This document shows positions 1 to 64,000 of a DNA stretch of 64,000 nucleotides, in pieces. Below the pieces are notes generated by a model. That model was not told where the DNA came from. It ran no database searches and saw nothing but the letters and a program-made list of their open reading frames with translations. Location: positions 186,001-250,000 of the forward strand of contig NZ_BONX01000044.1 in assembly GCF_016862935.1 (NCBI RefSeq). The letters run 5' to 3'. Both the position numbers and the translations under genes were made by a program. The stretch's first letter is position 1, and each line of letters begins with the position of its first letter. Source of the DNA: Plantactinospora mayteni (GTDB lineage Bacteria > Actinomycetota > Actinomycetes > Mycobacteriales > Micromonosporaceae).

Positions 1-585
1 GAACGCCTTCCGGACGTCGATGCCGAGCGCGGTGACCATCTCCCGGTTCTCCACCCCGGCCCGGATCACCAGCCCGTACCGGGTGTAGCGGAGGAAACCG
101 AGCAGCGCGGCCAGCACCAGCGCGGCGGCGAGGATCAGCAGGATGCCGGAGTTCGGCACCTTGGCACCGAGGACGGAGGTGACTCGCTGGGTCCAGTCCG
201 GGCGCGGGAACGGGCGCGGGTCCGCACCCCAGGTGGCCTGGAGCAGCGCCACCCCGGCCAGCGAGAGCCCGACCGTGACCAGCACCTGTTCGATGGTGCG
301 GGAGTAGAGCGGACGGATCATCACCAGTTCGACGGCCATCCCGACCACCGCACCGGCGGCGACACCGAAGGCGACCGCGAGCACGAAGCCGAACCCGGAC
401 GGGCCGGCACCGGGCAGGTTCCCCGCCGCCCACCAGGTGGCGTACGCCCCGACGGAGAGGAACAGTCCGTGCGCGAAGTTGAGCACGTCGGCCAGCCCGA
501 AGACCAGGGAGAGCCCGGAGGCGACCAGGAAGTAGAGCGCGGCCAGCCCCAGCCCGGTCAGCGTCAACAGCACGATCGTGCTCAC
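1..585 (-). CDS. livH: Branched-chain amino acid-type ABC transporter permease (LivH family), 3' part cut by window edge
   Basis: This is an inner-membrane permease of a LivHMGF-type importer that would move branched-chain amino acids or related amides (for example urea) into the cell. The visible 195 codons begin at a GTG at 585, whose first bases overlap the stop of the upstream ATPase gene (GTGA). The protein opens with a hydrophobic helix, followed by the family motif NFAHG near residue 40. Close to the window edge comes NREMVTALG, the cytoplasmic loop that contacts the ATPase. The reading frame stays open to base 1, so the C-terminus, and probably a livM-like second permease, lie outside the window. 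The family is secure; the substrate is not decided by sequence. Confidence 0.9.
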   Translation of the reverse strand, partial: MSTIVLLTLTGLGLAALYFLVASGLSLVFGLADVLNFAHGLFLSVGAYATWWAAGNLPGAGPSGFGFVLAVAFGVAAGAVVGMAVELVMIRPLYSRTIEQVLVTVGLSLAGVALLQATWGADPRPFPRPDWTQRVTSVLGAKVPNSGILLILAAALVLAALLGFLRYTRYGLVIRAGVENREMVTALGIDVRKAF

Positions 586-1418
586 CGCCCGGCCACCTCC
601 GCATCCGACGAGGACGACACCGGGACCGAGCCGTCGGTCGGGGACGACAGCGCCGCCGAGCCGGGGGCCGGGGTGGACAGGGGGACGTGCGACTCGCCGG
701 CCACGCCGACGCCGAGCAGGGATCTGGTCAACTCCGCCTCCCGCAGCAGTTCGTCGGCGGCGCCGGACCAGGCGACCCGGCCGGCGGCGAGTACCACCGC
801 GTCGCTGGCCAGCCGGCGTACCACCGCGAGGTTCTGTTCGACCAGCAGCACCGGCACGGCGACCGCGACCCGCTCCAGCACCTCGGCCACCTCGGTGACC
901 ACCTTCGGCGCCAGTCCCTTGGTCGGCTCGTCGACCAGCAGCAGCCGGTTGTCGTTGAGCAGCACCCGGCCGATCGCCAGCATCTGCTGCTGACCGCCGG
1001 AGAGCGAGCCGGCCCGTTGCCGGCCGCGCCGCTTCAGCTCCGGAAACAGCTCGAAGACCCGGTCGTACGCCGGGCTGCCGCCGCGCCGCTCGGCGAGCCG
1101 CAGGTTCTCGGTGACGGTGAGGCCGGCGAAGACGCACCGGTCCTCGGGTACGTAGCCGAGGCCGTCCCGGACCAGCCGGTGGGTCGGCTCGCCGGCCAGC
1201 GAGCGGTCGCCCATCCGCACCGTGCCGCGTACCTCGCCGCCGCGTGGGGTCAGCCCGAGGATCGCCCGCAGCGTGGTGGTCTTGCCGACCCCGTTGCGCC
1301 CGAGCAGCACGGTCACCCCGCTCGGTGCCACGGTGAAGGAGACGCCTTGCAGGATGTGCAGCCCGGCGATCCGCACCGACAGCTCGGCGACCGCAAGGAT
1401 CGGGACAACCTCACTCAT
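582..1418 (-). CDS. livF: ABC transporter ATP-binding protein, LivF family
   Basis: This is one of the two cytoplasmic ATPases of the amino-acid importer. It shows Walker A (LLGRNGVGKTTTL, residues about 37-49), the signature LSGGQQQ, Walker B (LLLVDEPTKGL) and the H-loop region VLLVEQN. The core is the usual LivF length of about 235 residues. A further 40 or so residues, rich in Ser, Pro and Ala, form an atypical C-terminal tail with no recognisable domain. The ATG at 1418 overlaps the stop of the LivG-like gene by four bases, and the stop overlaps the permease start, so all four genes are translationally coupled. The unusual tail is the only odd feature. Confidence 0.92.
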   Translation of the reverse strand: MSEVVPILAVAELSVRIAGLHILQGVSFTVAPSGVTVLLGRNGVGKTTTLRAILGLTPRGGEVRGTVRMGDRSLAGEPTHRLVRDGLGYVPEDRCVFAGLTVTENLRLAERRGGSPAYDRVFELFPELKRRGRQRAGSLSGGQQQMLAIGRVLLNDNRLLLVDEPTKGLAPKVVTEVAEVLERVAVAVPVLLVEQNLAVVRRLASDAVVLAAGRVAWSGAADELLREAELTRSLLGVGVAGESHVPLSTPAPGSAALSSPTDGSVPVSSSSDAEVAGR

Positions 1419-2158
1419 AACGATTCACCTAGATATGCCTCCTGCACCACCGGGTTGGCCATCACGGTCGCCGGGACGTCGCAGGCGAGCAGCGCGCCGT
1501 GGTGCATCACCGCGATCCGGTCGGCGAGCCCGAGGATCACGTCCATGTGGTGTTCCACCATGAGTACGGCCCGACCACTGTCGCCGGTCAACGACCTGAT
1601 CACCGCGACCAGCTCCGGTACGTCCTCGGCGCTCACCCCCGCCATCGGCTCGTCGAGCAGCATCACCCTCGGCTCGCCGGCCAACAGCAGCGCGATCTCC
1701 AGTTTCCGCTTCTCGCCGTGTGCGAGCGTGCCGGCCAGCGCGTCGGCCCGGTGCGCCAGGCCGACCCGGTCCAGTGCCGTGTCGGCGGCGGCGACCACCT
1801 CCCGGTCGGCCGCCGCCCGCCGCCACAGCCGCATCGAGCCACCCCGCTGCGCCTGCACCGCCAGCCGGACGTTCTCCCGCACGCTCAGCGAGCCGAAGAC
1901 CGAGGACGCCTGGAACGTCCGGCCCAGCCCCAGCCTGGCCCGCCGGTACGGCGGCAGCGCGCTGATGTCCGTACCATCCAGCAGCACCTGGCCGGCGGTC
2001 GGCCGACGCAGGCCGGAGACCAGGTTGAACAGCGAGGTCTTGCCGGCGCCGTTCGGGCCGATCACCCCGAGGAACTCTCCGGGTGCCAGCTCCAGGTCGA
2101 CGCGGTCCACGATGGCGACCTCGCCGATCCGCCAGGTCAGGTCGCGGGTGGCGAGCAC
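1415..2158 (-). CDS. livG: ABC transporter ATP-binding protein, LivG family
   Basis: This is the second ATPase of the importer. Walker A GPNGAGKTS sits at about residues 35-43, the signature is LAHGEKRKLEIA and Walker B is VMLLDEPMAG. LivG proteins typically carry an imperfect signature such as AHGEKR rather than LSGGQ, which distinguishes this gene from its LivF neighbour. At 247 residues the length is normal. The start is a GTG at 2158, three bases after the stop of the binding-protein gene. In the family, LivG and LivF form a heterodimer under the two permeases and hydrolyse ATP to drive uptake. Confidence 0.92.
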   Translation of the reverse strand: MLATRDLTWRIGEVAIVDRVDLELAPGEFLGVIGPNGAGKTSLFNLVSGLRRPTAGQVLLDGTDISALPPYRRARLGLGRTFQASSVFGSLSVRENVRLAVQAQRGGSMRLWRRAAADREVVAAADTALDRVGLAHRADALAGTLAHGEKRKLEIALLLAGEPRVMLLDEPMAGVSAEDVPELVAVIRSLTGDSGRAVLMVEHHMDVILGLADRIAVMHHGALLACDVPATVMANPVVQEAYLGESL

Positions 2159-2161
2159 ACC

Positions 2162-3367
2162 TCAGCCCCTCATCGCCACGGCCGGCGGCGCCGTCTCGTC
2201 CGGGGTGAGCACCTTCGGCGACTCCGCCTTCATCGCGTCGCCGGTGCCGCTCAACCTGGCCTGGAACATCGGCTGGAGCAGCGCGTGGTCCTCGGCCCGG
2301 ACGGTCATCTTGCCCTTGATCCCATCGAAGCTCCAGCCCTCCAGCGCGGTGACCATCTTGTCGACGTCGTCGCCGCCCTCCCGCACCGCTCGCACGATCA
2401 TCTGGGCCGCGGCGAACCCGTCCGGGTGGAAGAGGTCCAGCACCCCGCCGGGTACCGCCTTCTTCGCCGCCTGCGCGGCCGGGTTGTCGGCGGCGCCGTC
2501 GAAGAAGTGCGACAGGAAGGAGATCTTGGTGCCGGCCGCCCCGAAGGTCGGCCAGGAGGCCCGGATGTCCAGCCCGGTGACCACGGTGGTGGAGCTGAGT
2601 ACGCCCTGCTGGTCGAGGGTCTGCCACATCGCCGGGGCGGTGGTGCCGGCCCAGGCCACGAAGAGCAGGTCCGGCTTGGCCGCTGTCAACTGGCTGGCGA
2701 ACGGGGTGAAGTCGGTGGCGCTGGCCGGGGCGAGCACGCTGCTCACGGTGGCGCCGGCACCGCCGATGACCGCCTTGACCGCCGCCTCGTTGCTCTTGCC
2801 GAACGCGCTGTCCTGGGCGAAGACCACGACCTTCTTGCCGGCCGCGTCCCCGATGAACGACTTCGCGGTCAGCACGTCCTGGTACGACTGCCGCCCGGAC
2901 CGGAAGGTGTACTTGTTGACCCCGGTCGCGCCGTCGGTGGCCGCCGGCCCGGAGATGAAGAGCACCTTGTTCTGTGCGGCTATCGGCGCGACCTGGAGGG
3001 CGACGCCGGAGGCGGTCGAGCCGGCGAGGATCTTGTGACCCTTGCCGATCAGGTCCTTCGCCGCCGAGACCGCCTTGGCCGGGTCGCCCGCGTCGTCGAC
3101 CTCGGTCACCTCGACCGTACGGTCACCGATCTTGTTGGTGCCGTCGGTGGCGTACGCCAGCCCGGCCCGGAACCCTTCGATGTACTGCTTGCCGTAGCTG
3201 GCCAACGCCCCCGACTGGGAGTAGACCAGACCGACCTTGACCGGTGCGGCGCTGTCGCCGCCACCGTTCGCGGTGTCCTGCGGGCTGCCGCAGGCTGTCG
3301 TGGCGAGCGCCCCTACCAGCAGCGTGGCGGCGGTGACCAGTACCCGCCGCGTCGTCCGGACCGTCAT
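2162..3367 (-). CDS. Substrate-binding lipoprotein of a branched-chain amino acid-type ABC transporter
   Basis: This is a periplasmic-binding-protein type I receptor (LivJ/LivK or UrtA type) anchored outside the membrane as a lipoprotein. A short basic N-terminus (VRTTRR) leads into a hydrophobic segment and a lipobox ending LATTAC, with the acylated Cys about 27 residues in. The mature part contains family stretches such as KVGLVYSQSGALASYG and ISGPAATDG. The ATG at 3367 is preferred because a GGAG lies five bases upstream; an in-frame ATG at 3370 would be too close to it. The gene heads the importer operon and is transcribed away from trkH. The ligand cannot be read from the sequence. Confidence 0.9.
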   Translation of the reverse strand: MTVRTTRRVLVTAATLLVGALATTACGSPQDTANGGGDSAAPVKVGLVYSQSGALASYGKQYIEGFRAGLAYATDGTNKIGDRTVEVTEVDDAGDPAKAVSAAKDLIGKGHKILAGSTASGVALQVAPIAAQNKVLFISGPAATDGATGVNKYTFRSGRQSYQDVLTAKSFIGDAAGKKVVVFAQDSAFGKSNEAAVKAVIGGAGATVSSVLAPASATDFTPFASQLTAAKPDLLFVAWAGTTAPAMWQTLDQQGVLSSTTVVTGLDIRASWPTFGAAGTKISFLSHFFDGAADNPAAQAAKKAVPGGVLDLFHPDGFAAAQMIVRAVREGGDDVDKMVTALEGWSFDGIKGKMTVRAEDHALLQPMFQARLSGTGDAMKAESPKVLTPDETAPPAVAMRG

Positions 3368-3570
3368 CATCGCTCCGCATGAGGGTGAAGTGGGAGAAGC
3401 ATCGTCGGCCCACGGTAGGGGTGACGTCACGCACGAGCTATGTGGCCGAAACCCACAAGTAACCGCTGGCGCGTGGCTGCGGCAGCCAGTCCGCCGACCG
3501 GACGTACCCGGGCGACCGGCACTTGTGGCGATCGGGCGTGCGACCCGGACTATCGGTTCAGAATGGGACG
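3368..3570. promoter_or_regulatory. Divergent intergenic region between the importer operon and the potassium-uptake genes
   Basis: About 200 bases separate two divergently transcribed operons and must hold both promoters. The only clear signal is the GGAG ribosome site of the lipoprotein gene (minus strand, 3373-3376). I see no convincing paired -35/-10 elements and no inverted repeat that I would call an operator. No kdp-type or c-di-AMP (ydaO) leader motif is recognisable ahead of the potassium genes. Confidence 0.4.
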
Positions 3571-4905
3571 ATGGGTCCGGCTTTGCGGCGTCCCACCCGG
3601 CTGGTGCCGCTGGCCTTCCTCGGCGTCATCGCGATCGGCACGGGGCTGATGATGCTGCCCGTGTTCACCGCGGGCGCCCCGAACGCGCCCTTCGTGGTCG
3701 CGCTCTTCACCGCGACCTCCGCCGTCAGCGTCACCGGCCTGACGGTGGTGGACACCGCCACCTACTGGTCCGCCGGCGGTCACGTGCTGATCACGGTACT
3801 GACCCAGATCGGCGGGTTCGGCATCATGGCCCTGGCCACCCTGCTCGGCCTGCTGGTCTCCCAGCGGCTCGGGTTGGCGGGACGGCTGTCGGCCCAGGCC
3901 GAGTCCAGCGACATCGCCCTCGGCGAGATCGGTCAGGTGCTGACCCGGGTCGCGGTCGCGATGCTCGGCTTCGAGGCGGTCATCACGCTGATCCTCGCCG
4001 GCCGATTCTGGGCACACTACGACTACTCGCTCGGCAAGGCTCTCTGGCACGGGCTGTTCTTCGCCGTCCAGACCTTCAACAACGCCGGGTTCTCCCTCTA
4101 CTCGGACAGCCTCCGCGGTTTCGTCGGCGACTGGTGGATCTGCCTGCCGGTCTCCCTGGGAGCGACTCTCGGTGCCATCGGGTTTCCGGTGCTCTTCGAG
4201 CTGGCGCGGGAGCGCCGGCACCCGAGCACCTGGTCGATGCACACCCGGCTCACCGTGTGGGGCACGCTGGTGCTGAGCGCGTTCGGCTTCGCCACCATGC
4301 TGATCTTCGAGTGGGCGAATCCCCACACGCTGCGCCCGCTCGGCGTCGAGGAGAAGGTCCTGGCCGCGTTCACCCAGGACACGATGGCCCGATCGGGCGG
4401 CTTCGAGACCGTGCCGGTCGGCGCGATGAACACCGAGACTCTCAGCATCCTCACCGGGCTGATGTTCATCGGGGGCGGCAGCGCCAGCACCGCCGGCGGC
4501 ATCAAGGTCAGTACCTTCGCCGTACTGATCTTCATCGCCTGGTCCGAGATCCGTGGCGAGCCCGACGTGGTGGTCGGGCGGCGGCGGATCGCGACGGCGA
4601 CCCAACGGCAGGCGATCACCGTCGCCATGCTCGCCGTCGCGCTGGTCGCCGCCGCCGCCATCGCGCTGCGTTCGCGGATCGAGCACGCCGATCTGCAACG
4701 GGTGCTCTTCGAGACCGCGTCGGCGTTCGGCACCTCCGGGATGACCACCGGACTCACCGCCACCCTGCCGGCGAGCGGCCAGCTCATCCTCGTCGTCGTG
4801 ATGTTCGTCGGCCGGGTCGGCACCATCACCACGGCGTCCGCCCTGGCGTTGAACATCCGGCACCGGCGCTATCGATATCCGGAGGAGCGGGCCATTGTCG
4901 GTTGA
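3571..4905 (+). CDS. TrkH/KtrB-family potassium uptake membrane subunit
   Basis: This is an ion-conducting membrane protein of about 444 residues. The fourfold loop architecture of the family is visible: SVTGLTVVDT, QTFNNAGFSLYS, ARSGGFETVPVG and FGTSGMTTGLT are the four pore loops, each carrying the glycine that lines the selectivity filter. In the family, potassium enters with sodium or protons under control of a cytosolic ring of regulatory subunits. The ATG at 3571 removes an unlikely basic N-terminal extension that would be read from an upstream start. The 3' end overlaps the TrkA-like gene by eleven bases, so the two subunits are co-translated. Confidence 0.93.
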   Translation: MGPALRRPTRLVPLAFLGVIAIGTGLMMLPVFTAGAPNAPFVVALFTATSAVSVTGLTVVDTATYWSAGGHVLITVLTQIGGFGIMALATLLGLLVSQRLGLAGRLSAQAESSDIALGEIGQVLTRVAVAMLGFEAVITLILAGRFWAHYDYSLGKALWHGLFFAVQTFNNAGFSLYSDSLRGFVGDWWICLPVSLGATLGAIGFPVLFELARERRHPSTWSMHTRLTVWGTLVLSAFGFATMLIFEWANPHTLRPLGVEEKVLAAFTQDTMARSGGFETVPVGAMNTETLSILTGLMFIGGGSASTAGGIKVSTFAVLIFIAWSEIRGEPDVVVGRRRIATATQRQAITVAMLAVALVAAAAIALRSRIEHADLQRVLFETASAFGTSGMTTGLTATLPASGQLILVVVMFVGRVGTITTASALALNIRHRRYRYPEERAIVG

Positions 4906-5599
4906 CGACAAGATCCCGGTACCGGCGGCGGGCGGCAAGGCACCCACCGCTGGCGAGGGCGTGACCGTGATCGGGCTGGGCCGGTTCGGCGGGCAGGTCG
5001 CGAGTACGCTGCGCGCCCTCGGGCACGACGTGCTCGGCATCGACGTCGAGCCGCAGCGCGTACAGCAGTGGTCGGACGTGCTGCGGCACGTCGTACAGAC
5101 CGACTCGACCGACGAGGTGGCACTGCGCCAACTGGGCGTACCCGACCTCGGGCGGGCGGTGGTCGGCATCGGCGAGAACATCGAGGCGAGCGTGCTGACC
5201 GTGCTGGCCCTGGCCGAACTCGGGGTCAAGGAGATCTGGGCCAGGGCGAGCAGCGCCAAACACGGCAAGATCCTCTCCGCGATGGGCGCCCATCACGTGA
5301 TCTATCCCGAGGCGGCGATGGGTGACCGGGTCGCCCATCTCATCACCACCAGGATGCTCGACTTCATCACCCTGGACGACACCTTCTCGCTCGCGATGAC
5401 CCGCGCGCCGCAGAACCTGGTCGGCCGTACCGTCGGGCAGAGTTCGCTGCGGGAGAAGTTCGGCGTACTCGTGGTGGGGGTGAAGGCGGCCGACGACACG
5501 TTCGCGTTCGCGCTTCCCGAGACGGTCGTACCGGCCGACAGCATGATCGTGGTGGCCGGCTCGGCCCAGCAGGTGCAGGAGTTCGCCGCGAGTACCTGA
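4895..5599 (+). CDS. TrkA/KtrA-family potassium uptake regulatory protein (RCK domains)
   Basis: This is a cytosolic subunit that gates the TrkH-like channel. A Rossmann RCK-N domain starts near residue 25 with the nucleotide motif VIGLGRFGG, followed by an acidic residue at the end of strand two (GIDVEPQR). An RCK-C domain fills the last 80 or so residues. The start appears to be a TTG at 4895, preceded by GGAGGAGCGG at 4881-4890. It lies inside the end of trkH, so the overlap and strong ribosome site suggest tuned subunit ratios. In the family the N-domain binds NAD(H), ATP or ADP and the C-domain often binds cyclic di-AMP. The gene converges on the spermidine-synthase-like gene. Confidence 0.92.
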   Translation: MSVDDKIPVPAAGGKAPTAGEGVTVIGLGRFGGQVASTLRALGHDVLGIDVEPQRVQQWSDVLRHVVQTDSTDEVALRQLGVPDLGRAVVGIGENIEASVLTVLALAELGVKEIWARASSAKHGKILSAMGAHHVIYPEAAMGDRVAHLITTRMLDFITLDDTFSLAMTRAPQNLVGRTVGQSSLREKFGVLVVGVKAADDTFAFALPETVVPADSMIVVAGSAQQVQEFAAST

Positions 5600-5649
5600 C
5601 CCGGCCAGCACCTGCCGCGACGCACACCGTCCCGGCCGCCCGGCCGTGG

Positions 5650-7233
5650 TCAGGCGGTGGCCAGGAGCTGGTCGACCGGGGCGTACTCGTCGGTCAGCAC
5701 CATCGCGTCGTCGACGAACTCGTCCAGCGCCGGGCCGGAGAGCACGGTGACCGGATCGTCCGCCGAGGTGATCAGGCGTTCGCGTACCTCCTCGACCGGC
5801 AGCGGCTGGTCGGAGGCGAGGATCACGAAGTTCGCGCCCTGCGAGCCGGCCAGCGCGGCCGGTGGCGCGACCAGGGCGACGTGCGGGAACTCGGCCGCCA
5901 CGGTGGCCACCTCGGCCCGGATGAAGCGCAGCGGCGGCTGGTCGATCACGTTCTGCGCGTAGATGCCGCCGGGGCGGACCACCCGGCGGACCTCGGCGGC
6001 CATCTCCCGGGTGGCCAGGTGCCAGGGCACGACCAGGTGCCCGAACGCGTCCCCGACCACCAGGTCGGCGCTGCGGGTTGCCCGCTCCCCGATCAGCATC
6101 CGGGCGTCGCCGACCCGGGCGCGCAGCTCCGGACCGGTCCGTACGTCCAGCTCGCGGCGACCCAACTCGACCAGCTCGCCGTCGATCTCGTAGACCTCGT
6201 TGCGGGTGCCGGGCCGGGTCGCGGTCAGGTAGCGCGGCATGGTGAACCCGCCACCCCCGAGGTGTACGGCGTCCAGCGGTGCCCGGGCCGGCGCCATCAC
6301 GTCGGCGACCGCCCCGATCCACTTCGTGTACTCGAACTCCAGGTGCCCCGGGTCGGCCAGGTCCACATAGGAGTGCCAGGCCGAGTTGAGCACCAGTAGC
6401 CGTCCGGTGGAATTGTCCGGATCTGCCTCGACCGAGGCGCAGTGGTACGCCGTCTCCACGTCGCACGGGGTCGGCGCGACCGCCGAGAGGGAAGCACCGG
6501 CCAGGCCGAGTACGGCCGCGGCGGCGGTGAGCCGGGACGGCTTCGGCAGCGCGTCCCGGGACTGCCGGCGCAGGTAGCCGGCGAGCACCAGACCGGTCAC
6601 CCCGAGCAGCACCGCCAGGCTGATGATGATCGCCGTACTCGGCAGGGCGGCGACCAGCACGAATCCGGTACCCAGCGTCGCGGTGATCGCACCGAGCGTG
6701 CCGATGCTGGAGAGCCGGCCCACCACCTGCCCGGTCTGCCGCAGGTCGCCGAGTTGCAGCTTCACCACCAGCGGGGTGATCGAGGCGAGCAGGGCCGCCG
6801 GCAGGAAGATCGCCAGCGCGGTGAGCAGCAGGATGCCGACCGCGGCACCGCCCCGCAGCACCTCACCGGCGTACCGGACGATCGGCAGGGTCAGTGCGGT
6901 GCAGATGCCGGCGAGCACCAGGGCCGGGGCGAGCAGCCGGCGCGGGTCCCGGCGGTCGGCGAGCCAGCCGCCGATCCATGCGCCGTACGCGATGGCGGCC
7001 AGCGCCACCCCGATCACCGAACTGGTGACCTGGAGGGTGACCCCGACGTACGGGCCGACGAGCCGCAGCGACGCCGTCTCCAGCACGAGTACGGCACCGC
7101 TGGAGACGAAGACCAGGGTGGCGGCCAGGCCGGCCGGCAGGGCCCGGGCCGGAGACCCGGGCGCCTCGTCCGAGACGGTGGCGGGGTCCGCCACCTCAGG
7201 TGGTGAAGAGTCCATCGCAGCGATGGTACGCAT
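5650..7233 (-). CDS. Membrane-fused spermidine synthase-like protein (fused MFS/spermidine synthase)
   Basis: This is a two-part protein of 527 residues. The first 255 or so residues are hydrophobic, with about seven or eight predicted membrane helices and a GWLADRRDPRR loop. The cytosolic C-terminal half is a spermidine/spermine-synthase-like Rossmann domain with HLGGGGFTMPRYL, the acidic EVYEIDGEL strand and VVGDAFGH. These are the decarboxy-SAM-binding landmarks of the polyamine synthase fold. Similar fused proteins are common in actinobacteria and mostly have no proven aminopropyltransferase activity, so the substrate is left open. No speD or speE partner is nearby. An alternative ATG lies six codons downstream. 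Confidence 0.85.
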   Translation of the reverse strand: MRTIAAMDSSPPEVADPATVSDEAPGSPARALPAGLAATLVFVSSGAVLVLETASLRLVGPYVGVTLQVTSSVIGVALAAIAYGAWIGGWLADRRDPRRLLAPALVLAGICTALTLPIVRYAGEVLRGGAAVGILLLTALAIFLPAALLASITPLVVKLQLGDLRQTGQVVGRLSSIGTLGAITATLGTGFVLVAALPSTAIIISLAVLLGVTGLVLAGYLRRQSRDALPKPSRLTAAAAVLGLAGASLSAVAPTPCDVETAYHCASVEADPDNSTGRLLVLNSAWHSYVDLADPGHLEFEYTKWIGAVADVMAPARAPLDAVHLGGGGFTMPRYLTATRPGTRNEVYEIDGELVELGRRELDVRTGPELRARVGDARMLIGERATRSADLVVGDAFGHLVVPWHLATREMAAEVRRVVRPGGIYAQNVIDQPPLRFIRAEVATVAAEFPHVALVAPPAALAGSQGANFVILASDQPLPVEEVRERLITSADDPVTVLSGPALDEFVDDAMVLTDEYAPVDQLLATA

Positions 7234-7251
7234 CCCACCGCCGGCGCCGGG

Positions 7252-8301
7252 CTACAACATCGACAGATGAACGTGGTTCGTGTGGTCGGAGGCGGGATCA
7301 CCGTTGCCGTTGTAGGCCCGCCACCCGTTGCCGGGCATCCAGATCTGCCGGTACCAGATCACGTAGAGCACCCCGAGCCGGCTGGCGTTCTTGACGTAGA
7401 ACGCGGCGAGGTTGTTGCCGTACGTGCGGTCGCCGCCGCTCGCGTCGACGTTCTCGAACCCGCCGGTCGCGGCCGCGAAGTCGCAGGCGCGCCCCTTGGG
7501 GTGCTCACCCCCGCCGCCGCTGCGGTGGCAGGAGACGTACCGCTTGAAGTTGTTGGCCTTGGCCTGGTTGAGCGCGTGCAGGGTGCGTGGCGTGATGCAG
7601 CCGCTGGTGGTCGGGTCGTTGATGGAACAGGACTCGTTGGGCCAGGAGCCGTCGGAGTTGCGCGGGGCGGCCTTGGCCAGCGGCGAGTTGGCGCTGATCA
7701 GCCCGCCGGACGGGTTGCCGCCGACGGCGGCCAGGGCGCGTTCGGCGTCCTTCTTCTTCCGGGCGATCACCTCGACCTGGCGCTGCTGCTCGCGTACCTC
7801 GGCGTCGATCGCCTTCTTCGCCTGGGTCGCTTCGTCCAGCGACTCGGCCAGCTCGCGGAGCTTCCGGTCGTCACGCTGGGCGATCACTTCGAGCCCGGCG
7901 GCCCGCTCCACGAACGACTCCGGCGAGGCGCTGTTCAGCAGGGCCGAGATCGGGGTGAGCCGGCCCCGGCGGTAGGACTCGGCAGCGATCACCCCCACCT
8001 CCTGGGTGAGCGTGGCGACCCGGGTCTCGACCTGCTTGAGCTGCGTGCCGAGCTGGCGCTGCCGCTTCTTGGAGTTGTTCAGCTTGGTGGTCGCCTCGAT
8101 GTGCCCCTTGGAGGCGGCCTCCAGGGCGTCCCGGAGCTTCTTGGTGCCGCCCTCGTCCCCGGGCGAACTGGGCGCGGCGGTCGCCGGAGCGGCGGCCGTG
8201 CCGACCAGGGCCACAGGGGCGCCGACGAGGACCGCGGCGGCGACGAGCAGCGCCGTGAACCGGCGTGGGCGGTGCAGCCGGGCGATGGCCGTTGAGCGCA
8301 C
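7252..8301 (-). CDS. Secreted coiled-coil protein with C-terminal peptidoglycan-peptidase-like domain
   Basis: This is an exported protein of 349 residues. It has a signal peptide (residues 1-43, ending in an Ala-rich ATAAP region), then a long alpha-helical coiled coil of about residues 50-190 rich in Lys, Glu, Gln and Arg, as in PcsB and RipA-type hydrolases. The C-terminal domain of about 120 residues carries SCHRSGGGGEHPKGRACDF and DHTNHVHLS. Its spaced His and Asp residues resemble the zinc site of DD-peptidase/hedgehog-fold enzymes. The likely role is cell-wall remodelling, with the coiled coil restraining the enzyme as in RipA. The GTG at 8301 follows GGAAGGA. The leader upstream is unusually structured and is listed separately. 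Confidence 0.82.
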   Translation of the reverse strand: MRSTAIARLHRPRRFTALLVAAAVLVGAPVALVGTAAAPATAAPSSPGDEGGTKKLRDALEAASKGHIEATTKLNNSKKRQRQLGTQLKQVETRVATLTQEVGVIAAESYRRGRLTPISALLNSASPESFVERAAGLEVIAQRDDRKLRELAESLDEATQAKKAIDAEVREQQRQVEVIARKKKDAERALAAVGGNPSGGLISANSPLAKAAPRNSDGSWPNESCSINDPTTSGCITPRTLHALNQAKANNFKRYVSCHRSGGGGEHPKGRACDFAAATGGFENVDASGGDRTYGNNLAAFYVKNASRLGVLYVIWYRQIWMPGNGWRAYNGNGDPASDHTNHVHLSML

Positions 8302-8327
8302 GAAAGCCGTTCCTTCCGTAGGCCGCC

Positions 8328-8443
8328 GACCCCGCGGGGTCCACAGTGACCATTGAATCTTTTTCCACCTCCCCTGACGGCCCGGCTGGCCGCAAGGTCG
8401 GACGCGGTACGTGAGCGCCGCGCGGTTCAGGTGGAAAAGGTTC
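8328..8443 (-). promoter_or_regulatory. Structured leader with long-range inverted repeat before the cell-wall enzyme gene
   Basis: In the transcript sense, CCTTTTCCACCT (8440-8429) can pair with AGGTGGAAAAAG (8370-8359), 11 of 12 positions, enclosing about 58 bases. Downstream comes a perfect 14-base palindrome GACCCCGCGGGGTC (8328-8341), just ahead of the ribosome site of the gene starting at 8301. AT-rich arms are unusual in this DNA. The fold could act as a cis-regulatory RNA or as paired protein sites. I compared it with the c-di-AMP ydaO consensus, which precedes many actinobacterial wall-hydrolase genes, and its conserved blocks are absent. Function is unknown. Confidence 0.45.
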
Positions 8444-8600
8444 GTTCGGCGGCGGTCACCGCCGGCACCCTCGACGGCGCCACCTGGCGGAGACCGCCGG
8501 TCAGCCTACCGGAAGCGGGCCGCCCTGTCGGCCCGGCTTTGACGTACCGCAATATCACATGAAGGGCTATGTTGTCGGCAAAGAGGCTGCTTGTCGCGGG

Positions 8601-9422
8601 TCAGGGCGTGGCCAGGAGTACGGCGTGCACCGTGTCCCAGATCGACTCGTTGGCGGCGACCAGCAGTCCGGCCCGCCCGTCGGCCGGGTCGTACGGGGTG
8701 CCGTCGAGCCGCCGGACCACTCCGCCGGCAGCCTCGACCAGCAGCGCTCCCGGCGCGTGGTCCCAGGGCAGCGTCCGCCAGAAGATCGCGAAGTGCTGCC
8801 GGTTATCCACAATATCCGCATATTCCTGCCCAGCGCAGTGTTGCCCGGGCAGCACCGCGCCGATCCGCCCGGCCCCGGCCGCCACCCGCTCCCGGAGTTC
8901 CACCGGCAGGAACCGGGCCGCCACCACGCCGCGCAGCGACCCGGCCGCGAGCGGCTCGGCGGTGGTCCGTACCGCCTCCCCGTCCCGGTACGCCCCGTCC
9001 CCGGCCCGGGCCACCAGCAGGCGGTCCGCCATCGGGTCGAGGATCCAGGCCGCCTCGGTACGCCCGCGTCGCCGCCGCGCCGCCATCACCGCGAACGGCT
9101 GCCGCCCGGCCGCGAAGTTCGCCGTACCGTCCAACGGATCGACCAACCACACCTCGCCCGGCCCGGCCAGCCGGTCGAGTACCTCCGGATCGGCGGCCAC
9201 CCCCTCCTCGCCGACCACCTCGGATTCCGGCCGGAGCCGGCGCAGCCCGGTGGTGATGATCTCCTCGGCCCGGCGGTCGGCCACCGTCACCACCTCGCCC
9301 GGAGCCTTCTCCGAGACGTCGGAATCGGCCAGGTGCCGGAACATCGGCAGGATGGCCTCGGCGGCGGCCCGGCGGAGCAGCGCCCCGACCTCCTCGACGA
9401 GCCGCGAATCGGGGTCAGCCAC
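8601..9422 (-). CDS. Inositol monophosphatase-family phosphatase
   Basis: This is a cytosolic, metal-dependent sugar or inositol phosphate phosphatase of 273 residues, the normal family length. The metal-binding signatures are intact: GEEG at about residue 72, [12 protein letters not shown] at about 91-102, and [15 protein letters not shown] near residue 218. Related enzymes remove phosphate from inositol-1-phosphate, histidinol phosphate, fructose-1,6-bisphosphate or PAP, and the sequence alone does not choose between them. The 5' end overlaps the CheY-like gene by eight bases, so it is probably co-transcribed with the signalling genes upstream. Confidence 0.88.
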
Positions 9423-9867
9423 GCGGCGGAAGCTTCACGACGCTGACGAAGAACTCGTCGATCTGCCGGACCACCGAGATGAAGCGCTCGAAGTCGACCG
9501 GCTTCGTCACGTACGCGTTCGCGTGCAGTTGGTAGCTGCGCAGGATGTCCTCGTCGGCCTGCGAGGTGGTCAGCACCACCACCGGGATCCGGCACAACTG
9601 CTCGTCGCGCTTGATCTCGGCCAGCACCTCCCGGCCGTCCCGACGGGGCAGGTTGAGGTCGAGCAGGATCAGGTCCGGCGGTACGGCGTCGGCGTACTCG
9701 CCCTCCTGGCGCAGGTACGCCAGGGCCGCCGCGCCGTCGGAGACCACGGTGAGCCGGTTGCGCAGCTTGTGCTCCTCGAACGCCTCCTGCGTCATCAGCA
9801 CGTCACCCGGGTCGTCCTCGACCAGCAGCACCTCGATCGGGCTCTTGCCGTCCGCCGGTGCCGTCAT
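9415..9867 (-). CDS. Stand-alone response regulator receiver protein (CheY/Rcp1-like)
   Basis: This is a single receiver domain of about 150 residues with no output domain. The acidic pair is LLVEDDPGD, the phospho-accepting Asp lies in LILLDLNLP, the switch Thr in VVVLTTSQ and the conserved Lys in AYVTKPVD. The segment between strands resembles Rcp1-type regulators that partner bacteriophytochrome-like kinases. The ATG at 9867 overlaps the kinase stop (ATGA), which fixes the start and shows translational coupling. It probably shuttles phosphate from the adjacent CHASE3 kinase. Without an output domain, its effect must go through a partner protein. Confidence 0.9.
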
Positions 9868-11600
9868 CGGCCCCCCTCGTCGATCCACTCGTCCGTCAGG
9901 TCAGTCTGCTTCATGTCGCCGGCCGGCCGGGCCGACTCACCCGGCGCGGTGGCCTCGGCCTCCTTCCCGCTCGGCGACCCGGTGGCCGGGGCGGGCACGA
10001 CCGACCCGGCCCCTTCCGCACCGGTGGCCCCGGACGGCTCGGCCGGCTCCCGCGACTCTGGCGGTACGGGCAGGGTGAACCGGATCATCGTGCCCTCGGC
10101 CACCGCATCCGGGTCCACCCAGACCCGGCCGCCGTGATATTCGACGATCTTCTTCACGATGGCCAGCCCGATGCCGGTACCCGGATAGGCGTCCTTGGCG
10201 TGCAGCCGCTGGAAGATCACGAAAATCTTGTCCGCGAACTCGGGCTCGATGCCGATCCCGTTGTCCTGGCAACTGATCTCCCACTCGTCGCCCAGCCGTC
10301 GGGCCGAGATGTGCACCTTCGGCGCGACGTCCGGCCGGCGGAACTTGAGCGAGTTGCCCACCAGGTTGGCCAGCAGGTTGGCCAGCAGGGTCTCCTCGCC
10401 CCGGATCACCGGCAGGTCCGACCAGGTGAGTTCGCCGCCGACGTACCGCCGGGTGGACTCGGTCTGGCCGGCGACCTCGGCCATCACCGCGTTCAGGTCC
10501 ACGTCGGTGAAGCCGGTGGTGAGCCGGCCGATCCGGGAGAACGCCAGCAGGTCGTTGATCAGCCGCTGCATCCGCTGCGCCCCGTCGACCGCGAACGCGA
10601 TGTACTGATCGGCGCGCTCGTCGAGCTTGCCCGCGTACCGGCGTTGCAGGAGCTGGCAGAAGCTGGCCACCTTGCGCAGCGGCTCCTGGAGGTCGTGCGA
10701 GGCGACGTAGGCGAACTGCTCCAGGTCGCGGTTGGACCGGACCAGTTCCTCGGCCTGCTTCTCCAGTTGGCTGTTGACCCACTCGATCCGTTCCCGGGCC
10801 TGCCGTACCTCCGCCAGGTCGGCGGCGATCCGGCGGCGCATCCCGTCGATGTCGCCGGCCAACCCGGCCAGCTCCGGCGGCCCGACCTGCTCGATCTCCC
10901 GCTGGTAGGCCCCGCCGGCCACCTCCCGCACCTGCCCGGCCAGCGCGGTGACCGGGCCGATCACCAGCCGGTTCAGCGAGGTCAGCAGGGCCAGCCCGGC
11001 CAGCACCACCACGACCGCGGCCAGGATCAACAGCAGCACGAGGGCGTTGCCGGTCGCCCGGGCGTTCGTCGCGACGGTGTTGCGCAACGCCAGGAGCGAC
11101 TGCTGCAACGCCTCCACCTCGCCGCGCAACGCGGTGAAGCGGGCGTTGGTCTGGGCGGTCAGGTACGCCTGCGCCACCTCCGGCCCGCTCCGCACCGTCA
11201 GCTCGATCGCCGGCTCGGCCACCACCGCCCGCCACTGCCGGGCGTGGTCCCGGACCGCGTGCAGCTCGCGGCGGATCTCCGGGTGGTCGTCCAGGAGCGC
11301 GTCCATCGAGGCGATCAGCGCCGCCTCCCGCTGCTGGCCGTCCCGGTACGGCGCGAGGTCGGCGTCGTTGGCGCTGACGGCGTAGCCGCGTACCCCGGTC
11401 TGCTGGTCGACCAGGGCGCTGAGCAGTGCCTGACCGTCGGTTCGCAGCGGGCCGGTCTTGGTGAGCAGGGTGTCCAGGTGTTGCCGGTTGCTGGTGGCGA
11501 CCACCGCGGCGCTGACCGCCAGCAGGCCGAGCACCACGCCGACGATCACGCAGAGCGCGGTGACCCGGCGGCGCAGCGTCCACCGTACCGGTGCCCTCAC
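9864..11600 (-). CDS. Membrane sensor histidine kinase with CHASE3 and HAMP domains
   Basis: This is a 578-residue kinase. An N-terminal helix (about residues 12-32) is followed by an extracytoplasmic CHASE3-type helical sensor (about 40-175, with [11 protein letters not shown]). A second membrane helix and a HAMP linker (about 185-250) come next. The HisKA dimerisation domain holds the phospho-accepting His in [14 protein letters not shown] (about residue 302). The ATPase domain has N, G1 and G2 boxes ([30 protein letters not shown]). The last 60 or so residues form a low-complexity tail. The GTG start overlaps the PP2C gene stop, and the stop overlaps the CheY gene start, so all three proteins form one signalling unit. 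Confidence 0.92.
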
Positions 11601-12823
11601 CGCCCCTCCCCCCGGCTGACCAGCAACATCGCCACGTCGTCGGCGAGCGGACCGCCGTTGTACTCCTCGGCCCGCTCCACCAGCCAGCCGGGCAGCTCCG
11701 GCAGGCCCACCCGACGGGTGTCCGGATCGGCCACCAGCCTGCTCAGCCCGGATACGTCCAGCCGCTCGTCGCCGTCGCCGATCCGCCCCTCGATGAGCCC
11801 GTCCGTATACATCAGCAGCGACCAGTCCTCGGTATCGAAGCGCAGCTCGTGGGCGACCGGCGGCCGGGGGCGTACCCCGAGCAGCAGCCCGTGCGGCGCC
11901 GGCACCGGTACCACCCGGCCCCCGGCGAGCAGCAGCGGCGGCGGATGGCCGGCGAGCCGTACGGTGGCCCGGTTGCCGGCCAGGTCCAGCCGGACGGCGG
12001 CGACGGTGGCGAAGATCTCCCGGGCCGACCGCTCGCTCATCAGCACCTGCTCCAGCGCCGGCAGTACCTGCTCGTCCGGGACCCCGGCGAGCACCAGGGC
12101 CCGCCAGGCGACCCGGAGTTCGACGCCGAGCGCGGCCTCGTCCACCCCGTGCCCGCAGACGTCGCCGACGATCAGGTCGATCCGGTCCGGGCTGGTCTGC
12201 ACCACGTCGTAGAAGTCGCCGCCGATCAGCGCCTCGTGCCGGCCGGGGCGATAGAAGGGGTGCACCTGCACCAGGTCGGTGTCGATCAACGGCTGGGGCA
12301 GCAGGCCGCGTTCCAACCGGGCGGACTCAGCCTGGCGCAGCTCCACCTCGCGCAGCCGCCGGGTGTTCTCGTCGGCCCGCTTCCGCTCCACCGCGTAGCG
12401 CAGGGCCCGGGCCAGCAGCACCCCGTCGACCTGGCCCTTGACCAGGTAGTCCTGGGCGCCCTCGGCGACCGCGCCGATGCCGAGGTGCTCGTCTGAGCGG
12501 CCGGTCAGCACGCAGACGGCGGCACCGCTGGACATCCCGAGTACCTGGCGGAGCCCGTCCAGGCCCTGCGCGTCCGGCAGGCCGAGGTCGAGCAGTACGC
12601 AGTCGACACCGGAAACCTGCGACCGGGCGGCGTTCAGACTGTTCGCGACGAGCAGGTCGATGCCGTCGCCGGTCTCGGCGAGCAGTTCGCCGACCAGGAA
12701 GGCGTCGGCGTCGTCGTCCTCGATCAGCAGCACGCGCAGCCGCTCCCGGGGCGGCAGCTTGGCGTGCCGCCCGAGCCCGCCGTGCGGGTACGCCGGCGCG
12801 GGTACGACGGACGATCCGGTCAC
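11597..12823 (-). CDS. Response regulator fused to SpoIIE/RsbU-type PP2C phosphatase
   Basis: This protein has an N-terminal receiver domain (LIEDDDADAF, then VLLDLGLPDA with the acceptor Asp, then YLVKG), a short helical linker, and a C-terminal PPM/PP2C serine phosphatase of the SpoIIE class (GGDFYDVV, VGDVCGHGVDEA, LLMYTDGLIEGR, and a final DDVAMLLV). Proteins of this build dephosphorylate anti-anti-sigma factors and so switch stress-sigma or similar partner circuits. The GTG at 12823 is preferred because GAGGGGAG lies eight bases upstream; an upstream in-frame GTG at 12880 lacks a ribosome site. No anti-sigma or STAS gene is in the window, so the target is encoded elsewhere. Confidence 0.9.
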   Translation of the reverse strand: MTGSSVVPAPAYPHGGLGRHAKLPPRERLRVLLIEDDDADAFLVGELLAETGDGIDLLVANSLNAARSQVSGVDCVLLDLGLPDAQGLDGLRQVLGMSSGAAVCVLTGRSDEHLGIGAVAEGAQDYLVKGQVDGVLLARALRYAVERKRADENTRRLREVELRQAESARLERGLLPQPLIDTDLVQVHPFYRPGRHEALIGGDFYDVVQTSPDRIDLIVGDVCGHGVDEAALGVELRVAWRALVLAGVPDEQVLPALEQVLMSERSAREIFATVAAVRLDLAGNRATVRLAGHPPPLLLAGGRVVPVPAPHGLLLGVRPRPPVAHELRFDTEDWSLLMYTDGLIEGRIGDGDERLDVSGLSRLVADPDTRRVGLPELPGWLVERAEEYNGGPLADDVAMLLVSRGEGR

Positions 12824-13019
12824 CGGGCCGCTCCCCTCGATCCGGTCACGACGCCTCCTCGATCCGCTCCTCGCCGTCACGACCGAGCCGTTCCGTCACC
12901 CGGCCCTCCGTGCCCCGTCCGGTCGGGTCCGGCCCACGCCCACGACGACAATCCGCGCCGATCCTGTACCACCCAACGCTGCCACACAACAGAGGTGGCG
13001 CCGACCCGGCGCCCCGGCG

Positions 13020-13382
13020 TCACCGTGGGGCTTCCGCCGAGCCGGCCGGGTCCCGCAGGCGTACCTGTTCGGCCTGGTCTGCGATCACCTGCCCGAGCAC
13101 CCCGTGCAGCCGGCCGCAGTCGAGGCAGTGCAGGTTCTCGTCCAGCCGACGGCTCCCGCAACTCGCGCAGGTGCCCCGGTCGGCCCGGTCCCGATAGCCG
13201 GCCAGCGCCTCGGCCAGCGCCCGGGCCAGGTGCGGGGTGAGCGGAATCGTCCCGGCCTCTCCACCGGACCGGACGTCGACGACGCCGACCGGCGCGGCAT
13301 CCGGCTCGGGGTCGTACGGCGCGACCCGGGCGACGAAGTCGCGCAGCACGGCGACGGGATCGGTCACTCGGTACCTGGACAT
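13020..13382 (-). CDS. Small zinc-ribbon-like protein of unknown function
   Basis: I do not recognise the family. The 120-residue product starts MSRYRV at the ATG at 13382. The C-terminal half carries two CxxC knuckles (CASCGSRR and, ten residues on, CLDCGRLHG), a compact four-cysteine zinc ribbon. The N-terminal 70 residues contain an Asp- and Pro-rich stretch and an amphipathic helix. There is no signal peptide or membrane segment. It is a single gene between the signalling operon and the divergent M28 peptidase. A role in nucleic-acid binding or as a protein adaptor is possible but is only inference from the ribbon. Confidence 0.7.
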   Translation of the reverse strand: MSRYRVTDPVAVLRDFVARVAPYDPEPDAAPVGVVDVRSGGEAGTIPLTPHLARALAEALAGYRDRADRGTCASCGSRRLDENLHCLDCGRLHGVLGQVIADQAEQVRLRDPAGSAEAPR

Positions 13383-13486
13383 GCGTATCACGCTATGCGA
13401 CCGGTCGTCCGCAGGGTGACCCGGCCGGCCGGGGAACGGGCCGACCGCGATGATGGCAGTCGCTGCCGACCCCCCTGGAGGCACCC

Positions 13487-15985
13487 GTGCCCACCCCCGA
13501 GCACCACTCCCCCGCCGACCCACCACCTCCCGACCCGCCCGCCGACGACCCGGCCCGCACCGGCCCGCCCGACACCGATCCACCGCATTCCGCCGCCCCT
13601 CGGGCGATCGAGCCCTCGGTGACAGTTCTGCCCGCTTCCGAGCGGGCGCTGGCCCGACCTCGGCGTCGGTTGCCGGCCGCGCTGGCGGCCCTGGCCGCGC
13701 TGCTGGCCGTCGGGGTGGTCACCGGGCTCGGTCTGGGTACCCCGGACCCGGCCGGGCTCGACGCGCCGGCCGACGAGTTCAGCGCGGAGCGGGCGTACCA
13801 GCACCTCCGGACGATCGCGGCGGAGCCGCACGCCGCCGGCAGTCCGGCCGCGGAGCGGGTACGGAGCCACCTGGAGAGCACTCTGCGGGATCTCGGTCTG
13901 GCTCCGGAGTCGCAGGACACCGTCGCCGAGGAGGCGGGGCAGCTCAGCGGCGGCGCGGGCGGCGCGACGCTGGCCCGGGTACGCAACGTGGTCGCCCGGA
14001 TCCCCGGCACCGATCCCACCGGACGGGTCTTCCTGGTCGCCCACTACGACTCGGTGCAGACCGGCCCGGGCGGCAACGACGACGGGGCCGGCACCTCGGC
14101 GCTGCTGGAGGTGGCCCGGGCACTGACCGAGGGCGAACGCCCGCGCAACGACGTCGTACTGGTCTTCACCGACGCCGAGGAAGCCTGCCTCTGCGGCGCC
14201 TCGGCGTTCGCCGCCGACCATCCGCTGGCCGCCGACGGTGGCGTGGTGCTCAACCTGGAGGCGCGGGGCAGCACCGGTCCGGTGATCATGTTCGAGACCT
14301 CGCTGCGCAACGCCGGTCTGGTGGAGGTCTTCGGCCGGGCCGCGCCGTACCCGGTGGGTACCTCGTTCGCGGTCGAGGTCTATCGGCTGCTGCCCAACGA
14401 CACCGACTTCACCGCCTTCCTCGAACACGGTTTCACCGGGCTGAACGCCGCCTACATCGACGGCGCCGCGCTCTATCACACCCCGCTGGACACCCCGGCG
14501 AGCGTCGACCGGGGCAGCCTGCAACAGCACGGGGCGAACGCGCTCGGGCTGGCCCGGGAGTTCGGCGCGGTCGACCTGACCCGGCTGGACGCCAGCGGGG
14601 ACGCCACGTACTTCCCGCTGCCCGGCGGGCTGGCCCGGTATCCCGGATGGCTCACCCTGCCGCTCGCGCTGCTGGCGCTGGCCGGGGTCGGGGTACTCGG
14701 CTGGGCCGTCCGGCGGCGGGGGCGCGCGTCGGGGCCGCGACTCGCCGCCGGGTTCGGGCTGGCGCTGCTGCCGATCGTGCTCGCGCCGGTCGGGGCGCAA
14801 CTGCTCTGGGTCGGGATCACCGCGATCCGGCCGGGCTACGCCACGCTGCTCGACCCGTACCGTCCACTGTGGTACCGGCTGGCGGTGCTGGCGCTCGCCG
14901 CGGCGGTGCTGTTCGGCTGGTACGCGCTGACCCGCCGACGTACCGGCCCGGCGGCACTCGCCGTCGGCGGGCTGGGCTGGCTGGCCGTACTCGGGGTGCT
15001 GCTCGCCGTCGTCGCCCCCGGCGGGGCGTACCTGACCATCCTGCCGGCGCTGGCCGGCGTGCTGGCCGGACTGCTGGCCCTGGCCGTACGCCGGGACGGC
15101 CCGTGGCCGGTGGTCGCGGTGACCGCCGGCGCGGCGGTCGGAGTACTCGTGCTGCTGCCCACCGTCGTGCTGCTCTTCCCGGCGCTCGGCATGGCGATGG
15201 GCGGAGTCGGTGCGCTCTTCGCGGTGCTGCTCGGGCTCGCCGCGCTGCCCGTGGTCGACCTGCTGCACCCGGTGGCCGGCGGACAGCGTGGCATGGCCGC
15301 GCTGCGGGCCCGGCGGCGCGGCGCGCTGCCCGCGCTGGCCGCGCTGCTCGGCATCCTGATCTTCAGCGGTACCGGCCTGGTGGTCGACCGGTTCGACGCC
15401 GCGCACCCGGTGCCGACCCACCTGATGTACGCGCTGGACGCCGACACCGGCACGGCCCGCTGGCTCAGCGAGGAGACCGATCCACAGCCCTGGACCGCCC
15501 AGTACGTCGACGGTCCCAGCCGGATCGGCGACACCTTCCCGGTCTTCGGCGACGAGGAACTGCGCGCCGGCCCGGCCGAACCCGCCGCCCTGCCCCCGCC
15601 CCGGCTCGACCCGCTCGCCGACGTCACCGAGTCCGGCGTGCGTACGCTGCGCGTCCGGCTCCTCCCACAACGCCCGGTACGGTTCGCCGCGCTGCACGTC
15701 GACCCGGCGACCGCCGTCGTCGTCTCGGCCCGGGTCGCCGGCCGGGAGATCCGGGTCGACGGCCCGGAGCCGTTCGGCGTGGTGTTCCACGCCCCGCCCG
15801 CCGAGGGTATCGAGATCGAGCTGCGGCTCCGCCCGACCGGCGCCGGCCCGGTACGGCTGCGGGCGATGGACGCCAGCGACGGCCTCGCCGGGCTGCCCGG
15901 CTTCCGCCCACGCCCGCCGGACGTCGGCGTGGTCGGATCGCACAGCTCCGAACTGGTCGCGGTGGCCCGGACGTATCCGATGTAA
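13487..15985 (+). CDS. Membrane-anchored M28-family zinc aminopeptidase-like protein
   Basis: This 832-residue protein begins with a Pro/Asp-rich cytoplasmic tail, a membrane helix (about 65-85) and then an M28 peptidase domain outside the cell. The co-catalytic zinc ligands are visible in order: AHYDSV (His, about 186), GGNDDGAG (Asp, about 197), FTDAEEA (Glu pair, about 229), NLEARG (about 256) and ALYHTPLD (His, about 331). After about residue 380 there are roughly eight membrane helices and a final beta-rich domain of about 150 residues. The layout resembles eukaryotic Fxna/ERMP1-type proteases and their bacterial relatives. GTG at 13487 follows GGAGG. The substrate is unknown. Confidence 0.87.
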   Translation: MPTPEHHSPADPPPPDPPADDPARTGPPDTDPPHSAAPRAIEPSVTVLPASERALARPRRRLPAALAALAALLAVGVVTGLGLGTPDPAGLDAPADEFSAERAYQHLRTIAAEPHAAGSPAAERVRSHLESTLRDLGLAPESQDTVAEEAGQLSGGAGGATLARVRNVVARIPGTDPTGRVFLVAHYDSVQTGPGGNDDGAGTSALLEVARALTEGERPRNDVVLVFTDAEEACLCGASAFAADHPLAADGGVVLNLEARGSTGPVIMFETSLRNAGLVEVFGRAAPYPVGTSFAVEVYRLLPNDTDFTAFLEHGFTGLNAAYIDGAALYHTPLDTPASVDRGSLQQHGANALGLAREFGAVDLTRLDASGDATYFPLPGGLARYPGWLTLPLALLALAGVGVLGWAVRRRGRASGPRLAAGFGLALLPIVLAPVGAQLLWVGITAIRPGYATLLDPYRPLWYRLAVLALAAAVLFGWYALTRRRTGPAALAVGGLGWLAVLGVLLAVVAPGGAYLTILPALAGVLAGLLALAVRRDGPWPVVAVTAGAAVGVLVLLPTVVLLFPALGMAMGGVGALFAVLLGLAALPVVDLLHPVAGGQRGMAALRARRRGALPALAALLGILIFSGTGLVVDRFDAAHPVPTHLMYALDADTGTARWLSEETDPQPWTAQYVDGPSRIGDTFPVFGDEELRAGPAEPAALPPPRLDPLADVTESGVRTLRVRLLPQRPVRFAALHVDPATAVVVSARVAGREIRVDGPEPFGVVFHAPPAEGIEIELRLRPTGAGPVRLRAMDASDGLAGLPGFRPRPPDVGVVGSHSSELVAVARTYPM

Positions 15986-16016
15986 CACGATCGTCGCCCG
16001 GAACGCCTTCCAGGTA

Positions 16017-16037
16017 CCGGACATCCGAGATGTCCGG
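16017..16037. terminator. Short perfect hairpin after the M28 peptidase gene
   Basis: CCGGACATC, CGA and GATGTCCGG make a perfect nine-base stem with a three-base loop, 32 bases past the peptidase stop. There is no U-tract, as is usual for terminators in GC-rich actinomycetes. It could instead be a protein-binding dyad. Confidence 0.5.
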
Positions 16038-16082
16038 CTGACGGCCCATCGCATTAGAACGGGCCAGGTGCGGTGGGCCGGT

Positions 16083-16115
16083 CTCCGGCCGGCGGCGGCC
16101 AGCCGCCGGCCGGAG
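16083..16115. terminator. Strong bidirectional terminator between convergent peptidase and GH9 genes
   Basis: A perfect 14-base inverted repeat (CTCCGGCCGGCGGC and its complement) encloses the five-base loop GGCCA. It lies between the ends of the plus-strand peptidase gene and the minus-strand cellulase gene, so it can serve both transcripts. Confidence 0.75.
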
Positions 16116-16165
16116 TCCACGCGCTGGATCGTCCGGCGCGGCGGCCGGGCGCCGCCGCCGTCCCG

Positions 16166-18454
16166 TCAGCGCCGGTGGTGCCGGGCGTCGCCGTTGTCCT
16201 GGTCGGCGACGAAGGCCGCGATCCAGGCCAGTGGCGCGTTCCAGTTGATGGTCAGCTCGTTCGTCGCCCACGACTCGATGTCGTCGATGTAGCAGAACTG
16301 CGGCGCGCAGCCGCGCAGCTTCTGCTGGGCGACCGGGTCCTGGATGGCCGAGTTCGGGCCGCCGGAGAGGGTACCCCGGGGCGGGTTGGGCAGCTCGGGG
16401 TTGAGCTGGCGGGCATACCAGCGGCTGTGCTGGTTGCGCGAGGCCACCTCGCCGTAGCCGGTCACGTACGACTGGTTCAGGGCGTTGCGGCCGAAGATGT
16501 AGTCCATCGTCTGCGCCACCCCGTCCCGGTAGCGGTCCTTCCCGGTCAGGTCGAACGCGGTGGCCAGCACGATGGCGTTGTTCACGATCAGGTTGTTGGA
16601 GCCCCAGTCGAAGAGGTTGTCCGACGGGTCGTACGGGATGCCGTACGGGTGTGCCGTGAGGGTGGCCAGGTAGCGGTCGGCGCCCTGGGCGACCGAGGCG
16701 CGTACCCGGGCACGGTCCGGCAGGTTGTTCGGCACCGTCGCCAGTTGCAGCCGGCCGAGCGCGGCGGTGTTGCCCCAGTCCATTCCGCGCTCCCGCCAGA
16801 CGTCTCCGGTGTGGTGCGGCGAGCGGAGCACGAAGTCGCGGTACTCCCTCGCCCCGGTGCTCAGGTAGAGCTCGGCGGCGGCCCAGTAGAACTCGTCGCT
16901 GACGTCGGCGTCGTTGTACGCGCCGCCGCCGTTGGCGTCGGCCGGGTCGGCGTACCGCTCGGGGTTGGCCAACGCGGCGGCCCAGGCCGTCTTGGCGGCG
17001 GCCAGGTTGCGGTCGGCGAACCGCCGGTCGTACGGCCGGAAGACCCGGGCCGCCTGTGCGGCGGTGGCGGCCAGGTTGAGGGTGGCGGCGGTGGACGGCG
17101 GGTGCAGTTCCCGCCGCTTCTCGTCGAGGTGCGGCAGCAGCGGCAGGCCGGTCCACGAGTCGTCGTGGATCTTGTGGTGGGCCATCCCGGCCAGCGGCTT
17201 ACCGGCCGGCACCTGCATGCTGAGCAGGAACTCCTGCTCCCAGCGCGCCTCGTCGAGGATGTCCGGCACCCGGTTGCCGCTCTCCGGCAGGTTCAGGGTC
17301 CGGTCGCCGAGCCGCCACGGCTGCCCGGTGCCGGCCCGGGTGGAGCGCTCGTACTCGCTCATCAGCTGGTGCACCGAGATGCCGCCGTTGACCACGTACT
17401 TGCCGTGGTCGCCGGCGTCGTACCAGCCGCCGGAGACGTCCAGGGTGTAGTCGCAGACGCCGGGCTGGCAGGGCACCGAGGTGTCGCCCTGGTTCGGCGC
17501 CACCCCGACGTGTCCGGCCGGCCGGCCGTAGCCGGGGCGGAGCGCGTCGGAGATCTCGGTGCCGCTGCGCTGGGTGTAGTAGAACTTCAGCGCGTCGGTG
17601 CGGAGCTGCTCGTAGAAGTCGGCGCCGATGTCGAACGGCCGGCTGGTCTCGCCGTCGGCGGTCAGCGTGTAGCCGGTGCCGGGCCGGGTGAAGTGCCCGA
17701 AGTCGATGGTGTGCACGTTCTGCCCGGAGGAGCGGTCGACGCCGCGCGGGGTCGTCCGGCCCTGCTTGACGAGCCGGCCGGCACCGTCGCGGAGCTGGAA
17801 CGGCAGCGGGCTGGTCGCCTCGGTGACCACGGTGGCGTTCTTCGGCCCCTTCGGCAGGTAGCCGACCTGGTTGACCCGGACTCGCGGACCGGTGTCCGGG
17901 ACGTAGACGTCCGGCTCGGCGCCGCCGGTCAGCGAGATGTCGTCCAGGCAGACCGTCCACGGCTCGACACTGCCGCCGAGTTGGAAGGCGACCTGGGCGT
18001 TCGGCAGGTCGACCGGGGAGGTGAAGGTGTAGCGGTACCCGTTGCCGGAGACGCTCAGCTCGGGACTGGCCGACAGATACTGCGTGTACGGGTCGACCGG
18101 CAACTGGACCAGGGCCCGGCCGACCTTGTTCGGGGTGGCCTGGCCGAAGAACCGGAACTCGTACGACTCACCGGCGACCAGCGCCACGTTGTCCTGCCCG
18201 ATAATCACGTCCCACGGATTGACCGTGCCGCCGGGAATCCCGGCGCAGAGCTGGCCGGTGCTGGAGTCGAGGGTGAGGTTGCCAGTGCCCCACCAGGGGG
18301 CATGGCCGTTGTCGAAGGTGCCGTTGACGATCTGCTCCGGCGCCTCGTCGGCGGCGGACGCGGCGGTCACGGGTGCGGTCAGCACACTGGCGGCCAGCGC
18401 CGCGACGCTGACGGCGGCGAGTGGGACGGTACGCGGCGAGCGGGGTCTGAGCAC
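16166..18454 (-). CDS. Secreted glycoside hydrolase family 9 cellulase with N-terminal carbohydrate-binding module
   Basis: This is an exported endoglucanase-type enzyme of 762 residues. In order: signal peptide (about 1-34), a CBM4/9-like module (about 38-175, VNGTFDNG to CLDDISLTG), an Ig-like CelD_N domain (about 190-275, VNQVGYLP) and the (alpha/alpha)6 GH9 catalytic domain (about 285-755). The catalytic base motif is [13 protein letters not shown] (about residue 345). The general acid Glu lies in [16 protein letters not shown] near the C-terminus, and the VTGYGE and NPPRG signatures are also present. It would cut cellulose or mixed beta-glucans outside the cell. A CebR-type operator 79 bases upstream fits cellobiose-induced control. 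Confidence 0.94.
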
Positions 18455-19053
18455 GTCATTCCTTCCGGTGGGCGCGGTGACCGGGTGGCCGGTACCGCCG
18501 GGCAGGGGTGGTACGACGTGAACCGAGATCTATGGAAGCGCTCCCAGTCCGGGAATACCGGGAGATTGACATCGAGTTTCCGACCTGTCAACCGGCCGCT
18601 CGGCAACGCGGCGACGGATGGCGGACGGATGGCGACGATATATCCCGCCGAAGCGGGACAGCCCGGCTCCGTCCACCCCGGACGATCGACCGATCGGCCG
18701 ACGACCGGCCCACCGACCAGCATCCTCCGGCCGACATCCTCCGGCCGGCGGCGTGCCGGTTGAGCGGCACGTCGACCCGGAACAGACCGAGATCGCCACC
18801 GCACGAAGCCCTGCGGTCACTTGGAGTAGTCGCCAAGGGTTGGGGTGAATGAAACTCCCTGGTCGCCGCGAATTGGACCGGCCGAGCGTCCGGGAGTATC
18901 GCCACTGACGGTAATTGACGGCTGCAATTTCCAGCCGGCGCCGGCGCCGGCGAATCCAAATTGACGTGTCGAGGTGCCGACCGGCGCCTCCGCAACCGGG
19001 TATCCGGCAGCAGACGCCCACTGCACGGGTATGACCTCCGTTAATATGGCCTA
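18455..19053. promoter_or_regulatory. Divergent 600-base control region between GH9 cellulase and D-amino-acid oxidase-like gene
   Basis: This stretch holds no supportable gene. It contains the CebR-type operator (18533-18546) for the cellulase. On the right a -10-like TAATAT (19042-19047) sits only seven bases before the ATG of the oxidase gene, which would give a leaderless or nearly leaderless transcript. The middle part contains several short imperfect GCCGGCG dyads, as expected from GC-rich spacer DNA. The region is noticeably less GC-rich near 18830-18970 than the flanking genes. Confidence 0.5.
18533..18546. promoter_or_regulatory. CebR/CelR-type LacI-family operator upstream of the GH9 cellulase
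   Basis: TGGAAGCGCTCCCA matches the actinobacterial cellulose-utilisation operator TGGGAGCGCTCCCA at 13 of 14 positions. In Streptomyces and Thermobifida this box is bound by CebR/CelR and released by cello-oligosaccharides. Its place 79 bases before the start of a cellulase gene is exactly what the known system predicts. No cebR gene is in the window. Confidence 0.82.
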
Positions 19054-20010
19054 ATGGCAGCATCCCGACGGCCCGACGTTCTCGTTATCGGCGCGGGCGT
19101 CATCGGACTGTCCACCGCGGTCCGGCTCGCCGAGGCGGGGCTCTCGGTCCGGATCCGAGCCGCCCGGCCGCCGCAGGACACCACCTCCGCGTCCGCCGGG
19201 GCGAGTTGGGGGCCCTACGAGTTGACCGACGCGCGCGTCCTGCACTGGAGCGAACAGACCCGGCTGACCCTGGAGAAGATCGCCGAGGACCCGTCGTCCG
19301 GCGTACGGCTCGTGCGTGGTCTGGAGGTGGCACCCTTTCCGCTGGAGCCGCCGGCCTGCGTCCGCGACCTGAGCGACTTCGAACTCTGCCCCGCCGACGA
19401 ACTCCCACCCGGCTACGTCAGCGGCTGGCGTTACACCAGTCCACTGGTGAACATGCCGGCCTATCTGGAATACCTCACCGAGCGCCTGATCAGCCGGGGT
19501 GGCGCCATCGAAATCGGCACGGTCAGCTCTTTCAAGGAACTCGCCGGTGCCGCCGGCGTACTGGTGAACTGCACCGGGCTCGGTGCCCGTTATCTGGTCC
19601 CGGACGACCAGGTCTTTCCCACCCGGGGCCAACTGGTGGTCGTCGACAACCCGGGAATAGACACGTTCTTCCAGGACTGGGCCGAGCACGAGGACATGAC
19701 CTACATCCTGCCGCACGGCAGCCACGTCGTACTCGGCGGCAGCGCGACGCCCGGCTCGGAGGACCTCACCCCGGACCCCGCCCGGGCAGCGGCGATCATC
19801 GAGCGGTGCGCCGCCGTCGAGCCGCTGCTCCGGTCCGCCCAGATCCGGCGCATCCTGGTCGGACTGCGTCCGAGCCGGCCGAGCGTACGCATCGAGCGCG
19901 ATCAGGTCGACGGCAATGTCCTCATCCACAACTACGGTCACGGCGGCTCGGGGCTCGCCCTTTCCTGGGGATGTGCCGACGAGGTACTCGCACTGAGCGA
20001 ATTGGTCTGA
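19054..20010 (+). CDS. FAD-dependent D-amino-acid oxidase-like enzyme
   Basis: This is a flavoprotein of 318 residues, close to the usual D-amino-acid oxidase length. The N-terminal ADP-binding motif is VLVIGAGVIGLSTAV, followed by SASAGASWGPYE. A conserved substrate-side Arg lies in VGLRPSRPSVRIE and the C-terminal flavin motif is HNYGHGGSGLALSWG. These are the hallmarks of the DAAO branch rather than of glycine oxidase or sarcosine oxidase. The family oxidises neutral D-amino acids to the keto acid, ammonia and hydrogen peroxide. It stands alone between the cellulase control region and a short direct-repeat block. The native substrate is not determinable here. Confidence 0.88.
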   Translation: MAASRRPDVLVIGAGVIGLSTAVRLAEAGLSVRIRAARPPQDTTSASAGASWGPYELTDARVLHWSEQTRLTLEKIAEDPSSGVRLVRGLEVAPFPLEPPACVRDLSDFELCPADELPPGYVSGWRYTSPLVNMPAYLEYLTERLISRGGAIEIGTVSSFKELAGAAGVLVNCTGLGARYLVPDDQVFPTRGQLVVVDNPGIDTFFQDWAEHEDMTYILPHGSHVVLGGSATPGSEDLTPDPARAAAIIERCAAVEPLLRSAQIRRILVGLRPSRPSVRIERDQVDGNVLIHNYGHGGSGLALSWGCADEVLALSELV

Positions 20011-20076
20011 CCGGAGTCCGGAGTTCGGCAGTCCGGAGTTCGGCAGTTCGGCAGTTCGGCAGTTTCCGCAGTCCGG
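20011..20076. repeat. Cluster of short direct repeats (CCGGAGT / TCGGCAGT)
   Basis: Immediately after the oxidase stop, the units CCGGAGTTCGGCAGT and TCGGCAGT recur about six times, partly overlapping, in 66 bases. This looks like slippage-generated intergenic DNA. No hairpin or gene is evident in it. Confidence 0.7.
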
Positions 20077-20252
20077 AATGGATCGCGGAAATGCCGGCCG
20101 CAGAGCCGGTGCCGCCCCGGCAGGAAGTCCGACCGTACGGCCGCAGATATCCGACTGACAGGCGGCGTCGGGCTGTTACACCATGGCGCCACAGCAGCCG
20201 GTAAGGTCCGCGTCCGGTTGACCCACCATCGGAGAGGTACGGTGAGAAACCC

Positions 20253-20636
20253 ATGATCCGCAAGTACGGCAAGGCCCTCGCCGCCGTCGCCGGGGCGGCG
20301 CTCACGGTCGCGTACGGCGCCCTCTCCGGGGACCAGCGCATCGAGCCGGCCGAGGCGGTGCAGATCGCCATCGCCGCCGCCACCGCGATCGGTGTCTACC
20401 TGGTGCCGCTGACTCCGCAGTACCGCTGGGGCAAGACCGCCGTCGCCGTGGTGCTGAGCGTGCTCCAGGTGCTGGCCACGGTGATCCTCGGTGGACTGGA
20501 CTCGAACGAGTGGATCGCGCTGCTGCTGGCCGCGCTGACCGTGCTCGGCGTCGGAGCGGCACCGGCGGTCTCCAAGAACGGGACCAGCAACTCGACGCCT
20601 CGCCAGCCCACCCCCACCACCAGCCAGCCGGCCTGA
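20253..20636 (+). CDS. Small membrane protein resembling actinobacterial holins
   Basis: This 127-residue protein has three hydrophobic segments (about residues 8-24, 33-52 and 64-100) and a hydrophilic Thr/Ser/Pro-rich C-terminal tail. A PLTPQYRWGKT loop between segments two and three resembles a feature of holin-like proteins in actinomycete phages and chromosomes. GGAGAGG lies 14 bases before the ATG at 20253. No endolysin, tail or other phage gene is adjacent, so a prophage origin is not supported; it is more likely a chromosomal holin-like or simple membrane protein. The annotation rests on topology and one short loop. Confidence 0.6.
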   Translation: MIRKYGKALAAVAGAALTVAYGALSGDQRIEPAEAVQIAIAAATAIGVYLVPLTPQYRWGKTAVAVVLSVLQVLATVILGGLDSNEWIALLLAALTVLGVGAAPAVSKNGTSNSTPRQPTPTTSQPA

Positions 20637-20658
20637 CCGGCCAGGGCCGACGCCGGGG

Positions 20659-20708
20659 CGGCGCCGACGAGCCGACGACGGGACGGCGCCGACGAGCCGA
20701 CGGCGGGA
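20659..20708. repeat. Two tandem copies of a 25-base unit
   Basis: The unit CGGCGCCGACGAGCCGACGA... occurs twice head to tail, with one substitution between copies. It lies in the gap between the holin-like gene and the HNH nuclease gene and carries no reading frame of note. Confidence 0.8.
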
Positions 20709-20854
20709 CGTACCCGGAGAGCGGCCGGACCAGGCACCCGGGCGCCCGGCATTACGGCGCGCGTCGATGGCCGGTCACGTGACTGTGGCGGTCCGGACAC
20801 GATGATCAGTTACGTTGATTCCTCCCGTACCCCCAAGTGCCTCGGGAGGCATCC

Positions 20855-21511
20855 GTGTTGCAGATCCGACGTCGCCGTATCCGGCTGACCCTCACCGTCA
20901 CCGCCGCCACTGCGGCGATCGCCGCGTCCCTGCTGGTCGCGACCCCGGCCGGCGCCACCCCGCCCGGCATCCCGTCCAAGGCCACCGCCCAGTCCAACCT
21001 GAACGCGCTGACCGTCGCGACCCAGGGTTCGATGACCGGCTACAGCCGCGACCTGTTCCCGCACTGGATCACCATCAGCGGCGCCTGCAACACCCGGGAG
21101 ACGGTGCTGCGGCGCGACGGCAGCGGGGTGAGTGTGGACAGTTCCTGTTATCCGACCTCGGGAAGCTGGTACAGCCCGTACGACGGGGCGACCTGGACCA
21201 ACCCGGCCGACGTCGACATCGACCACATCGTGCCGCTGGCCGAAGCGTGGCGCTCCGGGGCCAGTTCGTGGACGACCAGCCGCCGGCAGTCCTTCGCCAA
21301 CGACCTCAACGGGCCGCAGTTGATCGCCGTCACCGACAACGTGAACCAGTCCAAGGGCGACCAGGACCCGTCCACCTGGAAGCCGAGCCGCACCGCCTAC
21401 CACTGCACCTACGCCAAGATGTGGATCCGGACCAAGTACAACTGGGGCCTGCACCTCCAGTCGGCGGAGAAGAGCGCGCTGCAGACCATGCTGAACACCT
21501 GCACCTCCTGA
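20855..21511 (+). CDS. Secreted HNH-type endonuclease
   Basis: This is an exported nuclease of about 218 residues. The basic N-terminus (QIRRRRIR), hydrophobic core and Ala-rich cleavage region (ATPAGATPPG) form a signal peptide. The HNH core reads DVDIDHIVPLAEAW, with a later asparagine and His-region motif NDLNGPQLIAV and NVNQSKGDQ. Paired cysteines (SGACNT, SSCYP, YHCTY, NTCTS) fit an extracellular disulfide-bonded protein. The family (DUF1524-like, GmrSD C-terminal type) is widespread in actinomycetes and is presumed to degrade external DNA. GTG at 20855 is chosen because GGGAGG lies six bases before it. Confidence 0.87.
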   Translation: MLQIRRRRIRLTLTVTAATAAIAASLLVATPAGATPPGIPSKATAQSNLNALTVATQGSMTGYSRDLFPHWITISGACNTRETVLRRDGSGVSVDSSCYPTSGSWYSPYDGATWTNPADVDIDHIVPLAEAWRSGASSWTTSRRQSFANDLNGPQLIAVTDNVNQSKGDQDPSTWKPSRTAYHCTYAKMWIRTKYNWGLHLQSAEKSALQTMLNTCTS

Positions 21512-21525
21512 TCCGACGGCTCGCC

Positions 21526-21569
21526 GAGCCGGCCGGTCCCGAGCGCTCCGCCCGGGGCCGGCCGGGCTC
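21526..21569. terminator. Bidirectional terminator hairpin between HNH nuclease and GNAT genes
   Basis: GAGCCGGCCGG pairs with CCGGCCGGGCTC, with one bulged base, across a loop of about 20 bases. It sits between two convergent stop codons, 15 bases after one and touching the other. Confidence 0.6.
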
Positions 21570-21570
21570 G

Positions 21571-22131
21571 TCACGCGGGCGGCGCTTCCGGCGACCGCCA
21601 TTCGGTGGCCAGCAGGGACCACACCTCGATGTCGTGCCGGGTGCCGTGGAAGGGAAACACCTCACGGAGTACGCCGTCGCGCGTCATGCCCAGCCGCTTG
21701 GCGGCGGTGATGCTGCGGGTGTTGGTCGGCACCACCCGCCACTCCACCCGGTGCATGCCGCGTTCCCGGAACGCCCACTCGACCATGTGCTCGACGGCGC
21801 GGCCGACCAGCCCCCTGCCCTGCACGGCGGGATCGAGCCAGACCCCGACCTCGCAGAGGCCGGACTGGGTGTCGAAGACCCTGAACAGGGTGCCGCCGAC
21901 CAGTGAATCCGAGACCCAGATGCCGTAGACGCGACCGCTGTCGTCGGCCTGGCGGTCGGCGTAGCGCTGCAACCAGGCCCGGGCGCTGGACTCGTCGACG
22001 ATCGTCTCGGCCCAGGGCAGCCAGGGCGCGAGGTGCGGACGCGCCCGATCGACGTACGCGGCGAACTCGGCCGCCTGCCACGGCTCCAGCGGGCGCAGGG
22101 TCGCGTCCGGGGTGAGCGGATGACGGAACAC
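21571..22131 (-). CDS. GNAT-family N-acetyltransferase (RimJ/RimL-like)
   Basis: This is a 186-residue acetyltransferase of the RimJ/RimL/SpeG-like branch. The N-terminal LRPLEPWQAAEFAAYV, the central GVWLDPAVQGRGLVGRAV (acetyl-CoA pyrophosphate loop, Q/RxxGxG/A type) and the late VPTNTRSITAAKRLGM with FPFHGTRHD are all diagnostic. Members acetylate N-terminal amines of ribosomal proteins or other small amines using acetyl-CoA; the target here is unknown. The start is a GTG at 22131. The gene is divergent from the large regulator at 22320, and a strong dyad lies between them. Confidence 0.88.
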   Translation of the reverse strand: MFRHPLTPDATLRPLEPWQAAEFAAYVDRARPHLAPWLPWAETIVDESSARAWLQRYADRQADDSGRVYGIWVSDSLVGGTLFRVFDTQSGLCEVGVWLDPAVQGRGLVGRAVEHMVEWAFRERGMHRVEWRVVPTNTRSITAAKRLGMTRDGVLREVFPFHGTRHDIEVWSLLATEWRSPEAPPA

Positions 22132-22143
22132 ACGGACTCCCGA

Positions 22144-22172
22144 AGTACGTACCGAACGGTTTGCTACGTACT
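22144..22172. promoter_or_regulatory. Nested dyad operator between divergent GNAT and SARP-type regulator genes
   Basis: AGTACGTA and TACGTACT form a perfect eight-base inverted repeat separated by 13 bases. Between them lies a second palindrome, ACCGAACGGT. The whole element starts 13 bases from the GNAT start. Such nested dyads are typical of dimeric repressor sites (TetR-like). No candidate regulator gene other than the SARP-type protein is adjacent. Confidence 0.6.
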
Positions 22173-22319
22173 ATCGCGCAAGGTGCTCTTGGACCCCGAG
22201 CGATTTCCAACCACCGGCAGGACCGGCTGGCGCCACTCCGGCCCACGGAATCCGGCTACGGAATCCGCCCACCGCAGCCGGCCACGGCAGCCGGCCCGCG
22301 ACTTCCGTAGCCTGGGGCG

Positions 22320-25300
22320 GTGAGATTCGGGGTGTTGGGGCCGCTGGCCGTCTGGACCGACCACGGCGAGCCGGTGACGATCCCCGGCCGCAAGGTCCGG
22401 GCCCTCCTGGCCGACCTGCTGATCTCGCGGGGTCACCCGGTCTCGGTGGACCGGCTGGTCGAGGACATCTGGGGTACGACGGCACCCGCCGACCCGACCG
22501 CCGCGCTGCACGTACGGGTCTCGCAACTGCGCCGGGCACTGGCCGGGGCCGAGCCGGACGCTCGGGAGTTGGTCGTCTCGCAGCCTCCCGGATACGAGCT
22601 GCGGACCGGGCCGGAAGCGGTCGACGCGGATACCTTCGCGGCGCTGGTCGGGCAGGCGCAGGCGGCTGACGATCCGGGTACCCGGGCCGGGCTGCTCGCC
22701 GACGCGCTGGCGCTGTGCCGGGGTGCCGCGCTGGCCGACTTCGCCGACGAGGAGTTCGCCCGTACCGCCGTGGCCCGCTGGGAGGAACAGCGACTGACCG
22801 CCGTGGAGGCGTACGCGGAGGCGCGGCTGGAGCTGGGCGAGCACGGTGAACTCGTCGGCGAGCTGGCCGAGCAGGTGGCCCGGCATCCGTACCGGGAGCG
22901 GCTGCGGGCGGCACACATCCGGGCGCTGCACCGGTCCGGCCGGGCCGGCGAGGCGCTGGACAGCTTCCAGGAGTTGCGGCGCAGCCTCGCCGACGAACTG
23001 GGCCTCGATCCCGGGCCGGAGTTGGCGGCGCTGCACCGGGCGGTCCTGGCCGGTGATCCGGCCGAGGACCCGCCCGCACCGACCCGGCGGCGGGTACGGG
23101 CCGGCGCGACCCTGCCGGCACCGGTGACCGAGCTGGTCGGCCGCGACCACGCCGTCCGGCGGGTACGCGAACTGCTGGCCGCCGGCCGGCTGGTCACGCT
23201 GACCGGGCCGGGCGGGGTGGGCAAGACCAGCGTCGCGGTCGCGGTCGCCCGGGCGCTGGTCGAGGCGTACCCGGACGGGGTCTGGCTGGTCGACCTGACC
23301 ACCTGGGACGGGTCGGGCGACCCGGCCGAGCCGGTCCTCTCGGCACTCTCCATTCCGGACGGTACCGGCGGCGCGGAGTCGCCGGGCGAACGGCTGGCGA
23401 CCGCGCTGGGGGAACGGCGGATGCTGCTGGTACTGGACAACTGCGAGCACGTCGTCGAGCCGCTGGCCGGGCTGGTCGGCGAGCTGCTGCCGGCCGCACC
23501 CGAGCTGCGGGTGCTGGCCACCAGCCGGGAGCCGCTGCGGCTGCGCGGCGAGGCCCGCTGGGAACTGCCGCCGCTGGACCTCCCGGACACCGACGACCCG
23601 GACCGGCTGGCCCGGTCGCCCGCGGTACGCCTCTTCCTGGCCCGGGCCGGGTTGGCCGCAACCCCCGAGACGATCGCCGGGGTGGCCGAGGTGTGCCGGC
23701 GGCTGGACGGCATCCCGCTGGCGCTGGAGCTGGCCGCGACCCGGGTACCGGTGCTGGGCGTGGCCGAACTGGCGGCCCGGTTGCAGGTGCCGCAGGACCG
23801 GTTCGGGCTGCTCGCCACCGGCCCGCGCGACGCACCGGACCGGCAGCGCACCCTGGCCGCCGTGATCGACTGGAGTTGGCGACTGCTCGGCGAGCCCGAA
23901 CGGGCGGTGTTGCGCCGGCTGGCGGCGCACTCCGGCGGCTGCACCCTGGCCGCCGCCGAGGCGGTCTGCGCCGGGCCCGTGACGCCCGACGGGATATCGG
24001 TCCTGACGCCCGACGGGATATCAGCCGTGACGCCCGACGGGCTGTCCGCCGCCGTGACATCCGGCGGGATATCGGCCGGGGCGTCCGAGGGCATATCCGC
24101 CAGGGCGTCCGGCGGGATATCGGCTGGTGAGGTGCTGGATCTGCTGGCCGGGCTGGTCGACCGTTCTCTGGTGGTACGCGCCACCGCACCGACTGATGGC
24201 GACGGGCCACGGTTCCGGCTGCTGGAGTCGGTCTCCGCGTACTGCCTGGATCGGCTGCGGGAGGCCGGCGAGGAGGGGGCGGTGCGGCGCCGGCACGCTG
24301 ATCACTATCTGGCGATGGCCGAGCGGGCCGACCCGGAACTGCGTGGGCCCGGGCAACGGGAGTGGCTGCGCCGGCTGGACGCCGAGGCGGCGAACCTGCG
24401 GGCCGCGCAGGAGACGTACCGGCGGGAGGGCGCGGCCGAGCCGGCGCTGCGGCTGGCCAGCGCGCTGGTCTGGTACAGGTTCCTGCGCGGCCGGCTCGGC
24501 GAGGCCCGGCGGGCCCTGGCCGGCGCGCTGGCCGTACCCGGAGAGGCGCCGGACGTGGTCCGGGCCGCAGCCGAAGCCTGGCACGCCGGCCTGGCGATCC
24601 GGCAGGGTCGGGCCGGGCCGGAGTTGGCGGCCGAGGTGCTGCGCGGGTACGACAAGGTGGCGGACCCGCTCGGCCAGGCCCGCGCGGAGTGGTTCCTCGC
24701 CAGCTCGACGATCGACTTCGGCGACCTGGCCGCCACCGGTGAGCTGCTGGCGCGGGCACTGGAGACGTTCCGGTCCGCCGGGGACCGCTGGGGCGAGGCG
24801 GCGGTACTGAGCAGCCGGGCGATGCTCGCGCACATCCGGGCCGACCCGGTCGCGGTGGAATCCGACGCCCGGCGCGGCGCCGAACTCTTCGCCGAACTGG
24901 GTGACGACTGGGGAGTACTCCAGGCGACCGACTGGTTGATCGGCCTCGCGGACCTGACCGGCGACCAGACCGAGGCGGCCCGACTGAGCCGGCAGGGGCT
25001 ACGGATCGCCGAGGAACTGGGCCTCTGGTCCGATGTGGCCGGTCAACTGGCCTGGCTGGGCTGGATCTCGGTGCGGCTCGGCGACTATCCGCACGCTCTG
25101 GAGTACGCCGAGCAGGCGCGGCGGCTCGCCGCCGAGCAGGGGCAACTGGCCGGAGAGGTGTTCGCCACCATCGGACTGGCGTACGCCGCCCGCCGGGGCG
25201 GCCGGCTCGACCTGGCCGACGAGCACCTGCGCTGGCTGCTCGCCTCGGCCCGGCAACAGCAGACCGGGGACGCGCACCCGCCGTACCTGGGAATGGTGTT

Positions 25301-25676
25301 GACCGAACTGGGTCTGCTGGCCGGGCAACGGGGCGCTCCGGCAGCGGCGCTGGCCTGGCACCGGGAGGCGTTCGACGTGGCCCGGGACCAGGATTCGGTG
25401 CCGGAGCTGGCATCGGCGCTGGCGGGGATGGCCGACGCGCTGGTCCGGGATGGCCAGGCCGGCTGGGCCGACCTCGCCGGGCAACTGCTCGGCGCGGCCG
25501 ATGCGGCCCGGCGGGAGTCCGGCCATCAGCTCTCCGACCCGGACCGGGCCGAGCTGGATCGGCTCACGGCGGCGGTTCAGGCCGCCGCCGGGCCGGACTT
25601 CGCCGCGCTGTTCGCGCACGGCGGCGGCCTCACGCCGAACCAGGCCCAGTCCCTGCTGTACGGGGACCGGGCCTGA
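22320..25676 (+). CDS. SARP/AfsR-like transcriptional regulator with BTAD, NTPase and TPR domains
   Basis: This is an 1118-residue regulator. Residues 1-93 form an OmpR-type winged helix and about 95-240 a bacterial transcriptional activation domain, together the SARP module. An AP-ATPase/NB-ARC-like NTPase follows, with Walker A TGPGGVGKTS (about 298) and Walker B RMLLVLDNCEHV (about 370), and then a winged-helix stretch. The C-terminal 450 or so residues are TPR-like helices. Such proteins activate secondary-metabolite or accessory genes, with the ATPase and TPR parts sensing a ligand or partner. A block of six short repeats (residues about 555-602) interrupts the domain boundary. The target genes are not obvious locally. 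Confidence 0.92.
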   Translation: MRFGVLGPLAVWTDHGEPVTIPGRKVRALLADLLISRGHPVSVDRLVEDIWGTTAPADPTAALHVRVSQLRRALAGAEPDARELVVSQPPGYELRTGPEAVDADTFAALVGQAQAADDPGTRAGLLADALALCRGAALADFADEEFARTAVARWEEQRLTAVEAYAEARLELGEHGELVGELAEQVARHPYRERLRAAHIRALHRSGRAGEALDSFQELRRSLADELGLDPGPELAALHRAVLAGDPAEDPPAPTRRRVRAGATLPAPVTELVGRDHAVRRVRELLAAGRLVTLTGPGGVGKTSVAVAVARALVEAYPDGVWLVDLTTWDGSGDPAEPVLSALSIPDGTGGAESPGERLATALGERRMLLVLDNCEHVVEPLAGLVGELLPAAPELRVLATSREPLRLRGEARWELPPLDLPDTDDPDRLARSPAVRLFLARAGLAATPETIAGVAEVCRRLDGIPLALELAATRVPVLGVAELAARLQVPQDRFGLLATGPRDAPDRQRTLAAVIDWSWRLLGEPERAVLRRLAAHSGGCTLAAAEAVCAGPVTPDGISVLTPDGISAVTPDGLSAAVTSGGISAGASEGISARASGGISAGEVLDLLAGLVDRSLVVRATAPTDGDGPRFRLLESVSAYCLDRLREAGEEGAVRRRHADHYLAMAERADPELRGPGQREWLRRLDAEAANLRAAQETYRREGAAEPALRLASALVWYRFLRGRLGEARRALAGALAVPGEAPDVVRAAAEAWHAGLAIRQGRAGPELAAEVLRGYDKVADPLGQARAEWFLASSTIDFGDLAATGELLARALETFRSAGDRWGEAAVLSSRAMLAHIRADPVAVESDARRGAELFAELGDDWGVLQATDWLIGLADLTGDQTEAARLSRQGLRIAEELGLWSDVAGQLAWLGWISVRLGDYPHALEYAEQARRLAAEQGQLAGEVFATIGLAYAARRGGRLDLADEHLRWLLASARQQQTGDAHPPYLGMVLTELGLLAGQRGAPAAALAWHREAFDVARDQDSVPELASALAGMADALVRDGQAGWADLAGQLLGAADAARRESGHQLSDPDRAELDRLTAAVQAAAGPDFAALFAHGGGLTPNQAQSLLYGDRA
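23980..24126 (+). repeat. In-frame degenerate 24-base repeat array inside the SARP-type regulator gene
   Basis: Six imperfect copies of a unit of about 24 bases encode TPDGISVL, TPDGISAV, TPDGLSAAV, TSGGISAGA, SEGISARA and SGGISAGE. Most carry the hexamer GATATC or ATATCG, unusual in this GC-rich gene. The array falls between the NTPase and TPR regions and probably forms a flexible linker that can vary in length by slippage. Confidence 0.8.
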
Positions 25677-25692
25677 TCGCTGGCTGCGGGGC

Positions 25693-26262
25693 CTACTTGG
25701 GTACGTAGACGTGCACGACTATGCCGGAGTCGAACCGGTTGACGTCGGCCAGCTTCAGGTGGGTGGTGTCGAATCCGGCACCCTCGAAGAGGTGCTTGCC
25801 GGCGCCGACGATCACCGGGAAGTACCAGAAGTGGAACTCGTCGACCAGCCCGTGCTGCACCAGCGTGCGGTCCAGCTCGCCGGTGCCCCACTTCAGGATG
25901 TTCTTGCCCGGCTGCTCCTTCAGCCTCGCGACCTCCTCGGCCACGTCACCCTTGATCAGGGTGGCGTTCCAGGTGGTCTCGGTCAGGGTGCGCGAGGCGA
26001 CGTACTTCGGCATCGCGTTCATCACGTCGGCGCCCGGGTCGCCGGCCCGGGCCGACCACGCCTCGGCGAACCCCTGGTACGTCACCCGGCCCAGCAGCAT
26101 GGCGTCGCCCGACTCCATCAGCTTCTGGGCGTAGCCGGCGTGGTCGGTGTCCCAGTACGGCTGGCCCCAGTGTTGCGGCTCCGCCCGGGACGCGCTGGAC
26201 GGGCGGGTGTCGTCGATGATCCCGTCCAGCGAAACGAAGGTCGACTCGATGAGCTTGCGCAT
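25693..26262 (-). CDS. RibD C-terminal/dihydrofolate reductase-like family protein
   Basis: This 189-residue protein of the YwjB/YyaP-type dihydrofolate-reductase fold begins RKLIESTFVSLDGII and ends with VIVGAGKHLFEG and a final beta strand. The central LLGRVTYQGFAEAW and ILKWGTGELDRTLVQHGLVDEFHF are the NADPH-binding and family-signature segments. Members are thought to be NADPH-dependent reductases, but most have no known substrate. The gene ends 17 bases from the SARP-type regulator stop in convergent orientation. There is no evidence that it belongs to a riboflavin or folate pathway here, since no such genes are nearby. Confidence 0.87.
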   Translation of the reverse strand: MRKLIESTFVSLDGIIDDTRPSSASRAEPQHWGQPYWDTDHAGYAQKLMESGDAMLLGRVTYQGFAEAWSARAGDPGADVMNAMPKYVASRTLTETTWNATLIKGDVAEEVARLKEQPGKNILKWGTGELDRTLVQHGLVDEFHFWYFPVIVGAGKHLFEGAGFDTTHLKLADVNRFDSGIVVHVYVPK

Positions 26263-26556
26263 GGTCTCTGCTCCCTGTGGTCTCCGCCGGCGCCCCTCGT
26301 TGCCGCCCGCCTGATGACCTCACCCTGCCGGTGGCCCCTTACGGTTTCCTTCCACCGGCCCTACGGTGCACAGCCGTGGCTTACGTGCTTAACCGTCGCT
26401 GAGCGGCTGCAAGGCGTCGACGAGACCGTGACCCCGCGAGCGGCGGAAGCCGCCGACCTGCCGGCGGTACTCGAACTGTGGCGGAGGGCGGAGGACGCGC
26501 GGATAACCGGCCGCCCTGTGGACGAACGCCTGATCGTGCCCCGAATGTGGTACGGC
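26263..26556. other. Gap containing a truncated acetyltransferase start; left edge of an accessory island
   Basis: Between the reductase start and the cysteine-rich genes there is no intact gene. The plus strand carries the beginning of a GNAT gene, listed separately, which loses family resemblance after about 20 codons. GC content drops slightly and codon use becomes irregular. I see no insertion-sequence ends and no flanking target duplication. Confidence 0.5.
26428..26490 (+). pseudogene. 5' remnant of a GNAT-type acetyltransferase gene
   Basis: From a GTG at 26428 the frame reads VTPRAAEAADLPAVLELWRRA, the typical first helix of GNAT acetyltransferases. Resemblance ends there: the following residues do not continue the fold and no acetyl-CoA loop follows. 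The rest of the gene is not found elsewhere in the window, including on the far side of the 26.5-29.6 kb island. It therefore looks like a truncation left by insertion or deletion. Confidence 0.55.
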
Positions 26557-26681
26557 CTACCTACACACCGGGCAGGTGACCTTCGCGGGGTCGGTTGTCG
26601 TCCCTCCGTCGGCGACAGATTGCTGACCGGCTCGTTGCAGTCCGTCCGCTTGCTGCCGGGCCGGATCCGATGCACCACCAT
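26557..26681 (-). pseudogene. Small cysteine-motif protein gene with an apparent frameshift
   Basis: GAGAGGAG followed by ATG at 26681 starts MVVHRIRPGSKRTDCNEP. In a different frame the sequence ends TTTDPAKVTCPVCR followed by a stop at 26557. Together the halves (HRIRPGSKRTDC... and ...DPAKVTCPVC) look like one short protein with a Cys plus CxxC zinc-knuckle layout, interrupted by a shift around 26600-26620. Reading on without the shift gives an Arg/Ser-rich tail to 26361 that looks non-coding. It follows the three-gene cysteine-rich operon by 20 bases and is probably its fourth member, now broken or miscalled by one base. Confidence 0.5.
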
Positions 26682-26701
26682 TCCGGGTCTCCTCTCGACA
26701 G

Positions 26702-27094
26702 TCAGTCCATGCCGGTGATCCGGCGCAGCTCTTCGTCCGTCGGCAGCGCAGACCGCATCAGGATCGCCACCGACGGCGGCACCCACCCCGGGTCGTGGAC
26801 CTCCAGCCACGTCCCGGCGAGCTGGACCCGACCGCAGTCCGGCAACCCGCACGGCCGGCATCCGTCGACGGTGCGCGGCCAGTGCGCCAGCATCACCTGC
26901 CGGGCCACCACCGTGACGGGCTGGCGGCGGTCCTTGGGCACGATCCGGTCGGTGATGACGACCCACAGCGCCCACTCGGCGGTCGGACACCAGGTGCCCC
27001 GACAGCCAGCGCAGTGGCCTGACTCGGCGTGGTTGGTGATCGTCGCCCACGCCCAGTCGACGGCCAGGCCGGGCGCGCTCTCCTGGCCGTTCAC
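26702..27094 (-). CDS. Cysteine-rich protein of unknown function, third gene of a small operon
   Basis: I do not recognise the family. The 130-residue product starts at GTG 27094, overlapping the previous stop by four bases (GTGA). It carries two cysteine clusters, HCAGCRGTWC near residue 27 and CRPCGLPDC near residue 80. These could bind zinc or form a treble-clef-like pair. The N-terminus VDWAWATITNHAESGHC and the ending TDEELRRITGMD read as well-folded coding sequence with normal third-position GC. There is no membrane segment. It sits next to a divergent XRE/DUF6879 cassette, a setting common in actinomycete chromosomes. Confidence 0.68.
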   Translation of the reverse strand: MNGQESAPGLAVDWAWATITNHAESGHCAGCRGTWCPTAEWALWVVITDRIVPKDRRQPVTVVARQVMLAHWPRTVDGCRPCGLPDCGRVQLAGTWLEVHDPGWVPPSVAILMRSALPTDEELRRITGMD

Positions 27095-27342
27095 CGGACC
27101 CGCTCCAGCGCCGCCCGGACATCCCCGGCCGTGACCGCCGCCGGCAGTGTCCCGCCCAGTAGCACTTGGACCGCGTGCTCCCGGCGGTGGACCTCGGTCG
27201 CCCAGGACCAGAGCGGGCAGCCGTCCGGCCCGCACCGGACACACTCCCGCAGCGCGTGGGCGCCGAGGACGAGACGGGCAAGAGCGCACTCGACCGGCAC
27301 CGGCCACTCGACGGCCAGCCAGCGCCGTAACAGCCGGATCAC
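27091..27342 (-). CDS. Small cysteine-containing protein, second gene of the operon
   Basis: This is an 83-residue protein of unknown function. The GTG at 27342 overlaps the stop of the preceding gene (GTGA) and its own stop overlaps the next start, so the frame is fixed by coupling on both sides. The product begins VIRLLRRWLAVEWP. It has a CVRCGPDGCPLW motif near residue 32, similar in spacing to the cysteine motifs of both neighbours, and ends with a helical stretch DVRAALERVR. The shared CxxC-type pattern in successive small genes suggests related zinc- or metal-binding roles. Confidence 0.65.
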   Translation of the reverse strand: MIRLLRRWLAVEWPVPVECALARLVLGAHALRECVRCGPDGCPLWSWATEVHRREHAVQVLLGGTLPAAVTAGDVRAALERVR

Positions 27343-27539
27343 CACACCAGTCGCCCGGGCCCGTGACGGACGCCGGCGACGGCCGCAACGAGGTCGGCGT
27401 GCTCCTGCCGGCGGCGGATGATTTGAAGCATCCGCATGCAGCCGCCCCGGGGCGCGCACTCCGGACACCGGTGGCCGGCAAGATGCTCGGCCACGACCTG
27501 CTCGTCAGTCTGCTGGGCCTGGGTAAAGATTCCGTTCAC
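27339..27539 (-). CDS. Small cysteine-containing protein, first gene of the operon
   Basis: This is a 66-residue protein of unknown function starting at GTG 27539, with AAAGGG upstream as a weak ribosome site. It opens NGIFTQAQQTDEQVVAEHLAGH and carries CPECAPRGGC in the middle, then a helical Arg-rich part (MLQIIRRRQEHADLV). It is the first gene of a translationally coupled run of three or four short cysteine-motif genes transcribed away from the XRE cassette. Its promoter would lie in the 27540-27894 gap shared with that cassette. Confidence 0.62.
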   Translation of the reverse strand: MNGIFTQAQQTDEQVVAEHLAGHRCPECAPRGGCMRMLQIIRRRQEHADLVAAVAGVRHGPGRLVW

Positions 27540-27894
27540 TGCCGCCCTTTCCGGCCCGTGGCGCCCCGGAGCCTTACGTCACGGAGCGCCACTCTCAACC
27601 TGATCCGGCGCCGGTCCGGGATGCTCGGGTTGGGACACAGGAACGCCGGGCCGGCCGGGCGGACGTGACTCGGATACCGGTTGCCGCCGGGTTGTCACGC
27701 CGTGCCCTTGGACCGATGCTCCGCCTTGCCCGGGTAAGCTGTCAAGCAATTGCGCACAATTGTCGGAGCTAGGTGAACGGGCCTGGGGCAATCGTTGCTG
27801 GATGGTCCGAGCTCGAAGTGGCAATTGCGGGCACGTGCGCAAGGTGGAAGCATCAGTGTCGCCCTGCACGAGAGCGACCGCGAGGAGGATCACG
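27540..27894. promoter_or_regulatory. Divergent control region of the accessory island
   Basis: These 355 bases lie between the cysteine-rich operon (leftward) and the DUF6879/XRE cassette (rightward). The main signals are two copies of GCAATTGCG, listed separately, and GAGGAGG at 27882-27888, the ribosome site of the first rightward gene. No complete gene is supported; a longer upstream frame leading into the rightward gene has poor codon bias. An XRE-type regulator encoded in the cassette is the natural candidate to bind here. Confidence 0.5.
27746..27829. promoter_or_regulatory. Paired GCAATTGCG operator-like sites
   Basis: GCAATTGCG occurs at 27746-27754 and again at 27821-27829. The first copy is followed by CACAATTG, giving the dyad CAATTG-CGCA-CAATTG (27747-27762). 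The second is followed by the related GGCACGTG. Such AT-centred dyads stand out from the local GC content and are well placed to control the cassette that starts at 27895. Confidence 0.5.
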
Positions 27895-28098
27895 ATGCGC
27901 AAGTTGGAGTTCATGTGGAAGGACCCCGGGTCAGGGGGTGGCGGATGCCCGGCGCTGTACCGCACCGACGGCGGCTACGTAGTTCAGGGGATCAAACTCG
28001 ATGACGGCACCCGCGCCCAGCTCCGCAGCCTCGCCGAGAACGAGGATGGCGTGTTCGTGCCTGCGGCTGTCCTCGATCGGCTCCGGAAGTTGGACTGA
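27895..28098 (+). CDS. Short protein of unknown function, first gene of the XRE cassette
   Basis: This 67-residue product starts MRKLEFMWKDPGSGGGGCP at 27895, with GAGGAGG six bases upstream. The rest includes YRTDGGYVVQGIKLDD and ends VPAAVLDRLRKLD. Small proteins of this type precede DUF6879 and XRE genes in many Streptomyces and Micromonospora loci and play a part analogous to DUF397 proteins, but their function is not established. It is three bases from the next gene, so the cassette is one transcript. Confidence 0.75.
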   Translation: MRKLEFMWKDPGSGGGGCPALYRTDGGYVVQGIKLDDGTRAQLRSLAENEDGVFVPAAVLDRLRKLD

Positions 28099-28100
28099 AC

Positions 28101-28646
28101 ATGCCCACCCTGCTCACTGATGTCGACTTCGCCGAGCACCTACGGACCTTCACACGTACCGCCTGCAGGTTGGAGCTACAGCCGGTCTACCTTGAGCCGG
28201 AGGAGGAGGCGACGGTGGCGAAGTTCGTCGACGGGCAGCCCGAACCGCCAACCGAGGTGCCAGGGCTGCGCTCGTGGTTCGAGCAGATCGCCGAGCTGAC
28301 TGTGGCCGGCAAGCACGTCGAGCGGGTGCGCGTTCATGAGGACCTGCCCACCGACTACCAGCGGTGGGAGCGGTGGGCCGGCCGGTGGAACACAGCGGCC
28401 GGTGAGACGATCCGGTACATGACTCGGAGTCAGGCGCACGCCATCGGCCTGCTTCCAGCCGCCGGGGACGTCGACTGGTGGCTTCTGGACTCCGAGCTAC
28501 TGATCATGATGATGTTCGACGGTGACGGCCATCGGACCCGCAACGAGTTGGTGGCCGATCCTCTGATCGTGGCGCAGGCGCAGGTGTGGTGGGATCTGGC
28601 GGTTCGGCGCAGCACCCCGGACCCAGACCCGAGCGCCGCTGCTTGA
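28101..28646 (+). CDS. DUF6879-family protein
   Basis: This 181-residue protein matches the DUF6879 pattern. Its features are an N-terminal DFAEHLRTFTRTACRLEL helix, RSWFEQIAELTVAGKHVERVRV, the DLPTDYQRWE motif, AAGETIRYMTRSQA and the acidic-aromatic WWLLDSELLIMMMFD. The family is nearly restricted to actinobacteria and almost always adjoins an XRE regulator, as here; its biochemical role is unknown. Translation is likely coupled: three bases separate it from the upstream gene, and GAGGAG for the next gene overlaps its stop. Confidence 0.86.
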   Translation: MPTLLTDVDFAEHLRTFTRTACRLELQPVYLEPEEEATVAKFVDGQPEPPTEVPGLRSWFEQIAELTVAGKHVERVRVHEDLPTDYQRWERWAGRWNTAAGETIRYMTRSQAHAIGLLPAAGDVDWWLLDSELLIMMMFDGDGHRTRNELVADPLIVAQAQVWWDLAVRRSTPDPDPSAAA

Positions 28647-28654
28647 GGAGTCAG

Positions 28655-29503
28655 GTGAACCCGATCGAAGAGTGGCTGACCCAGCCTGACGGACTGGCGG
28701 CCCGCCTGCGTGCCCTGCGTACGCGGGCGGGCCTGTCCGGCAAGGAGCTGGCGGAGCGTGCCCGGTGGCAGCCGTCGAAGGTGTCCCGCATCGAGAACGG
28801 CAAGCAGATGCCGACGGCGGTCGACCTCGCTGCCTGGGCTTCGGCTTGCAACGCCGAGGCCGAAGCGGATGACCTCATCCGCCTGCTCGGCGAAGCGCAA
28901 ACCGCCCGCCACGATTGGAAGCGTCGGATGCGGCGCGGTCAGGTCGCCGTGCAGACCAGCTACAACGAACTTGTCCGGAACGCCCGGCTGGTCAGGCACT
29001 TCGAGACCGTCTACATGCCGGGGCTGCTCCAGACCGCCGAGTACGCCCGTCGCGTGCTCAGCGAGATGGTCGACCTGCACGATCTCGCCGTCGCCGACGT
29101 CGACGAGGCCGTGGCAGCCAGGATGCAGCGCCAGGCATACCTGTACGACACCACGAAGCAGTTCGAGTTCCTGCTGGCCGAGCCCGTGCTTCGGTGGTTG
29201 CTCTGCCCGCCGGACGTCATGCGCGGACAGCTCGACCGGCTTCAAACGGTCGTCGGGTTGCCCAACATCCGGTTCGGCATCGTCCCGATGGGTGTGCCGC
29301 TGACCACCGCACCCCAGCATGCCGTCCAGTTGTATGACGACCTGGCGATCGTCGAAACCTTCCTCGGTGAGATCACCTATCGCGGCGATGACGCCGACGC
29401 GCACGCCAGGGTGGTTGATCGGCTGTGGGAGCAGGCGGCGGTCGGCGAGGACGCGCGCCGCCTGATCCTCCGGGCAGCAAGCGACATCACCCACGCCACC
29501 TAG
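28655..29503 (+). CDS. XRE-family transcriptional regulator with DUF5753 domain
   Basis: This is a 282-residue DNA-binding protein. The helix-turn-helix spans about residues 14-70 (LRALRTRAGLSGKELAERARWQPSKVSRIENGKQ is its core region). The remainder is a DUF5753 ligand or partner domain with FETVYMPGLLQTAEYAR, RMQRQAYLYD, FEFLLAEPVLRW and ITYRGDDADAHARVVDRLWEQA. These regulators typically pair with a small partner protein (DUF397 or DUF6879 type) to control differentiation or antibiotic genes in Streptomyces. GTG at 28655 follows GAGGAG. It may bind the paired GCAATTGCG sites upstream and so autoregulate. Confidence 0.9.
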   Translation: MNPIEEWLTQPDGLAARLRALRTRAGLSGKELAERARWQPSKVSRIENGKQMPTAVDLAAWASACNAEAEADDLIRLLGEAQTARHDWKRRMRRGQVAVQTSYNELVRNARLVRHFETVYMPGLLQTAEYARRVLSEMVDLHDLAVADVDEAVAARMQRQAYLYDTTKQFEFLLAEPVLRWLLCPPDVMRGQLDRLQTVVGLPNIRFGIVPMGVPLTTAPQHAVQLYDDLAIVETFLGEITYRGDDADAHARVVDRLWEQAAVGEDARRLILRAASDITHAT

Positions 29504-29521
29504 CTACAGGAGGAGGCACAG

Positions 29522-29572
29522 ATGACACCATCCCGAGGAACACCGACACGGCCGATCCGGTTGAGTAGCTAA
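29522..29572 (+). CDS. Possible 16-residue peptide after the XRE gene (strong ribosome site)
   Basis: AGGAGGAGG ends just before an ATG at 29522, which opens a frame of 16 codons (MTPSRGTPTRPIRLSS). XRE/DUF5753 genes are commonly followed by a DUF397-like gene. This may be a degraded start of such a gene, since the frame ends at once and nothing downstream continues it. The ribosome site is stronger than chance would easily give, but the peptide itself has no recognisable feature. Confidence 0.3.
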   Translation: MTPSRGTPTRPIRLSS

Positions 29573-29629
29573 ACCGCAGGTCAGGGGGCCGCATGTGAAA
29601 CAGCCCGGCAAGTCGCGGACCTGCCAGGG

Positions 29630-29884
29630 TTATTTCCAGCGGAAGTGTACGAACAGCCGGCCGAAGTTCTTGGAGTCCTTCTCGACCCGGTGGTAGAGCT
29701 GTTTGATCTCCTTCTGGTCGAGGAACCGCAGTACCCGCTTCTTGAGCTGCCCCGACCCCTTGCCCGGGATGATCTCGACCATGGTCGCCTTCTTGGCCAC
29801 CGCCTCGTCCATGATCCCGCGCAGCGCCCGGTCGATGTCGTGGCCACGGTTGAAGATGTCGTGCAGATCGAGCTTGAGCTTCAT
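29630..29884 (-). CDS. Stand-alone Smr-domain protein
   Basis: This 84-residue protein consists of little more than an Smr domain, the endonuclease-like module found at the C-terminus of MutS2. It begins MKLKLDLHDIF, with the family LDLH motif, continues IMDEAVAKKATMVEIIPGKGSGQLKKRVL (the conserved HGxG-like GKGSG loop) and ends GRLFVHFRW. Smr domains cut or bind branched or single-stranded nucleic acids, and in ribosome rescue some cleave mRNA. Here the domain is free, as in many actinobacteria. It is followed in transcription by the island and preceded by a TPR gene on the same strand. Confidence 0.88.
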   Translation of the reverse strand: MKLKLDLHDIFNRGHDIDRALRGIMDEAVAKKATMVEIIPGKGSGQLKKRVLRFLDQKEIKQLYHRVEKDSKNFGRLFVHFRWK

Positions 29885-29948
29885 CGGCGGGTCACCGGCC
29901 GGGCAGCGTCCATGGCAGCCGATCGTAGGCGCAACGGCGGGATGGCCG

Positions 29949-30317
29949 TCACCGCCGACCGCCGACCCGGGTCTCGACGCGTTCCAGGGCGATCCGGTAG
30001 TCGTCGTTCTCCGCGTACATGGCGGCGGCGATCCGGAGGTGCCGGAGGGCTTCCTCCGGGCGGCCGACCCGCTCCAGGGTGCGGCCCAGTACGTGGTGCG
30101 CGTAGTGGTCGCTCGGGTCGCGCTGCACCAGCGTGCGCAGGTGCTCCTCGGCCCGGGCGAGCTGGGCCGACTGGAAGTACGCGCGGGCGAGCAACTGCCG
30201 TACGGAGGCATTGTCGGGCTCGGCCTCGACGATGGGCTCCAGCAACCGGGCAGCTCCGGACGGGTCCCCGGTCTCGAAGTACATGGTCGCCCGCCGGTAC
30301 TCGGCCAGAAGATCCAC
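29949..30317 (-). CDS. Small TPR-repeat protein
   Basis: This is a 122-residue helical protein with about three tetratricopeptide repeats (ATMYFETGDPSGAARLLEPIV, AYFQSAQLARAEEHLRTLV and GRTLERVGRPEEALRHLRIA regions). There is no signal peptide or enzymatic motif, so it is most likely a protein-interaction module. GTG at 30317 is chosen because GGAGGTGG lies seven bases upstream; an upstream ATG adds 16 residues of poor quality. It lies 64 bases before the Smr gene on the same strand. Confidence 0.82.
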   Translation of the reverse strand: MDLLAEYRRATMYFETGDPSGAARLLEPIVEAEPDNASVRQLLARAYFQSAQLARAEEHLRTLVQRDPSDHYAHHVLGRTLERVGRPEEALRHLRIAAAMYAENDDYRIALERVETRVGGRR

Positions 30318-30513
30318 TAGACCCACCTCCTCGTTGTCGCGACTACTTCCCCTCGACGCTGGCACAACACTGCCACTACCGCGACTGTTCCAATCGACGG
30401 ATCACCACCGACGCTGCCGCCGCCGACCTGGACACCAGATGCGCTACCGCTGTCGGATAACGCCCACCGTGTCCAGGTCAGGCGGCGGAGGGGTGGCGGG
30501 GTGGAGGGGGTGG

Positions 30514-31269
30514 TCAGGCGCGGCGGGGGCGCAGTTCCCAGGCGCGTACCCCGCCGAGGATGCCGGCGCTGTTCGGTACCACCACCACGTCGTCGCCCAT
30601 CCGGGCCACCTGCTCCGGGCGGACCAGCCGCGAGTTCCCGCCGCCCAGGTAGAGCCGGTCCCAGAGGAAGACCGGGCGCAGCCCGTCCACCACCCCCCGG
30701 ACCCGGCGCGACCAGAACGCGTCGCCGAGCCGGCGCCGCTCGTGCTCGCCGATGTAGGTGTCGTAACTCATCCCCCACCGGACCGGCGCCTGCGACAGCT
30801 CCAGGTGCGGGGCGAGCAGCCCGCCGTCGAAGAGCGCGCACCCGAGCCCGGTGCCGAGGGTGAGCACCAGCTCCAGGCCGGTCCCGGCGACCACCCCGGC
30901 ACCGTGCACCTCGGCGTCGTTGAGCACCAGCGTCGGCAGCCCGAACGCGTCGGTGAGCGCGCTGCGCGCGTCGAAGCCCGACCACTCGGCGACCAGGTCC
31001 GGATCCGGCCTGGTGCGCGGCCCGGCCCGGGTGACGTAGTGCGGGGTGGCCACCACGACGCCGTGCCGGAGCATCCCGGGCATCCCCACTGTGACCCGGT
31101 CGGCCGCCGGCAGCCGGCCGCTGAGATCGATCAGCGTCTTGACGAAGAGCGCGGTCGGCAAGGGGTACGGGGTCGGCACCCGCAGCGGCCGGGCGCGCAT
31201 CGTGCCGGCGTCGTCGAGTACGGACGCCTTGATCCCGCCGCCGCCGCAGTCGATCGCCAACGTGGTCAT
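30514..31269 (-). CDS. ROK-family sugar kinase (polyphosphate glucokinase-like)
   Basis: This 251-residue sugar kinase starts TTLAIDCGGGGIKASVLDD, the ATP-binding DxGGT-like loop with a GGGG variant. The catalytic Asp is in LVLNDAEVHGAG, the phosphate-2 motif is LTLGTGLGCALFDGG, and YLGGGNSRL near the end is the adenosine motif. The short length and the motif pattern resemble PpgK, the actinobacterial glucokinase that can use polyphosphate as well as ATP, but the donor cannot be proven from sequence. It phosphorylates glucose to feed glycolysis. It is divergent from the ABC-F gene with 67 bases between them. Confidence 0.85.
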   Translation of the reverse strand: MTTLAIDCGGGGIKASVLDDAGTMRARPLRVPTPYPLPTALFVKTLIDLSGRLPAADRVTVGMPGMLRHGVVVATPHYVTRAGPRTRPDPDLVAEWSGFDARSALTDAFGLPTLVLNDAEVHGAGVVAGTGLELVLTLGTGLGCALFDGGLLAPHLELSQAPVRWGMSYDTYIGEHERRRLGDAFWSRRVRGVVDGLRPVFLWDRLYLGGGNSRLVRPEQVARMGDDVVVVPNSAGILGGVRAWELRPRRA

Positions 31270-31336
31270 CACAGGGGTCAGTCTGCCCCTCCACCGCCGG
31301 GCCGCACCCGGGCGGGCGGATAGCATCTGAAGCCTC

Positions 31337-32974
31337 ATGAGCGCCACACTGATCGCCAAGGACATCGCCGCCGGCCACGGGGACCGGGTCCTCTTCGCCG
31401 ACCTCGAACTCGTCGTCGCCCCCGGTGACGTGATCGGGGTCGTCGGGGTCAACGGCGCGGGCAAGTCCACGCTGCTGCGTACCCTGGCCGGTTTGCAGCC
31501 GCTCGAACACGGCACCCTGGCCCTCAACCCGCCGTCGGCGGCCGTCGGCCACCTGCCGCAGGAGCCCGACCGGCGGCCGGGCGAGACGGTCCGGGCCTTC
31601 CTCGGCCGGCGCACCGGGGTGACCGCCGCGCAGGCCGAACTCGACGCCGCGACCGAGGCGCTGACCGGCGGCGCCACCGGAGCCGACGACCGGTACGCGA
31701 CCGCTCTCGAACGCTGGCTCGGGCTCGGCGGTGCCGACCTGGACGAGCGGGCCGAGCAGCTCGCCGCCGAACTCGGCCTCGCGGTCGACCTGGCACAGCC
31801 GATGACCGCGCTCTCCGGCGGCCAGGCGGCCCGGGCCGGGCTGGCGTCGCTGCTCCTCAGCCGCTACGACATCTTCCTGCTCGACGAGCCGACCAACGAT
31901 CTCGACCTGGCCGGGCTGGACCGGCTGGAGGAGTTCGTCACCGGGCTGCGCGCCGGCACGGTGCTGGTCAGCCACGACCGCGAGTTCCTGACCCGGACGG
32001 TGACCCGGGTGCTCGAACTCGACCTGCACCAGCAGCAGGTGCGGCACTACGGCGGCGGCTACGCGGCCTACCTGGAGGAGCGCGAGGTGGCCCGCCGGCA
32101 CGCTCGCGCCGACTACGAGGAATACTCCGACACCCGCGCCTCGCTGGAGGCCCGGGCGCGGTCCCAGCGGGCCTGGATGGAGAAGGGCGTCAAGAACGCC
32201 CGGCGGAAGGCGACCGACAACGACAAGATCGGCCGGAAGTTCCGGGCCGAGGCGACCGAGAAGCAGGCGGCCAAGGCCCGGCAGACCGAGCGGCTGATCG
32301 AACGGCTGGACGTGGTCGAGGAGCCGCGCAAGGAGTGGCAGCTCAAGATGGAGATCGCCGCCGCGCCCCGGGCCGGTGCGGTGGTGGCCGCGCTGCGCGG
32401 CGCGGTCGTCCGGCGCGGCGACTTCACCCTCGGCCCGGTCGACCTCCAGGTGGACTGGGCCGACCGGGTGGTGATCACCGGTGCCAACGGCTCGGGCAAG
32501 TCGACGCTGCTGGCGGCCCTGCTCGGCCGGCTGCCGCTGGACGCCGGACACGCCTCGCTCGGCCCGGGCGTGGTCGTCGGCGAGGTCGACCAGGCCCGGG
32601 GACTCTTCGTCGGCGGCCAGCCCCTGCTGGACGCCTTCGGCGCGGCCGTACCGGAGCTGGCGCCGGCCGACGTGCGTACCCTGCTGGCCAAGTTCGGGCT
32701 GCGCGCGGTGCACGTACTGCGGCCCGCCGACAGTCTCTCGCCGGGTGAGCGGACCCGGGCGGCACTGGCCCTGCTCCAGGCCCGGGGCGTGAACCTGCTG
32801 GTCCTGGACGAGCCGACCAACCACCTCGACCTGCCGGCGATCGAGCAGCTCGAATCGGCGCTGGAGTCGTACCCGGGAACGCTGTTGCTGGTCACCCACG
32901 ACCGCCGGATGCTGGAGACGCTCCGGGCCACCCGGCGCGTCCGGGTCGACGCGGGCCGGGTCACCGAGTCCTGA
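31337..32974 (+). CDS. ABC-F family ATPase
   Basis: This 545-residue soluble protein has two ABC ATPase domains and no membrane part. Domain one has Walker A GVNGAGKST (about 38), signature LSGGQAARAGL and LLDEPTNDLDL. Domain two has GANGSGKST (about 383), LSPGERTRAAL and LVLDEPTNHLDL. A basic linker of about 80 residues, rich in Lys and Arg, joins them. ABC-F proteins bind the ribosomal E site as translation factors or antibiotic-resistance proteins. The intact DEPTNxLDL motifs and linker are standard, but resistance versus housekeeping cannot be told from sequence. Confidence 0.93.
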   Translation: MSATLIAKDIAAGHGDRVLFADLELVVAPGDVIGVVGVNGAGKSTLLRTLAGLQPLEHGTLALNPPSAAVGHLPQEPDRRPGETVRAFLGRRTGVTAAQAELDAATEALTGGATGADDRYATALERWLGLGGADLDERAEQLAAELGLAVDLAQPMTALSGGQAARAGLASLLLSRYDIFLLDEPTNDLDLAGLDRLEEFVTGLRAGTVLVSHDREFLTRTVTRVLELDLHQQQVRHYGGGYAAYLEEREVARRHARADYEEYSDTRASLEARARSQRAWMEKGVKNARRKATDNDKIGRKFRAEATEKQAAKARQTERLIERLDVVEEPRKEWQLKMEIAAAPRAGAVVAALRGAVVRRGDFTLGPVDLQVDWADRVVITGANGSGKSTLLAALLGRLPLDAGHASLGPGVVVGEVDQARGLFVGGQPLLDAFGAAVPELAPADVRTLLAKFGLRAVHVLRPADSLSPGERTRAALALLQARGVNLLVLDEPTNHLDLPAIEQLESALESYPGTLLLVTHDRRMLETLRATRRVRVDAGRVTES

Positions 32975-33034
32975 CAGCGGCCGGCCCCGTCGACGGCTGT
33001 TTCCTCCGGCGCCCGACTGGGCAAGGACTACGCC

Positions 33035-33352
33035 ATGCTCAGATGGGAGTACGCCCTGTTGGTACGCCGGCGCCAGCCCCGGCTGGACGAGACCGGCTGG
33101 GAACTCGCCTACACCTGGTACGGCCCGGACGGTGCCGTGCTCGACGTGTCTCCGTACGGGGACACCGCGCTCGCCCACCTCAACCGGGCCGGCGCCCAGG
33201 GTTGGGAGCTGGTCTCGGTGACCGAGGACGGCAGCCAGCAGGGCAGCGCCGAACTGCACCGCTACCACCTGAAACGGGTACTCCGGGCGGTCACGTCCCG
33301 GCCGAGACTGCGCAACCTGGGGCGGGCCGGCCGGCGCGTCACCACCGGCTGA
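33035..33352 (+). CDS. Small DUF4177-like protein of unknown function
   Basis: This 105-residue protein starts LRWEYALLVRRRQ and contains LNRAGAQGWELVSVTED and AELHRYHLKRVLR. The arrangement Leu-Asn-x-x-Gly-x-x-Gly-Trp-Glu-Leu-Val followed by Tyr-x-Leu-Lys-Arg is the compact fold seen in DUF4177 and related small proteins of phages and actinobacteria. No function is known. The tail (RPRLRNLGRAGRRVTTG) is basic. It lies 60 bases after the ABC-F gene, probably in its own transcription unit or read through from it. Confidence 0.7.
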   Translation: MLRWEYALLVRRRQPRLDETGWELAYTWYGPDGAVLDVSPYGDTALAHLNRAGAQGWELVSVTEDGSQQGSAELHRYHLKRVLRAVTSRPRLRNLGRAGRRVTTG

Positions 33353-33394
33353 CCCCTCGGCCCCACCACCGGCTGACCCCTCGCGGCCCCACCG
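33340..33394. repeat. Tandem duplication spanning the end of the small protein gene
   Basis: CACCACCGGCTGACCCCTCG with GGCCCC following occurs twice in tandem, with one inserted base between copies. It duplicates the last codons and the stop of the gene ending at 33352. It is probably a recent slippage event and leaves the protein unchanged. Confidence 0.75.
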
Positions 33395-33462
33395 ATCGGG
33401 GAAGCGGGCCGGGCGAGGCGTAGACCGGAGCATTCCGGGTAGCCCCGGCCCGGGAGGTGGCG

Positions 33463-34185
33463 ATGGTCGCGCAACTGCACAGAGCGCCCTCCGGCGATCG
33501 GTTGCGGGCGATCGACGAGTTCCTCGGCATGGCGTACGCCGACCTCGTCAAGCACGACGACCGGCTGCGCGGCACGGCGGTGGACGTACGGTTCGACCGC
33601 GGCGTCGCGCACCTGACCGGCGACGTGGCCGACCGGGACGAACTGGCGCTGGTACGGCGACTCGTCGGCCGGCTCGACGGCGTACTGGCGGTCTGGTCCC
33701 GGGTACGGGTCGGCGGGCGGGACCCAGTGGTGATGGATCTCGGCTGCGGCGCCGCCAAGCAGTACCCCGGCAACCTCGGCCTCGACCTGCGGGTGGCACC
33801 GGGGGTGGACGCCCAGGCCGACCTCTCCGGCCCGCTGCCGCTGGCCGGCGACTCGGTCGACGTGATCTTCACGGTGCACATCCTGGAGCACCTGATCGAC
33901 TTCCTGACCCTGGTCGACGAGTGCCACCGGGTACTCCGGCCCGGTGGCGTACTGCACGTGATGAGCCCCTGGTGGGGACATGTCAACGCGGTCGCCGACC
34001 CGACCCACGTACGCCTGCTCGACGTGCAGACGGTCAAGCACATGTGCCACCGCCATCCCGGTGCGCCCCGGTGGTACCCCCTGCACGCCGGCTGCGACGG
34101 CGCGTCGATCTTCGCCGACCTCACCCCGCTCGGCCCGGACGACCCCGGCCCGGAGCCCAGCCACCTGGCCCGGTTCTTCGACTGA
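33463..34185 (+). CDS. Fusion of a BON domain to a SAM-dependent methyltransferase
   Basis: This 240-residue protein starts at ATG 33463, five bases after GGGAGG. Residues about 15-85 form a BON domain (DDRLRGTAVDVRFDRGVAHLTGDV and ELALVRRLVGRLDGVLAVWSRV), a lipid- or surface-binding module usually found in envelope proteins. Residues about 88-235 are a class I methyltransferase of the DUF4442/ubiquinone-biosynthesis-like type. It shows VMDLGCGAAKQYP, an acidic strand GLDLR, VIFTVHILEHLIDF and VLRPGGVLHVM. There is no signal peptide. The substrate is unknown; the BON domain could tether the enzyme to membrane lipids. Confidence 0.82.
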   Translation: MVAQLHRAPSGDRLRAIDEFLGMAYADLVKHDDRLRGTAVDVRFDRGVAHLTGDVADRDELALVRRLVGRLDGVLAVWSRVRVGGRDPVVMDLGCGAAKQYPGNLGLDLRVAPGVDAQADLSGPLPLAGDSVDVIFTVHILEHLIDFLTLVDECHRVLRPGGVLHVMSPWWGHVNAVADPTHVRLLDVQTVKHMCHRHPGAPRWYPLHAGCDGASIFADLTPLGPDDPGPEPSHLARFFD

Positions 34186-34379
34186 GGCGGACGGGATACG
34201 CGGTCGCCTCCGGCGCGGCGTCGAGCGTCGAGGGGGCGAGGGTCGAGGGGGGCGAGGGTCGAGGACCTCCCGGGCCGGTGCGCCCGAGGGCAGGTATCCG
34301 CCGAGGTGGAAGGCATGTAGCGGAGCCCGGCGGGAAAGCGCCGGTGTCGGATCGGGTGAGCGTCGGGGAGGGCCGGTAG

Positions 34380-35324
34380 ATGCGTGCCGTCATGTCTGAG
34401 TCGTTTGGGGCGATGCCGGAGGTCCGGGAGATGCCGGAGCCGACGCCCGGTGACGGCGAGGTGAAGATCGAGGTACAGACCTCCTCCCTGAACGGCTTCG
34501 ACGCCAAGCTCGCCGGGGGCTTCCTGAACGGCGAGATCGAGCACCAGTTCCCGGTGGTGCTCGGCCGGGACTTCGCCGGCATCGTGACCGAGGTCGGGCG
34601 GGGCGTCAGCGGGTTCATGCCCGGCGAGAAGGTCTTCGGCGTGGTGGCAAAGCCCGGGCTCGGCGACGGCTCGTTCGGCGAGTACGTGGTCGTACCGGAG
34701 GAGATCGGCCTCGCGCCGCTGCCGGCCGGGCTCGACTACCGGTCCGCCGGCGTACTCGGCCTGGCCGGGGTCGCCGCGCTGGCCAGCGTGGACGCGGTCG
34801 CACCGGTACACGGCGAGACGCTGCTGATCTCCGGCGCCACCGGCGGGGTCGGCCACTACGCCGTCCAACTCGCCGCCGCCCGGGGAGCGACCGTGATCGC
34901 CACCGCCGAGGCGGGGCCCGCCGCCGACCTGCTGCACGAACTCGGCGCCGCGCACACCGTGGACCATCGGTCCGACCTGGCCGCCCAGGTCCGGAGGTTC
35001 GCCCCGGACGGGGTGGACAGCGCGGTGCACCTGGCCGGCGACCCGGAGTTGATCGCCGACCTGGTCACCCCCGGCGGCCGGTTCTCCTCCACCCTGCGGG
35101 TGAGCTCCGAACAGCTCGGCGACCGGGCGCTGGACGTCACCGCGGTCGAGGCGATGCCGGACCGGATCGTGCTCGACCACATCGCCACCGAGGCCGCCGC
35201 CGACCGGCTGCGCCCGTCCATCGCCCGCACGTACCTGCTGGACGAGGTTCCGCAGGCGTTCGCCGACTTCAACAACAGCGGTACCGTCGGCAAGCTCGCC
35301 GTGGCGATCGGCCCGGCCGGCTAG
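34380..35324 (+). CDS. Zinc-independent NADP-dependent oxidoreductase of the quinone reductase type (MDR family)
   Basis: This 314-residue medium-chain dehydrogenase/reductase has an N-terminal GroES-like half (PTPGDGEVKIEVQTSSLNGFD) and a Rossmann half starting near residue 140 (LLISGATGGVGHYAVQLAAARGA), the AGGVG-type NADPH motif. The catalytic-zinc Cys-His-Glu set is absent, so it belongs with quinone oxidoreductases and enoyl reductases rather than alcohol dehydrogenases. The 194-base gap upstream holds only GTCGAGG-type repeats. The gene converges on a Crp/Fnr regulator. The substrate is unknown. Confidence 0.88.
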   Translation: MRAVMSESFGAMPEVREMPEPTPGDGEVKIEVQTSSLNGFDAKLAGGFLNGEIEHQFPVVLGRDFAGIVTEVGRGVSGFMPGEKVFGVVAKPGLGDGSFGEYVVVPEEIGLAPLPAGLDYRSAGVLGLAGVAALASVDAVAPVHGETLLISGATGGVGHYAVQLAAARGATVIATAEAGPAADLLHELGAAHTVDHRSDLAAQVRRFAPDGVDSAVHLAGDPELIADLVTPGGRFSSTLRVSSEQLGDRALDVTAVEAMPDRIVLDHIATEAAADRLRPSIARTYLLDEVPQAFADFNNSGTVGKLAVAIGPAG

Positions 35325-35361
35325 CGACACGAGATCTCCGCCCCCACCCATCCCCCACCCG

Positions 35362-36039
35362 TCAGCAGGTCGCGGCGGCGCGGGCGGCCAGGAGTTCCGG
35401 CGCCAGCACCACCACCGCGCCCGGCTCGACCCGGACCAGCCCGGCGTCGGCGAGGGTCCGCAGCGCCCGGTTGACCGACACCCGGGTCATCCCGACCGAC
35501 TCCGCCAGGCCCTGCTGCGCACCGGGCAGCGGCACCCGGCGCCCGGTCCGGCCGGCCGCCGCGACCAGCCAGGCCGCCACCCGGGTCCCGGCATCGGCGT
35601 ACGAGGTGCGGACCAGCTCCGCCTGCCGGTCCCGCAGCCCTCGGGCCAGGTGCGCGAGTACGTGCCGCCGGACCGCTGGTACGTCGTCGATCAGCCGGAG
35701 CAGTTCGCCGGCCGGCACCAGCCGGTAGCGCAGTACGGTGGCGGCGAGCCAGGTCGCGGTGTGTCCGCCGCCGTCCAGCACCGCGCTCTTGTCGACCGCG
35801 CACGGAGCGGTGAAGTCGCCGAGCCGCAGCCGCTTCCCGTCGGCGGTGTCGTGCACTCCGGTCAGGGTGCCCGCCTCCACCACTATCACCTGCTCGGCGG
35901 GCTGGCCGCGTACCGCCAGTACCGTGCCGGGCCGGGCGGTCCGGAGTACCGAGCGGTCGAGCAGCCGGCGCAGCTCCGCCGGCCCGAGCCCGGCGAAGAC
36001 GGGTACGGCGGCCAGCCGTCGCAGGTCCGTCGGTTCCAT
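35362..36039 (-). CDS. Crp/Fnr-family transcriptional regulator
   Basis: This is a 225-residue regulator. An N-terminal cyclic-nucleotide-binding-like jelly roll (about 10-120, VRGQPAEQVIVVEAG and RLRLGDFTAPCAVDKSAVLDG) is followed by a long dimer helix (about 120-150) and a winged helix-turn-helix (about 165-215, TQ-like LPGAQQGLAESVGMTRVSVNRALRTLADAG). The phosphate-cassette Arg and Glu residues of true cAMP receptors are not clear, and there is no Fe-S cysteine cluster, so the signal is unknown. It is divergent from a YCII gene with 118 bases between. Confidence 0.88.
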   Translation of the reverse strand: MEPTDLRRLAAVPVFAGLGPAELRRLLDRSVLRTARPGTVLAVRGQPAEQVIVVEAGTLTGVHDTADGKRLRLGDFTAPCAVDKSAVLDGGGHTATWLAATVLRYRLVPAGELLRLIDDVPAVRRHVLAHLARGLRDRQAELVRTSYADAGTRVAAWLVAAAGRTGRRVPLPGAQQGLAESVGMTRVSVNRALRTLADAGLVRVEPGAVVVLAPELLAARAAATC

Positions 36040-36157
36040 CCCTGAATTGTTCCCGACGGGCCGGGGGTCCCGCCGGCTCGGAGTGGCGCGGCTCGGTGCT
36101 CAGCGGCTGTATCAGCGTTTACTGCGCCGGCCCGCCGGATGGTCGTAGGGTCTGCGC

Positions 36158-36445
36158 ATGATCGTTGTGGAAGTGCGCTTCACCGGCGACCCCGCCGTCC
36201 GGCTGGCCGCCCGGCCGGCCCACCGGGAACTGCTGGCCCGGCTGCACGCCGAGGGCGGCCTGGTGGCGGCCGGCCCGTGGGCGGACGACTCGGGCGCTCT
36301 GCTGCTCTTCGACGCGGACGAACCCGCAGTACGGCAGGCTCTCGACGCCGACCCCTACTACCGGCTGCCCGGGGTCAGCGTAATCGCGGTACGGCCCTGG
36401 ACGCCGGTCGTCGGCGACCCGACGACCGCCGGCGACGCGACCTGA
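36158..36445 (+). CDS. YCII-domain protein
   Basis: This 95-residue protein of the YCII/YciI-like ferredoxin fold begins MIVVEVRFTGDP and shows RPAHRELLARLHAEGGLVAAGPWADDSGALLLFDADEP, the family core with the invariant His and the Asp of the G-x-W-x-D segment. It ends with a DPYYRLPGVSVIAVRPW strand. Such proteins are small possible dehalogenase-like or stress proteins without a firm role. It is transcribed away from the Crp/Fnr gene, which may control it. Confidence 0.85.
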   Translation: MIVVEVRFTGDPAVRLAARPAHRELLARLHAEGGLVAAGPWADDSGALLLFDADEPAVRQALDADPYYRLPGVSVIAVRPWTPVVGDPTTAGDAT

Positions 36446-36560
36446 ACCGCGCCGTCCATACCGGCGCCGTCCATACCGGCGCCGGCCGGAACCGGGCCGC
36501 CGGAACCGGGTCGGCCGGAACCGGGTCGCCGGATACCGGCGTGGCTGCGGCTACCGGCGC
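36446..36560. repeat. Degenerate CCGGCG/GAACCGG direct repeats between convergent genes
   Basis: The gap between the YCII stop and the hydrolase stop is filled with repeated words such as CCATACCGGCGCCGT (twice) and CGGAACCGGG (three times). No terminator-like hairpin with a clean loop stands out, although many CCGG dyads could pair. It runs directly into the hexanucleotide array that encodes the hydrolase tail. Confidence 0.6.
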
Positions 36561-37429
36561 GGCTGCGGCTGCGGCTGCGGCTGCGGCTGCGGCTGCGGCT
36601 GCGGCTGCCGGGACTGTACCGCCTGTACGGCCCAGTTCAGCGCGTAGTCGGCGACCTCCTCCCAGCCCGGCTGGCCCACGATGTAGTGCGGCCGGCCGGG
36701 AAACTCCTTGTACCCGGTGACCGCGGTCGACTTCCGGTAGCGGCCGGCGGTCGCCTTCGTCACCGTCGGTGGTACGACGTGGTCGGCACCGCCCGCGATC
36801 AGCAGCAGCGGCGCCCGTCGCTCGTTGCCGAAGTCCACCCGCAGTGCGGCCCGGGGATTCAGGTTCGCCAGCGCCGCCTCGAACAGCACGTGCCCGGCGG
36901 CCGGTACGTGGTAACGCCGGTAGACCCGCTCCGCCTCGGCCCGGGACATCGTGTTGGTGAAGGCGTAGTGGAACTCCTCCAAGCTCAGCGGTACGGCCCG
37001 GTGCCGGTTCGCCGGGTTGCGCAACACCGGCAGGCTGGCCTTCAGGGCGGAGAGCGGCAGCCGGAGGACCCCCTTGACCGCCGCCGGGTCGATCGCGACC
37101 CCGACCGCGCCCAGCCCTCGATCCAGCAGCATCTGGGCGAACGCGCCGCCGAACGAGTGCCCCATGATGATCGGCGGGCTGGGCAGGTCCCGGATGATCC
37201 GCTCGTAGTGGTCGACGACCTGACCCGAGGTCAGCTCGGCGATCGACGCGGGGTCGCGGCGCAACGCCTCGACGTCGGAGTCCATGCCGGGCCAGGCCGG
37301 CGTCAACACCTGGAACCCGGCATCCCGGTACCGATCGGCCCAGTGCTCCCAACTCCGGGAGGTCAGCCACAAACCGTGGATCAGCACGATGGTGTCGGGT
37401 CGGGTCGATTCAGCGGGTAGCAGGGGCAT
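36551..37429 (-). CDS. Alpha/beta hydrolase with a (Gln-Pro)n C-terminal tail
   Basis: This 292-residue cytosolic serine hydrolase has oxyanion-hole motif LIHGLWLTSRSW, nucleophile elbow IIMGHSFGGAFA (Ser), a late acid in LLLIAGGADHVVP and catalytic His in GRPHYIVG. It closely resembles proteins annotated as haloperoxidase- or lipase-like hydrolases in actinomycetes. The last 20 or so residues are a run of Gln-Pro pairs encoded by eight perfect GGCTGC repeats. The ATG at 37429 follows GAAGAGGA. It is divergent from a TetR gene, which probably regulates it. Confidence 0.88.
   Translation of the reverse strand: MPLLPAESTRPDTIVLIHGLWLTSRSWEHWADRYRDAGFQVLTPAWPGMDSDVEALRRDPASIAELTSGQVVDHYERIIRDLPSPPIIMGHSFGGAFAQMLLDRGLGAVGVAIDPAAVKGVLRLPLSALKASLPVLRNPANRHRAVPLSLEEFHYAFTNTMSRAEAERVYRRYHVPAAGHVLFEAALANLNPRAALRVDFGNERRAPLLLIAGGADHVVPPTVTKATAGRYRKSTAVTGYKEFPGRPHYIVGQPGWEEVADYALNWAVQAVQSRQPQPQPQPQPQPQPQPRR
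36561..36608. repeat. Eight perfect tandem copies of GGCTGC encoding a Gln-Pro tail
   Basis: The hexamer repeats eight times without error inside the 3' end of the hydrolase gene and reads as alternating Gln and Pro on the minus strand. Because the unit is six bases, gain or loss of copies keeps the frame and only changes tail length, as in microsatellite-type variation. Confidence 0.95.
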
Positions 37430-37638
37430 GATGTCCTCTTCCGGCGTGTTGGCGGCCAGTTGCACTTCCGGGCGCTGTCCACCTGGTGCCGCCCTGTCCG
37501 GCTCCGACACCGTGGTCGCGCCGACCTCTGCGGGATACCCCTGGCCGGCCGCCACAACCCGGCCGAACCGGCCGAACCGCACGGCGGCACAGCCATCGCG
37601 TACGCTGTAAGGAGTTCGAGCCCGGGGAGGATGGCGGG

Positions 37639-38406
37639 GTGACGACGGAGTACAGCGGCGGTGGTGACCCGAAGCGGAGCATGGAACTGCTCTGGGGCGT
37701 ACCGGATCGGCCCCGCCGGGGGCCGAAACCCAAGCTCACGGTGGACCAGATCGTCCAGGCGGCCATCGCGATCGCCGACCGCGAGGGGCTGGCCGGGCTC
37801 TCCATGAGACGGGTCGCCGACGAACTCGACGTCACGGCGATGTCCCTCTACACGTACGTGCCGGGCAAGGCCGAGCTGGTCGACGTCATGCTCGACACCG
37901 TGCACGCCCGGACCGCCGAGCCGGACGACGACCGGGGCGACTGGCGAAGCCGGCTGGAGCGGCTGGCCCGGGAGAGCTACGACCGCTACCGCCGCCATCC
38001 CTGGCTGCTCCAGGTCGCCAGCGGGGTGCCGGTACTCGGCCCGAACCTGCTGGCCAGGTACGACCGCGAGCTGGCCGCCGTCGACGGGCTGGGCCTGACC
38101 GAGATCGAGATGGACCTGCTGGTCAACCTGGTCGCCGACTACGTACACGGCGCGGTACGCGGTGCCGTGGAGACCGCCCGGATGCGGCAGCGCACCGGGA
38201 TGACCGTCGAACAGTGGTGGCAGAGCTACGAACCCCTGCTGGCGCAGGTGTTCGACCCGGAGCGCTATCCGGTGGCGGCCCGGGTCGGCTCGGTGGCCGG
38301 CGCCGAATACCAGGCCCCGGCCGACCCGGCCCGCTCGTTCGAGTTCGGGCTGCACCGGGTGCTCGACGGGATCGAGGCGTTCATCCAGAGCCGGGCCGGC
38401 GCCTGA
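37639..38406 (+). CDS. TetR/AcrR-family transcriptional regulator
   Basis: This is a 255-residue regulator. The helix-turn-helix lies at about residues 35-85 (KLTVDQIVQAAIAIADREG, LSMRRVADELDVTAMSLYTYV, with the SLYxYV recognition helix end). The remainder is a tetracycline-repressor-like C-terminal ligand domain (WRSRLERLARESYDRYRRHPW). GTG at 37639 lies nine bases after GGGGAGG. It is divergent from the alpha/beta hydrolase and separated by about 210 bases. A local feedback circuit with that gene is the simplest model, but no clean palindromic operator is visible in the gap. Confidence 0.88.
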   Translation: MTTEYSGGGDPKRSMELLWGVPDRPRRGPKPKLTVDQIVQAAIAIADREGLAGLSMRRVADELDVTAMSLYTYVPGKAELVDVMLDTVHARTAEPDDDRGDWRSRLERLARESYDRYRRHPWLLQVASGVPVLGPNLLARYDRELAAVDGLGLTEIEMDLLVNLVADYVHGAVRGAVETARMRQRTGMTVEQWWQSYEPLLAQVFDPERYPVAARVGSVAGAEYQAPADPARSFEFGLHRVLDGIEAFIQSRAGA

Positions 38407-38595
38407 CCGCGCCCCGGCCGACAACCTCCGGAGCTGGGAGGGAGCCTGGTCGAGTCCCGGCCGACGACCTCCCGAGCCGCGCCGGAGCCTGACCGGGTTC
38501 CTGCCCGACGGTCCACACCGAACCCCTCAGCGGGGTTGCCGAGGCGATCCGGCGGTGCTTGGCTGAGATCCCTTCCGGTTCCGTTGGGGGTGTCC

Positions 38596-39834
38596 GTGCC
38601 GCCGCCGTCCCTCGACGATCCCGCCGCGCTGCGCCGTGGCCGGGTCGCGGTGTCGCTGCTGTTCCTGCTCTTCGGGATGGCCATCGGCACCTGGACGGCC
38701 CGGATCCCGGCGGTCAAGGAGGAGCTGGGACTGACCGACGGCCAGCTCAGCGTGGGCCTGCTCGGGCTCGCCGCCGGCGCCATCACCGGCATGCAGCTGA
38801 CCGGGCGCCTGGTCGACCGGTACGGCAGTGCCCGGGTGATGCTGCCGGTCGCCTTCGCCGAGGCCGGTTGCCTGCTGCTGCCCGGGTACGCCACCAACCT
38901 CGGCACGCTGGCCCTGGCCCTCTTCGTCTTCGGCACCGTGCACGGCACCCTGAACATCGCGATGAACGCCAACGCGGTCGAGGTGGAACGCGCGCGGCGC
39001 CGCCCGATGCTCTCGTCGTGCCACGCGGTCTACAGCATCGGTGGCTTCCTCGGCGCCGCGGTCGGCGGTCTCTTCGCCCGCGCCGACGCCAGCGTCCCGG
39101 CCACCTTCTGGGCAACCGCGCTGGTCGCGCTCGGCCTCGCCAGTTGGTCCACCCGCTGGGCCCTGCCGCGCATCGCACCCGCCGAGCCGCCGACGACCGC
39201 CGACGCCACCGAGGTCGTGGGCGCGGGGCAGCCCGGACAGCGACGGGAGCCGCCAAGCGTGCTGTTCCTCGGCGTACTGGCGTTCTGCTGCCTGGTCGGC
39301 GAGGGTGCCGCCGCGGACTGGAGCACGGTCTACCTGCGGGACAATCTGGGCAGCGGTCCGGGCTTCGCCGCAGCCGCGTTCGCGGCCTTCTCGATCATGA
39401 TGACCGCCGGTCGGCTCGTCGGCGACCGGCTGGCCGCCGCCCTCGGGCCGGTGGTCCTGGTACGCGGCTGCGGGATCCTGGCCGCCGTGGGGCTCGGCGG
39501 CGCGCTGCTGGTCGACCACCCGGTCGCCGGGTTGGTCGGGTTCGGCTGCCTCGGCGCCGGCCTCTCCTGCATCGCACCGCAGGTCTTCTCGGCCGCCGGA
39601 AACCGGGACCCGAGCCAGGCCGGCCGGGCCCTGGCCCGGGTCGCCGGCCTGGGTTACCTGGGCTTCCTCGTCGGGCCGGTGGTGATCGGCGGCGCCGCCG
39701 AACTGTTCGGGCTGCCCCGCGCCCTGGCGCTCCCGGCCCTGCTCGCGCTCTTCGTCGCGCTCGCCGCCGGAGCGGTCCGCCCCCGGCCGGGGCGGTCGCG
39801 CCCCGCCGAACCGGTCAGCGCGGACCCACAATGA
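38596..39834 (+). CDS. Major facilitator superfamily transporter
   Basis: This is a 12-helix membrane transporter of about 412 residues. The motif A region between helices two and three reads GRLVDRYGSARV and helix one has FLLFGMAIGTWTARIP. Related proteins in actinomycetes are annotated as MFS permeases of the FsrB/YbjJ type, exporting small molecules. An exact start is uncertain: GTG at 38596 (or 38590) follows the G-rich GTTGGGGGTG. The substrate is unknown. The stop at 39834 runs into a 15-base repeated motif. Confidence 0.88.
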   Translation: MPPPSLDDPAALRRGRVAVSLLFLLFGMAIGTWTARIPAVKEELGLTDGQLSVGLLGLAAGAITGMQLTGRLVDRYGSARVMLPVAFAEAGCLLLPGYATNLGTLALALFVFGTVHGTLNIAMNANAVEVERARRRPMLSSCHAVYSIGGFLGAAVGGLFARADASVPATFWATALVALGLASWSTRWALPRIAPAEPPTTADATEVVGAGQPGQRREPPSVLFLGVLAFCCLVGEGAAADWSTVYLRDNLGSGPGFAAAAFAAFSIMMTAGRLVGDRLAAALGPVVLVRGCGILAAVGLGGALLVDHPVAGLVGFGCLGAGLSCIAPQVFSAAGNRDPSQAGRALARVAGLGYLGFLVGPVVIGGAAELFGLPRALALPALLALFVALAAGAVRPRPGRSRPAEPVSADPQ

Positions 39835-39847
39835 ACCTTTTCCACCT
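39833..39847. repeat. Second copy of the AT-rich 15-mer found in the cell-wall enzyme leader
   Basis: GAACCTTTTCCACCT here is identical to the complement of AGGTGGAAAAGGTTC at 8429-8443. A near-copy, GAATCTTTTTCCACCT, is at 8355-8370. A 15-base exact match of such AT-rich sequence is unlikely by chance in this GC-rich window. All three copies lie at or beyond gene ends rather than inside genes. Confidence 0.6.
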
Positions 39848-39944
39848 CCGCACCGGCCTCCCCGCCCGGAGCCCTTGAACCGGCCGGGTCAGGTCCCGTT
39901 GCCCACCCCGAGCGGTACTGGATATATTTACCTCCGTCGTCGCG

Positions 39945-39958
39945 TGGGAGCGTTCCCA
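39945..39958. promoter_or_regulatory. CebR-like operator upstream of the SGNH-like/GT2 gene pair
   Basis: TGGGAGCGTTCCCA matches TGGGAGCGCTCCCA at 13 of 14 positions and keeps both half-sites perfect. It lies 43 bases before the ATG at 40001. A LacI-family repressor of the CebR type, or a paralogue with the same half-site, is the expected binder. Confidence 0.75.
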
Positions 39959-40000
39959 TACGAGGTAGCCGTGAGTACGGGACGGGGTGAGGTCGGCCGC

Positions 40001-40765
40001 ATGAGCACGATCCGGCTGCTCGTGGTGAACGGGTGCAGCTTCGCCCGGGGCGCCGAACTCGCCGACCCGGACCGGGACGCCTGGCCGGCCGTACTCGGGC
40101 GGGAGCTGGGCGTCGGCGTGGTCAACCTGGCCTGTGACGGCGGCTCCAACCGGCGGGCCGTCCGGACCACCGTGCAGCACCTGGAGTCGATCCGGGCGGC
40201 GTACGGGGTCGGGTACGACCAGATGCTCTTCGTCAACATGTGGACCGCGCTGAGCCGCAACGAATACCACGACAGCGGGATCGAGGACGGCCCGGTCCGC
40301 CCCGACCTCGGGGTACGCCCGGCGCTCCCCGGTGAGCTGCACTGGCAGCGGGTCGCCGACTGGAAGGCCGCCGAGGGGGACAAGCCGTCGAAGGCGTACC
40401 TCCGGCACCTGTTCAGCACCACCGGCGAGACGGTGAACTTCTTCGTGGACTGGCTGCTACTGGAGCACCACCTCACCGGTCGCGGCGTGCCGAGCCGGTT
40501 CGCGTTCGCCTGGGAGATCCTGCCCGACCCGATCCCCGCCGAGGCGGTACCGGTGATGCGCGCGCTCCGCGCCGACCTGGTCTTCGGAGCGCTGCCGCCC
40601 CGTCCGGAGGACACCTTCCGGGAGATGGTCTTCGGCCGGGTCCCGTTCGGCGACTGGGACCATCCGCTCCGGGAGGGGCACCAGCACTTCGCCGCCGCGA
40701 TGCTGCGCTGGCTCGGCGGTGACGAGCGGCTGCGCTTTCCACCGAGCGGACGGAGCCGGCGATGA
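40001..40765 (+). CDS. SGNH-hydrolase-like protein of unknown function
   Basis: This is a 254-residue cytosolic protein. It starts STIRLLVVNGCSFARGAELA, where NGCSF is a GDSL block I-like element, and has NLACDGGSNRRAV (block II/III-like, Gly and Asn). The ending WDHPLREGHQHFAAAML carries a DxxH-like pair. Proteins of this build occur near glycosyltransferases in glycan loci and may be acyl esterases or transferases, but none is well characterised. The gene follows a CebR-like operator and overlaps the GT2 gene start by four bases (ATGA). Confidence 0.7.
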   Translation: MSTIRLLVVNGCSFARGAELADPDRDAWPAVLGRELGVGVVNLACDGGSNRRAVRTTVQHLESIRAAYGVGYDQMLFVNMWTALSRNEYHDSGIEDGPVRPDLGVRPALPGELHWQRVADWKAAEGDKPSKAYLRHLFSTTGETVNFFVDWLLLEHHLTGRGVPSRFAFAWEILPDPIPAEAVPVMRALRADLVFGALPPRPEDTFREMVFGRVPFGDWDHPLREGHQHFAAAMLRWLGGDERLRFPPSGRSRR

Positions 40766-41715
40766 CCGTACCGTCGATGACCGCGACCGTGGCGAGCCCG
40801 GCCGGAGATCTGGTGGCGAGCCCGGCAGGAGATCTGGATGGGCGGCCCCGGCCCGGGCTGGTGTCGGTGATCATGCCGGCCCGCGACGGCGCCGCGACCA
40901 TCGGCGCGCAACTGGCGGCGCTGGCCCGGCAGACCTACCCCGGACGCTGGGAACTCGTCGTGGTCGACAACGGCTCCACCGACGGTACGCCGGAACTGGT
41001 CGCCGCCTTCGCCAGCCGGCTGCCCGGGCTCCGGCTGCACCGGGCGGGCGGCCGGGCCGGCACCAGCTACGCCCGCAACGAGGGCTGCCGGGTGAGCCGG
41101 GGCGAGTTGCTGCTCTTCTGCGACCAGGACGACGTGGTCGCGCCCGGGTGGGTGGCCGAGATGGTACGCGGACTCGCCGAGTTCCCCGCCGTCGGCGGCC
41201 ACGTCGAACGCCGACTGCTCAACGACGACGTCTCGCTGGCCACCCGCCCCGAGAAGCCGGCCGGCTCGCTCCAGGAGGGATTCGACTTCCTCCCCTACGC
41301 GCTCGGCGCCAACTGCGGGGTACGCCGGGGCGTCTTCGAGGAGCTGGGCGGCTTCGACCCCGCCTACCGGTACGGCTCGGACGAGGTGAGCTTCTTCTGG
41401 CGGGCGCAGCTCGCCGGGTACCCGATCGGGGCGCTGCCGGACGCGGTGGTGCACTACCGGCTGCGTCGCCGGCTCCGGGAGATGGCCCGGCAGTACTACT
41501 CCTACGGCCTCAGCCACCCCCGGCTGTACCGGGACTTCGCCGCCGCCGGGCTACCCCGCTCGGTCCGGCCGGCCGCCCGGGAGTGGCGCTGGCTCCTCGG
41601 CCACCTGCCCGACCTGGTCCGGTCCCGCAAGTCCCGGGCCGTCTGGGTGACCCGGTGCGCGATGCGCTGCGGCCGGATCGTCGGCAGCCTGCGTAACCGG
41701 GTCGTCTTCCCGTAA
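40762..41715 (+). CDS. Family 2 glycosyltransferase
   Basis: This 317-residue GT-A fold glycosyltransferase has N-terminal VSVIMPARDGAATIGAQL, the nucleotide-site VVVDNGSTDGTPELV, the metal-binding acidic motif FCDQDDVVAPGWV, an ED-like GSDEVSFFWRAQL and the basic C-terminal part. There is no membrane segment, so it is a soluble or peripheral enzyme transferring a sugar from a nucleotide donor. The first 30 residues contain a direct repeat (VASPAGDL twice). The last 165 bases overlap the antisense-coded tail of the Gfo/Idh gene on the other strand. Confidence 0.9.
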   Translation: MTVPSMTATVASPAGDLVASPAGDLDGRPRPGLVSVIMPARDGAATIGAQLAALARQTYPGRWELVVVDNGSTDGTPELVAAFASRLPGLRLHRAGGRAGTSYARNEGCRVSRGELLLFCDQDDVVAPGWVAEMVRGLAEFPAVGGHVERRLLNDDVSLATRPEKPAGSLQEGFDFLPYALGANCGVRRGVFEELGGFDPAYRYGSDEVSFFWRAQLAGYPIGALPDAVVHYRLRRRLREMARQYYSYGLSHPRLYRDFAAAGLPRSVRPAAREWRWLLGHLPDLVRSRKSRAVWVTRCAMRCGRIVGSLRNRVVFP

Positions 41716-42858
41716 CCGGACCGGCGGACCGGCAGCCGGGGCGGGCCAGCCGTCCGCCACCGTCGGCCGTTGGTCCTGCACCGCCGGCCGGTGGTCCTGC
41801 GCCGCCAGCCGGTTGTCCTGCGCCGCCAGCCGGTGGTCCGCCACCGCCGGCCAGTGGTCGTCGGCCGGATAGCGCACCCCGGTGCGGGCCCGGACGGTGT
41901 CCAGGATCCGCAGCACCGCCACGGTGTCGGCCAGGGTGGCGAGCGGGCTCTCGGTCAGCCCGGCCCGCAGGCAGCGCATCACCTCGACCGCCTCGTGCAC
42001 GAACCCCTCCCCCTGATAGGGCACCTCGACGGTCCGGGGCTCGGCATCGCCCCGGTGCAGGGTCAGCCAGGCCGGTCGGAAGAACCCCCGGCCCAGCTCG
42101 ATCCGGCCGGCGCTGCCGCAGACCGTGGCCGTCCACGGCGTGTCGGCGACGATCGAGCAGGAGAGGCTGGCCAGCGCCCCGTCCGGATAGCCCAGTACCA
42201 GCGCGGTGGTCTCGTCGACGCCGTACGGGCTCAGGGTGGCGGCCCCGGTGACCGAGTCGGGCACCCCGAGCAGCAGATGGGCCAGGGTCACCGGATAGAC
42301 ACCGAGGTCCAGCAGGGCACCACCGCCGAGCGCCGGGTCGCGCAGCCGGTGGCCGGGGTCGACCGGCCCCACCAGGCCGAAGTCCGCCTGCACCAGCCGG
42401 GGTACCCCGATCGCGCCGTCCCGGACCAGGGTCACCAGCCGGCGGATCGCCGGTACGCAGCGCATCCACATCGCCTCCATCAGGAAGAGGCCGGCGGAGC
42501 GGGCCCGGGCCACCAGTTCGACGGCCTGGCCGGCGTTGAGGGTGAACGGCTTCTCGCAGAGCACCGCCCGGCCGGCGTCCAGACAGAGCGCGGTCGCGGC
42601 GTGGTGACTCGCGTGCGGGGTCGCCACGTAGACGACGTCGACCCGGTCGTCGGCGGCGAGCCCGGCCCAACCGCCGTGGGCGTACGGGATCGCGTACCGG
42701 GTGGCGAAGCGTTCGGCCGCCTCCGGGGTACGCGAGCCGACCGCCACCACCTCGGCGTCCGGCAGCCGGTGCAGGTCCTCGACGAACCGTCCGGCCATCC
42801 AGCCGGTACCGAGCACACCCCACCGGATCGGCCGGACGGGCACGTCCGCCCCGCTCAC
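41551..42858 (-). CDS. Gfo/Idh/MocA-family oxidoreductase with long low-complexity tail, last gene of the cyclase operon
   Basis: This NAD(P)-dependent sugar or cyclitol dehydrogenase has N-terminal Rossmann motif WGVLGTGWMAGRFV, then VDVVYVATPHASHH, the catalytic-site CEKPFTLN and a GGGALLDLGVYP C-terminal domain. The enzyme core ends near residue 335. Another 100 or so residues follow, made of DNRLAAQ / DHRPAVQ-type heptads and a Pro/Ala/Gly-rich run. They are coded across a short repeat block and over the antisense of the GT2 gene, as if the original stop was lost. GTG at 42858 overlaps the isomerase stop. The substrate is probably a polyol, sugar or cyclitol. Confidence 0.87.
   Translation of the reverse strand: MSGADVPVRPIRWGVLGTGWMAGRFVEDLHRLPDAEVVAVGSRTPEAAERFATRYAIPYAHGGWAGLAADDRVDVVYVATPHASHHAATALCLDAGRAVLCEKPFTLNAGQAVELVARARSAGLFLMEAMWMRCVPAIRRLVTLVRDGAIGVPRLVQADFGLVGPVDPGHRLRDPALGGGALLDLGVYPVTLAHLLLGVPDSVTGAATLSPYGVDETTALVLGYPDGALASLSCSIVADTPWTATVCGSAGRIELGRGFFRPAWLTLHRGDAEPRTVEVPYQGEGFVHEAVEVMRCLRAGLTESPLATLADTVAVLRILDTVRARTGVRYPADDHWPAVADHRLAAQDNRLAAQDHRPAVQDQRPTVADGWPAPAAGPPVRLREDDPVTQAADDPAAAHRAPGHPDGPGLAGPDQVGQVAEEPAPLPGGRPDRAG
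41755..41861. repeat. Degenerate 24-base tandem repeats in the tail of the Gfo/Idh gene
   Basis: Units of the form GGTGGTCCTGCGCCGCCAGCC recur about five times with point differences. They encode the heptad-like Asp-x-Arg-x-Ala-x-Gln repeats of the extension. The block lies between the enzyme core and the region overlapping the convergent glycosyltransferase gene, and probably arose by slippage. Confidence 0.7.
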
Positions 42859-43787
42859 CGGCCGGACCCCGCCGCACCGGCCAGCGCCGCCGTACCGGTC
42901 GACGACAGCTCCCCGGCCGCCTCCGCCGCCTCGGCCGACGCGTGCCGGCGGGCCAGGTCGTCGCGGAGCGCCAGGCAGTCGCGTACGTAGTCACCGGCTC
43001 GGGCGATCGGCGGATGCGGGTCACCGTCACCGCAGTACTCGACACAGATCGCCGGTACGCCGAGCGAGTCCGCCCTGGTGATCCAGGCGTAGTTGTCGAG
43101 TACTCCGTCGGCGGTGTCCACGTTGAAGTCGGCCCGACCGCCGTCCGGGCGCAGGTTCTTCAGGTGGAAGTAGCCGAGCCGACCGGCGAGCTGGTCGAGC
43201 ACGGCCGGATCCCGGTCGGCCGGACTGACCACGTAGGCGTTGCCGGGGTCCGCCGTGGCGACCACGGCCGGATGGTCCACCATCGCCAGCAGCTTCGCGG
43301 TGCCGGACACCGTGTCGTGCACCGAGCCGGGATAGACCTCCACCCCCACCCGTACGCCGTGCCGGGCCGCGTACTCGCCGAGCCGGCGGTAGCCCTCGGC
43401 GGCCCGCTCGTAGTGCACCGGTCCGGCCAGGGCGCTGCCGTTGACCCGCCAGTCGTCCGGGTCCCGTTCCAGCGTCCCCGACCAGCCGTTGACCAGCGCG
43501 ATCCCCTGCTCGGCGGCGGCGGCGATGGTGCGCTCGGCCAGGGCCAGCGAGGCGGCCCGGGCCGCCGGGTCGTCGCCGACGAAGTCTCCGGTGTAGCCGA
43601 CGCAGTACACCTCCACCCCGTAGTGCCGGCCGAGCGCCGCCGCTGCCGCGACCTCGGTCTCGACCCGGGCCGGGTCGAAGTGGAAGTGCACCAGCTCGAC
43701 GCCGTCCCAGCCGTGCCGCGCGGCGACCGCGAAGACGTGCCGCAGCGGATAGCGGCGGAAGGTGTAGCTGTGCAGGACGAGCTTCAT
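42855..43787 (-). CDS. Sugar phosphate isomerase/epimerase (xylose-isomerase-like TIM barrel)
   Basis: This 310-residue AP-endonuclease-2 / IolE-IolI type TIM barrel reads MKLVLHSYTFRRYPL, WDGVELVHFHFD, VEVYPGSVHDTV, ATADPGNAY, GYFHLKNLRPD and CVEYCGDGD. These supply the spaced Glu, Asp, His and Glu metal ligands of the family. Members interconvert ketoses, inososes or related sugars. Starts and stops overlap both neighbours by four bases (ATGA and GTGA), placing it firmly in the seven-gene operon. Its natural partner could be either Gfo/Idh enzyme, as in inositol catabolic and cyclitol biosynthetic pathways. Confidence 0.9.
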   Translation of the reverse strand: MKLVLHSYTFRRYPLRHVFAVAARHGWDGVELVHFHFDPARVETEVAAAAALGRHYGVEVYCVGYTGDFVGDDPAARAASLALAERTIAAAAEQGIALVNGWSGTLERDPDDWRVNGSALAGPVHYERAAEGYRRLGEYAARHGVRVGVEVYPGSVHDTVSGTAKLLAMVDHPAVVATADPGNAYVVSPADRDPAVLDQLAGRLGYFHLKNLRPDGGRADFNVDTADGVLDNYAWITRADSLGVPAICVEYCGDGDPHPPIARAGDYVRDCLALRDDLARRHASAEAAEAAGELSSTGTAALAGAAGSGR

Positions 43788-44794
43788 GGGTTCTGCCCTC
43801 CGGTCAACGCCAACCGCACTCCGCCGTTGGCAACGCTTCGTTCGAGTGCGTGCAGTACCCGCAGGTCCCGCAGCCCGCGGGCGACACCCACCTCGACCGG
43901 TACCGGCTGGCCCGCCGCGCTGGCGGCGAACGCCCGGTACTGGGCGAGGTACGGATCCACCGGCTCGGGGCGCAGCCAGCGCCGCCCCCGTTCGTCGCAG
44001 ACCAGCACCGAGCCGCCGGAGTCCATCGCCCACGAGTTCCGGACCACCAGCAGGCCCCGCTCGCAGACGACGGTGTAGCGCGAGATGCCGGTCTCCGGTG
44101 GCTCGGTGAAGGACGACTCGACCTGGAGCCGCCGCTCCTCGCCGAACCAGACGGTCGCCTCGACGAAGATCTCGGTCTGCTCACGATCGCCGGCCGGATA
44201 GCCGGTGGCCCGGCAGGCGGTGGGCGCCGCGTCGAAGACGTCGACGGCGGTCAGCAACGGATAGACCGCCAGGTCACCGAGGCAGCCGAGGCCGCTTTCG
44301 GCCCGCCGGTTGCGCCAGTCCCGCTCCCGGTGCCCGAGGTGGCAGGCGGCGATCGACCGGGGCGCGCCGAGCCGCCCGGAGCGGACCAGTTCCACCACCG
44401 CCCGGTTGTAGGCGTTGTACCGGGACATGTAGCCGACCATCGCCGGCGCACCCGAGGCGGTGGCGGCGCGCAGGATCCACTGTCCACCTGCGACGGTGTC
44501 GGCGAGCGGCTTCTCCACCAGGGTCGGGATGCCCCGGGCCAGGGCCCGGCAGGCGTACTCGGCGTGCCGCCGGTTGGGCGTCGCCACGTGCACCCCGTCC
44601 AGCGGCGTACGCAGGAAGTCCCGTACGTCCGTGCCGGACCAGATCCCCGGCACCTCGGCGCCCACCGCCCGCAGCGCCGCCTCGTCGGAGTCCAGTACGG
44701 CGACCAGGCGCAGGTCGTCGGCAGCGGCGATCGCCGGCAGCAGCGCTCGGCGGGTCAGGAACCCGGCGCCCACGATGCCGATCCGGAACGTCAT
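43784..44794 (-). CDS. Gfo/Idh/MocA-family oxidoreductase
   Basis: This 336-residue NAD(P)-dependent dehydrogenase begins MTFRIGIVGAGFLTRRALLPA, followed by DGVHVATPNRRHAEYA, the signature VEKPLADTV and CLGDLAVYPLL. The length is normal, with no extension, unlike its paralogue at the end of the operon. ATG at 44794 is chosen. The 12-base sequence ATGACGTTCCGG that opens the gene also occurs 46 bases upstream at the previous stop, a small duplication. In the family the Lys of EKP and a downstream His or Asp act in hydride transfer on sugars or cyclitols. Confidence 0.9.
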   Translation of the reverse strand: MTFRIGIVGAGFLTRRALLPAIAAADDLRLVAVLDSDEAALRAVGAEVPGIWSGTDVRDFLRTPLDGVHVATPNRRHAEYACRALARGIPTLVEKPLADTVAGGQWILRAATASGAPAMVGYMSRYNAYNRAVVELVRSGRLGAPRSIAACHLGHRERDWRNRRAESGLGCLGDLAVYPLLTAVDVFDAAPTACRATGYPAGDREQTEIFVEATVWFGEERRLQVESSFTEPPETGISRYTVVCERGLLVVRNSWAMDSGGSVLVCDERGRRWLRPEPVDPYLAQYRAFAASAAGQPVPVEVGVARGLRDLRVLHALERSVANGGVRLALTGGQNP

Positions 44795-44837
44795 CCGTCC
44801 CGCCCCGATCCACCGCAGCGGTGCCGCAGCCGGAACG

Positions 44838-46292
44838 TCATCGGACCGGCTCCGGTGCGCCGCGCCAGTGCAGCAGCAGGCTGCGCGGGGCGAGCGAACG
44901 GTGGGTGGCTCCGGCGATCGCGTCCAGGGTGTGCCGTTGCGCCGCCAGCGCGCCGTCCAGGGCCGGGTCACCGATGCGGACCGGCCGGTCCGGGTCGAGC
45001 AGTACCGCCACCCCGATCGAGCGGGTGTGCCAGACGAGTTGGTAGGAGTGGTGGTTCCAGCCGCTGCCCTCGTGCACCTCGACGGGGCGGCCGAGCCGCT
45101 CGGTCAGCAGTTCCGCCCCGAGCGCGGCGGCCGGGCCGGCGCCGTACGCGACGACGTGCACGGCGGTCAGGTCGGGGCGCCGGGCGAGCCAGTCGGCGAG
45201 TACCCCGGTCAGTTCGTCGGTGCCGGCCACCGCGCGGGCCCCGGCGGGCCGGTCGGCGGCGGTCGGTGTCGCCGGCAGCAGCCGCTTGTAGTGCGCGACC
45301 GCGTCGTGGGTGGCGAACCGCAGCCCGTGCCGGACCGCGACGCAGGCGACCAGGGCGGCGACCGCGTAGCAGGCGGCCATCGCGGCGGCGACCGCGCCGG
45401 CCGGCCCGGCAGGCCGGGACAGCCCGGCGATGCCCGCCGCGACGTCGACTACGAGCGCACCGGCGGCCGGCTCGGCCGCCACCTCCGGCCACGGCCGGAA
45501 CCGCTCGGACTTGCCGCCCCAACCCTGCCGGGCCGCCTGGAGGGTCCAGAGCCGCAGCCCCGGGCCGGCGCCGGGCGGCAGCCGGAACAGCACCCGGGGT
45601 CGGCCGGTCGCCGGCAACCGGGCGGACTCCTCGCCGGCCCACTCGCCGATCGTCCGGGCCGCGCCGGCGAACGCCCGGTAGGCGTCGTCGAAGTGCGGCC
45701 CGCTCAGCATCCGGGCGGCGAGCAGCGCCGGCACCGAGAGCGGGGCGTGGTAGAGGGCCACCTGGTCGCGCCCACCGCCGACCGAGAGGGTGCCGCCGCG
45801 CTCGCAGAGCCAGGCCGGGGCCGTCCCGCCGGTCCGCTGCCGGGCCAGCGCGAGGGTGGCGGCCAGCAGCCGGGTCTCCCGGGTACGCCCGGAGGCGCTG
45901 ACCGCGAAGCCGGCGGTGTCGGGCCGTCCATCCAGTTCGGACAGTGCGCGATGCACCGTCGCCGGGTCGAGGGAGTCCAGCACCCGGATCGCGGACTGTC
46001 CCGGCACCGCCTCGCAGATCGCCCGCAGCCCGAAGGCCCAGCCCCCGGTGCCGGCGAAGACCGCCCGGCGGCAGCCGCGCAGCAGGGTCCCGCCGGCGCC
46101 CCGTTCGGCGGTCAGCCGGGAGACCTTCGGCCAGGCCGGCGGGTGTACCCAGCCGAGCCGGGGCACTCCGGCGAGGCTGGCGAGCGCGGCGACCGTACCG
46201 GCCGGGCCGTGCCGTTCACCGCTGGCGGCGGCCCGCAGGTACGCCCAGAGTTCGGCGCCGCTCGGCTCGGCTCCCCAGCCCCGCGCGGTCAC
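44838..46292 (-). CDS. Divergent glucose-6-phosphate-isomerase-like (SIS fold) protein
   Basis: This 484-residue protein keeps the landmarks of phosphoglucose isomerase. FAGTGGWAFGLRAIC corresponds to the first sugar-phosphate loop, RVLDSLDPATVHRALSEL to the NVDP region, and FAVSASGRTRETRLLA to the phosphate-binding SKSGxTxET loop. A second SIS half contains WGGKSERFRPW and GSGWNHHSYQLVWHTRS. These motifs are altered from the housekeeping enzyme, so the substrate may be a related ketose or cyclitol phosphate. GTG at 46292 overlaps the ROK-dehydrogenase stop. Assignment by fold is fairly sure; activity is inference. Confidence 0.68.
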   Translation of the reverse strand: MTARGWGAEPSGAELWAYLRAAASGERHGPAGTVAALASLAGVPRLGWVHPPAWPKVSRLTAERGAGGTLLRGCRRAVFAGTGGWAFGLRAICEAVPGQSAIRVLDSLDPATVHRALSELDGRPDTAGFAVSASGRTRETRLLAATLALARQRTGGTAPAWLCERGGTLSVGGGRDQVALYHAPLSVPALLAARMLSGPHFDDAYRAFAGAARTIGEWAGEESARLPATGRPRVLFRLPPGAGPGLRLWTLQAARQGWGGKSERFRPWPEVAAEPAAGALVVDVAAGIAGLSRPAGPAGAVAAAMAACYAVAALVACVAVRHGLRFATHDAVAHYKRLLPATPTAADRPAGARAVAGTDELTGVLADWLARRPDLTAVHVVAYGAGPAAALGAELLTERLGRPVEVHEGSGWNHHSYQLVWHTRSIGVAVLLDPDRPVRIGDPALDGALAAQRHTLDAIAGATHRSLAPRSLLLHWRGAPEPVR

Positions 46293-48595
46293 GGCGTACC
46301 CGGGCGGGGCGGTGTCGGCGGCGGGGCCGGGGCCACCACCGTGCCGTCGAGCCGGAAGTCGACCACGACCCGCAGCGGGGAGCAGCCGGCGACCGTACCG
46401 TGGTCGAGCAGCTCGGTCGCCACCCCGGGCAGCGCGGGCAGCGAGACGAGGTGACTGACCAGCGGCGCCAGGTCGAGGGTGGGAGTGGCCGGGGCGTCCG
46501 GGGTGTCACCCCCGGTGAGCAGTTCGTGGGCGGCGGCGAAGTCGCCGGGCCGGCCGCCCCGGGAGCCGACCACGGTGCACCGGCCACCGGTCGGGTTCCG
46601 CACGACCCGGTGCCCGCCGCCGGCCCGCACCGGCCCCGGATCCAGCGCCGTGCCGCCGCCGACCCGGAGCAGCCGGCCGGGCCGGAAGCCGCCGAACAGG
46701 TGCAGTCCGGCCCCGTCGGCCAGCGCCGGCCAGGTGAGTTCGGCCGCCGCCGGCCCGCCGTCACCGGCCACCGCCAGCACGGCCAGCTCGGCGCCCCGGC
46801 CACAGGTGGCCGAGCGGACTCCGGCGGCTAGCCCGGGCCCGAGCGGCAGTACCGCGTCCGGGGTCGGCAGTCCACGCTGGATGGCCGCCCGAAGTCTCCG
46901 GTCGGTCCTGCCCGCCACGGTCACCGTACGGGCGCCCCGGGCGCGGGCGACGGCGACGTGCAACAGCCCGAGTACGCCGGCACCGACGACGAGGACGTCC
47001 CGACCGGCCCAGTCCGCGGCGAGGGTCCGGTGCGCCCGCAGTACCGCCGCCAGCGGCTCCAGCAGCACCCACTCCGGACCGCAGCCCGGCGGTACCCCGA
47101 CGAGCTGCCCCTGGGCCAGCGCACCCAGGTCGCTGACGAGGACGTCCCGGAACACCCCGGGCAGGTTGTGGCCGAGTTTGAGGTAGTCATCGGTCGGGTG
47201 GTTGGGGTTGAGCGTCACCAGGTCACCGGGGCGGAGCCCGGGTACGGCGGCACCCACCTCGACCACCTCGGCGACGCACTCGTGCCCGAGTACCCCCGGC
47301 TCCAGCCCCCGTTCGCCGCGCAGGATCTCCAGGTCGGTGCCGCAGAGGCCGGCGTACCTGGGTCGGAGCAGCACTTGCTCGGGACCGCAGCGCGGCCAGG
47401 TGCCGGTGGTCAGCACGAGCCGCGACTCGCCGACCGGCTTGACCACCTCGCGGGTCTCGGCCCGCCGCGCGTCGAGATAGCCGGCCATCCCGGCCAGGGT
47501 GGCGTGGTCCGCGTCCTCGGGTACGTGCAGCAGCCCGTCCCGCTCGGCGGCCGTCCAGCCGGAGAACCAGCCGGCGTCGACGCAGAACTCCGCCAGCCAC
47601 CCGCGCAGCGCGGCGAACCAGGGTACGCCGACCCCGTGCGCGAAGCCGCCGACCACCACCACCGAGCGGAGCCCGAGCTGGGCGCAGACCTGCAACAGTG
47701 CCACCGCGAGGTGCCGGGTCGCCGCGTGCAGCAGGTCGGTGACGAACGCGTCGCCGGTCCGGGCCGCGTCGGCGAGCGCCCGCCCGTCGATCCGGTCCGG
47801 GTCGCCGCCGACCAGCCGGTGCAGTACCGAGCCGGCGAAGTCGGCCGGATCGCGCCGGGCCCGCCGTACCGCCGCCCGCAACACGCCCGGCCCCGAGCTG
47901 TACGCGCAGAGGTCGGCCACCGCACCGCAGTCGCACCACGGCAGGTCCAGCCCGGCCAGTTGCTCGCGGGCGGCCCGGTCCCCGGCGGCGGCGGCCCGAC
48001 CGAGCCGGGCGGCCCCGGCCGGTCCACCGGGCACCGTGTCGAGCCGGCTCGGCTCCACCGGCACGTGCCCGATCTCCCCGCCCAGCCCGGCCGGGTCGGC
48101 GAGTACCTTGGCGGTGCCGGGAAGCCGGTCGTCGAAGACCTTGACCGCCACCCCGGTACTGACGGTGAGCAGGGCGAACCGGCCGAGTCGCCGATAGTGC
48201 CAGGCCGCGGCGGCCACGTCGTTGAGTACGGTCACCCGGGCCCACGGCAGCCGCGCCCGCAGCGCCGCCCGTACGTCGTAACCGGTCGACCGCGCCTGCC
48301 AGAGCACGCTGGCGTCCCGCACCACCCCCTCGGCGGTGACCACCGCACCGAAGGCGACCCCCAGCTCCCGCCGTCCGGTCGGCTCGGCGGCCCGGTGCAG
48401 CCGGTCGGCCTCCTCGGCGATCCGGTCCAGCAGACCGTCGCGGACGGTGGCCAGCGGAACGTCCGGCCGCCCTCGCCGGCTCGGGGTGGCGAACCGGACC
48501 ACCTCGCCGACCAGCCGTCCCGCCTCGGCCAGCGCCAACCGGGTCCAGGTGCCGCCGACGTCGACCACCACACTCCGCTCCGTCAGTCCGGTCAC
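46289..48595 (-). CDS. ROK kinase fused to a zinc-dependent medium-chain dehydrogenase
   Basis: This is a single 768-residue protein with two catalytic domains. Residues about 8-385 form a ROK sugar kinase: VVVDVGGTWTRLAL, the LNDVAAAAW catalytic Asp, GGEIGHVPV and a zinc motif CDCGAVADLC. Residues about 390-768 form a zinc alcohol dehydrogenase: GLCGTDLEIL (Cys), GHECVAEV (His-Glu) and VLVVGAGVLGLLHVA (NAD site). In known C7-cyclitol pathways a ROK-type kinase (AcbM, ValC) and a cyclitol dehydrogenase act in sequence, but as separate proteins. GTG at 48595 overlaps the cyclase stop (GTGA). There is no frame break between the domains. Confidence 0.87.
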   Translation of the reverse strand: MTGLTERSVVVDVGGTWTRLALAEAGRLVGEVVRFATPSRRGRPDVPLATVRDGLLDRIAEEADRLHRAAEPTGRRELGVAFGAVVTAEGVVRDASVLWQARSTGYDVRAALRARLPWARVTVLNDVAAAAWHYRRLGRFALLTVSTGVAVKVFDDRLPGTAKVLADPAGLGGEIGHVPVEPSRLDTVPGGPAGAARLGRAAAAGDRAAREQLAGLDLPWCDCGAVADLCAYSSGPGVLRAAVRRARRDPADFAGSVLHRLVGGDPDRIDGRALADAARTGDAFVTDLLHAATRHLAVALLQVCAQLGLRSVVVVGGFAHGVGVPWFAALRGWLAEFCVDAGWFSGWTAAERDGLLHVPEDADHATLAGMAGYLDARRAETREVVKPVGESRLVLTTGTWPRCGPEQVLLRPRYAGLCGTDLEILRGERGLEPGVLGHECVAEVVEVGAAVPGLRPGDLVTLNPNHPTDDYLKLGHNLPGVFRDVLVSDLGALAQGQLVGVPPGCGPEWVLLEPLAAVLRAHRTLAADWAGRDVLVVGAGVLGLLHVAVARARGARTVTVAGRTDRRLRAAIQRGLPTPDAVLPLGPGLAAGVRSATCGRGAELAVLAVAGDGGPAAAELTWPALADGAGLHLFGGFRPGRLLRVGGGTALDPGPVRAGGGHRVVRNPTGGRCTVVGSRGGRPGDFAAAHELLTGGDTPDAPATPTLDLAPLVSHLVSLPALPGVATELLDHGTVAGCSPLRVVVDFRLDGTVVAPAPPPTPPRPGTP

Positions 48596-50838
48596 CGACC
48601 GCTCCACGCCCAGGCCGGCTCACCGGCTCCGCCGGCCGGAGCCGGGGCCGGGGTCGGGGTCGGGGTCGGAGCCGGCGTCGGAGCCGGGGTCGGCGTCGGC
48701 GTCGGCGTACCGGACCGGCGGCGCAGCGCCGACCAGGCCCGGTGCAGGTCAGCCGGGCCGATCTCGTCGATCGAGTCGACGAACCCGCCGACCCCGATCC
48801 CGACCGGTACGGCCAGGTGCAGCTCGCCGCCCTTGTGCGGCAGTACGTGGCTGCGCAGTGCCCGCCACAGCTCCGCCGCGTCGCAGCAGTCGTCGTACGT
48901 CGGCAGCCCGATCCGGCGCAGCAGCGTCTCGGTACGGTCGGCGACGGACTCCGGCAGCCGCCCCGCGGCCACGCCCAGCCGGCAGGAGAGCGCCATCCCG
49001 ATCGCCACCGCCTCGCCGTGCCGGAGCCGGTAGCCGGACCGCTCCTCCAGTACGTGCCCGAACTCGTGGCCGAAGTCGGCCAGCCGGCGCAGCCGCCGCT
49101 CCCAGGGGTTCTCCTCCAGCTCGACCAGCATCGCGGCGACCGCGCGCCGGAGCACCTCGTCGAGCACCGGGGCGGCGCCGGGGTCGCGCAGCACGGCGTG
49201 GTGCTCCTCGACCAGGCGGTAGAGGTGGGCGTCCCGGACCAGTGCGATCTTGACGATCTCGGCCAGCCCGCACCGGAACTCGGCATCCGGCAGGGTCGCC
49301 AGGAATCCGGCGTCGCAGAGGCAGGCCAGCGGCGGATGGTACGCCCCGAGCAGGTTCTTCCGGCCGTCCAGGTCGACGCCGACCTTCAGCCCGACCCCCG
49401 CGTCGACCAGCCCGACCAGGGTGGTCGGGACGCGCAGGTACGGCGTACCGCCGGGGTGGCAGGCGGCGACGTAGCCGACCAGGTCGAGCACCGTACCGCC
49501 GCCGACCGCCAGGATCCGGTCGCCGGGCCCGAGGCCGAGCCGGCGTACCCGCCGCAGCAGCCGCCCGGCGGCGTCGAAGGTCTTGCCCCGGGGCGAGCTG
49601 CGTACCGGCAGCACCGTGCAACCGGCGAGCCGCCCCTGCCGGTACCGCCGGTCGAGCGCGTCCCGGACGGCGGCGGTGACGGCCGGCGAGTAGTCGTCCA
49701 CCACCGCCAGCACCCGGGCGCCGGCCGGCAGGTATCCGGAGAGCACCGGGTTGTCCGGGGCGAGGACCCCGGCGGTGAAGCTGACCCGGTAGCCCAGCTC
49801 CCGAATCCGGTGCACCCGGACCGGCGCCGGCACCGACGACCGCCGCCCCGGTCCCGGCACGGCGGAGGCCGAGGACGTGCCCGGCAAGGACGTGCCCGGC
49901 AAGGACGTGCCCGGCACACCGGACGCCGGGAGCACTGCCGGCCGCCCCGGCGCCTGGTCGAAGCCGGCGTTCGGTGTGCCGGGTGCCGGGAGCACTGCCG
50001 GCGCTTCGGACGCCGAGGAGACCGCCGGGGCGCCGGCCGCCGACGGGGGTGCCGGTGGGTGCGCCGGCCAGATCCGGTGGTCGCCGGGGCCGTGCCGGTG
50101 CAACAGTCGGGCCACCGCGGCCAGCGCCGCCCGCCGGATCAGTGCCGGGTCGGCAGCCCGGTCGAGCTGGTCGGCGAGTACGTCGTCGTGGCCGGCGAGG
50201 TGGCGGAGCGCCGACTCCTCGTCGGGGCGTACCGGGGTGGGATCGGCGAGCAGGGTGTCCACGTCGACCAGCAGCACGGGATCGCGTGCCTCGGCGGCGA
50301 GCGCCGGTTCGCCGGCCAGCACCCGGGCGCTCCAGTGCAGGGAGGCCAACAGCGACGGCAGGTCGTCGTGCACCCGGACCGCGTGGGCGTACCGGCGGTA
50401 CATGGCGGCGGCCAGCGCGGTGGTGGCGGTTGCCGGCGGCCCGGCGAGGGAGACGAAGGCGTCCCGCCGGCCGAGCCCGGTCGCGACGGCGGCCCGCACC
50501 ACCGCGCGTACCGGATCGGGGCCGTCCGGCGCGGCGAGGTCACCGGCGTCGACGGTTCGGTGCTGGTCGAGCGCGCCGCGTTCCCGCCAGTACCCGAGAT
50601 AGGTGTCGAGCCGGCGGCGCCGCTCCGGCCGGTCGCCGACGGCGAGGACCCGGCGCGCACCGCCGAGCGCCCGCAGCAGGGTGGCGTCGCCGGGCCGCCA
50701 CAGGTCCCGCCGCATCCGCAGCTCGAAGGTGTCGATCAGCTCGGCCCGGAGCGTGTCCTTGTGCCCGGGCGGGGACACCGCCGGGCTGGGCAGGTCGCGG
50801 GGCCGGGCCAGGGCCGCGGCCCCGGAGGTCGACGACAT
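48592..50838 (-). CDS. Double-domain sugar-phosphate cyclase (2-epi-5-epi-valiolone synthase/dehydroquinate synthase superfamily)
   Basis: This is a 748-residue protein. The C-terminal domain (about 345-720) is a complete cyclase: GGGTVLDLVGYVA (NAD site), RVPTTLVGLVDAGVGLK, GRKNLLGAYHPP, and zinc ligands in GLAEIVKIAL (Glu), DFGHEFGH (His) and RHGEAVAIG (His), ending LHLAVPVGIGVGGF. The VGLVDAGVG and PVGIG segments are closer to sedoheptulose-7-phosphate cyclases (AcbC, ValA) than to AroB. The N-terminal 30-255 aligns to the same fold (GLGRRDAFVSLAG, AAAMYRRYAH) but has lost the glycine loop and zinc ligands. Pro/Ala/Ser-rich linkers, including a Thr-Pro tail, surround the domains. Confidence 0.85.
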   Translation of the reverse strand: MSSTSGAAALARPRDLPSPAVSPPGHKDTLRAELIDTFELRMRRDLWRPGDATLLRALGGARRVLAVGDRPERRRRLDTYLGYWRERGALDQHRTVDAGDLAAPDGPDPVRAVVRAAVATGLGRRDAFVSLAGPPATATTALAAAMYRRYAHAVRVHDDLPSLLASLHWSARVLAGEPALAAEARDPVLLVDVDTLLADPTPVRPDEESALRHLAGHDDVLADQLDRAADPALIRRAALAAVARLLHRHGPGDHRIWPAHPPAPPSAAGAPAVSSASEAPAVLPAPGTPNAGFDQAPGRPAVLPASGVPGTSLPGTSLPGTSSASAVPGPGRRSSVPAPVRVHRIRELGYRVSFTAGVLAPDNPVLSGYLPAGARVLAVVDDYSPAVTAAVRDALDRRYRQGRLAGCTVLPVRSSPRGKTFDAAGRLLRRVRRLGLGPGDRILAVGGGTVLDLVGYVAACHPGGTPYLRVPTTLVGLVDAGVGLKVGVDLDGRKNLLGAYHPPLACLCDAGFLATLPDAEFRCGLAEIVKIALVRDAHLYRLVEEHHAVLRDPGAAPVLDEVLRRAVAAMLVELEENPWERRLRRLADFGHEFGHVLEERSGYRLRHGEAVAIGMALSCRLGVAAGRLPESVADRTETLLRRIGLPTYDDCCDAAELWRALRSHVLPHKGGELHLAVPVGIGVGGFVDSIDEIGPADLHRAWSALRRRSGTPTPTPTPAPTPAPTPTPTPAPAPAGGAGEPAWAWSGR

Positions 50839-50842
50839 CGCC

Positions 50843-52339
50843 TCACACCGACGCTTGCTCGGCGCAGGCCCGGCGCAGCAGCTCGACCAGCGGCTGGCGC
50901 GGCCGGCACCGGTCGAACCGGAACGAGCGCATCAGCTCGTCGATCGCCGCCTCGTCCATCCCCCGGAACAGCTCGCCGAACTCCGGCAGCAGCGCCTCGG
51001 CGAAGAGGATCTGCGGCACCAACCGGCCGATCAGGAACTCGCTGCCGAACGGAAACGGCAGGTAGTCCGGGAACTCCCGGGCGAACAGCTCCTGGAGCGG
51101 GCGCATCACCTGCTGGATCTGGTCGTGCCGGCCGCCCCAGAGGTCGACGCCGAGCCGGGCCTTCTTCTCCAGTACCGGCCGGATCCGGCGCATCCACGGG
51201 CTCTCCGGGTCGACGGTCAGCGGCGCCGCCACCCCGATGTCCTTGTAGGGCCAGAACGCCCAGTTGGCCCGGTGCCGGGTGTAGATCTCGAACTGGTCGG
51301 CGAGCAGGTCGAGCCGCATCCGGTCCCGTTCGGGTTCGCCGGTGAAGACCGCGTTGAACTCGCCGACGTAGACCGGCGTACCGGTGCGGAGCATGTACTC
51401 GCTGCGCTTGAGGTAGGTCCGCTCCAGCACACTCGCGTCGAAGTACTGGTCCCGGGACTGGTCCGGCAGCAGGATGCCGTGCTCGTAGCCGATGCCGTCC
51501 GGGGACTCCCAGACGTGGGTCAGGTGTGCCACCCCGGGGTAGCGACCGTCCGGTACGTAGCCGGGCGGCGCGTAGTCGTGGTGCGAGTAGACCACGTTGG
51601 GCAGCGGTTCGGCGTAGACGTCGAAGTCGTTGGAGTAGCGGTTGCCCTCCAGGATCACGATGTGCTCCGGGTCGACCTCGCGGATCGCCTCGACGAGCCG
51701 GCGCGAGTACGGCCCGATCACCTCCCCGGTCGGGTCGGCCGGCTCGTTGACCGGGTTGTACGCGGCCACCCACGGCTCGTCCCGGTAGCGGCCGGCGATC
51801 TCCCGCCAGAGGTGTACGACCCGGTCCTGGAAGTGCGGGTGCTGCCAGAACTGGGCCACGTGGGTGGGGTTGTCGCTGTGCCAGTCCTGGTTCTGCCAGC
51901 CGGGCAGCGCGTGCAGGTCGATGATGGTGCGTACGCCGACCGCGGCGAGCAGCTCGATGGCCCGGTCCAGGTGGTGGAAGCCGGACTCCACGATCTCGAA
52001 CGGTCGCCGGTCGTCCTCCAGGTGCCGGTAGTTGACCGGGATCCGCACCACGTTGCAGCCCAGCCCGGCGATGAACCGGGCGTCGTCGGCGGTGAAGAAG
52101 TGCTCCAGGAAGCGGTCGAAGAAGAACCGTGCCCGCTCCGGCCCGAGTACGTCCCGCACGGCAGCCCGCATGCCCTGCTCGTACGCCGGGAATCCGGTCA
52201 TCCAGTTCTCGAAGTTGAGCCAACCGGCGAGGCCAATGCCCCGCCAGATAACCGGCTGCCCGTCGCCGTCGACTATTTGATCGCCATTGGTCCGGAGAAA
52301 TCCTCCGGGGCATGCCAAAGCAAACCGGGACACGGACAT
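50843..52339 (-). CDS. Intracellular GH5-type (cellulase-fold) glycoside hydrolase, first gene of the cyclase operon
   Basis: This 498-residue TIM-barrel glycosidase reads VIWRGIGLAGWLN, CNVVRIPVNYRHL, IIDLHALPGWQN, the general acid YNPVNEPAD (Glu) and the nucleophile VYVGEFNAV (Glu), with WAFWPYKD at the end of the barrel. These match clan GH-A family 5. A C-terminal helical part of about 120 residues is extra. There is no signal peptide, so it should act in the cytosol on a small glycoside rather than on polymeric cellulose. ATG at 52339 is chosen. It is separated by four bases from the cyclase gene and lies about 100 bases from a CebR-like site. Confidence 0.85.
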   Translation of the reverse strand: MSVSRFALACPGGFLRTNGDQIVDGDGQPVIWRGIGLAGWLNFENWMTGFPAYEQGMRAAVRDVLGPERARFFFDRFLEHFFTADDARFIAGLGCNVVRIPVNYRHLEDDRRPFEIVESGFHHLDRAIELLAAVGVRTIIDLHALPGWQNQDWHSDNPTHVAQFWQHPHFQDRVVHLWREIAGRYRDEPWVAAYNPVNEPADPTGEVIGPYSRRLVEAIREVDPEHIVILEGNRYSNDFDVYAEPLPNVVYSHHDYAPPGYVPDGRYPGVAHLTHVWESPDGIGYEHGILLPDQSRDQYFDASVLERTYLKRSEYMLRTGTPVYVGEFNAVFTGEPERDRMRLDLLADQFEIYTRHRANWAFWPYKDIGVAAPLTVDPESPWMRRIRPVLEKKARLGVDLWGGRHDQIQQVMRPLQELFAREFPDYLPFPFGSEFLIGRLVPQILFAEALLPEFGELFRGMDEAAIDELMRSFRFDRCRPRQPLVELLRRACAEQASV

Positions 52340-52441
52340 GCCACCCCCTGCCTTTCCCGTCGTCGGGTGCATTGCCCGTTCGGATCGATATTGACTCAAT
52401 ACGATGGGGCGACAATCGTCAAGGGGTCGAGCATGATCAAA

Positions 52442-52455
52442 TGGACGCGCTCCCA
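52442..52455. promoter_or_regulatory. Weak CebR-like operator upstream of the GH5/cyclase operon
   Basis: TGGACGCGCTCCCA keeps the right half-site and centre of TGGGAGCGCTCCCA and differs at two positions on the left, so 12 of 14 match. It lies 103 bases before the ATG of the GH5 gene. Alone it would be marginal. It gains weight from two better copies in the same window in front of carbohydrate-related genes. Confidence 0.45.
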
Positions 52456-52614
52456 CGGCGTACCTGTCGAGCCCGGAGCGTTGCACCGCGAGCCCGAGCC
52501 GTCGGCGGGGCCAACCGCCCCGAGGTTGTTGCCGGGCGCGATCCGAGGCGATATTTTGCGCGGGGATGTTTGCGATCCCACCACCGGTCCCCACCGCACA
52601 CCTCGGGCGGAAAA

Positions 52615-52716
52615 ATGGTTTGGCCGCGAGCGTTCAGGTCGGTCCTATCCGTCGTACGGCGCCTGATGAGGCGCCGTCGCCGGCGCAACCGCCGTGACCC
52701 GTTTCTCTACAAGTGA
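52615..52716 (+). CDS. Possible 33-residue arginine-rich peptide
   Basis: From ATG 52615, weakly preceded by GGGCGGA, a frame of 33 codons reads MVWPRAFRSVLSVVRRLM followed by a run of six Arg, then NRRDPFLYK and a stop. The amphipathic first half, poly-Arg centre and ordered C-terminus (RRDPFLY) look like a selected peptide rather than random spacer, although no family is recognised. A perfect stem-loop falls within it. It could be a leader peptide for the kinase gene 116 bases downstream or an independent membrane-active micropeptide. Confidence 0.35.
   Translation: MVWPRAFRSVLSVVRRLMRRRRRRNRRDPFLYK
52656..52677. terminator. Stem-loop ACGGCGCCT-GATG-AGGCGCCGT
   Basis: A perfect nine-base stem with a four-base loop lies upstream of the DesK-type kinase gene and within the possible Arg-rich peptide frame. 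No U-tract follows. It could be a terminator for a transcript started in the gap, an attenuator for the kinase operon, or simply Arg-codon symmetry (CGC/GCG). Confidence 0.4.
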
Positions 52717-52831
52717 GGTGCGACGCGAATCCGGAATCACCCGCCGCCGGGAGCCGCTCGCCAGGCGCCTGCACAGGCCGGACGCGGGGCACGTCCGCCC
52801 GAGCCGGGTCCGAGGACATAGCATCGGCCGG

Positions 52832-54145
52832 ATGGCGAGCCCTCCCGACCTGCCCGGGCGTGATCCGCAGCTACGCCGGCCTCGGATCGCCACCCTGGTC
52901 GCGCTGGTCAGCACGCTGCTGACTGCCCTGATGCTGCCGGGGATCGGGCTGGCCCGCGAGTCGGACCCGGTGTGGATCGTGCTCGGCTCGATCGGCATCG
53001 TCGCCGTCGCCACCGCCCAGATCGTGGCGCTGTACGTCCTGCTCACGCCCTGGCTGACCACCTCGACCCGGCACCGGGCCCTGGCCGGATACCTGGGAAC
53101 CGCCGTCGCCTCCGTACCGCTGGTCGGTCCGGTCGCGGCCGGCGAGTGGCCGACCTGGGCCTGGCTGGGTGCCTCGATCGCCGCTACCGCGCCGCTGCTG
53201 CTCGGCCGCTGGGCCGCGGCCCTGGCGGTCACGGCGACCGTCGGCGTCACGGTCGTACTGGCCTGGTCGACCGGGGGCGAGGTGGCGGACAACCTCCTGA
53301 TCACCGGCGGCATCGGGCTCTCCGTCGCGGCGATCGGCTGGCTCCAGGTGTGGTTCTGGGACCTGCTGGTGCAGGCGCAGCAGGGCCGGGCCGCCCAGGC
53401 CCGGCTGGCCGCCACCCAGGAGCGGCTCCGGTTCGCCCGGGACGTACACGACCTGCTCGGGCACCACCTCTCGGTGATCGCGCTGAAGGCCGAACTCGCG
53501 GCCCGGCTCGCGCCGGTCGACCCGCAACGGGCCGGGCGGGAGGCGGCCGAGGTGCAGCGACTGGCCGTCTCGGCCCTGGCCGAGGTACGCGAGGCGGTGC
53601 ACGGCTACCGTGCCGTGGACCTGCGCGAACAACTGGCGGCGACCGCCGAGGTACTGCGCTCCTCCGGGGTACGCTGCACGGTCGAGCAGCCGGCCGACGA
53701 CGTACCGGCGGAGGTCGCCGCCCAGCTCGCTCCGGTGCTGCGCGAGGCGAGCACCAACCTGCTGCGGCACAGCCGGGCCACCTGGTGCACGATCGAGGTC
53801 GGTCGGGAAGCCGACCGGTTCCGGCTGACCGTCGCGAACGACGGGGCGGGGCCGACCGCACCGGACCGGCACAGCTCGGGGCTGCGCGGTCTCGCCGACC
53901 GGCTGGCCGACGCCGACGGGACGCTCCGAACGGAACACCGCGACGGCGTCTTCACGATCGAGGCCGTCGTACCGGCCCCGAAAGTGCCGGACGGTTCGGA
54001 CGTACCGAACGACGCGGAACCGGGTAGCACGGAACCAGGCGGGGCGGGGCCGGGCGGCGGCGATGGGGTGGAGCCGCGGGTTGCGGGATCACGGACGGGA
54101 GGCGAGGGCGGTGGGCGAGATGACGGCGGTGGGCGGGACGGGTGA
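52832..54145 (+). CDS. DesK/NarX-type sensor histidine kinase
   Basis: This 437-residue kinase of the HisKA_3 class has about five or six membrane helices in residues 20-175 with no large external sensor. The dimer/phospho-acceptor helix FARDVHDLLGHHLSVIALKAEL (His) follows, then HATPase motifs REASTNLLRHSRA and SSGLRGLADRLADADG. A disordered tail of about 60 residues, rich in Pro, Gly, Glu and Asp, ends the protein. ATG at 52832 is chosen over a poor upstream extension. It probably senses membrane state or a lipid-soluble signal and phosphorylates the NarL-like regulator 36 bases downstream. Confidence 0.92.
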   Translation: MASPPDLPGRDPQLRRPRIATLVALVSTLLTALMLPGIGLARESDPVWIVLGSIGIVAVATAQIVALYVLLTPWLTTSTRHRALAGYLGTAVASVPLVGPVAAGEWPTWAWLGASIAATAPLLLGRWAAALAVTATVGVTVVLAWSTGGEVADNLLITGGIGLSVAAIGWLQVWFWDLLVQAQQGRAAQARLAATQERLRFARDVHDLLGHHLSVIALKAELAARLAPVDPQRAGREAAEVQRLAVSALAEVREAVHGYRAVDLREQLAATAEVLRSSGVRCTVEQPADDVPAEVAAQLAPVLREASTNLLRHSRATWCTIEVGREADRFRLTVANDGAGPTAPDRHSSGLRGLADRLADADGTLRTEHRDGVFTIEAVVPAPKVPDGSDVPNDAEPGSTEPGGAGPGGGDGVEPRVAGSRTGGEGGGRDDGGGRDG

Positions 54146-54181
54146 GTGGCGGGCACCGGCACCGACCGGGGAGGGCCGGCC

Positions 54182-54787
54182 ATGATCCGGGTACTGCTCG
54201 CCGACGACGAGGAGCTGATCCGGGTCGCGGTCGCCGCCCTGCTCGACCTGGAACCCGACATCGAGGTGGTGGCGCAGGCCGCCGACGGCCGGGCGGCGGT
54301 GCGGGCCGCGTTGGCGCACCGGCCGGACGTCGCGGTGGTCGACCTGGAGATGCCGGCGCTGGACGGGCTGGGCGTCGCCGCCGAACTGGCCAGGACGCTG
54401 CCGTCCTGCGCGGTGGTCATCCTGACCGGTCGCGGCCGGCCCGCGCACCTGCGCCGGGCACTCACCACCGGCGCCCGGGGCTTCCTGGCCAAGGGCGCAC
54501 CGGGCGGCGCGCTGGCCGACGTCGTGCGGCGGGTGCACGGCGGGGCGCGGTACGTCGACCCGACGCTGGCGGCGGAGGCCCTGACCGCACCCGAGTGCCC
54601 GCTGACCCCGCGCGAACTGGAGGTGCTCCGGCTGGCCGGTACCGACGTGCCGGTCTCGGTCATCGCCCGGCGTACCTCCCTGTCGCAGGGGACGGTACGC
54701 AACCATCTGGCCGCCGTTGTCGGCAAGCTCGGGGTCGCCAGCCGGGCGGAGGCGTACCGGATGGCCACCGACAACGGCTGGCTCTGA
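54182..54787 (+). CDS. NarL/FixJ-family response regulator
   Basis: This is a 201-residue two-domain regulator. The receiver (about 1-120) has LLADDEELIR, VAVVDLEMPALDG with the acceptor Asp, and GFLAKGAPGGAL. The LuxR-type helix-turn-helix (about 138-200) reads LTPRELEVLRL, SLSQGTVRNHLAAVVGKLGV. ATG at 54182 is 37 bases after the kinase stop and fits the usual N-terminus MIRVLLADDE. It forms a standard two-component pair with the upstream DesK-type kinase; target genes are unknown. Confidence 0.93.
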   Translation: MIRVLLADDEELIRVAVAALLDLEPDIEVVAQAADGRAAVRAALAHRPDVAVVDLEMPALDGLGVAAELARTLPSCAVVILTGRGRPAHLRRALTTGARGFLAKGAPGGALADVVRRVHGGARYVDPTLAAEALTAPECPLTPRELEVLRLAGTDVPVSVIARRTSLSQGTVRNHLAAVVGKLGVASRAEAYRMATDNGWL

Positions 54788-54857
54788 CCGACCACCGTCG
54801 TCGTGGCGAGGAAGCGCCGAACGGGCGACCATGGCGGGGCGCGGCTCCCGTACCGTG

Positions 54858-56666
54858 ATGGCTGTGCGTGGCGCGGGCGCGAGACTGGGCATCGACTTCG
54901 GCACCTACAACACCGTGGCGGTACTGGCGCTGCCGGGCCGGGAACCCCGTCCCCTGCTCTTCGACGGGTCGCCACTGCTGCGCTCGGCGGTCTGCGCCGA
55001 CACCGGCGAGCGGCTGCTGGTCGGCCAGGACGCGCTGCACACCGCGCTCTCGCTGCCACAGTCCTACGAGCCCTATCCGAAGCGCTGTGTCGACGAGGGC
55101 ACCGTGCTGCTCGGCGGCCGGGAGATGCCGGTCGAGGACCTGTTCGCCGCGCCGCTGCGCCGGGTGGCCAGCGAGGTACGCCTGATCACCACCGAGCCGG
55201 TCACCGAGGCGGTACTGACCTATCCGGCCGCCTGGGGTACGCACCGTCGGGGCACCCTGCTGGCCGCGGCCAACAAGGTGCTGCCGACCGTACGCCTGGT
55301 CGCCGAGCCGGTCGCCGCCGCCAACTTCTTCGTCGAGGTGGCTGGGAGGGACCTGCCGGTCGGGCGGTGTGCGGTGGTCTACGACTTCGGTGCCGGCACC
55401 TTCGACGTGACCGTGGTACGCCGCTCCGCCGACGGGTTCGAGGTGCTGGCGACCGAGGGGCTCGCCGACTGCGGCGGGCTCGACGTCGACGCCGCGATCG
55501 TGGAGCGGATCGGTGCCACGATCGGCAGCCGGGACGAGTCGCTGTGGGCCCGGCTGACCAGCCCGGAGACCACCTCCGACCGGCGGGCCAGCCAGCAGCT
55601 CTGGTCCAACGCGCGGGCCGGCAAGGAGATGCTGACCCGGAGCACCACGACGCTGATCCACGTACCACTGTTCGATGTGGACATGCCGCTCGGCCGGGAG
55701 GAACTGGACGAGCTGGCCGCGCCGGTCGTCGCGCGTACCGTGACGACCACCCGCAGCCTGCTCGGCCGGCTGGACGACGCGGAGTCGGCGCTCGCGGCGG
55801 TCTTCCTCTCCGGCGGGTCCAGCCGGATGCCGGCGGTCGCCACCGCACTGCACCGGGCGCTGGCCATCGCGCCGAGCGTCGTGGAGCAGCCGGAACTGGT
55901 GGTCGCCGAGGGCAGCCTGCGGATCCCGGCCGGCTCCGGCGGTCCGGCCACCGGCGGTACGACGGCGGCGCTGCCGACCCCCGAGCCCGCGACCGCCGGG
56001 GCGGGCGCCGGTGCGCCGGGCGGGCGGTTCGGCCGGTGGGCGGCGCTGTCCTGGTCCCGGCGGGTCCAGGTCGCGGGTGCGGCCGTGGCGGTCGCCGCCG
56101 TCCTCGCCGCGGCCACCGTCGCCGCCGCCGTCGCCGGGGGCGGCGACCGTGACCGGGGTACGGAGTTGGCCGGTGCCGGGCCCAGCGGTTCCGCGACCCC
56201 CAGCTCCAGCCCGACACCCCAGCCGTCCGTCACGCCGACGGTGACCGCGGCCGGCGTGGACAGCTGCCTGGTCGGCACCTGGCGGAGCGTCAACAGCCAG
56301 TCGTTCAAGAAGATCGACAACCAGGAGGTGCAGTTCAGCGGCGGTGCCGGCACCATTCAGACCTACACGGCGGACGGCAGGGTGACGCTGAACTTCAGCA
56401 AGACCACGGACACGACCGCGAACTACAAGGGAGTCCGCTGGAGAGAGCGGACCAGGGGTACCGCCTCGGGCAACGTGTCCCATCGCGGTGGCGTCGAATA
56501 CATCAGCGGCGTACGGGCCAAGGGGAACGTCGTGCTCTACCGGGGCAGCAGCCGGAACGCCAGTGTGCCGCTGTCGCTGGTGCTGGATCCGAGCGAATAC
56601 ATCTGCTCCGGCGACACGATGCGGTTCTTCGGCAGCGGCACCAGCGAGTGGGTCCGGGTCCGCTGA
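54858..56666 (+). CDS. Hsp70-family ATPase fused to a membrane segment and an external beta-rich domain
   Basis: This is a 602-residue protein. Residues about 8-385 are an Hsp70/actin-type ATPase (LGIDFGTYNTVAV, TEAVLTYPAAW, VVYDFGAGTFDVTVV, AAVFLSGGSSRMP). No substrate-binding domain of the DnaK kind follows. Instead there is a Gly/Ala/Pro linker, one membrane helix at about residues 395-430, a Ser/Pro/Thr linker and a C-terminal domain of about 130 residues with CLVGTWRSVNSQSF and GTIQTYTADGRV, a lipocalin-like beta barrel pattern with two Cys. The fold suggests ATP-driven signalling across the membrane. ATG at 54858 is preferred; an in-frame ATG at 54831 is possible. Confidence 0.85.
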   Translation: MAVRGAGARLGIDFGTYNTVAVLALPGREPRPLLFDGSPLLRSAVCADTGERLLVGQDALHTALSLPQSYEPYPKRCVDEGTVLLGGREMPVEDLFAAPLRRVASEVRLITTEPVTEAVLTYPAAWGTHRRGTLLAAANKVLPTVRLVAEPVAAANFFVEVAGRDLPVGRCAVVYDFGAGTFDVTVVRRSADGFEVLATEGLADCGGLDVDAAIVERIGATIGSRDESLWARLTSPETTSDRRASQQLWSNARAGKEMLTRSTTTLIHVPLFDVDMPLGREELDELAAPVVARTVTTTRSLLGRLDDAESALAAVFLSGGSSRMPAVATALHRALAIAPSVVEQPELVVAEGSLRIPAGSGGPATGGTTAALPTPEPATAGAGAGAPGGRFGRWAALSWSRRVQVAGAAVAVAAVLAAATVAAAVAGGGDRDRGTELAGAGPSGSATPSSSPTPQPSVTPTVTAAGVDSCLVGTWRSVNSQSFKKIDNQEVQFSGGAGTIQTYTADGRVTLNFSKTTDTTANYKGVRWRERTRGTASGNVSHRGGVEYISGVRAKGNVVLYRGSSRNASVPLSLVLDPSEYICSGDTMRFFGSGTSEWVRVR

Positions 56667-56703
56667 CCCACCGACCGCCTCGGCGAGCAGACCGAGTCGC
56701 GGC

Positions 56704-56740
56704 TCAGAAGAGGGTCAGCGGGTCAGAAGAGGGTCAGCGG
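56704..56740. repeat. Tandem 18-19-base duplication at the end of the DUF72 gene
   Basis: TCAGAAGAGGGTCAGCGG occurs twice head to tail. It duplicates the last codons and the stop of the minus-strand DUF72 gene, so a second identical C-terminus and stop follow the real one. It is probably a slippage product without effect on the protein. Confidence 0.85.
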
Positions 56741-57574
56741 CTCGGCCGGGATCGGCTCCGGCAGTGCGTCGAGTTCGGGTACCCGGGCCCGCACCTCCTC
56801 GTGGAAGCGGCGTGCGAGCATCGGCGCGTCGGCGTTGTCCGGGGTGTGCACGAAGACGGTCGGCGAGCGGCCCTCCCGCAGCCAGCCGACGGTGACGTCG
56901 ACCCAGTGCCGCCAGCCCTCGACGGTCCGGGCGGAATCGTCGCGGCCGAGGTACCGGACGATCGGCCGGTCGGTCAGCGGGACCGTCCGGAGCGGCATCC
57001 GGGGTTTCTTGGTCCAGGCGTCCCGTTCCGCGTCGCTGGTCGGAGGATCCTGGAAGAACGCGGTGGTGTCGAACGGGATCCACTCGGCGTCGGCGTCGGC
57101 GAGTACCCCTTCGAGCAGCCGCGTCGCGCGCGGGTCGACGAAGAACGCGGGGTCGCGGACCTCGACGGCGTAGCGGTGCGAGCCGGGCAGCCGGCGCAGG
57201 AAGCGGGCGAGTACGGCGACGTCGTCGGGGGTGAACGAGCCCGGCAACTGGATCCAGAGGGCGTGCGCCCGGGGGCCGAGCGGCTCGACCGCGTCCAGGA
57301 AGGCCCGGAGCGGCTCGTCGACGTCGGTGAGCCGGTGCTCGTGCGTAATGAGCTTCGGGATCTTGACCACGAACCGGAAGTCGGGGTCGGTCTGCTGCGC
57401 CCAGGACGCCACGGTCTGGATGGTCGGGGTCGCGTAGAACGTGGTGTTCCCCTCGACCGCATCGCACCAGCTCGCATAGCACCGCAGCCGCTCGGAGGCC
57501 GGCAGGGGATGCGCCAGGAACCGCCCCTGCCAGGACTTGTGCGTCCACATCGCGCACCCCACGGACAGCCGCAT
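56723..57574 (-). CDS. DUF72 (YecE-like) family protein
   Basis: This 283-residue TIM-barrel-like protein starts MRLSVGCAMWTHKSW and has the family pattern NTTFYATPTIQTVASWA, RFVVKIPKLITH, LWIQLPGSF, RYAVEVRDPAFF and TVFVHTPDNADAP. DUF72 proteins are widespread, of typical length 240-290, and lack a proven function, although the fold and conserved acidic residues suggest a hydrolase or nuclease. It is a single gene between the Hsp70 fusion (convergent) and the BtrH/C39-like gene (divergent). Confidence 0.92.
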   Translation of the reverse strand: MRLSVGCAMWTHKSWQGRFLAHPLPASERLRCYASWCDAVEGNTTFYATPTIQTVASWAQQTDPDFRFVVKIPKLITHEHRLTDVDEPLRAFLDAVEPLGPRAHALWIQLPGSFTPDDVAVLARFLRRLPGSHRYAVEVRDPAFFVDPRATRLLEGVLADADAEWIPFDTTAFFQDPPTSDAERDAWTKKPRMPLRTVPLTDRPIVRYLGRDDSARTVEGWRHWVDVTVGWLREGRSPTVFVHTPDNADAPMLARRFHEEVRARVPELDALPEPIPAEPLTLF

Positions 57575-57876
57575 CCCGGATCCCTCCCGCCGAACGGAGC
57601 ACGCTCGGACCGGCCTGCCCCGAGGTCGCCGCCCGTCGGGTCGTCCACCCCGGGGACCCCGTGGCGTCGGCGGGCGGGTCGCTCCCGAGCAACCGTATAC
57701 GGGCGCCGCCGATCGGCCGGGGCGGCGGTCCCGGACTGCGGCTTGACCTCACCCCCGGGGCGCACCGCAGACTTCAGGGCGCCACCCGTACGAGATCTAC
57801 CCGGGCACCGACGCGCTCTTCGACGTCACGTACCCGGTCTCTTCCCAGTCTCTTCCCGGCTGAAAGGCAGCTTTCC
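57575..57876. other. Gap with a possible C-terminal gene remnant before the cysteine-peptidase-fold gene
   Basis: No intact gene lies in this 302-base stretch. On the plus strand, 57780-57863 reads RHPYEIYPGTDALFDVTYPVSS before a stop. It resembles a real protein C-terminus but has no start codon, because a stop at 57744 closes the frame. A promoter for the gene at 57877 must lie here too, but no clear elements are visible. Confidence 0.4.
57780..57863 (+). pseudogene. Orphan C-terminal coding remnant
   Basis: The frame HPYEIYPGTDALFDVTYPV... ends at TGA 57861-57863, just before the start of the next gene. The composition and order look like folded protein, possibly a cupin-type C-terminus, but there is no start codon after the stop at 57744-57746. 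I treat it as a decayed fragment with low confidence. Confidence 0.3.
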
Positions 57877-58797
57877 ATGCGCCATACCCCCTACGTCGGC
57901 AGCGGCCCGTACTGCTACGCCAACTCGTTCGCGATGCTGCTCGGCGAGCAGGCCCCGTCGACCGCCGTCATCGAGGTCGCCACCGGTGGCCCGTTCGGCA
58001 TGCAACTGATCGGCGGTACGACGGTGTTCTTCGACGCGTACGGCTGGAACCCCGAACTGGGTTTCGACCGGGCGCTGGACGCGATCGGCTGGACCTCGAC
58101 GGTCAGCAGCGGCGGCGAGGCGGCCGAGGCACTCGCCCGGCTCGCCGAGGCGGCCACGAACGGTCCGGTCTGGGTCGGCCCGCTGGAGATGGGTCATCTG
58201 CACCACCAGCCCGAGATGACCGGGCCAATCGGCGCCGACCACTTCGTGGTCGTCCTCGACGTGACCGACCAGCGGATACTCGTGCACGACCCGCACGGAT
58301 ACCCCTATGCCCAGGTACCGGTCGACGACTTCCTGGTCGCCTGGCAGGCGCAGACGCTGACCTACGGCGACCCGTACACGATGCGTACCGACTTCCGGAA
58401 GGTCGCGGACGTCGCCGACGCCGAGGCGATCCGGTCGATCGTACCGACCGCGATCAGGCGGCTCGCGATGCACAGCGAGGTGGAGATGCCGCCCGGCAGC
58501 CTCGGCAACGGCGAGGCGGCGGAGCGGGTCGCGCAGATGATCGAGGCCGGTGCGGGCGACGGACTGCGGGAACACCTGATCTACTTTGCGATCCGGGTCG
58601 GCGCGCGACGGCTCAGCGACACCGCCGACTGCCTGCTGCTGGCCGGATATCCCGACGCGGCCCAGATCGCGGCGACCCAGGCTCGGCTGGTGGGCTCGAT
58701 GCAGTACCCGATGGTGGTCCGCGACCTCCCGGCGGCGGCCACCGCACTCCGGGAACTCGCCCCGACCTACGACCGGCTACGCGCCGCCCTCGGATAG
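57877..58797 (+). CDS. BtrH/C39-like cysteine-peptidase-fold protein
   Basis: This 306-residue cytosolic protein has the papain-like order Cys-His-Asp. YCYANSFAMLLG near the N-terminus holds the possible nucleophile Cys, GADHFVVVLDV the His, and ILVHDPHGYP the Asp. This is the pattern of the BtrH-N/C39-like superfamily, whose members include peptidases and the acyl-transferring BtrH of butirosin biosynthesis. The C-terminal 120 residues are helical. ATG at 57877 is chosen by codon bias and family fit. The substrate is unknown. The last 21 bases overlap the MerR gene end on the other strand. Confidence 0.78.
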   Translation: MRHTPYVGSGPYCYANSFAMLLGEQAPSTAVIEVATGGPFGMQLIGGTTVFFDAYGWNPELGFDRALDAIGWTSTVSSGGEAAEALARLAEAATNGPVWVGPLEMGHLHHQPEMTGPIGADHFVVVLDVTDQRILVHDPHGYPYAQVPVDDFLVAWQAQTLTYGDPYTMRTDFRKVADVADAEAIRSIVPTAIRRLAMHSEVEMPPGSLGNGEAAERVAQMIEAGAGDGLREHLIYFAIRVGARRLSDTADCLLLAGYPDAAQIAATQARLVGSMQYPMVVRDLPAAATALRELAPTYDRLRAALG

Positions 58798-59202
58798 CGG
58801 CAGAGTCTGCTGAGGGGCCGGTGGACAAGCCCCCGGACTGCCGAAGGCGGGCCGGTCGAGGCGAGCGGCGAGGCTGTCGTGGAGGCGGGTGAGAGTGTGC
58901 AGGCGTTCGCGCAGCAGGGTCAGCCGTTCGTCGGCGACGCGCATCGCCGTGGCGCAGCCTCCCGAATCGCCGAATGTCGGCGGAAGGTCGCGGTCGAGAA
59001 AGCGGAGGAATGCGCGTACGTCATTGATCGTGAAGCCGATGGTGAGCAGCTCCCGGATGTTGCGTACCCGCAGCAGCGCCCCGTCGGCATAGTCGCGGTA
59101 TCCGTTCGGGGTGCGAGTGCTGTCGAGGAGACCCTCCTGTTCGTAGAACCGCAGGGTGCGGGTTGTCGTTCCGGCGGCGTCCGCCAGTGCCCCGATTCGC
59201 AT
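58777..59202 (-). CDS. MerR-family transcriptional regulator
   Basis: This 141-residue regulator starts MRIGALADAAGTTTRTLRFYEQEGLL, the MerR winged helix with the canonical TRTLRFYEQEGL, followed by RTPNGYRDYAD and a dimerising coiled coil (LLRERLHTLTRLHDSL). Cysteines are at non-metal positions, so it is more likely a redox or small-molecule sensor than a metal one. It follows the oxidoreductase gene by seven bases in one operon, which carries a MerR-type operator at its head, so it probably regulates both genes. Confidence 0.9.
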   Translation of the reverse strand: MRIGALADAAGTTTRTLRFYEQEGLLDSTRTPNGYRDYADGALLRVRNIRELLTIGFTINDVRAFLRFLDRDLPPTFGDSGGCATAMRVADERLTLLRERLHTLTRLHDSLAARLDRPAFGSPGACPPAPQQTLPLSEGGA

Positions 59203-59209
59203 CGGTCCA

Positions 59210-60184
59210 CTATGCCTCGGGGTGCAGTCGGACCAGGACCGTCCCGAGGTGGCGCCCGGCGGAGATGTCGAGCAGCGCTTGTGGAGCCGACCTGAGGCCA
59301 TCGACAATCGTGTGGGCCACGTCGATGCCTGCCTCGCGTATCAGGCGGAGGTAGTCCGCTTCGGCTCCCGGGTGGTCGGCGGCCGTGAAGCCGTGCACCG
59401 ACAGGCGCTTGCCGATGACGGTCAGCAGGTCCAGCGGCGGGTCGGCCTCGTCGCCGAGTTGCTGTGAGAGCGTGCCGCACAGCGCGATCCTGCCGCGCGG
59501 GTTCATCACCTCGATGGCAGCCGCGAGGTGCCTGCCGCCGACGTTGTCGAAGAACACGTCAACGCCGTCCGGAGCGCAATGGCGGAGTTGGTCGGCGAGT
59601 GCTCCGGCGCGGTAGTCGAACGCGGCGTCGAAGCCGAGTCGTCCGGTGAGTGCGGCGATCTTGTGTCCGGAGCCGGTGCTACCGACGACCCTGCCTGCGC
59701 CGCTGGCTTTGGCGATCTGCCCGGCGAGGCTGCCGACAGCGCCGGCCGCGCTGGAGACGTAGACCGTCTCGCCGAGCCGCAGTCCTGCCGCCCGGAGCCC
59801 GACAAACGCCGTCAACCCGCTGGACAGGTACGCGAACGGGTGGTCCGAATCGACGACGCGGAATCGCGCGGCCTCGCCCACCGCGTGCTCTCGCCAACCG
59901 AGCATGTGCAGCACGTTGGCCCCGACCGGTAGCTCCGGGCTCGCCGAGCGGATCACCTCGCCGAACGCCTTGCCGAACAGGGCCTGGCCGACCTGATAGC
60001 CCGGCATCGGCCCGATTCCGCCGGACAGCAACGAGCGCATGACCACGCTGAGCACCATGTACCGGTTGCGCACGACCACCTCGCCGGCGCCAGGCTCGGG
60101 CAGTTCCTTCTCGATCCACTCGAAGTCGTCGAGCGTGGGCGCACCCACCGGGTGCCTGGCCAATCGGATCTCCGCTGTCCGCAT
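59210..60184 (-). CDS. NADP-dependent medium-chain oxidoreductase (prostaglandin/alkenal reductase-like)
   Basis: This 324-residue MDR enzyme without zinc ligands opens [23 protein letters not shown] and continues [34 protein letters not shown] (NADP site) and [14 protein letters not shown]. This is the layout of YncB/leukotriene-B4 dehydrogenase-like double-bond reductases, which reduce reactive enones using NADPH. ATG at 60184 is chosen because it fits the family start. It lies only about nine bases beyond the predicted -10 element, so the mRNA may be leaderless. It forms an operon with MerR. Confidence 0.9.
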
Positions 60185-60192
60185 CGCCGTAC

Positions 60193-60222
60193 CGTAAAGG
60201 TTGACGCGAACGTCAAGGTCAA
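60193..60222 (-). promoter_or_regulatory. MerR-type promoter with central dyad
   Basis: In transcript sense TTGACC (60222-60217, -35) and TTTACG (60198-60193, -10) are separated by 18 bases. The spacer contains the inverted repeat TTGACG-TTCG-CGTCAA (60216-60201). A dyad in a slightly long spacer is the hallmark of MerR-controlled promoters, and a MerR gene lies in this operon. Confidence 0.72.
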
Positions 60223-62626
<2,404 letters not shown>

Positions 62627-62989
62627 CGTCGACGGCGGCCCGCCGGACTGAGTACGCGCCGACGGCAACCGACGTCACGTAACCGCCCAGGGGATGGCCC
62701 CGCCCGAAACGGGGCGCGGCCATCCCCTTCCAGCCGGCGCGATCGCGGTGCCGATCGCGCCGCATCGCGGGGTGACCACGGCGGCGGCCAGTTGAACGCC
62801 GTCGGAGTCGGGGAAGAGGAGCGGCTCCGCAGGCTCGAACACCTCGCATGCCGGCCCACCGTCGAGGTCGCCCTGCGCATCGAGGTCCTGCGGCGACGGT
62901 ACGCCGAGCAACCGGCGCGCCGGCACCGGCGATTCGGACAGGCCAACCGGCAGAGGCTGCGGCAACAGCGCAGCGGATAGCCTGCCGTC
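62627..62989. other. Gap after the protease gene with a strong terminator and no confident gene
   Basis: Besides the hairpin at 62690-62727, 62730-62985 shows a possible short plus frame (EEERLRRLEHLAC...) without a ribosome site or family match. I do not support a gene here. It may be decayed coding sequence. Confidence 0.4.
62690..62727 (+). terminator. Strong hairpin terminator after the secreted protease gene
   Basis: GGGGATGGCC and its complement GGCCATCCCC form the base, extended by CGCCC/GGGGCG with a GAAA-containing loop, 63 bases after the stop. It is a classic GC-rich actinomycete terminator. Confidence 0.8.
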
Positions 62990-63607
62990 ATGAGCGCCGA
63001 ACTGGATGAGTTGATCGTCGCGGACGCGGACGCGCTGCGCGCGTGGTTGTCGGCCAACCACGCCACCTCGCCCGGCATCTGGCTCGCCCTGACCAAGAAG
63101 GGCGGCACCGTCACCAGTCTGACCTGGCAGCAGGCGGTCGACGAGGCCCTGTGCTTCGGCTGGATCGACGGGCAGGCCCGGAAACGGGATCAGGAGACCT
63201 CCTGGATCCGGCTCACCCCTCGCCGGCCCCGCAGTACCTGGTCACAACGCAACGTCGCCCACATCGCCCGGCTGGAGGCGCAGGGGCGAATGCTGCCCCC
63301 GGGCCGCGCCGCGGTGGAAGCCGCGCAAGCGGACGGACGCTGGGCGGCCGCCTACGCCCCGCCGTCGGAAGCCGAGGTCCCGGCCGACCTCCTCGCCGCC
63401 ATCGCCGCCGATCCCGCCGCCCAGGCCATGTTCGAGGTACTCACCAGAACCAACCGGTTCGCTCTCATCCACCGCCTCAACGCCGTCAAACGGGCGCAGA
63501 CTCGTGAGCGAAAGATCGGCGAGTTCGTCGCCATGCTGGCCCGCCACGAGACGATCTACCCACAGAAGGCCAAGCCGCCAGAGTCGCCGTGCTCGTCATC
63601 TTCATGA
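62990..63607 (+). CDS. YdeI/OmpD-associated family protein
   Basis: This 205-residue protein begins ELDELIVADADALRAWLSANHATSPGIWLALTKKGG. It contains SLTWQQAVDEALCFGWIDGQARKRD and TPRRPRSTWSQRN, diagnostic of the YdeI family, and ends with a helical YdeI C-terminal domain (RKIGEFVAMLARHETIYP). No enzymatic role is proven; some members bind the cell envelope or confer resistance to cationic peptides. The last few residues (PCSSSS) are low complexity and may be read past a natural end. Confidence 0.87.
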   Translation: MSAELDELIVADADALRAWLSANHATSPGIWLALTKKGGTVTSLTWQQAVDEALCFGWIDGQARKRDQETSWIRLTPRRPRSTWSQRNVAHIARLEAQGRMLPPGRAAVEAAQADGRWAAAYAPPSEAEVPADLLAAIAADPAAQAMFEVLTRTNRFALIHRLNAVKRAQTRERKIGEFVAMLARHETIYPQKAKPPESPCSSSS

Positions 63608-63828
63608 TCAAGTGAACTCACCTCCCGCTGATCGAGCGGCGCCCGGCCACCATCGCCTCGGCCACCTCACACAGGATCTCCGGCCCTCCCTCGAACAGGT
63701 ACTTGTCGAAGTGTCCGCAGAGGGTCTGGCCGGGACTGCCGGGCTCGATCCGGAGGGCATTCGAACCCCGGTGGGGCGTGGCACGCGGCGGCCCCACACA
63801 CCTTCGAGCCGCCGGCGGGCAGGATGGT
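63608..63828. other. Spacer with a possible decayed minus-strand frame
   Basis: On the minus strand, 63618-63767 reads NALRIEPGSPGQTLCGHFDKYLFEGGPEILCEVAEAM... in a good-looking frame but without a convincing start or ribosome site. It lies just downstream of the terminator of the next gene. It could be a fragment of an older gene. I do not call it as a CDS. Confidence 0.3.
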
Positions 63829-63866
63829 GGCGCCGAAGCCGTGCGTCCTCGCACGGCTTCGGCGCC
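63829..63866 (-). terminator. Perfect 16-base hairpin terminator for the gene at the right edge
   Basis: GGCGCCGAAGCCGTGC pairs without mismatch to its complement across the loop GTCCTC. It starts 14 bases after the minus-strand stop at 63880 and may also stop plus-strand transcription from the YdeI gene. Confidence 0.9.
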
Positions 63867-63879
63867 CGTCAGGCCGAGC

Positions 63880-64000
63880 CTAGAACTGACCGCTGGTGCA
63901 CGCGGAGCTGGCTTTGTTGCAGTAGGCGTACCCCTGACCGTCGTGGGACGCGTCAAGGACGTAGACCCTGACCTGGGTGATCCCGCCGGAAACCTGGCTG
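63880..64000 (-). CDS. C-terminal fragment of a probable secreted protein, running off the window
   Basis: The last 39 codons of a minus-strand gene read SQVSGGITQVRVYVLDASHDG and YAYCNKASSACTSGQF before a TAG at 63882-63880. The two Cys in a Ser/Thr/Asn-rich, beta-like tail suggest an exported disulfide-bonded protein. The rest lies beyond base 64000. The coding call rests on composition and on the perfect terminator placed right after it. Confidence 0.7.
   Translation of the reverse strand, partial: SQVSGGITQVRVYVLDASHDGQGYAYCNKASSACTSGQF

Follow-up and report, generated by a model that had tools for sequence, protein, structure and literature searches.

A conserved Plantactinospora operon built around a tandem sugar phosphate cyclase and its likely role in C7 carbasugar biosynthesis

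Described cyclitol pathways and the Plantactinospora operon

Acarbose and validamycin are natural products that start from the sedoheptulose-7-phosphate type of sugar phosphate cyclase, and the acarbose enzyme AcbL is a zinc-type dehydrogenase. As an excerpt of PMC9200736 describes it, their early pathway (AcbC-AcbM-AcbO-AcbL-AcbN) combines a cyclase, a ROK-type cyclitol kinase (AcbM and ValC are both ROK-like), a dehydrogenase and an epimerase-class gene, and the same classes recur in an operon of seven minus-strand genes at 41551-52339 of the window, the 64,000-nucleotide stretch of Plantactinospora mayteni DNA analyzed here (Table 1). Unlike those pathways, the operon fuses kinase and dehydrogenase and adds two Gfo/Idh oxidoreductases, a PGI-like protein and a GH5 glycosidase. 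Aminotransferases, nucleotidyltransferases and pseudoglycosyltransferases, whose absence the first-pass annotation had pointed out, were seen neither in the operon itself nor in the five flanking genes that were scanned, nor in the operon version of one other genus (G007), and the locus thus does not classify as a C7N-aminocyclitol cluster.

A cyclase-ROK-MDR-SDR-isomerase/epimerase-MFS row on the Agrobacterium vitis plasmid pRvVAR031a (L045) has the same early enzyme classes, but its cyclase is single-domain, ROK and MDR are separate, an SDR is found rather than Gfo/Idh, and no GH5 or PGI-like gene is present. The Plantactinospora fusion matched the unfused A. vitis proteins at 28% over 330 (ROK) and 34% over 167 (MDR) alignment columns, and the TIM barrel gave no BLAST match to the A. 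vitis isomerase (E 0.1). Two further systems were compared by description only. The ebo operon, in an excerpt of PMC5133447, likewise pairs an uncharacterized sedoheptulose-side cyclase (EboD) with a xylose-isomerase-like partner, but its other partners are a UbiA-type protein, a metallo-hydrolase and a phosphate hydrolase; streptol of Burkholderia leaf-nodule symbionts, in an excerpt of PMC8599487, is a nitrogen-free C7 cyclitol ascribed to an EEVS-type route.

The tight packing of the seven genes described in the first-pass annotation was confirmed, with 4-bp overlaps at four of the six junctions, a 4-bp gap between GH5 and cyclase and a 46-bp gap between the PGI-like gene and the adjoining Gfo/Idh gene. 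The GH5 start follows that annotation, an in-frame ATG 11 codons upstream being a possible alternative. At the other end, the second Gfo/Idh gene overlaps a convergent GT2 gene by 165 bp. The pattern CGNATTGANTCAATATCG, allowing up to two mismatches, had a single site in the 9.84-Mb genome, namely the palindrome before GH5, which was found upstream of GH5 in all six aligned Plantactinospora loci (four exact, one with one change and one with two). An MFS transporter, which may be an importer or an exporter, is encoded at 38590-39834.

Table 1. Features of the operon and its surroundings in the window
Feature	Position	Strand	Evidence
GH5 glycosidase	50843-52339	minus	Pfam GH5 (Cellulase) 8.5e-30
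Tandem sugar phosphate cyclase, 748 aa	48592-50838	minus	Pfam DHQ_synthase 1.9e-29; tree
Cyclase pseudo-domain, residues ~37-160	50359-50730	minus	hhalign 97.8%, E 6.6e-13
Cyclase catalytic domain, residues 338-700	48739-49827	minus	M570, R584, D588, H591, H595, G463
ROK-MDR (zinc-type) dehydrogenase fusion, 768 aa	46289-48595	minus	Pfam ROK 8.6e-11 + ADH_N 2.9e-13
Divergent PGI-family (SIS) protein	44838-46292	minus	Profile search
Gfo/Idh oxidoreductase 1	43784-44791	minus	Pfam GFO_IDH_MocA 6.6e-20
Xylose-isomerase-like TIM barrel (epimerase/isomerase/dehydratase class)	42855-43787	minus	Pfam AP_endonuc_2 4.9e-27
Gfo/Idh oxidoreductase 2	41551-42858	minus	Pfam GFO_IDH_MocA 4e-23
Convergent GT2 glycosyltransferase, possible operon partner	40762-41715	plus	Pfam 5e-26
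Palindrome CGTATTGAGTCAATATCG, probable operator	52386-52403	minus	46 bp before GH5 start

Placement of the cyclase

The catalytic half has ValA (4p53) as its best PDB match (E 3.2e-58, residues 338-692) and belongs to the sugar phosphate cyclase superfamily (PF01761, 1.9e-29; PF24621, 6.8e-29). Its GGG motif is present, together with E527, H591 and H607, which we take to be the metal ligands. The tree and residue counts covered 25 cyclases, eight tandem and 17 other (one of the latter, L040, being taken from a protein in which the cyclase is fused to ROK), with ValA, DDGS, M. tuberculosis AroB and BtrC represented by incomplete stretches from PDB alignments; L024 (a weak match, by eye no true cyclase), L049, the single-domain matches of G013, G020 and G077, and the AroB-like matches of other Plantactinospora genomes were left out. 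The eight tandem cyclases formed their own clade (100/98) within an 18-row sedoheptulose-7-phosphate cyclase clade (100/97), grouped with EEVS and DDGS and apart from AroB and DOIS, in a tree that covers these four types. Characterized EVS enzymes (2-epi-valiolone synthases) come from Actinosynnema and Stigmatella.

Using DAHP-pocket residues of DHQS taken from an excerpt of PMC6262012, we found the AroB lysine K228 replaced by Met (M570) and N246 by Asp (D588) in all eight tandem cyclases. ValA shares both replacements as well as Arg584, while DOIS has Lys and Glu at the two positions. The assignment to the sedoheptulose-7-phosphate type made in the first-pass annotation thus stands, since both the tree and the Met at K228 speak against the grouping with AroB that it had named as the contrary case. 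An AroB identity, despite the common fold family, NAD motif and His595, was rejected on the separate clade and the replaced K228 and N246. A DOIS identity was rejected because the DOIS rows make up a side of their own in the tree (100/99), with no grouping of the tandem cyclases with BtrC, and because of the Lys and Glu of DOIS.

The tandem cyclases also differ from ValA/AcbC-type 2-epi-5-epi-valiolone synthases, a comparison that rests on the ValA sequence, in their tandem build, their separate clade, the loss of an Arg from the catalytic half and the presence of His595 for Pro. This residue, H253 in M. tuberculosis DHQS, is His in all eight, as in AroB and DOIS, and Pro in nine of the 10 other sedoheptulose-type cyclases (including ValA and three EEVS-like rows), the tenth having Ser. 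Because H595 is kept where these relatives have Pro or Ser, the reaction may differ from that of EEVS. A 14-residue fingerprint for cyclases was reportedly given by Kean in 2014; the His-versus-Pro feature is a reading of the present alignment.

The degenerate N-terminal half and the arginine swap

Ahead of the catalytic domain, the first ~335 residues of the protein comprise a distinct and degenerate half that resembles a cyclase, together with a linker. This tandem nature does not appear in the first-pass annotation. Residues ~37-160 were recognized as a degenerate cyclase N-domain against nine independent cyclases over 124 columns (hhalign 97.8%, E 6.6e-13), with six controls at 0.1-0.3%, four of them containing just two sequences each; with three sequences alone the signal was not significant (probability 1.5%), and the divergent members were needed. 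The NAD-binding GGG motif is lost in 8/8 pseudo-domains, and R148/R149 are kept in 8/8. At the corresponding arginine column, all 17 other cyclases have Arg, whereas the eight tandem catalytic domains have Gly (G463) and the eight pseudo-domains have Arg. We take the column arginine to be the one that binds phosphate across the dehydroquinate-synthase dimer. DHQS domains form dimers according to an excerpt of PMC9074039, and the DAHP pocket list in the excerpt of PMC6262012 does not include the swapped arginine.

The pseudo-domain (residues 33-160) is under constraint: in three comparisons its dN/dS was 0.42-0.55, with 0.27-0.44 in the catalytic domain and 0.97-1.07 in the linker. We infer from the alignment that the cyclase is an intramolecular pseudo-heterodimer whose degenerate half seems to lend the missing active-site arginine. 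A more far-reaching reading, to which we give slightly less than even odds, is a single-chain origin by duplication and fusion followed by split decay: one half would have given up NAD and metal binding yet kept the across-dimer Arg, the other would have stayed catalytic without it, and neither could work alone. In this reading the enzyme starts a C7 carbasugar pathway whose product is not made by EEVS, EVS or DDGS enzymes.

It is unlikely that, within the same C7-cyclitol pathway, the N-terminal half is a noncatalytic structural or dimerizing leftover with an arginine pattern set by fold constraints and drift. Such a leftover would fit the weak constraint on residues 161-262, which follow the pseudo-domain within the N-terminal half (dN/dS 0.59-0.75), the origin of seven of the eight tandem sequences from one genus, and the poor AlphaFold models (mean pLDDT 43.7 and 55.0 in two attempts with three sequences). 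In structure searches, the model of the whole protein gave E values of 2e-8 to 4e-8 for DHQS and ValA but a TM-score of just 0.16-0.17, and that of the N-domain by itself matched DHQS at just E 0.14. A leftover accounts less well for the retention of both arginines in every pseudo-domain although GGG is lost in every one, and for the equally invariant Gly of the catalytic half, even in two members that share just 47% and 43% identity with the protein of the window.

Conservation, partner enzymes and the proposed pathway

The tandem cyclase was found in six of seven Plantactinospora genomes, G005 being the one without it, and in one other genus (G007). All seven genes occur together in five of the seven (the window's own genome, G002, G003, G004 and G006), and G001 holds a decayed operon copy plus a divergent second operon. 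Because gene order is kept within the genus and, alongside extra genes, in a second genus, the set is more than a chance assembly; dispersal in relatives, which the first-pass annotation had named as evidence against a unit, was not observed. The two copies of P. alkalitolerans retain different genes: GH5 and the ROK-ADH fusion are gone from copy 1 and present in copy 2, and copy 1 keeps the second Gfo/Idh gene, absent from copy 2, and the PGI-like gene, most of which is missing from copy 2. The convergent GT2 gene is retained in four of five other Plantactinospora loci searched and was not found at P. alkalitolerans copy 1. Divergent operon versions add a GT2-like glycosyltransferase gene. 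The G007 version also encodes a HAD protein similar to sugar phosphatases and an ABC-2 exporter pair; the ATPase of this pair is similar to the exporters GldA, DrrA and NodI, in each case below NCBI's cut-offs. No tandem cyclase was found in plasmid records (115 gave a match, but none extended over 80% of the query); of two cyclase scans of viral contigs, one gave none and the other one locus, which was not used. Among the literature matches listed, in a search whose wording did not cover tandem or fusion, none described a Plantactinospora cyclitol operon or tandem cyclase.

By eye, the GH5 protein has NEP and GEFN motifs (acid/base and nucleophile) and no signal peptide; its nearest solved relative is 9ku5 ('Glycoside hydrolase, Putative beta-xylosidase GE32', 1e-92). 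It may be dispensable, given that the G007 gene has a frameshift and that one of the P. alkalitolerans copies has lost it by deletion. The ROK half carries DVGGT and NDVAAA in 6/6 Plantactinospora rows and DMGGT and NDIAAA in G007, presumably the ATP motif and catalytic Asp, consistent with ROK family membership. The PGI-like protein had no Pfam match at E 0.01, did not align with E. coli K-12 PGI and as a single sequence matched no glucose-6-phosphate isomerase; a profile of eight relatives matched such isomerases over about the first 100 conserved positions only (the first domain), these being 3/3 matches up to E 1 (best 1zzg, E 8.4e-6). The TIM barrel has weak PDB relatives, including AsbF (3dx5, E 0.00093).

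Biosynthesis of an undescribed C7 carbasugar is the most likely function of the operon, in line with the C7-cyclitol or pseudosugar pathway suggested in the first-pass annotation, which cyclase placement and gene-order conservation support at the sequence level. The tandem cyclase would cyclize sedoheptulose 7-phosphate to a C7 keto-cyclitol. Its C-terminal half would hold NAD, metal and substrate, and its dead N-terminal half would take the place that a partner subunit has in the usual dimer, with Arg149 entering the active site in place of the arginine lost at Gly463. Phosphorylation of the cyclitol by the ROK half would follow, with the zinc dehydrogenase fused to it acting on the ketone or a ring hydroxyl. 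Stereochemistry and oxidation state would then be adjusted by the TIM barrel, the PGI-like protein and both Gfo/Idh enzymes. GH5 would work intracellularly, perhaps taking off a glucose-like group. By analogy with the GT2-like, HAD and ABC-2 exporter genes added in relatives, the final product may be glycosylated and exported. We regard this proposal as a whole, Arg149 acting in trans and downstream steps included, as fairly probable.

GH5, ROK, PGI-like, Gfo/Idh and xylose-isomerase-like genes are frequent in catabolic operons, and together with the MFS transporter they would suit a scheme in which GH5 frees a sugar, ROK phosphorylates it, the PGI-like, TIM-barrel and Gfo/Idh proteins process it, and the cyclase has been co-opted for some side reaction. 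We find this improbable, as no ABC sugar importer was seen among the seven genes and five flanking genes scanned, the G007 ATPase resembles exporters, and the cyclase lies within the sedoheptulose-type clade. A 2-deoxy-scyllo-inosose route from glucose 6-phosphate supplied by the PGI-like protein is very improbable, for although that gene sits inside the operon and H595 is common to DOIS and AroB, the cyclase is separated from DOIS by both tree and residues, and the genome has a separate DOIS-like gene (contig C2).

A cyclase lineage in which the active-site residues are altered and genes for amine formation are missing points to a product not seen before. The tandem build also provides a clean test, set up by nature, of why enzymes of the dehydroquinate-synthase type dimerize, and of whether one partner arginine is the reason.

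Organization and conservation of the operon

The seven packed minus-strand genes described in the first-pass annotation were borne out by the ORFs listed, their translations and the GC content by codon position, with 4-bp overlaps at four of the six junctions (cyclase/ROK, ROK/PGI, Gfo/TIM and TIM/Gfo), a 4-bp gap between the GH5 and cyclase genes, and a 46-bp gap between the PGI-like and first Gfo/Idh genes. The gene families proposed there were also recovered, the PGI-like assignment coming from a profile of relatives of this protein, whose sole matches were glucose-6-phosphate isomerases (best E = 8.4e-6, first domain), with no Pfam match for the PGI-like protein.

Coordinates of the operon and of other loci discussed in the text
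Feature	Source	Position	Orientation
Window	P. mayteni, 9.84-Mb genome	C44:186001-250000	
Seven-gene operon	Window	52339 to 41551	minus
DUF6071 and GT2 genes	Window	39944-41715	convergent to operon
Second operon (L016)	P. alkalitolerans	G001:C218:31001-51000, about 8065-17295	
2-Deoxy-scyllo-inosose synthase-like gene (L021)	P. mayteni	G000:C2:26349-27062	
ROK-like kinase/cyclase frame (L040)	Actinomycete of another family	G106:C1:6207555-6208508	
Possible C7-cyclitol cluster outside actinobacteria (L045)	A. vitis plasmid	NZ_AP023270.1 500296-518748	

When named genomes were first scanned using six short patterns, P. endophytica and P. alkalitolerans emerged as the two relatives. By profile search, the tandem cyclase was present in six of seven Plantactinospora genomes and was not found in the seventh (G005). 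Comparison of gene order in relatives, as called for by the first-pass annotation, revealed all seven genes in identical order in five of these seven genomes (the window genome, G002, G003, G004 and G006). A divergent histidine kinase gene and a LuxR-type regulator gene adjoin the operon and are kept across the genus. The palindrome CGTATTGAGTCAATATCG, located 46 bp upstream of GH5 in a leader that is well conserved throughout, occurs in all six aligned loci (four exact, one with 1 change and one with 2 changes) and has a single genome site at ≤2 mismatches. The DUF6071 and GT2 genes, which run convergent to the operon, are conserved next to it in Plantactinospora, being found at 5/5 and 4/5, respectively, of the other loci searched.

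P. alkalitolerans carries two operon copies. In copy 1 (L006/L015), the ROK-dehydrogenase gene is missing and all that remains of GH5 is 66 in-frame codons, its leader being intact; the adjoining histidine kinase is also internally shortened, and the convergent GT2 gene was not found at this locus. The second, divergent operon shows identities of 69% for GH5, 55% for ROK-ADH, 57% for both Gfo and TIM, and 49% and 39% for the catalytic part and N-domain of the cyclase. Its PGI-like gene is shortened to 194 residues, a GT2-like gene is added, and the second Gfo/Idh gene was not found in the 20 kb read. These losses, seen in a draft assembly, differ between the two copies, so that each operon lacks genes the other has, and the divergent operon seems to complement the decayed copy 1.

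To define the distribution beyond the genus, two overlapping family samples (81 and 101 genomes) and a phylum sample (119 genomes) were searched, scoring the best 9 to 13 candidates per genome. Among these candidates, the full tandem cyclase was found in the family samples in only one genome outside Plantactinospora (G007), the single representative of its genus in the genome set. The 101-genome sample held five full tandem cyclases, four of them from Plantactinospora, and a sixth match (G042) comprising the catalytic part only. At E 1e-60, the phylum sample contained the tandem form in the window genome only, and two further genomes matched the catalytic part only. In G007, the gene order is GH5 (frame-shifted), cyclase, ROK-ADH, PGI-like, HAD phosphatase-like, ABC ATPase, ABC-2 membrane protein, GT2-like, Gfo/Idh and TIM barrel; its ATPase resembles GldA (1.4e-38), DrrA (5.8e-38) and NodI (1.1e-37), each match falling below NCBI's cut-off.

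Placement and architecture of the tandem cyclase

ValA was the nearest solved structure to the catalytic part (residues 338-692; 3.2e-58), with M. tuberculosis AroB at 2.9e-49. Phylogenetic analysis of 25 cyclases placed the eight tandem enzymes in one clade (100/98), nested (100/97) with EEVS-like, DDGS-like and Streptomyces/Micromonosporaceae group sequences and apart from both AroB (100/99) and DOIS (100/99); nine of the 22 inner branches were weak, and BtrC, L038 and L040 were flagged as long branches. The 100/97 clade upholds the earlier assignment to the sedoheptulose-7-phosphate type, and the grouping with AroB that was to speak against it did not appear.

PMC6262012 describes eleven DAHP-pocket residues in M. 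tuberculosis DHQS, ten of which could be placed (K323 had no confident alignment). Eight of the ten are kept in the tandem enzymes, with K228 replaced by Met and N246 by Asp in 8/8; the ten other sedoheptulose-type sequences have Met at K228 in all cases and Asp at N246 in eight. At H253, the tandem enzymes have His, whereas the same ten sequences have Pro (9) or Ser (1). By our alignment, H253 probably corresponds to His275 of A. nidulans. PMC7144000 describes that residue as accepting the proton during the first oxidation step. The combination Met-Arg-Asp-His-His at K228, R242, N246, H249 and H253 occurs in none of the 17 other cyclases.

Residues ~37-160 of the tandem cyclase align with the N-domain found in ordinary cyclases. 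From three sequences alone, the match was not significant (probability 1.5%); with all eight, hhalign gave 97.9% when the tandem catalytic domains were part of the comparison set and 97.8% against nine independent cyclases (E 6.6e-13, 124 columns). Controls (GH5, TIM, Gfo, ROK, PGI and reversed cyclases) remained at 0.1-0.3%, four of the six comprising two sequences each. Pairwise alignments agree with this result, that of the G007 extra domain with ValA, for instance, giving 30% over 166 columns. Constraint was detected on residues 33-160 and none on the linker. AlphaFold modelling failed for both the whole protein and the extra half alone (mean pLDDT of 43.7 and 55.0); Foldseek recovered DHQS and ValA with the whole model at TM-scores of 0.16-0.17, and a DHQS ranked first for the extra half at E 0.14. 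Given such poor models and scores, structure contributes little.

The GGG motif is gone from 8/8 extra halves. In the ValA motif YRRATPYVRIPTT, the second Arg marks a column occupied by Arg in 17/17 other cyclases, by Gly in 8/8 tandem catalytic domains and by Arg in 8/8 extra halves. This column probably corresponds to Arg130 of A. nidulans DHQS, an arginine that reaches across from the partner subunit to bind the phosphate of the substrate. In the Aro1 dimer, according to PMC9074039, the subunits are held together mainly by the DHQS domains. The new element is the tandem cyclase itself, with its split-decay pattern of arginines and its distinct set of active-site residues.

Other cyclases were met in these searches. 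L021, a separate 2-deoxy-scyllo-inosose synthase-like gene in the window genome (BtrC 2d2x, E 2e-53), groups in the tree with related genes of G003 and G004, and an aminoglycoside-type cluster may lie near it. L040 is a 770-residue open frame (stop to stop) and another fusion of two pathway steps, its ROK part having been read by eye. L035, L036 and L043 form their own clade (100/100) with a GHTFGP motif; the member of this group from Streptomyces sp. NBC_00467 has cupin and aminotransferase neighbours. A viral contig (L049, IMGVR_UViG_3300021962_006154) encodes a cyclase relative with 34% identity over query residues 121-359 of 411.

Proposed pathway

The roles of AcbC, AcbM, AcbO, AcbL and AcbN in acarbose biosynthesis are outlined in PMC9200736; on that account, the window operon shares with the acarbose start a cyclase, a ROK-type cyclitol kinase, a dehydrogenase and an epimerase-class gene. 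On the A. vitis plasmid, the row cyclase-ROK-MDR-SDR-isomerase-MFS includes counterparts of both halves of the window fusion (ROK, 28% over 330 columns; MDR against the dehydrogenase half, 34% over 167 columns). An S. clavuligerus plasmid carries, in one row, ROK, cyclase, a protein annotated as hypothetical, alcohol dehydrogenase, aminotransferase, epimerase and a HAD protein, the hypothetical protein being 32% identical to the window dehydrogenase half. These two gene rows support the view that kinase, dehydrogenase and cyclase would act jointly on a C7 cyclitol. The phosphatase-like, GT2-like and exporter genes of G007 suggest that the product could be dephosphorylated, glycosylated and exported.

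Taken together, the first-pass observation was right, and its interpretation as a C7-cyclitol or pseudosugar pathway is supported as far as sequence goes. Since amine-forming and nucleotide-forming genes are absent from the window operon, its product is expected to be an unaminated carbasugar, a kind of compound exemplified by the unaminated C7 cyclitol streptol (PMC8599487).
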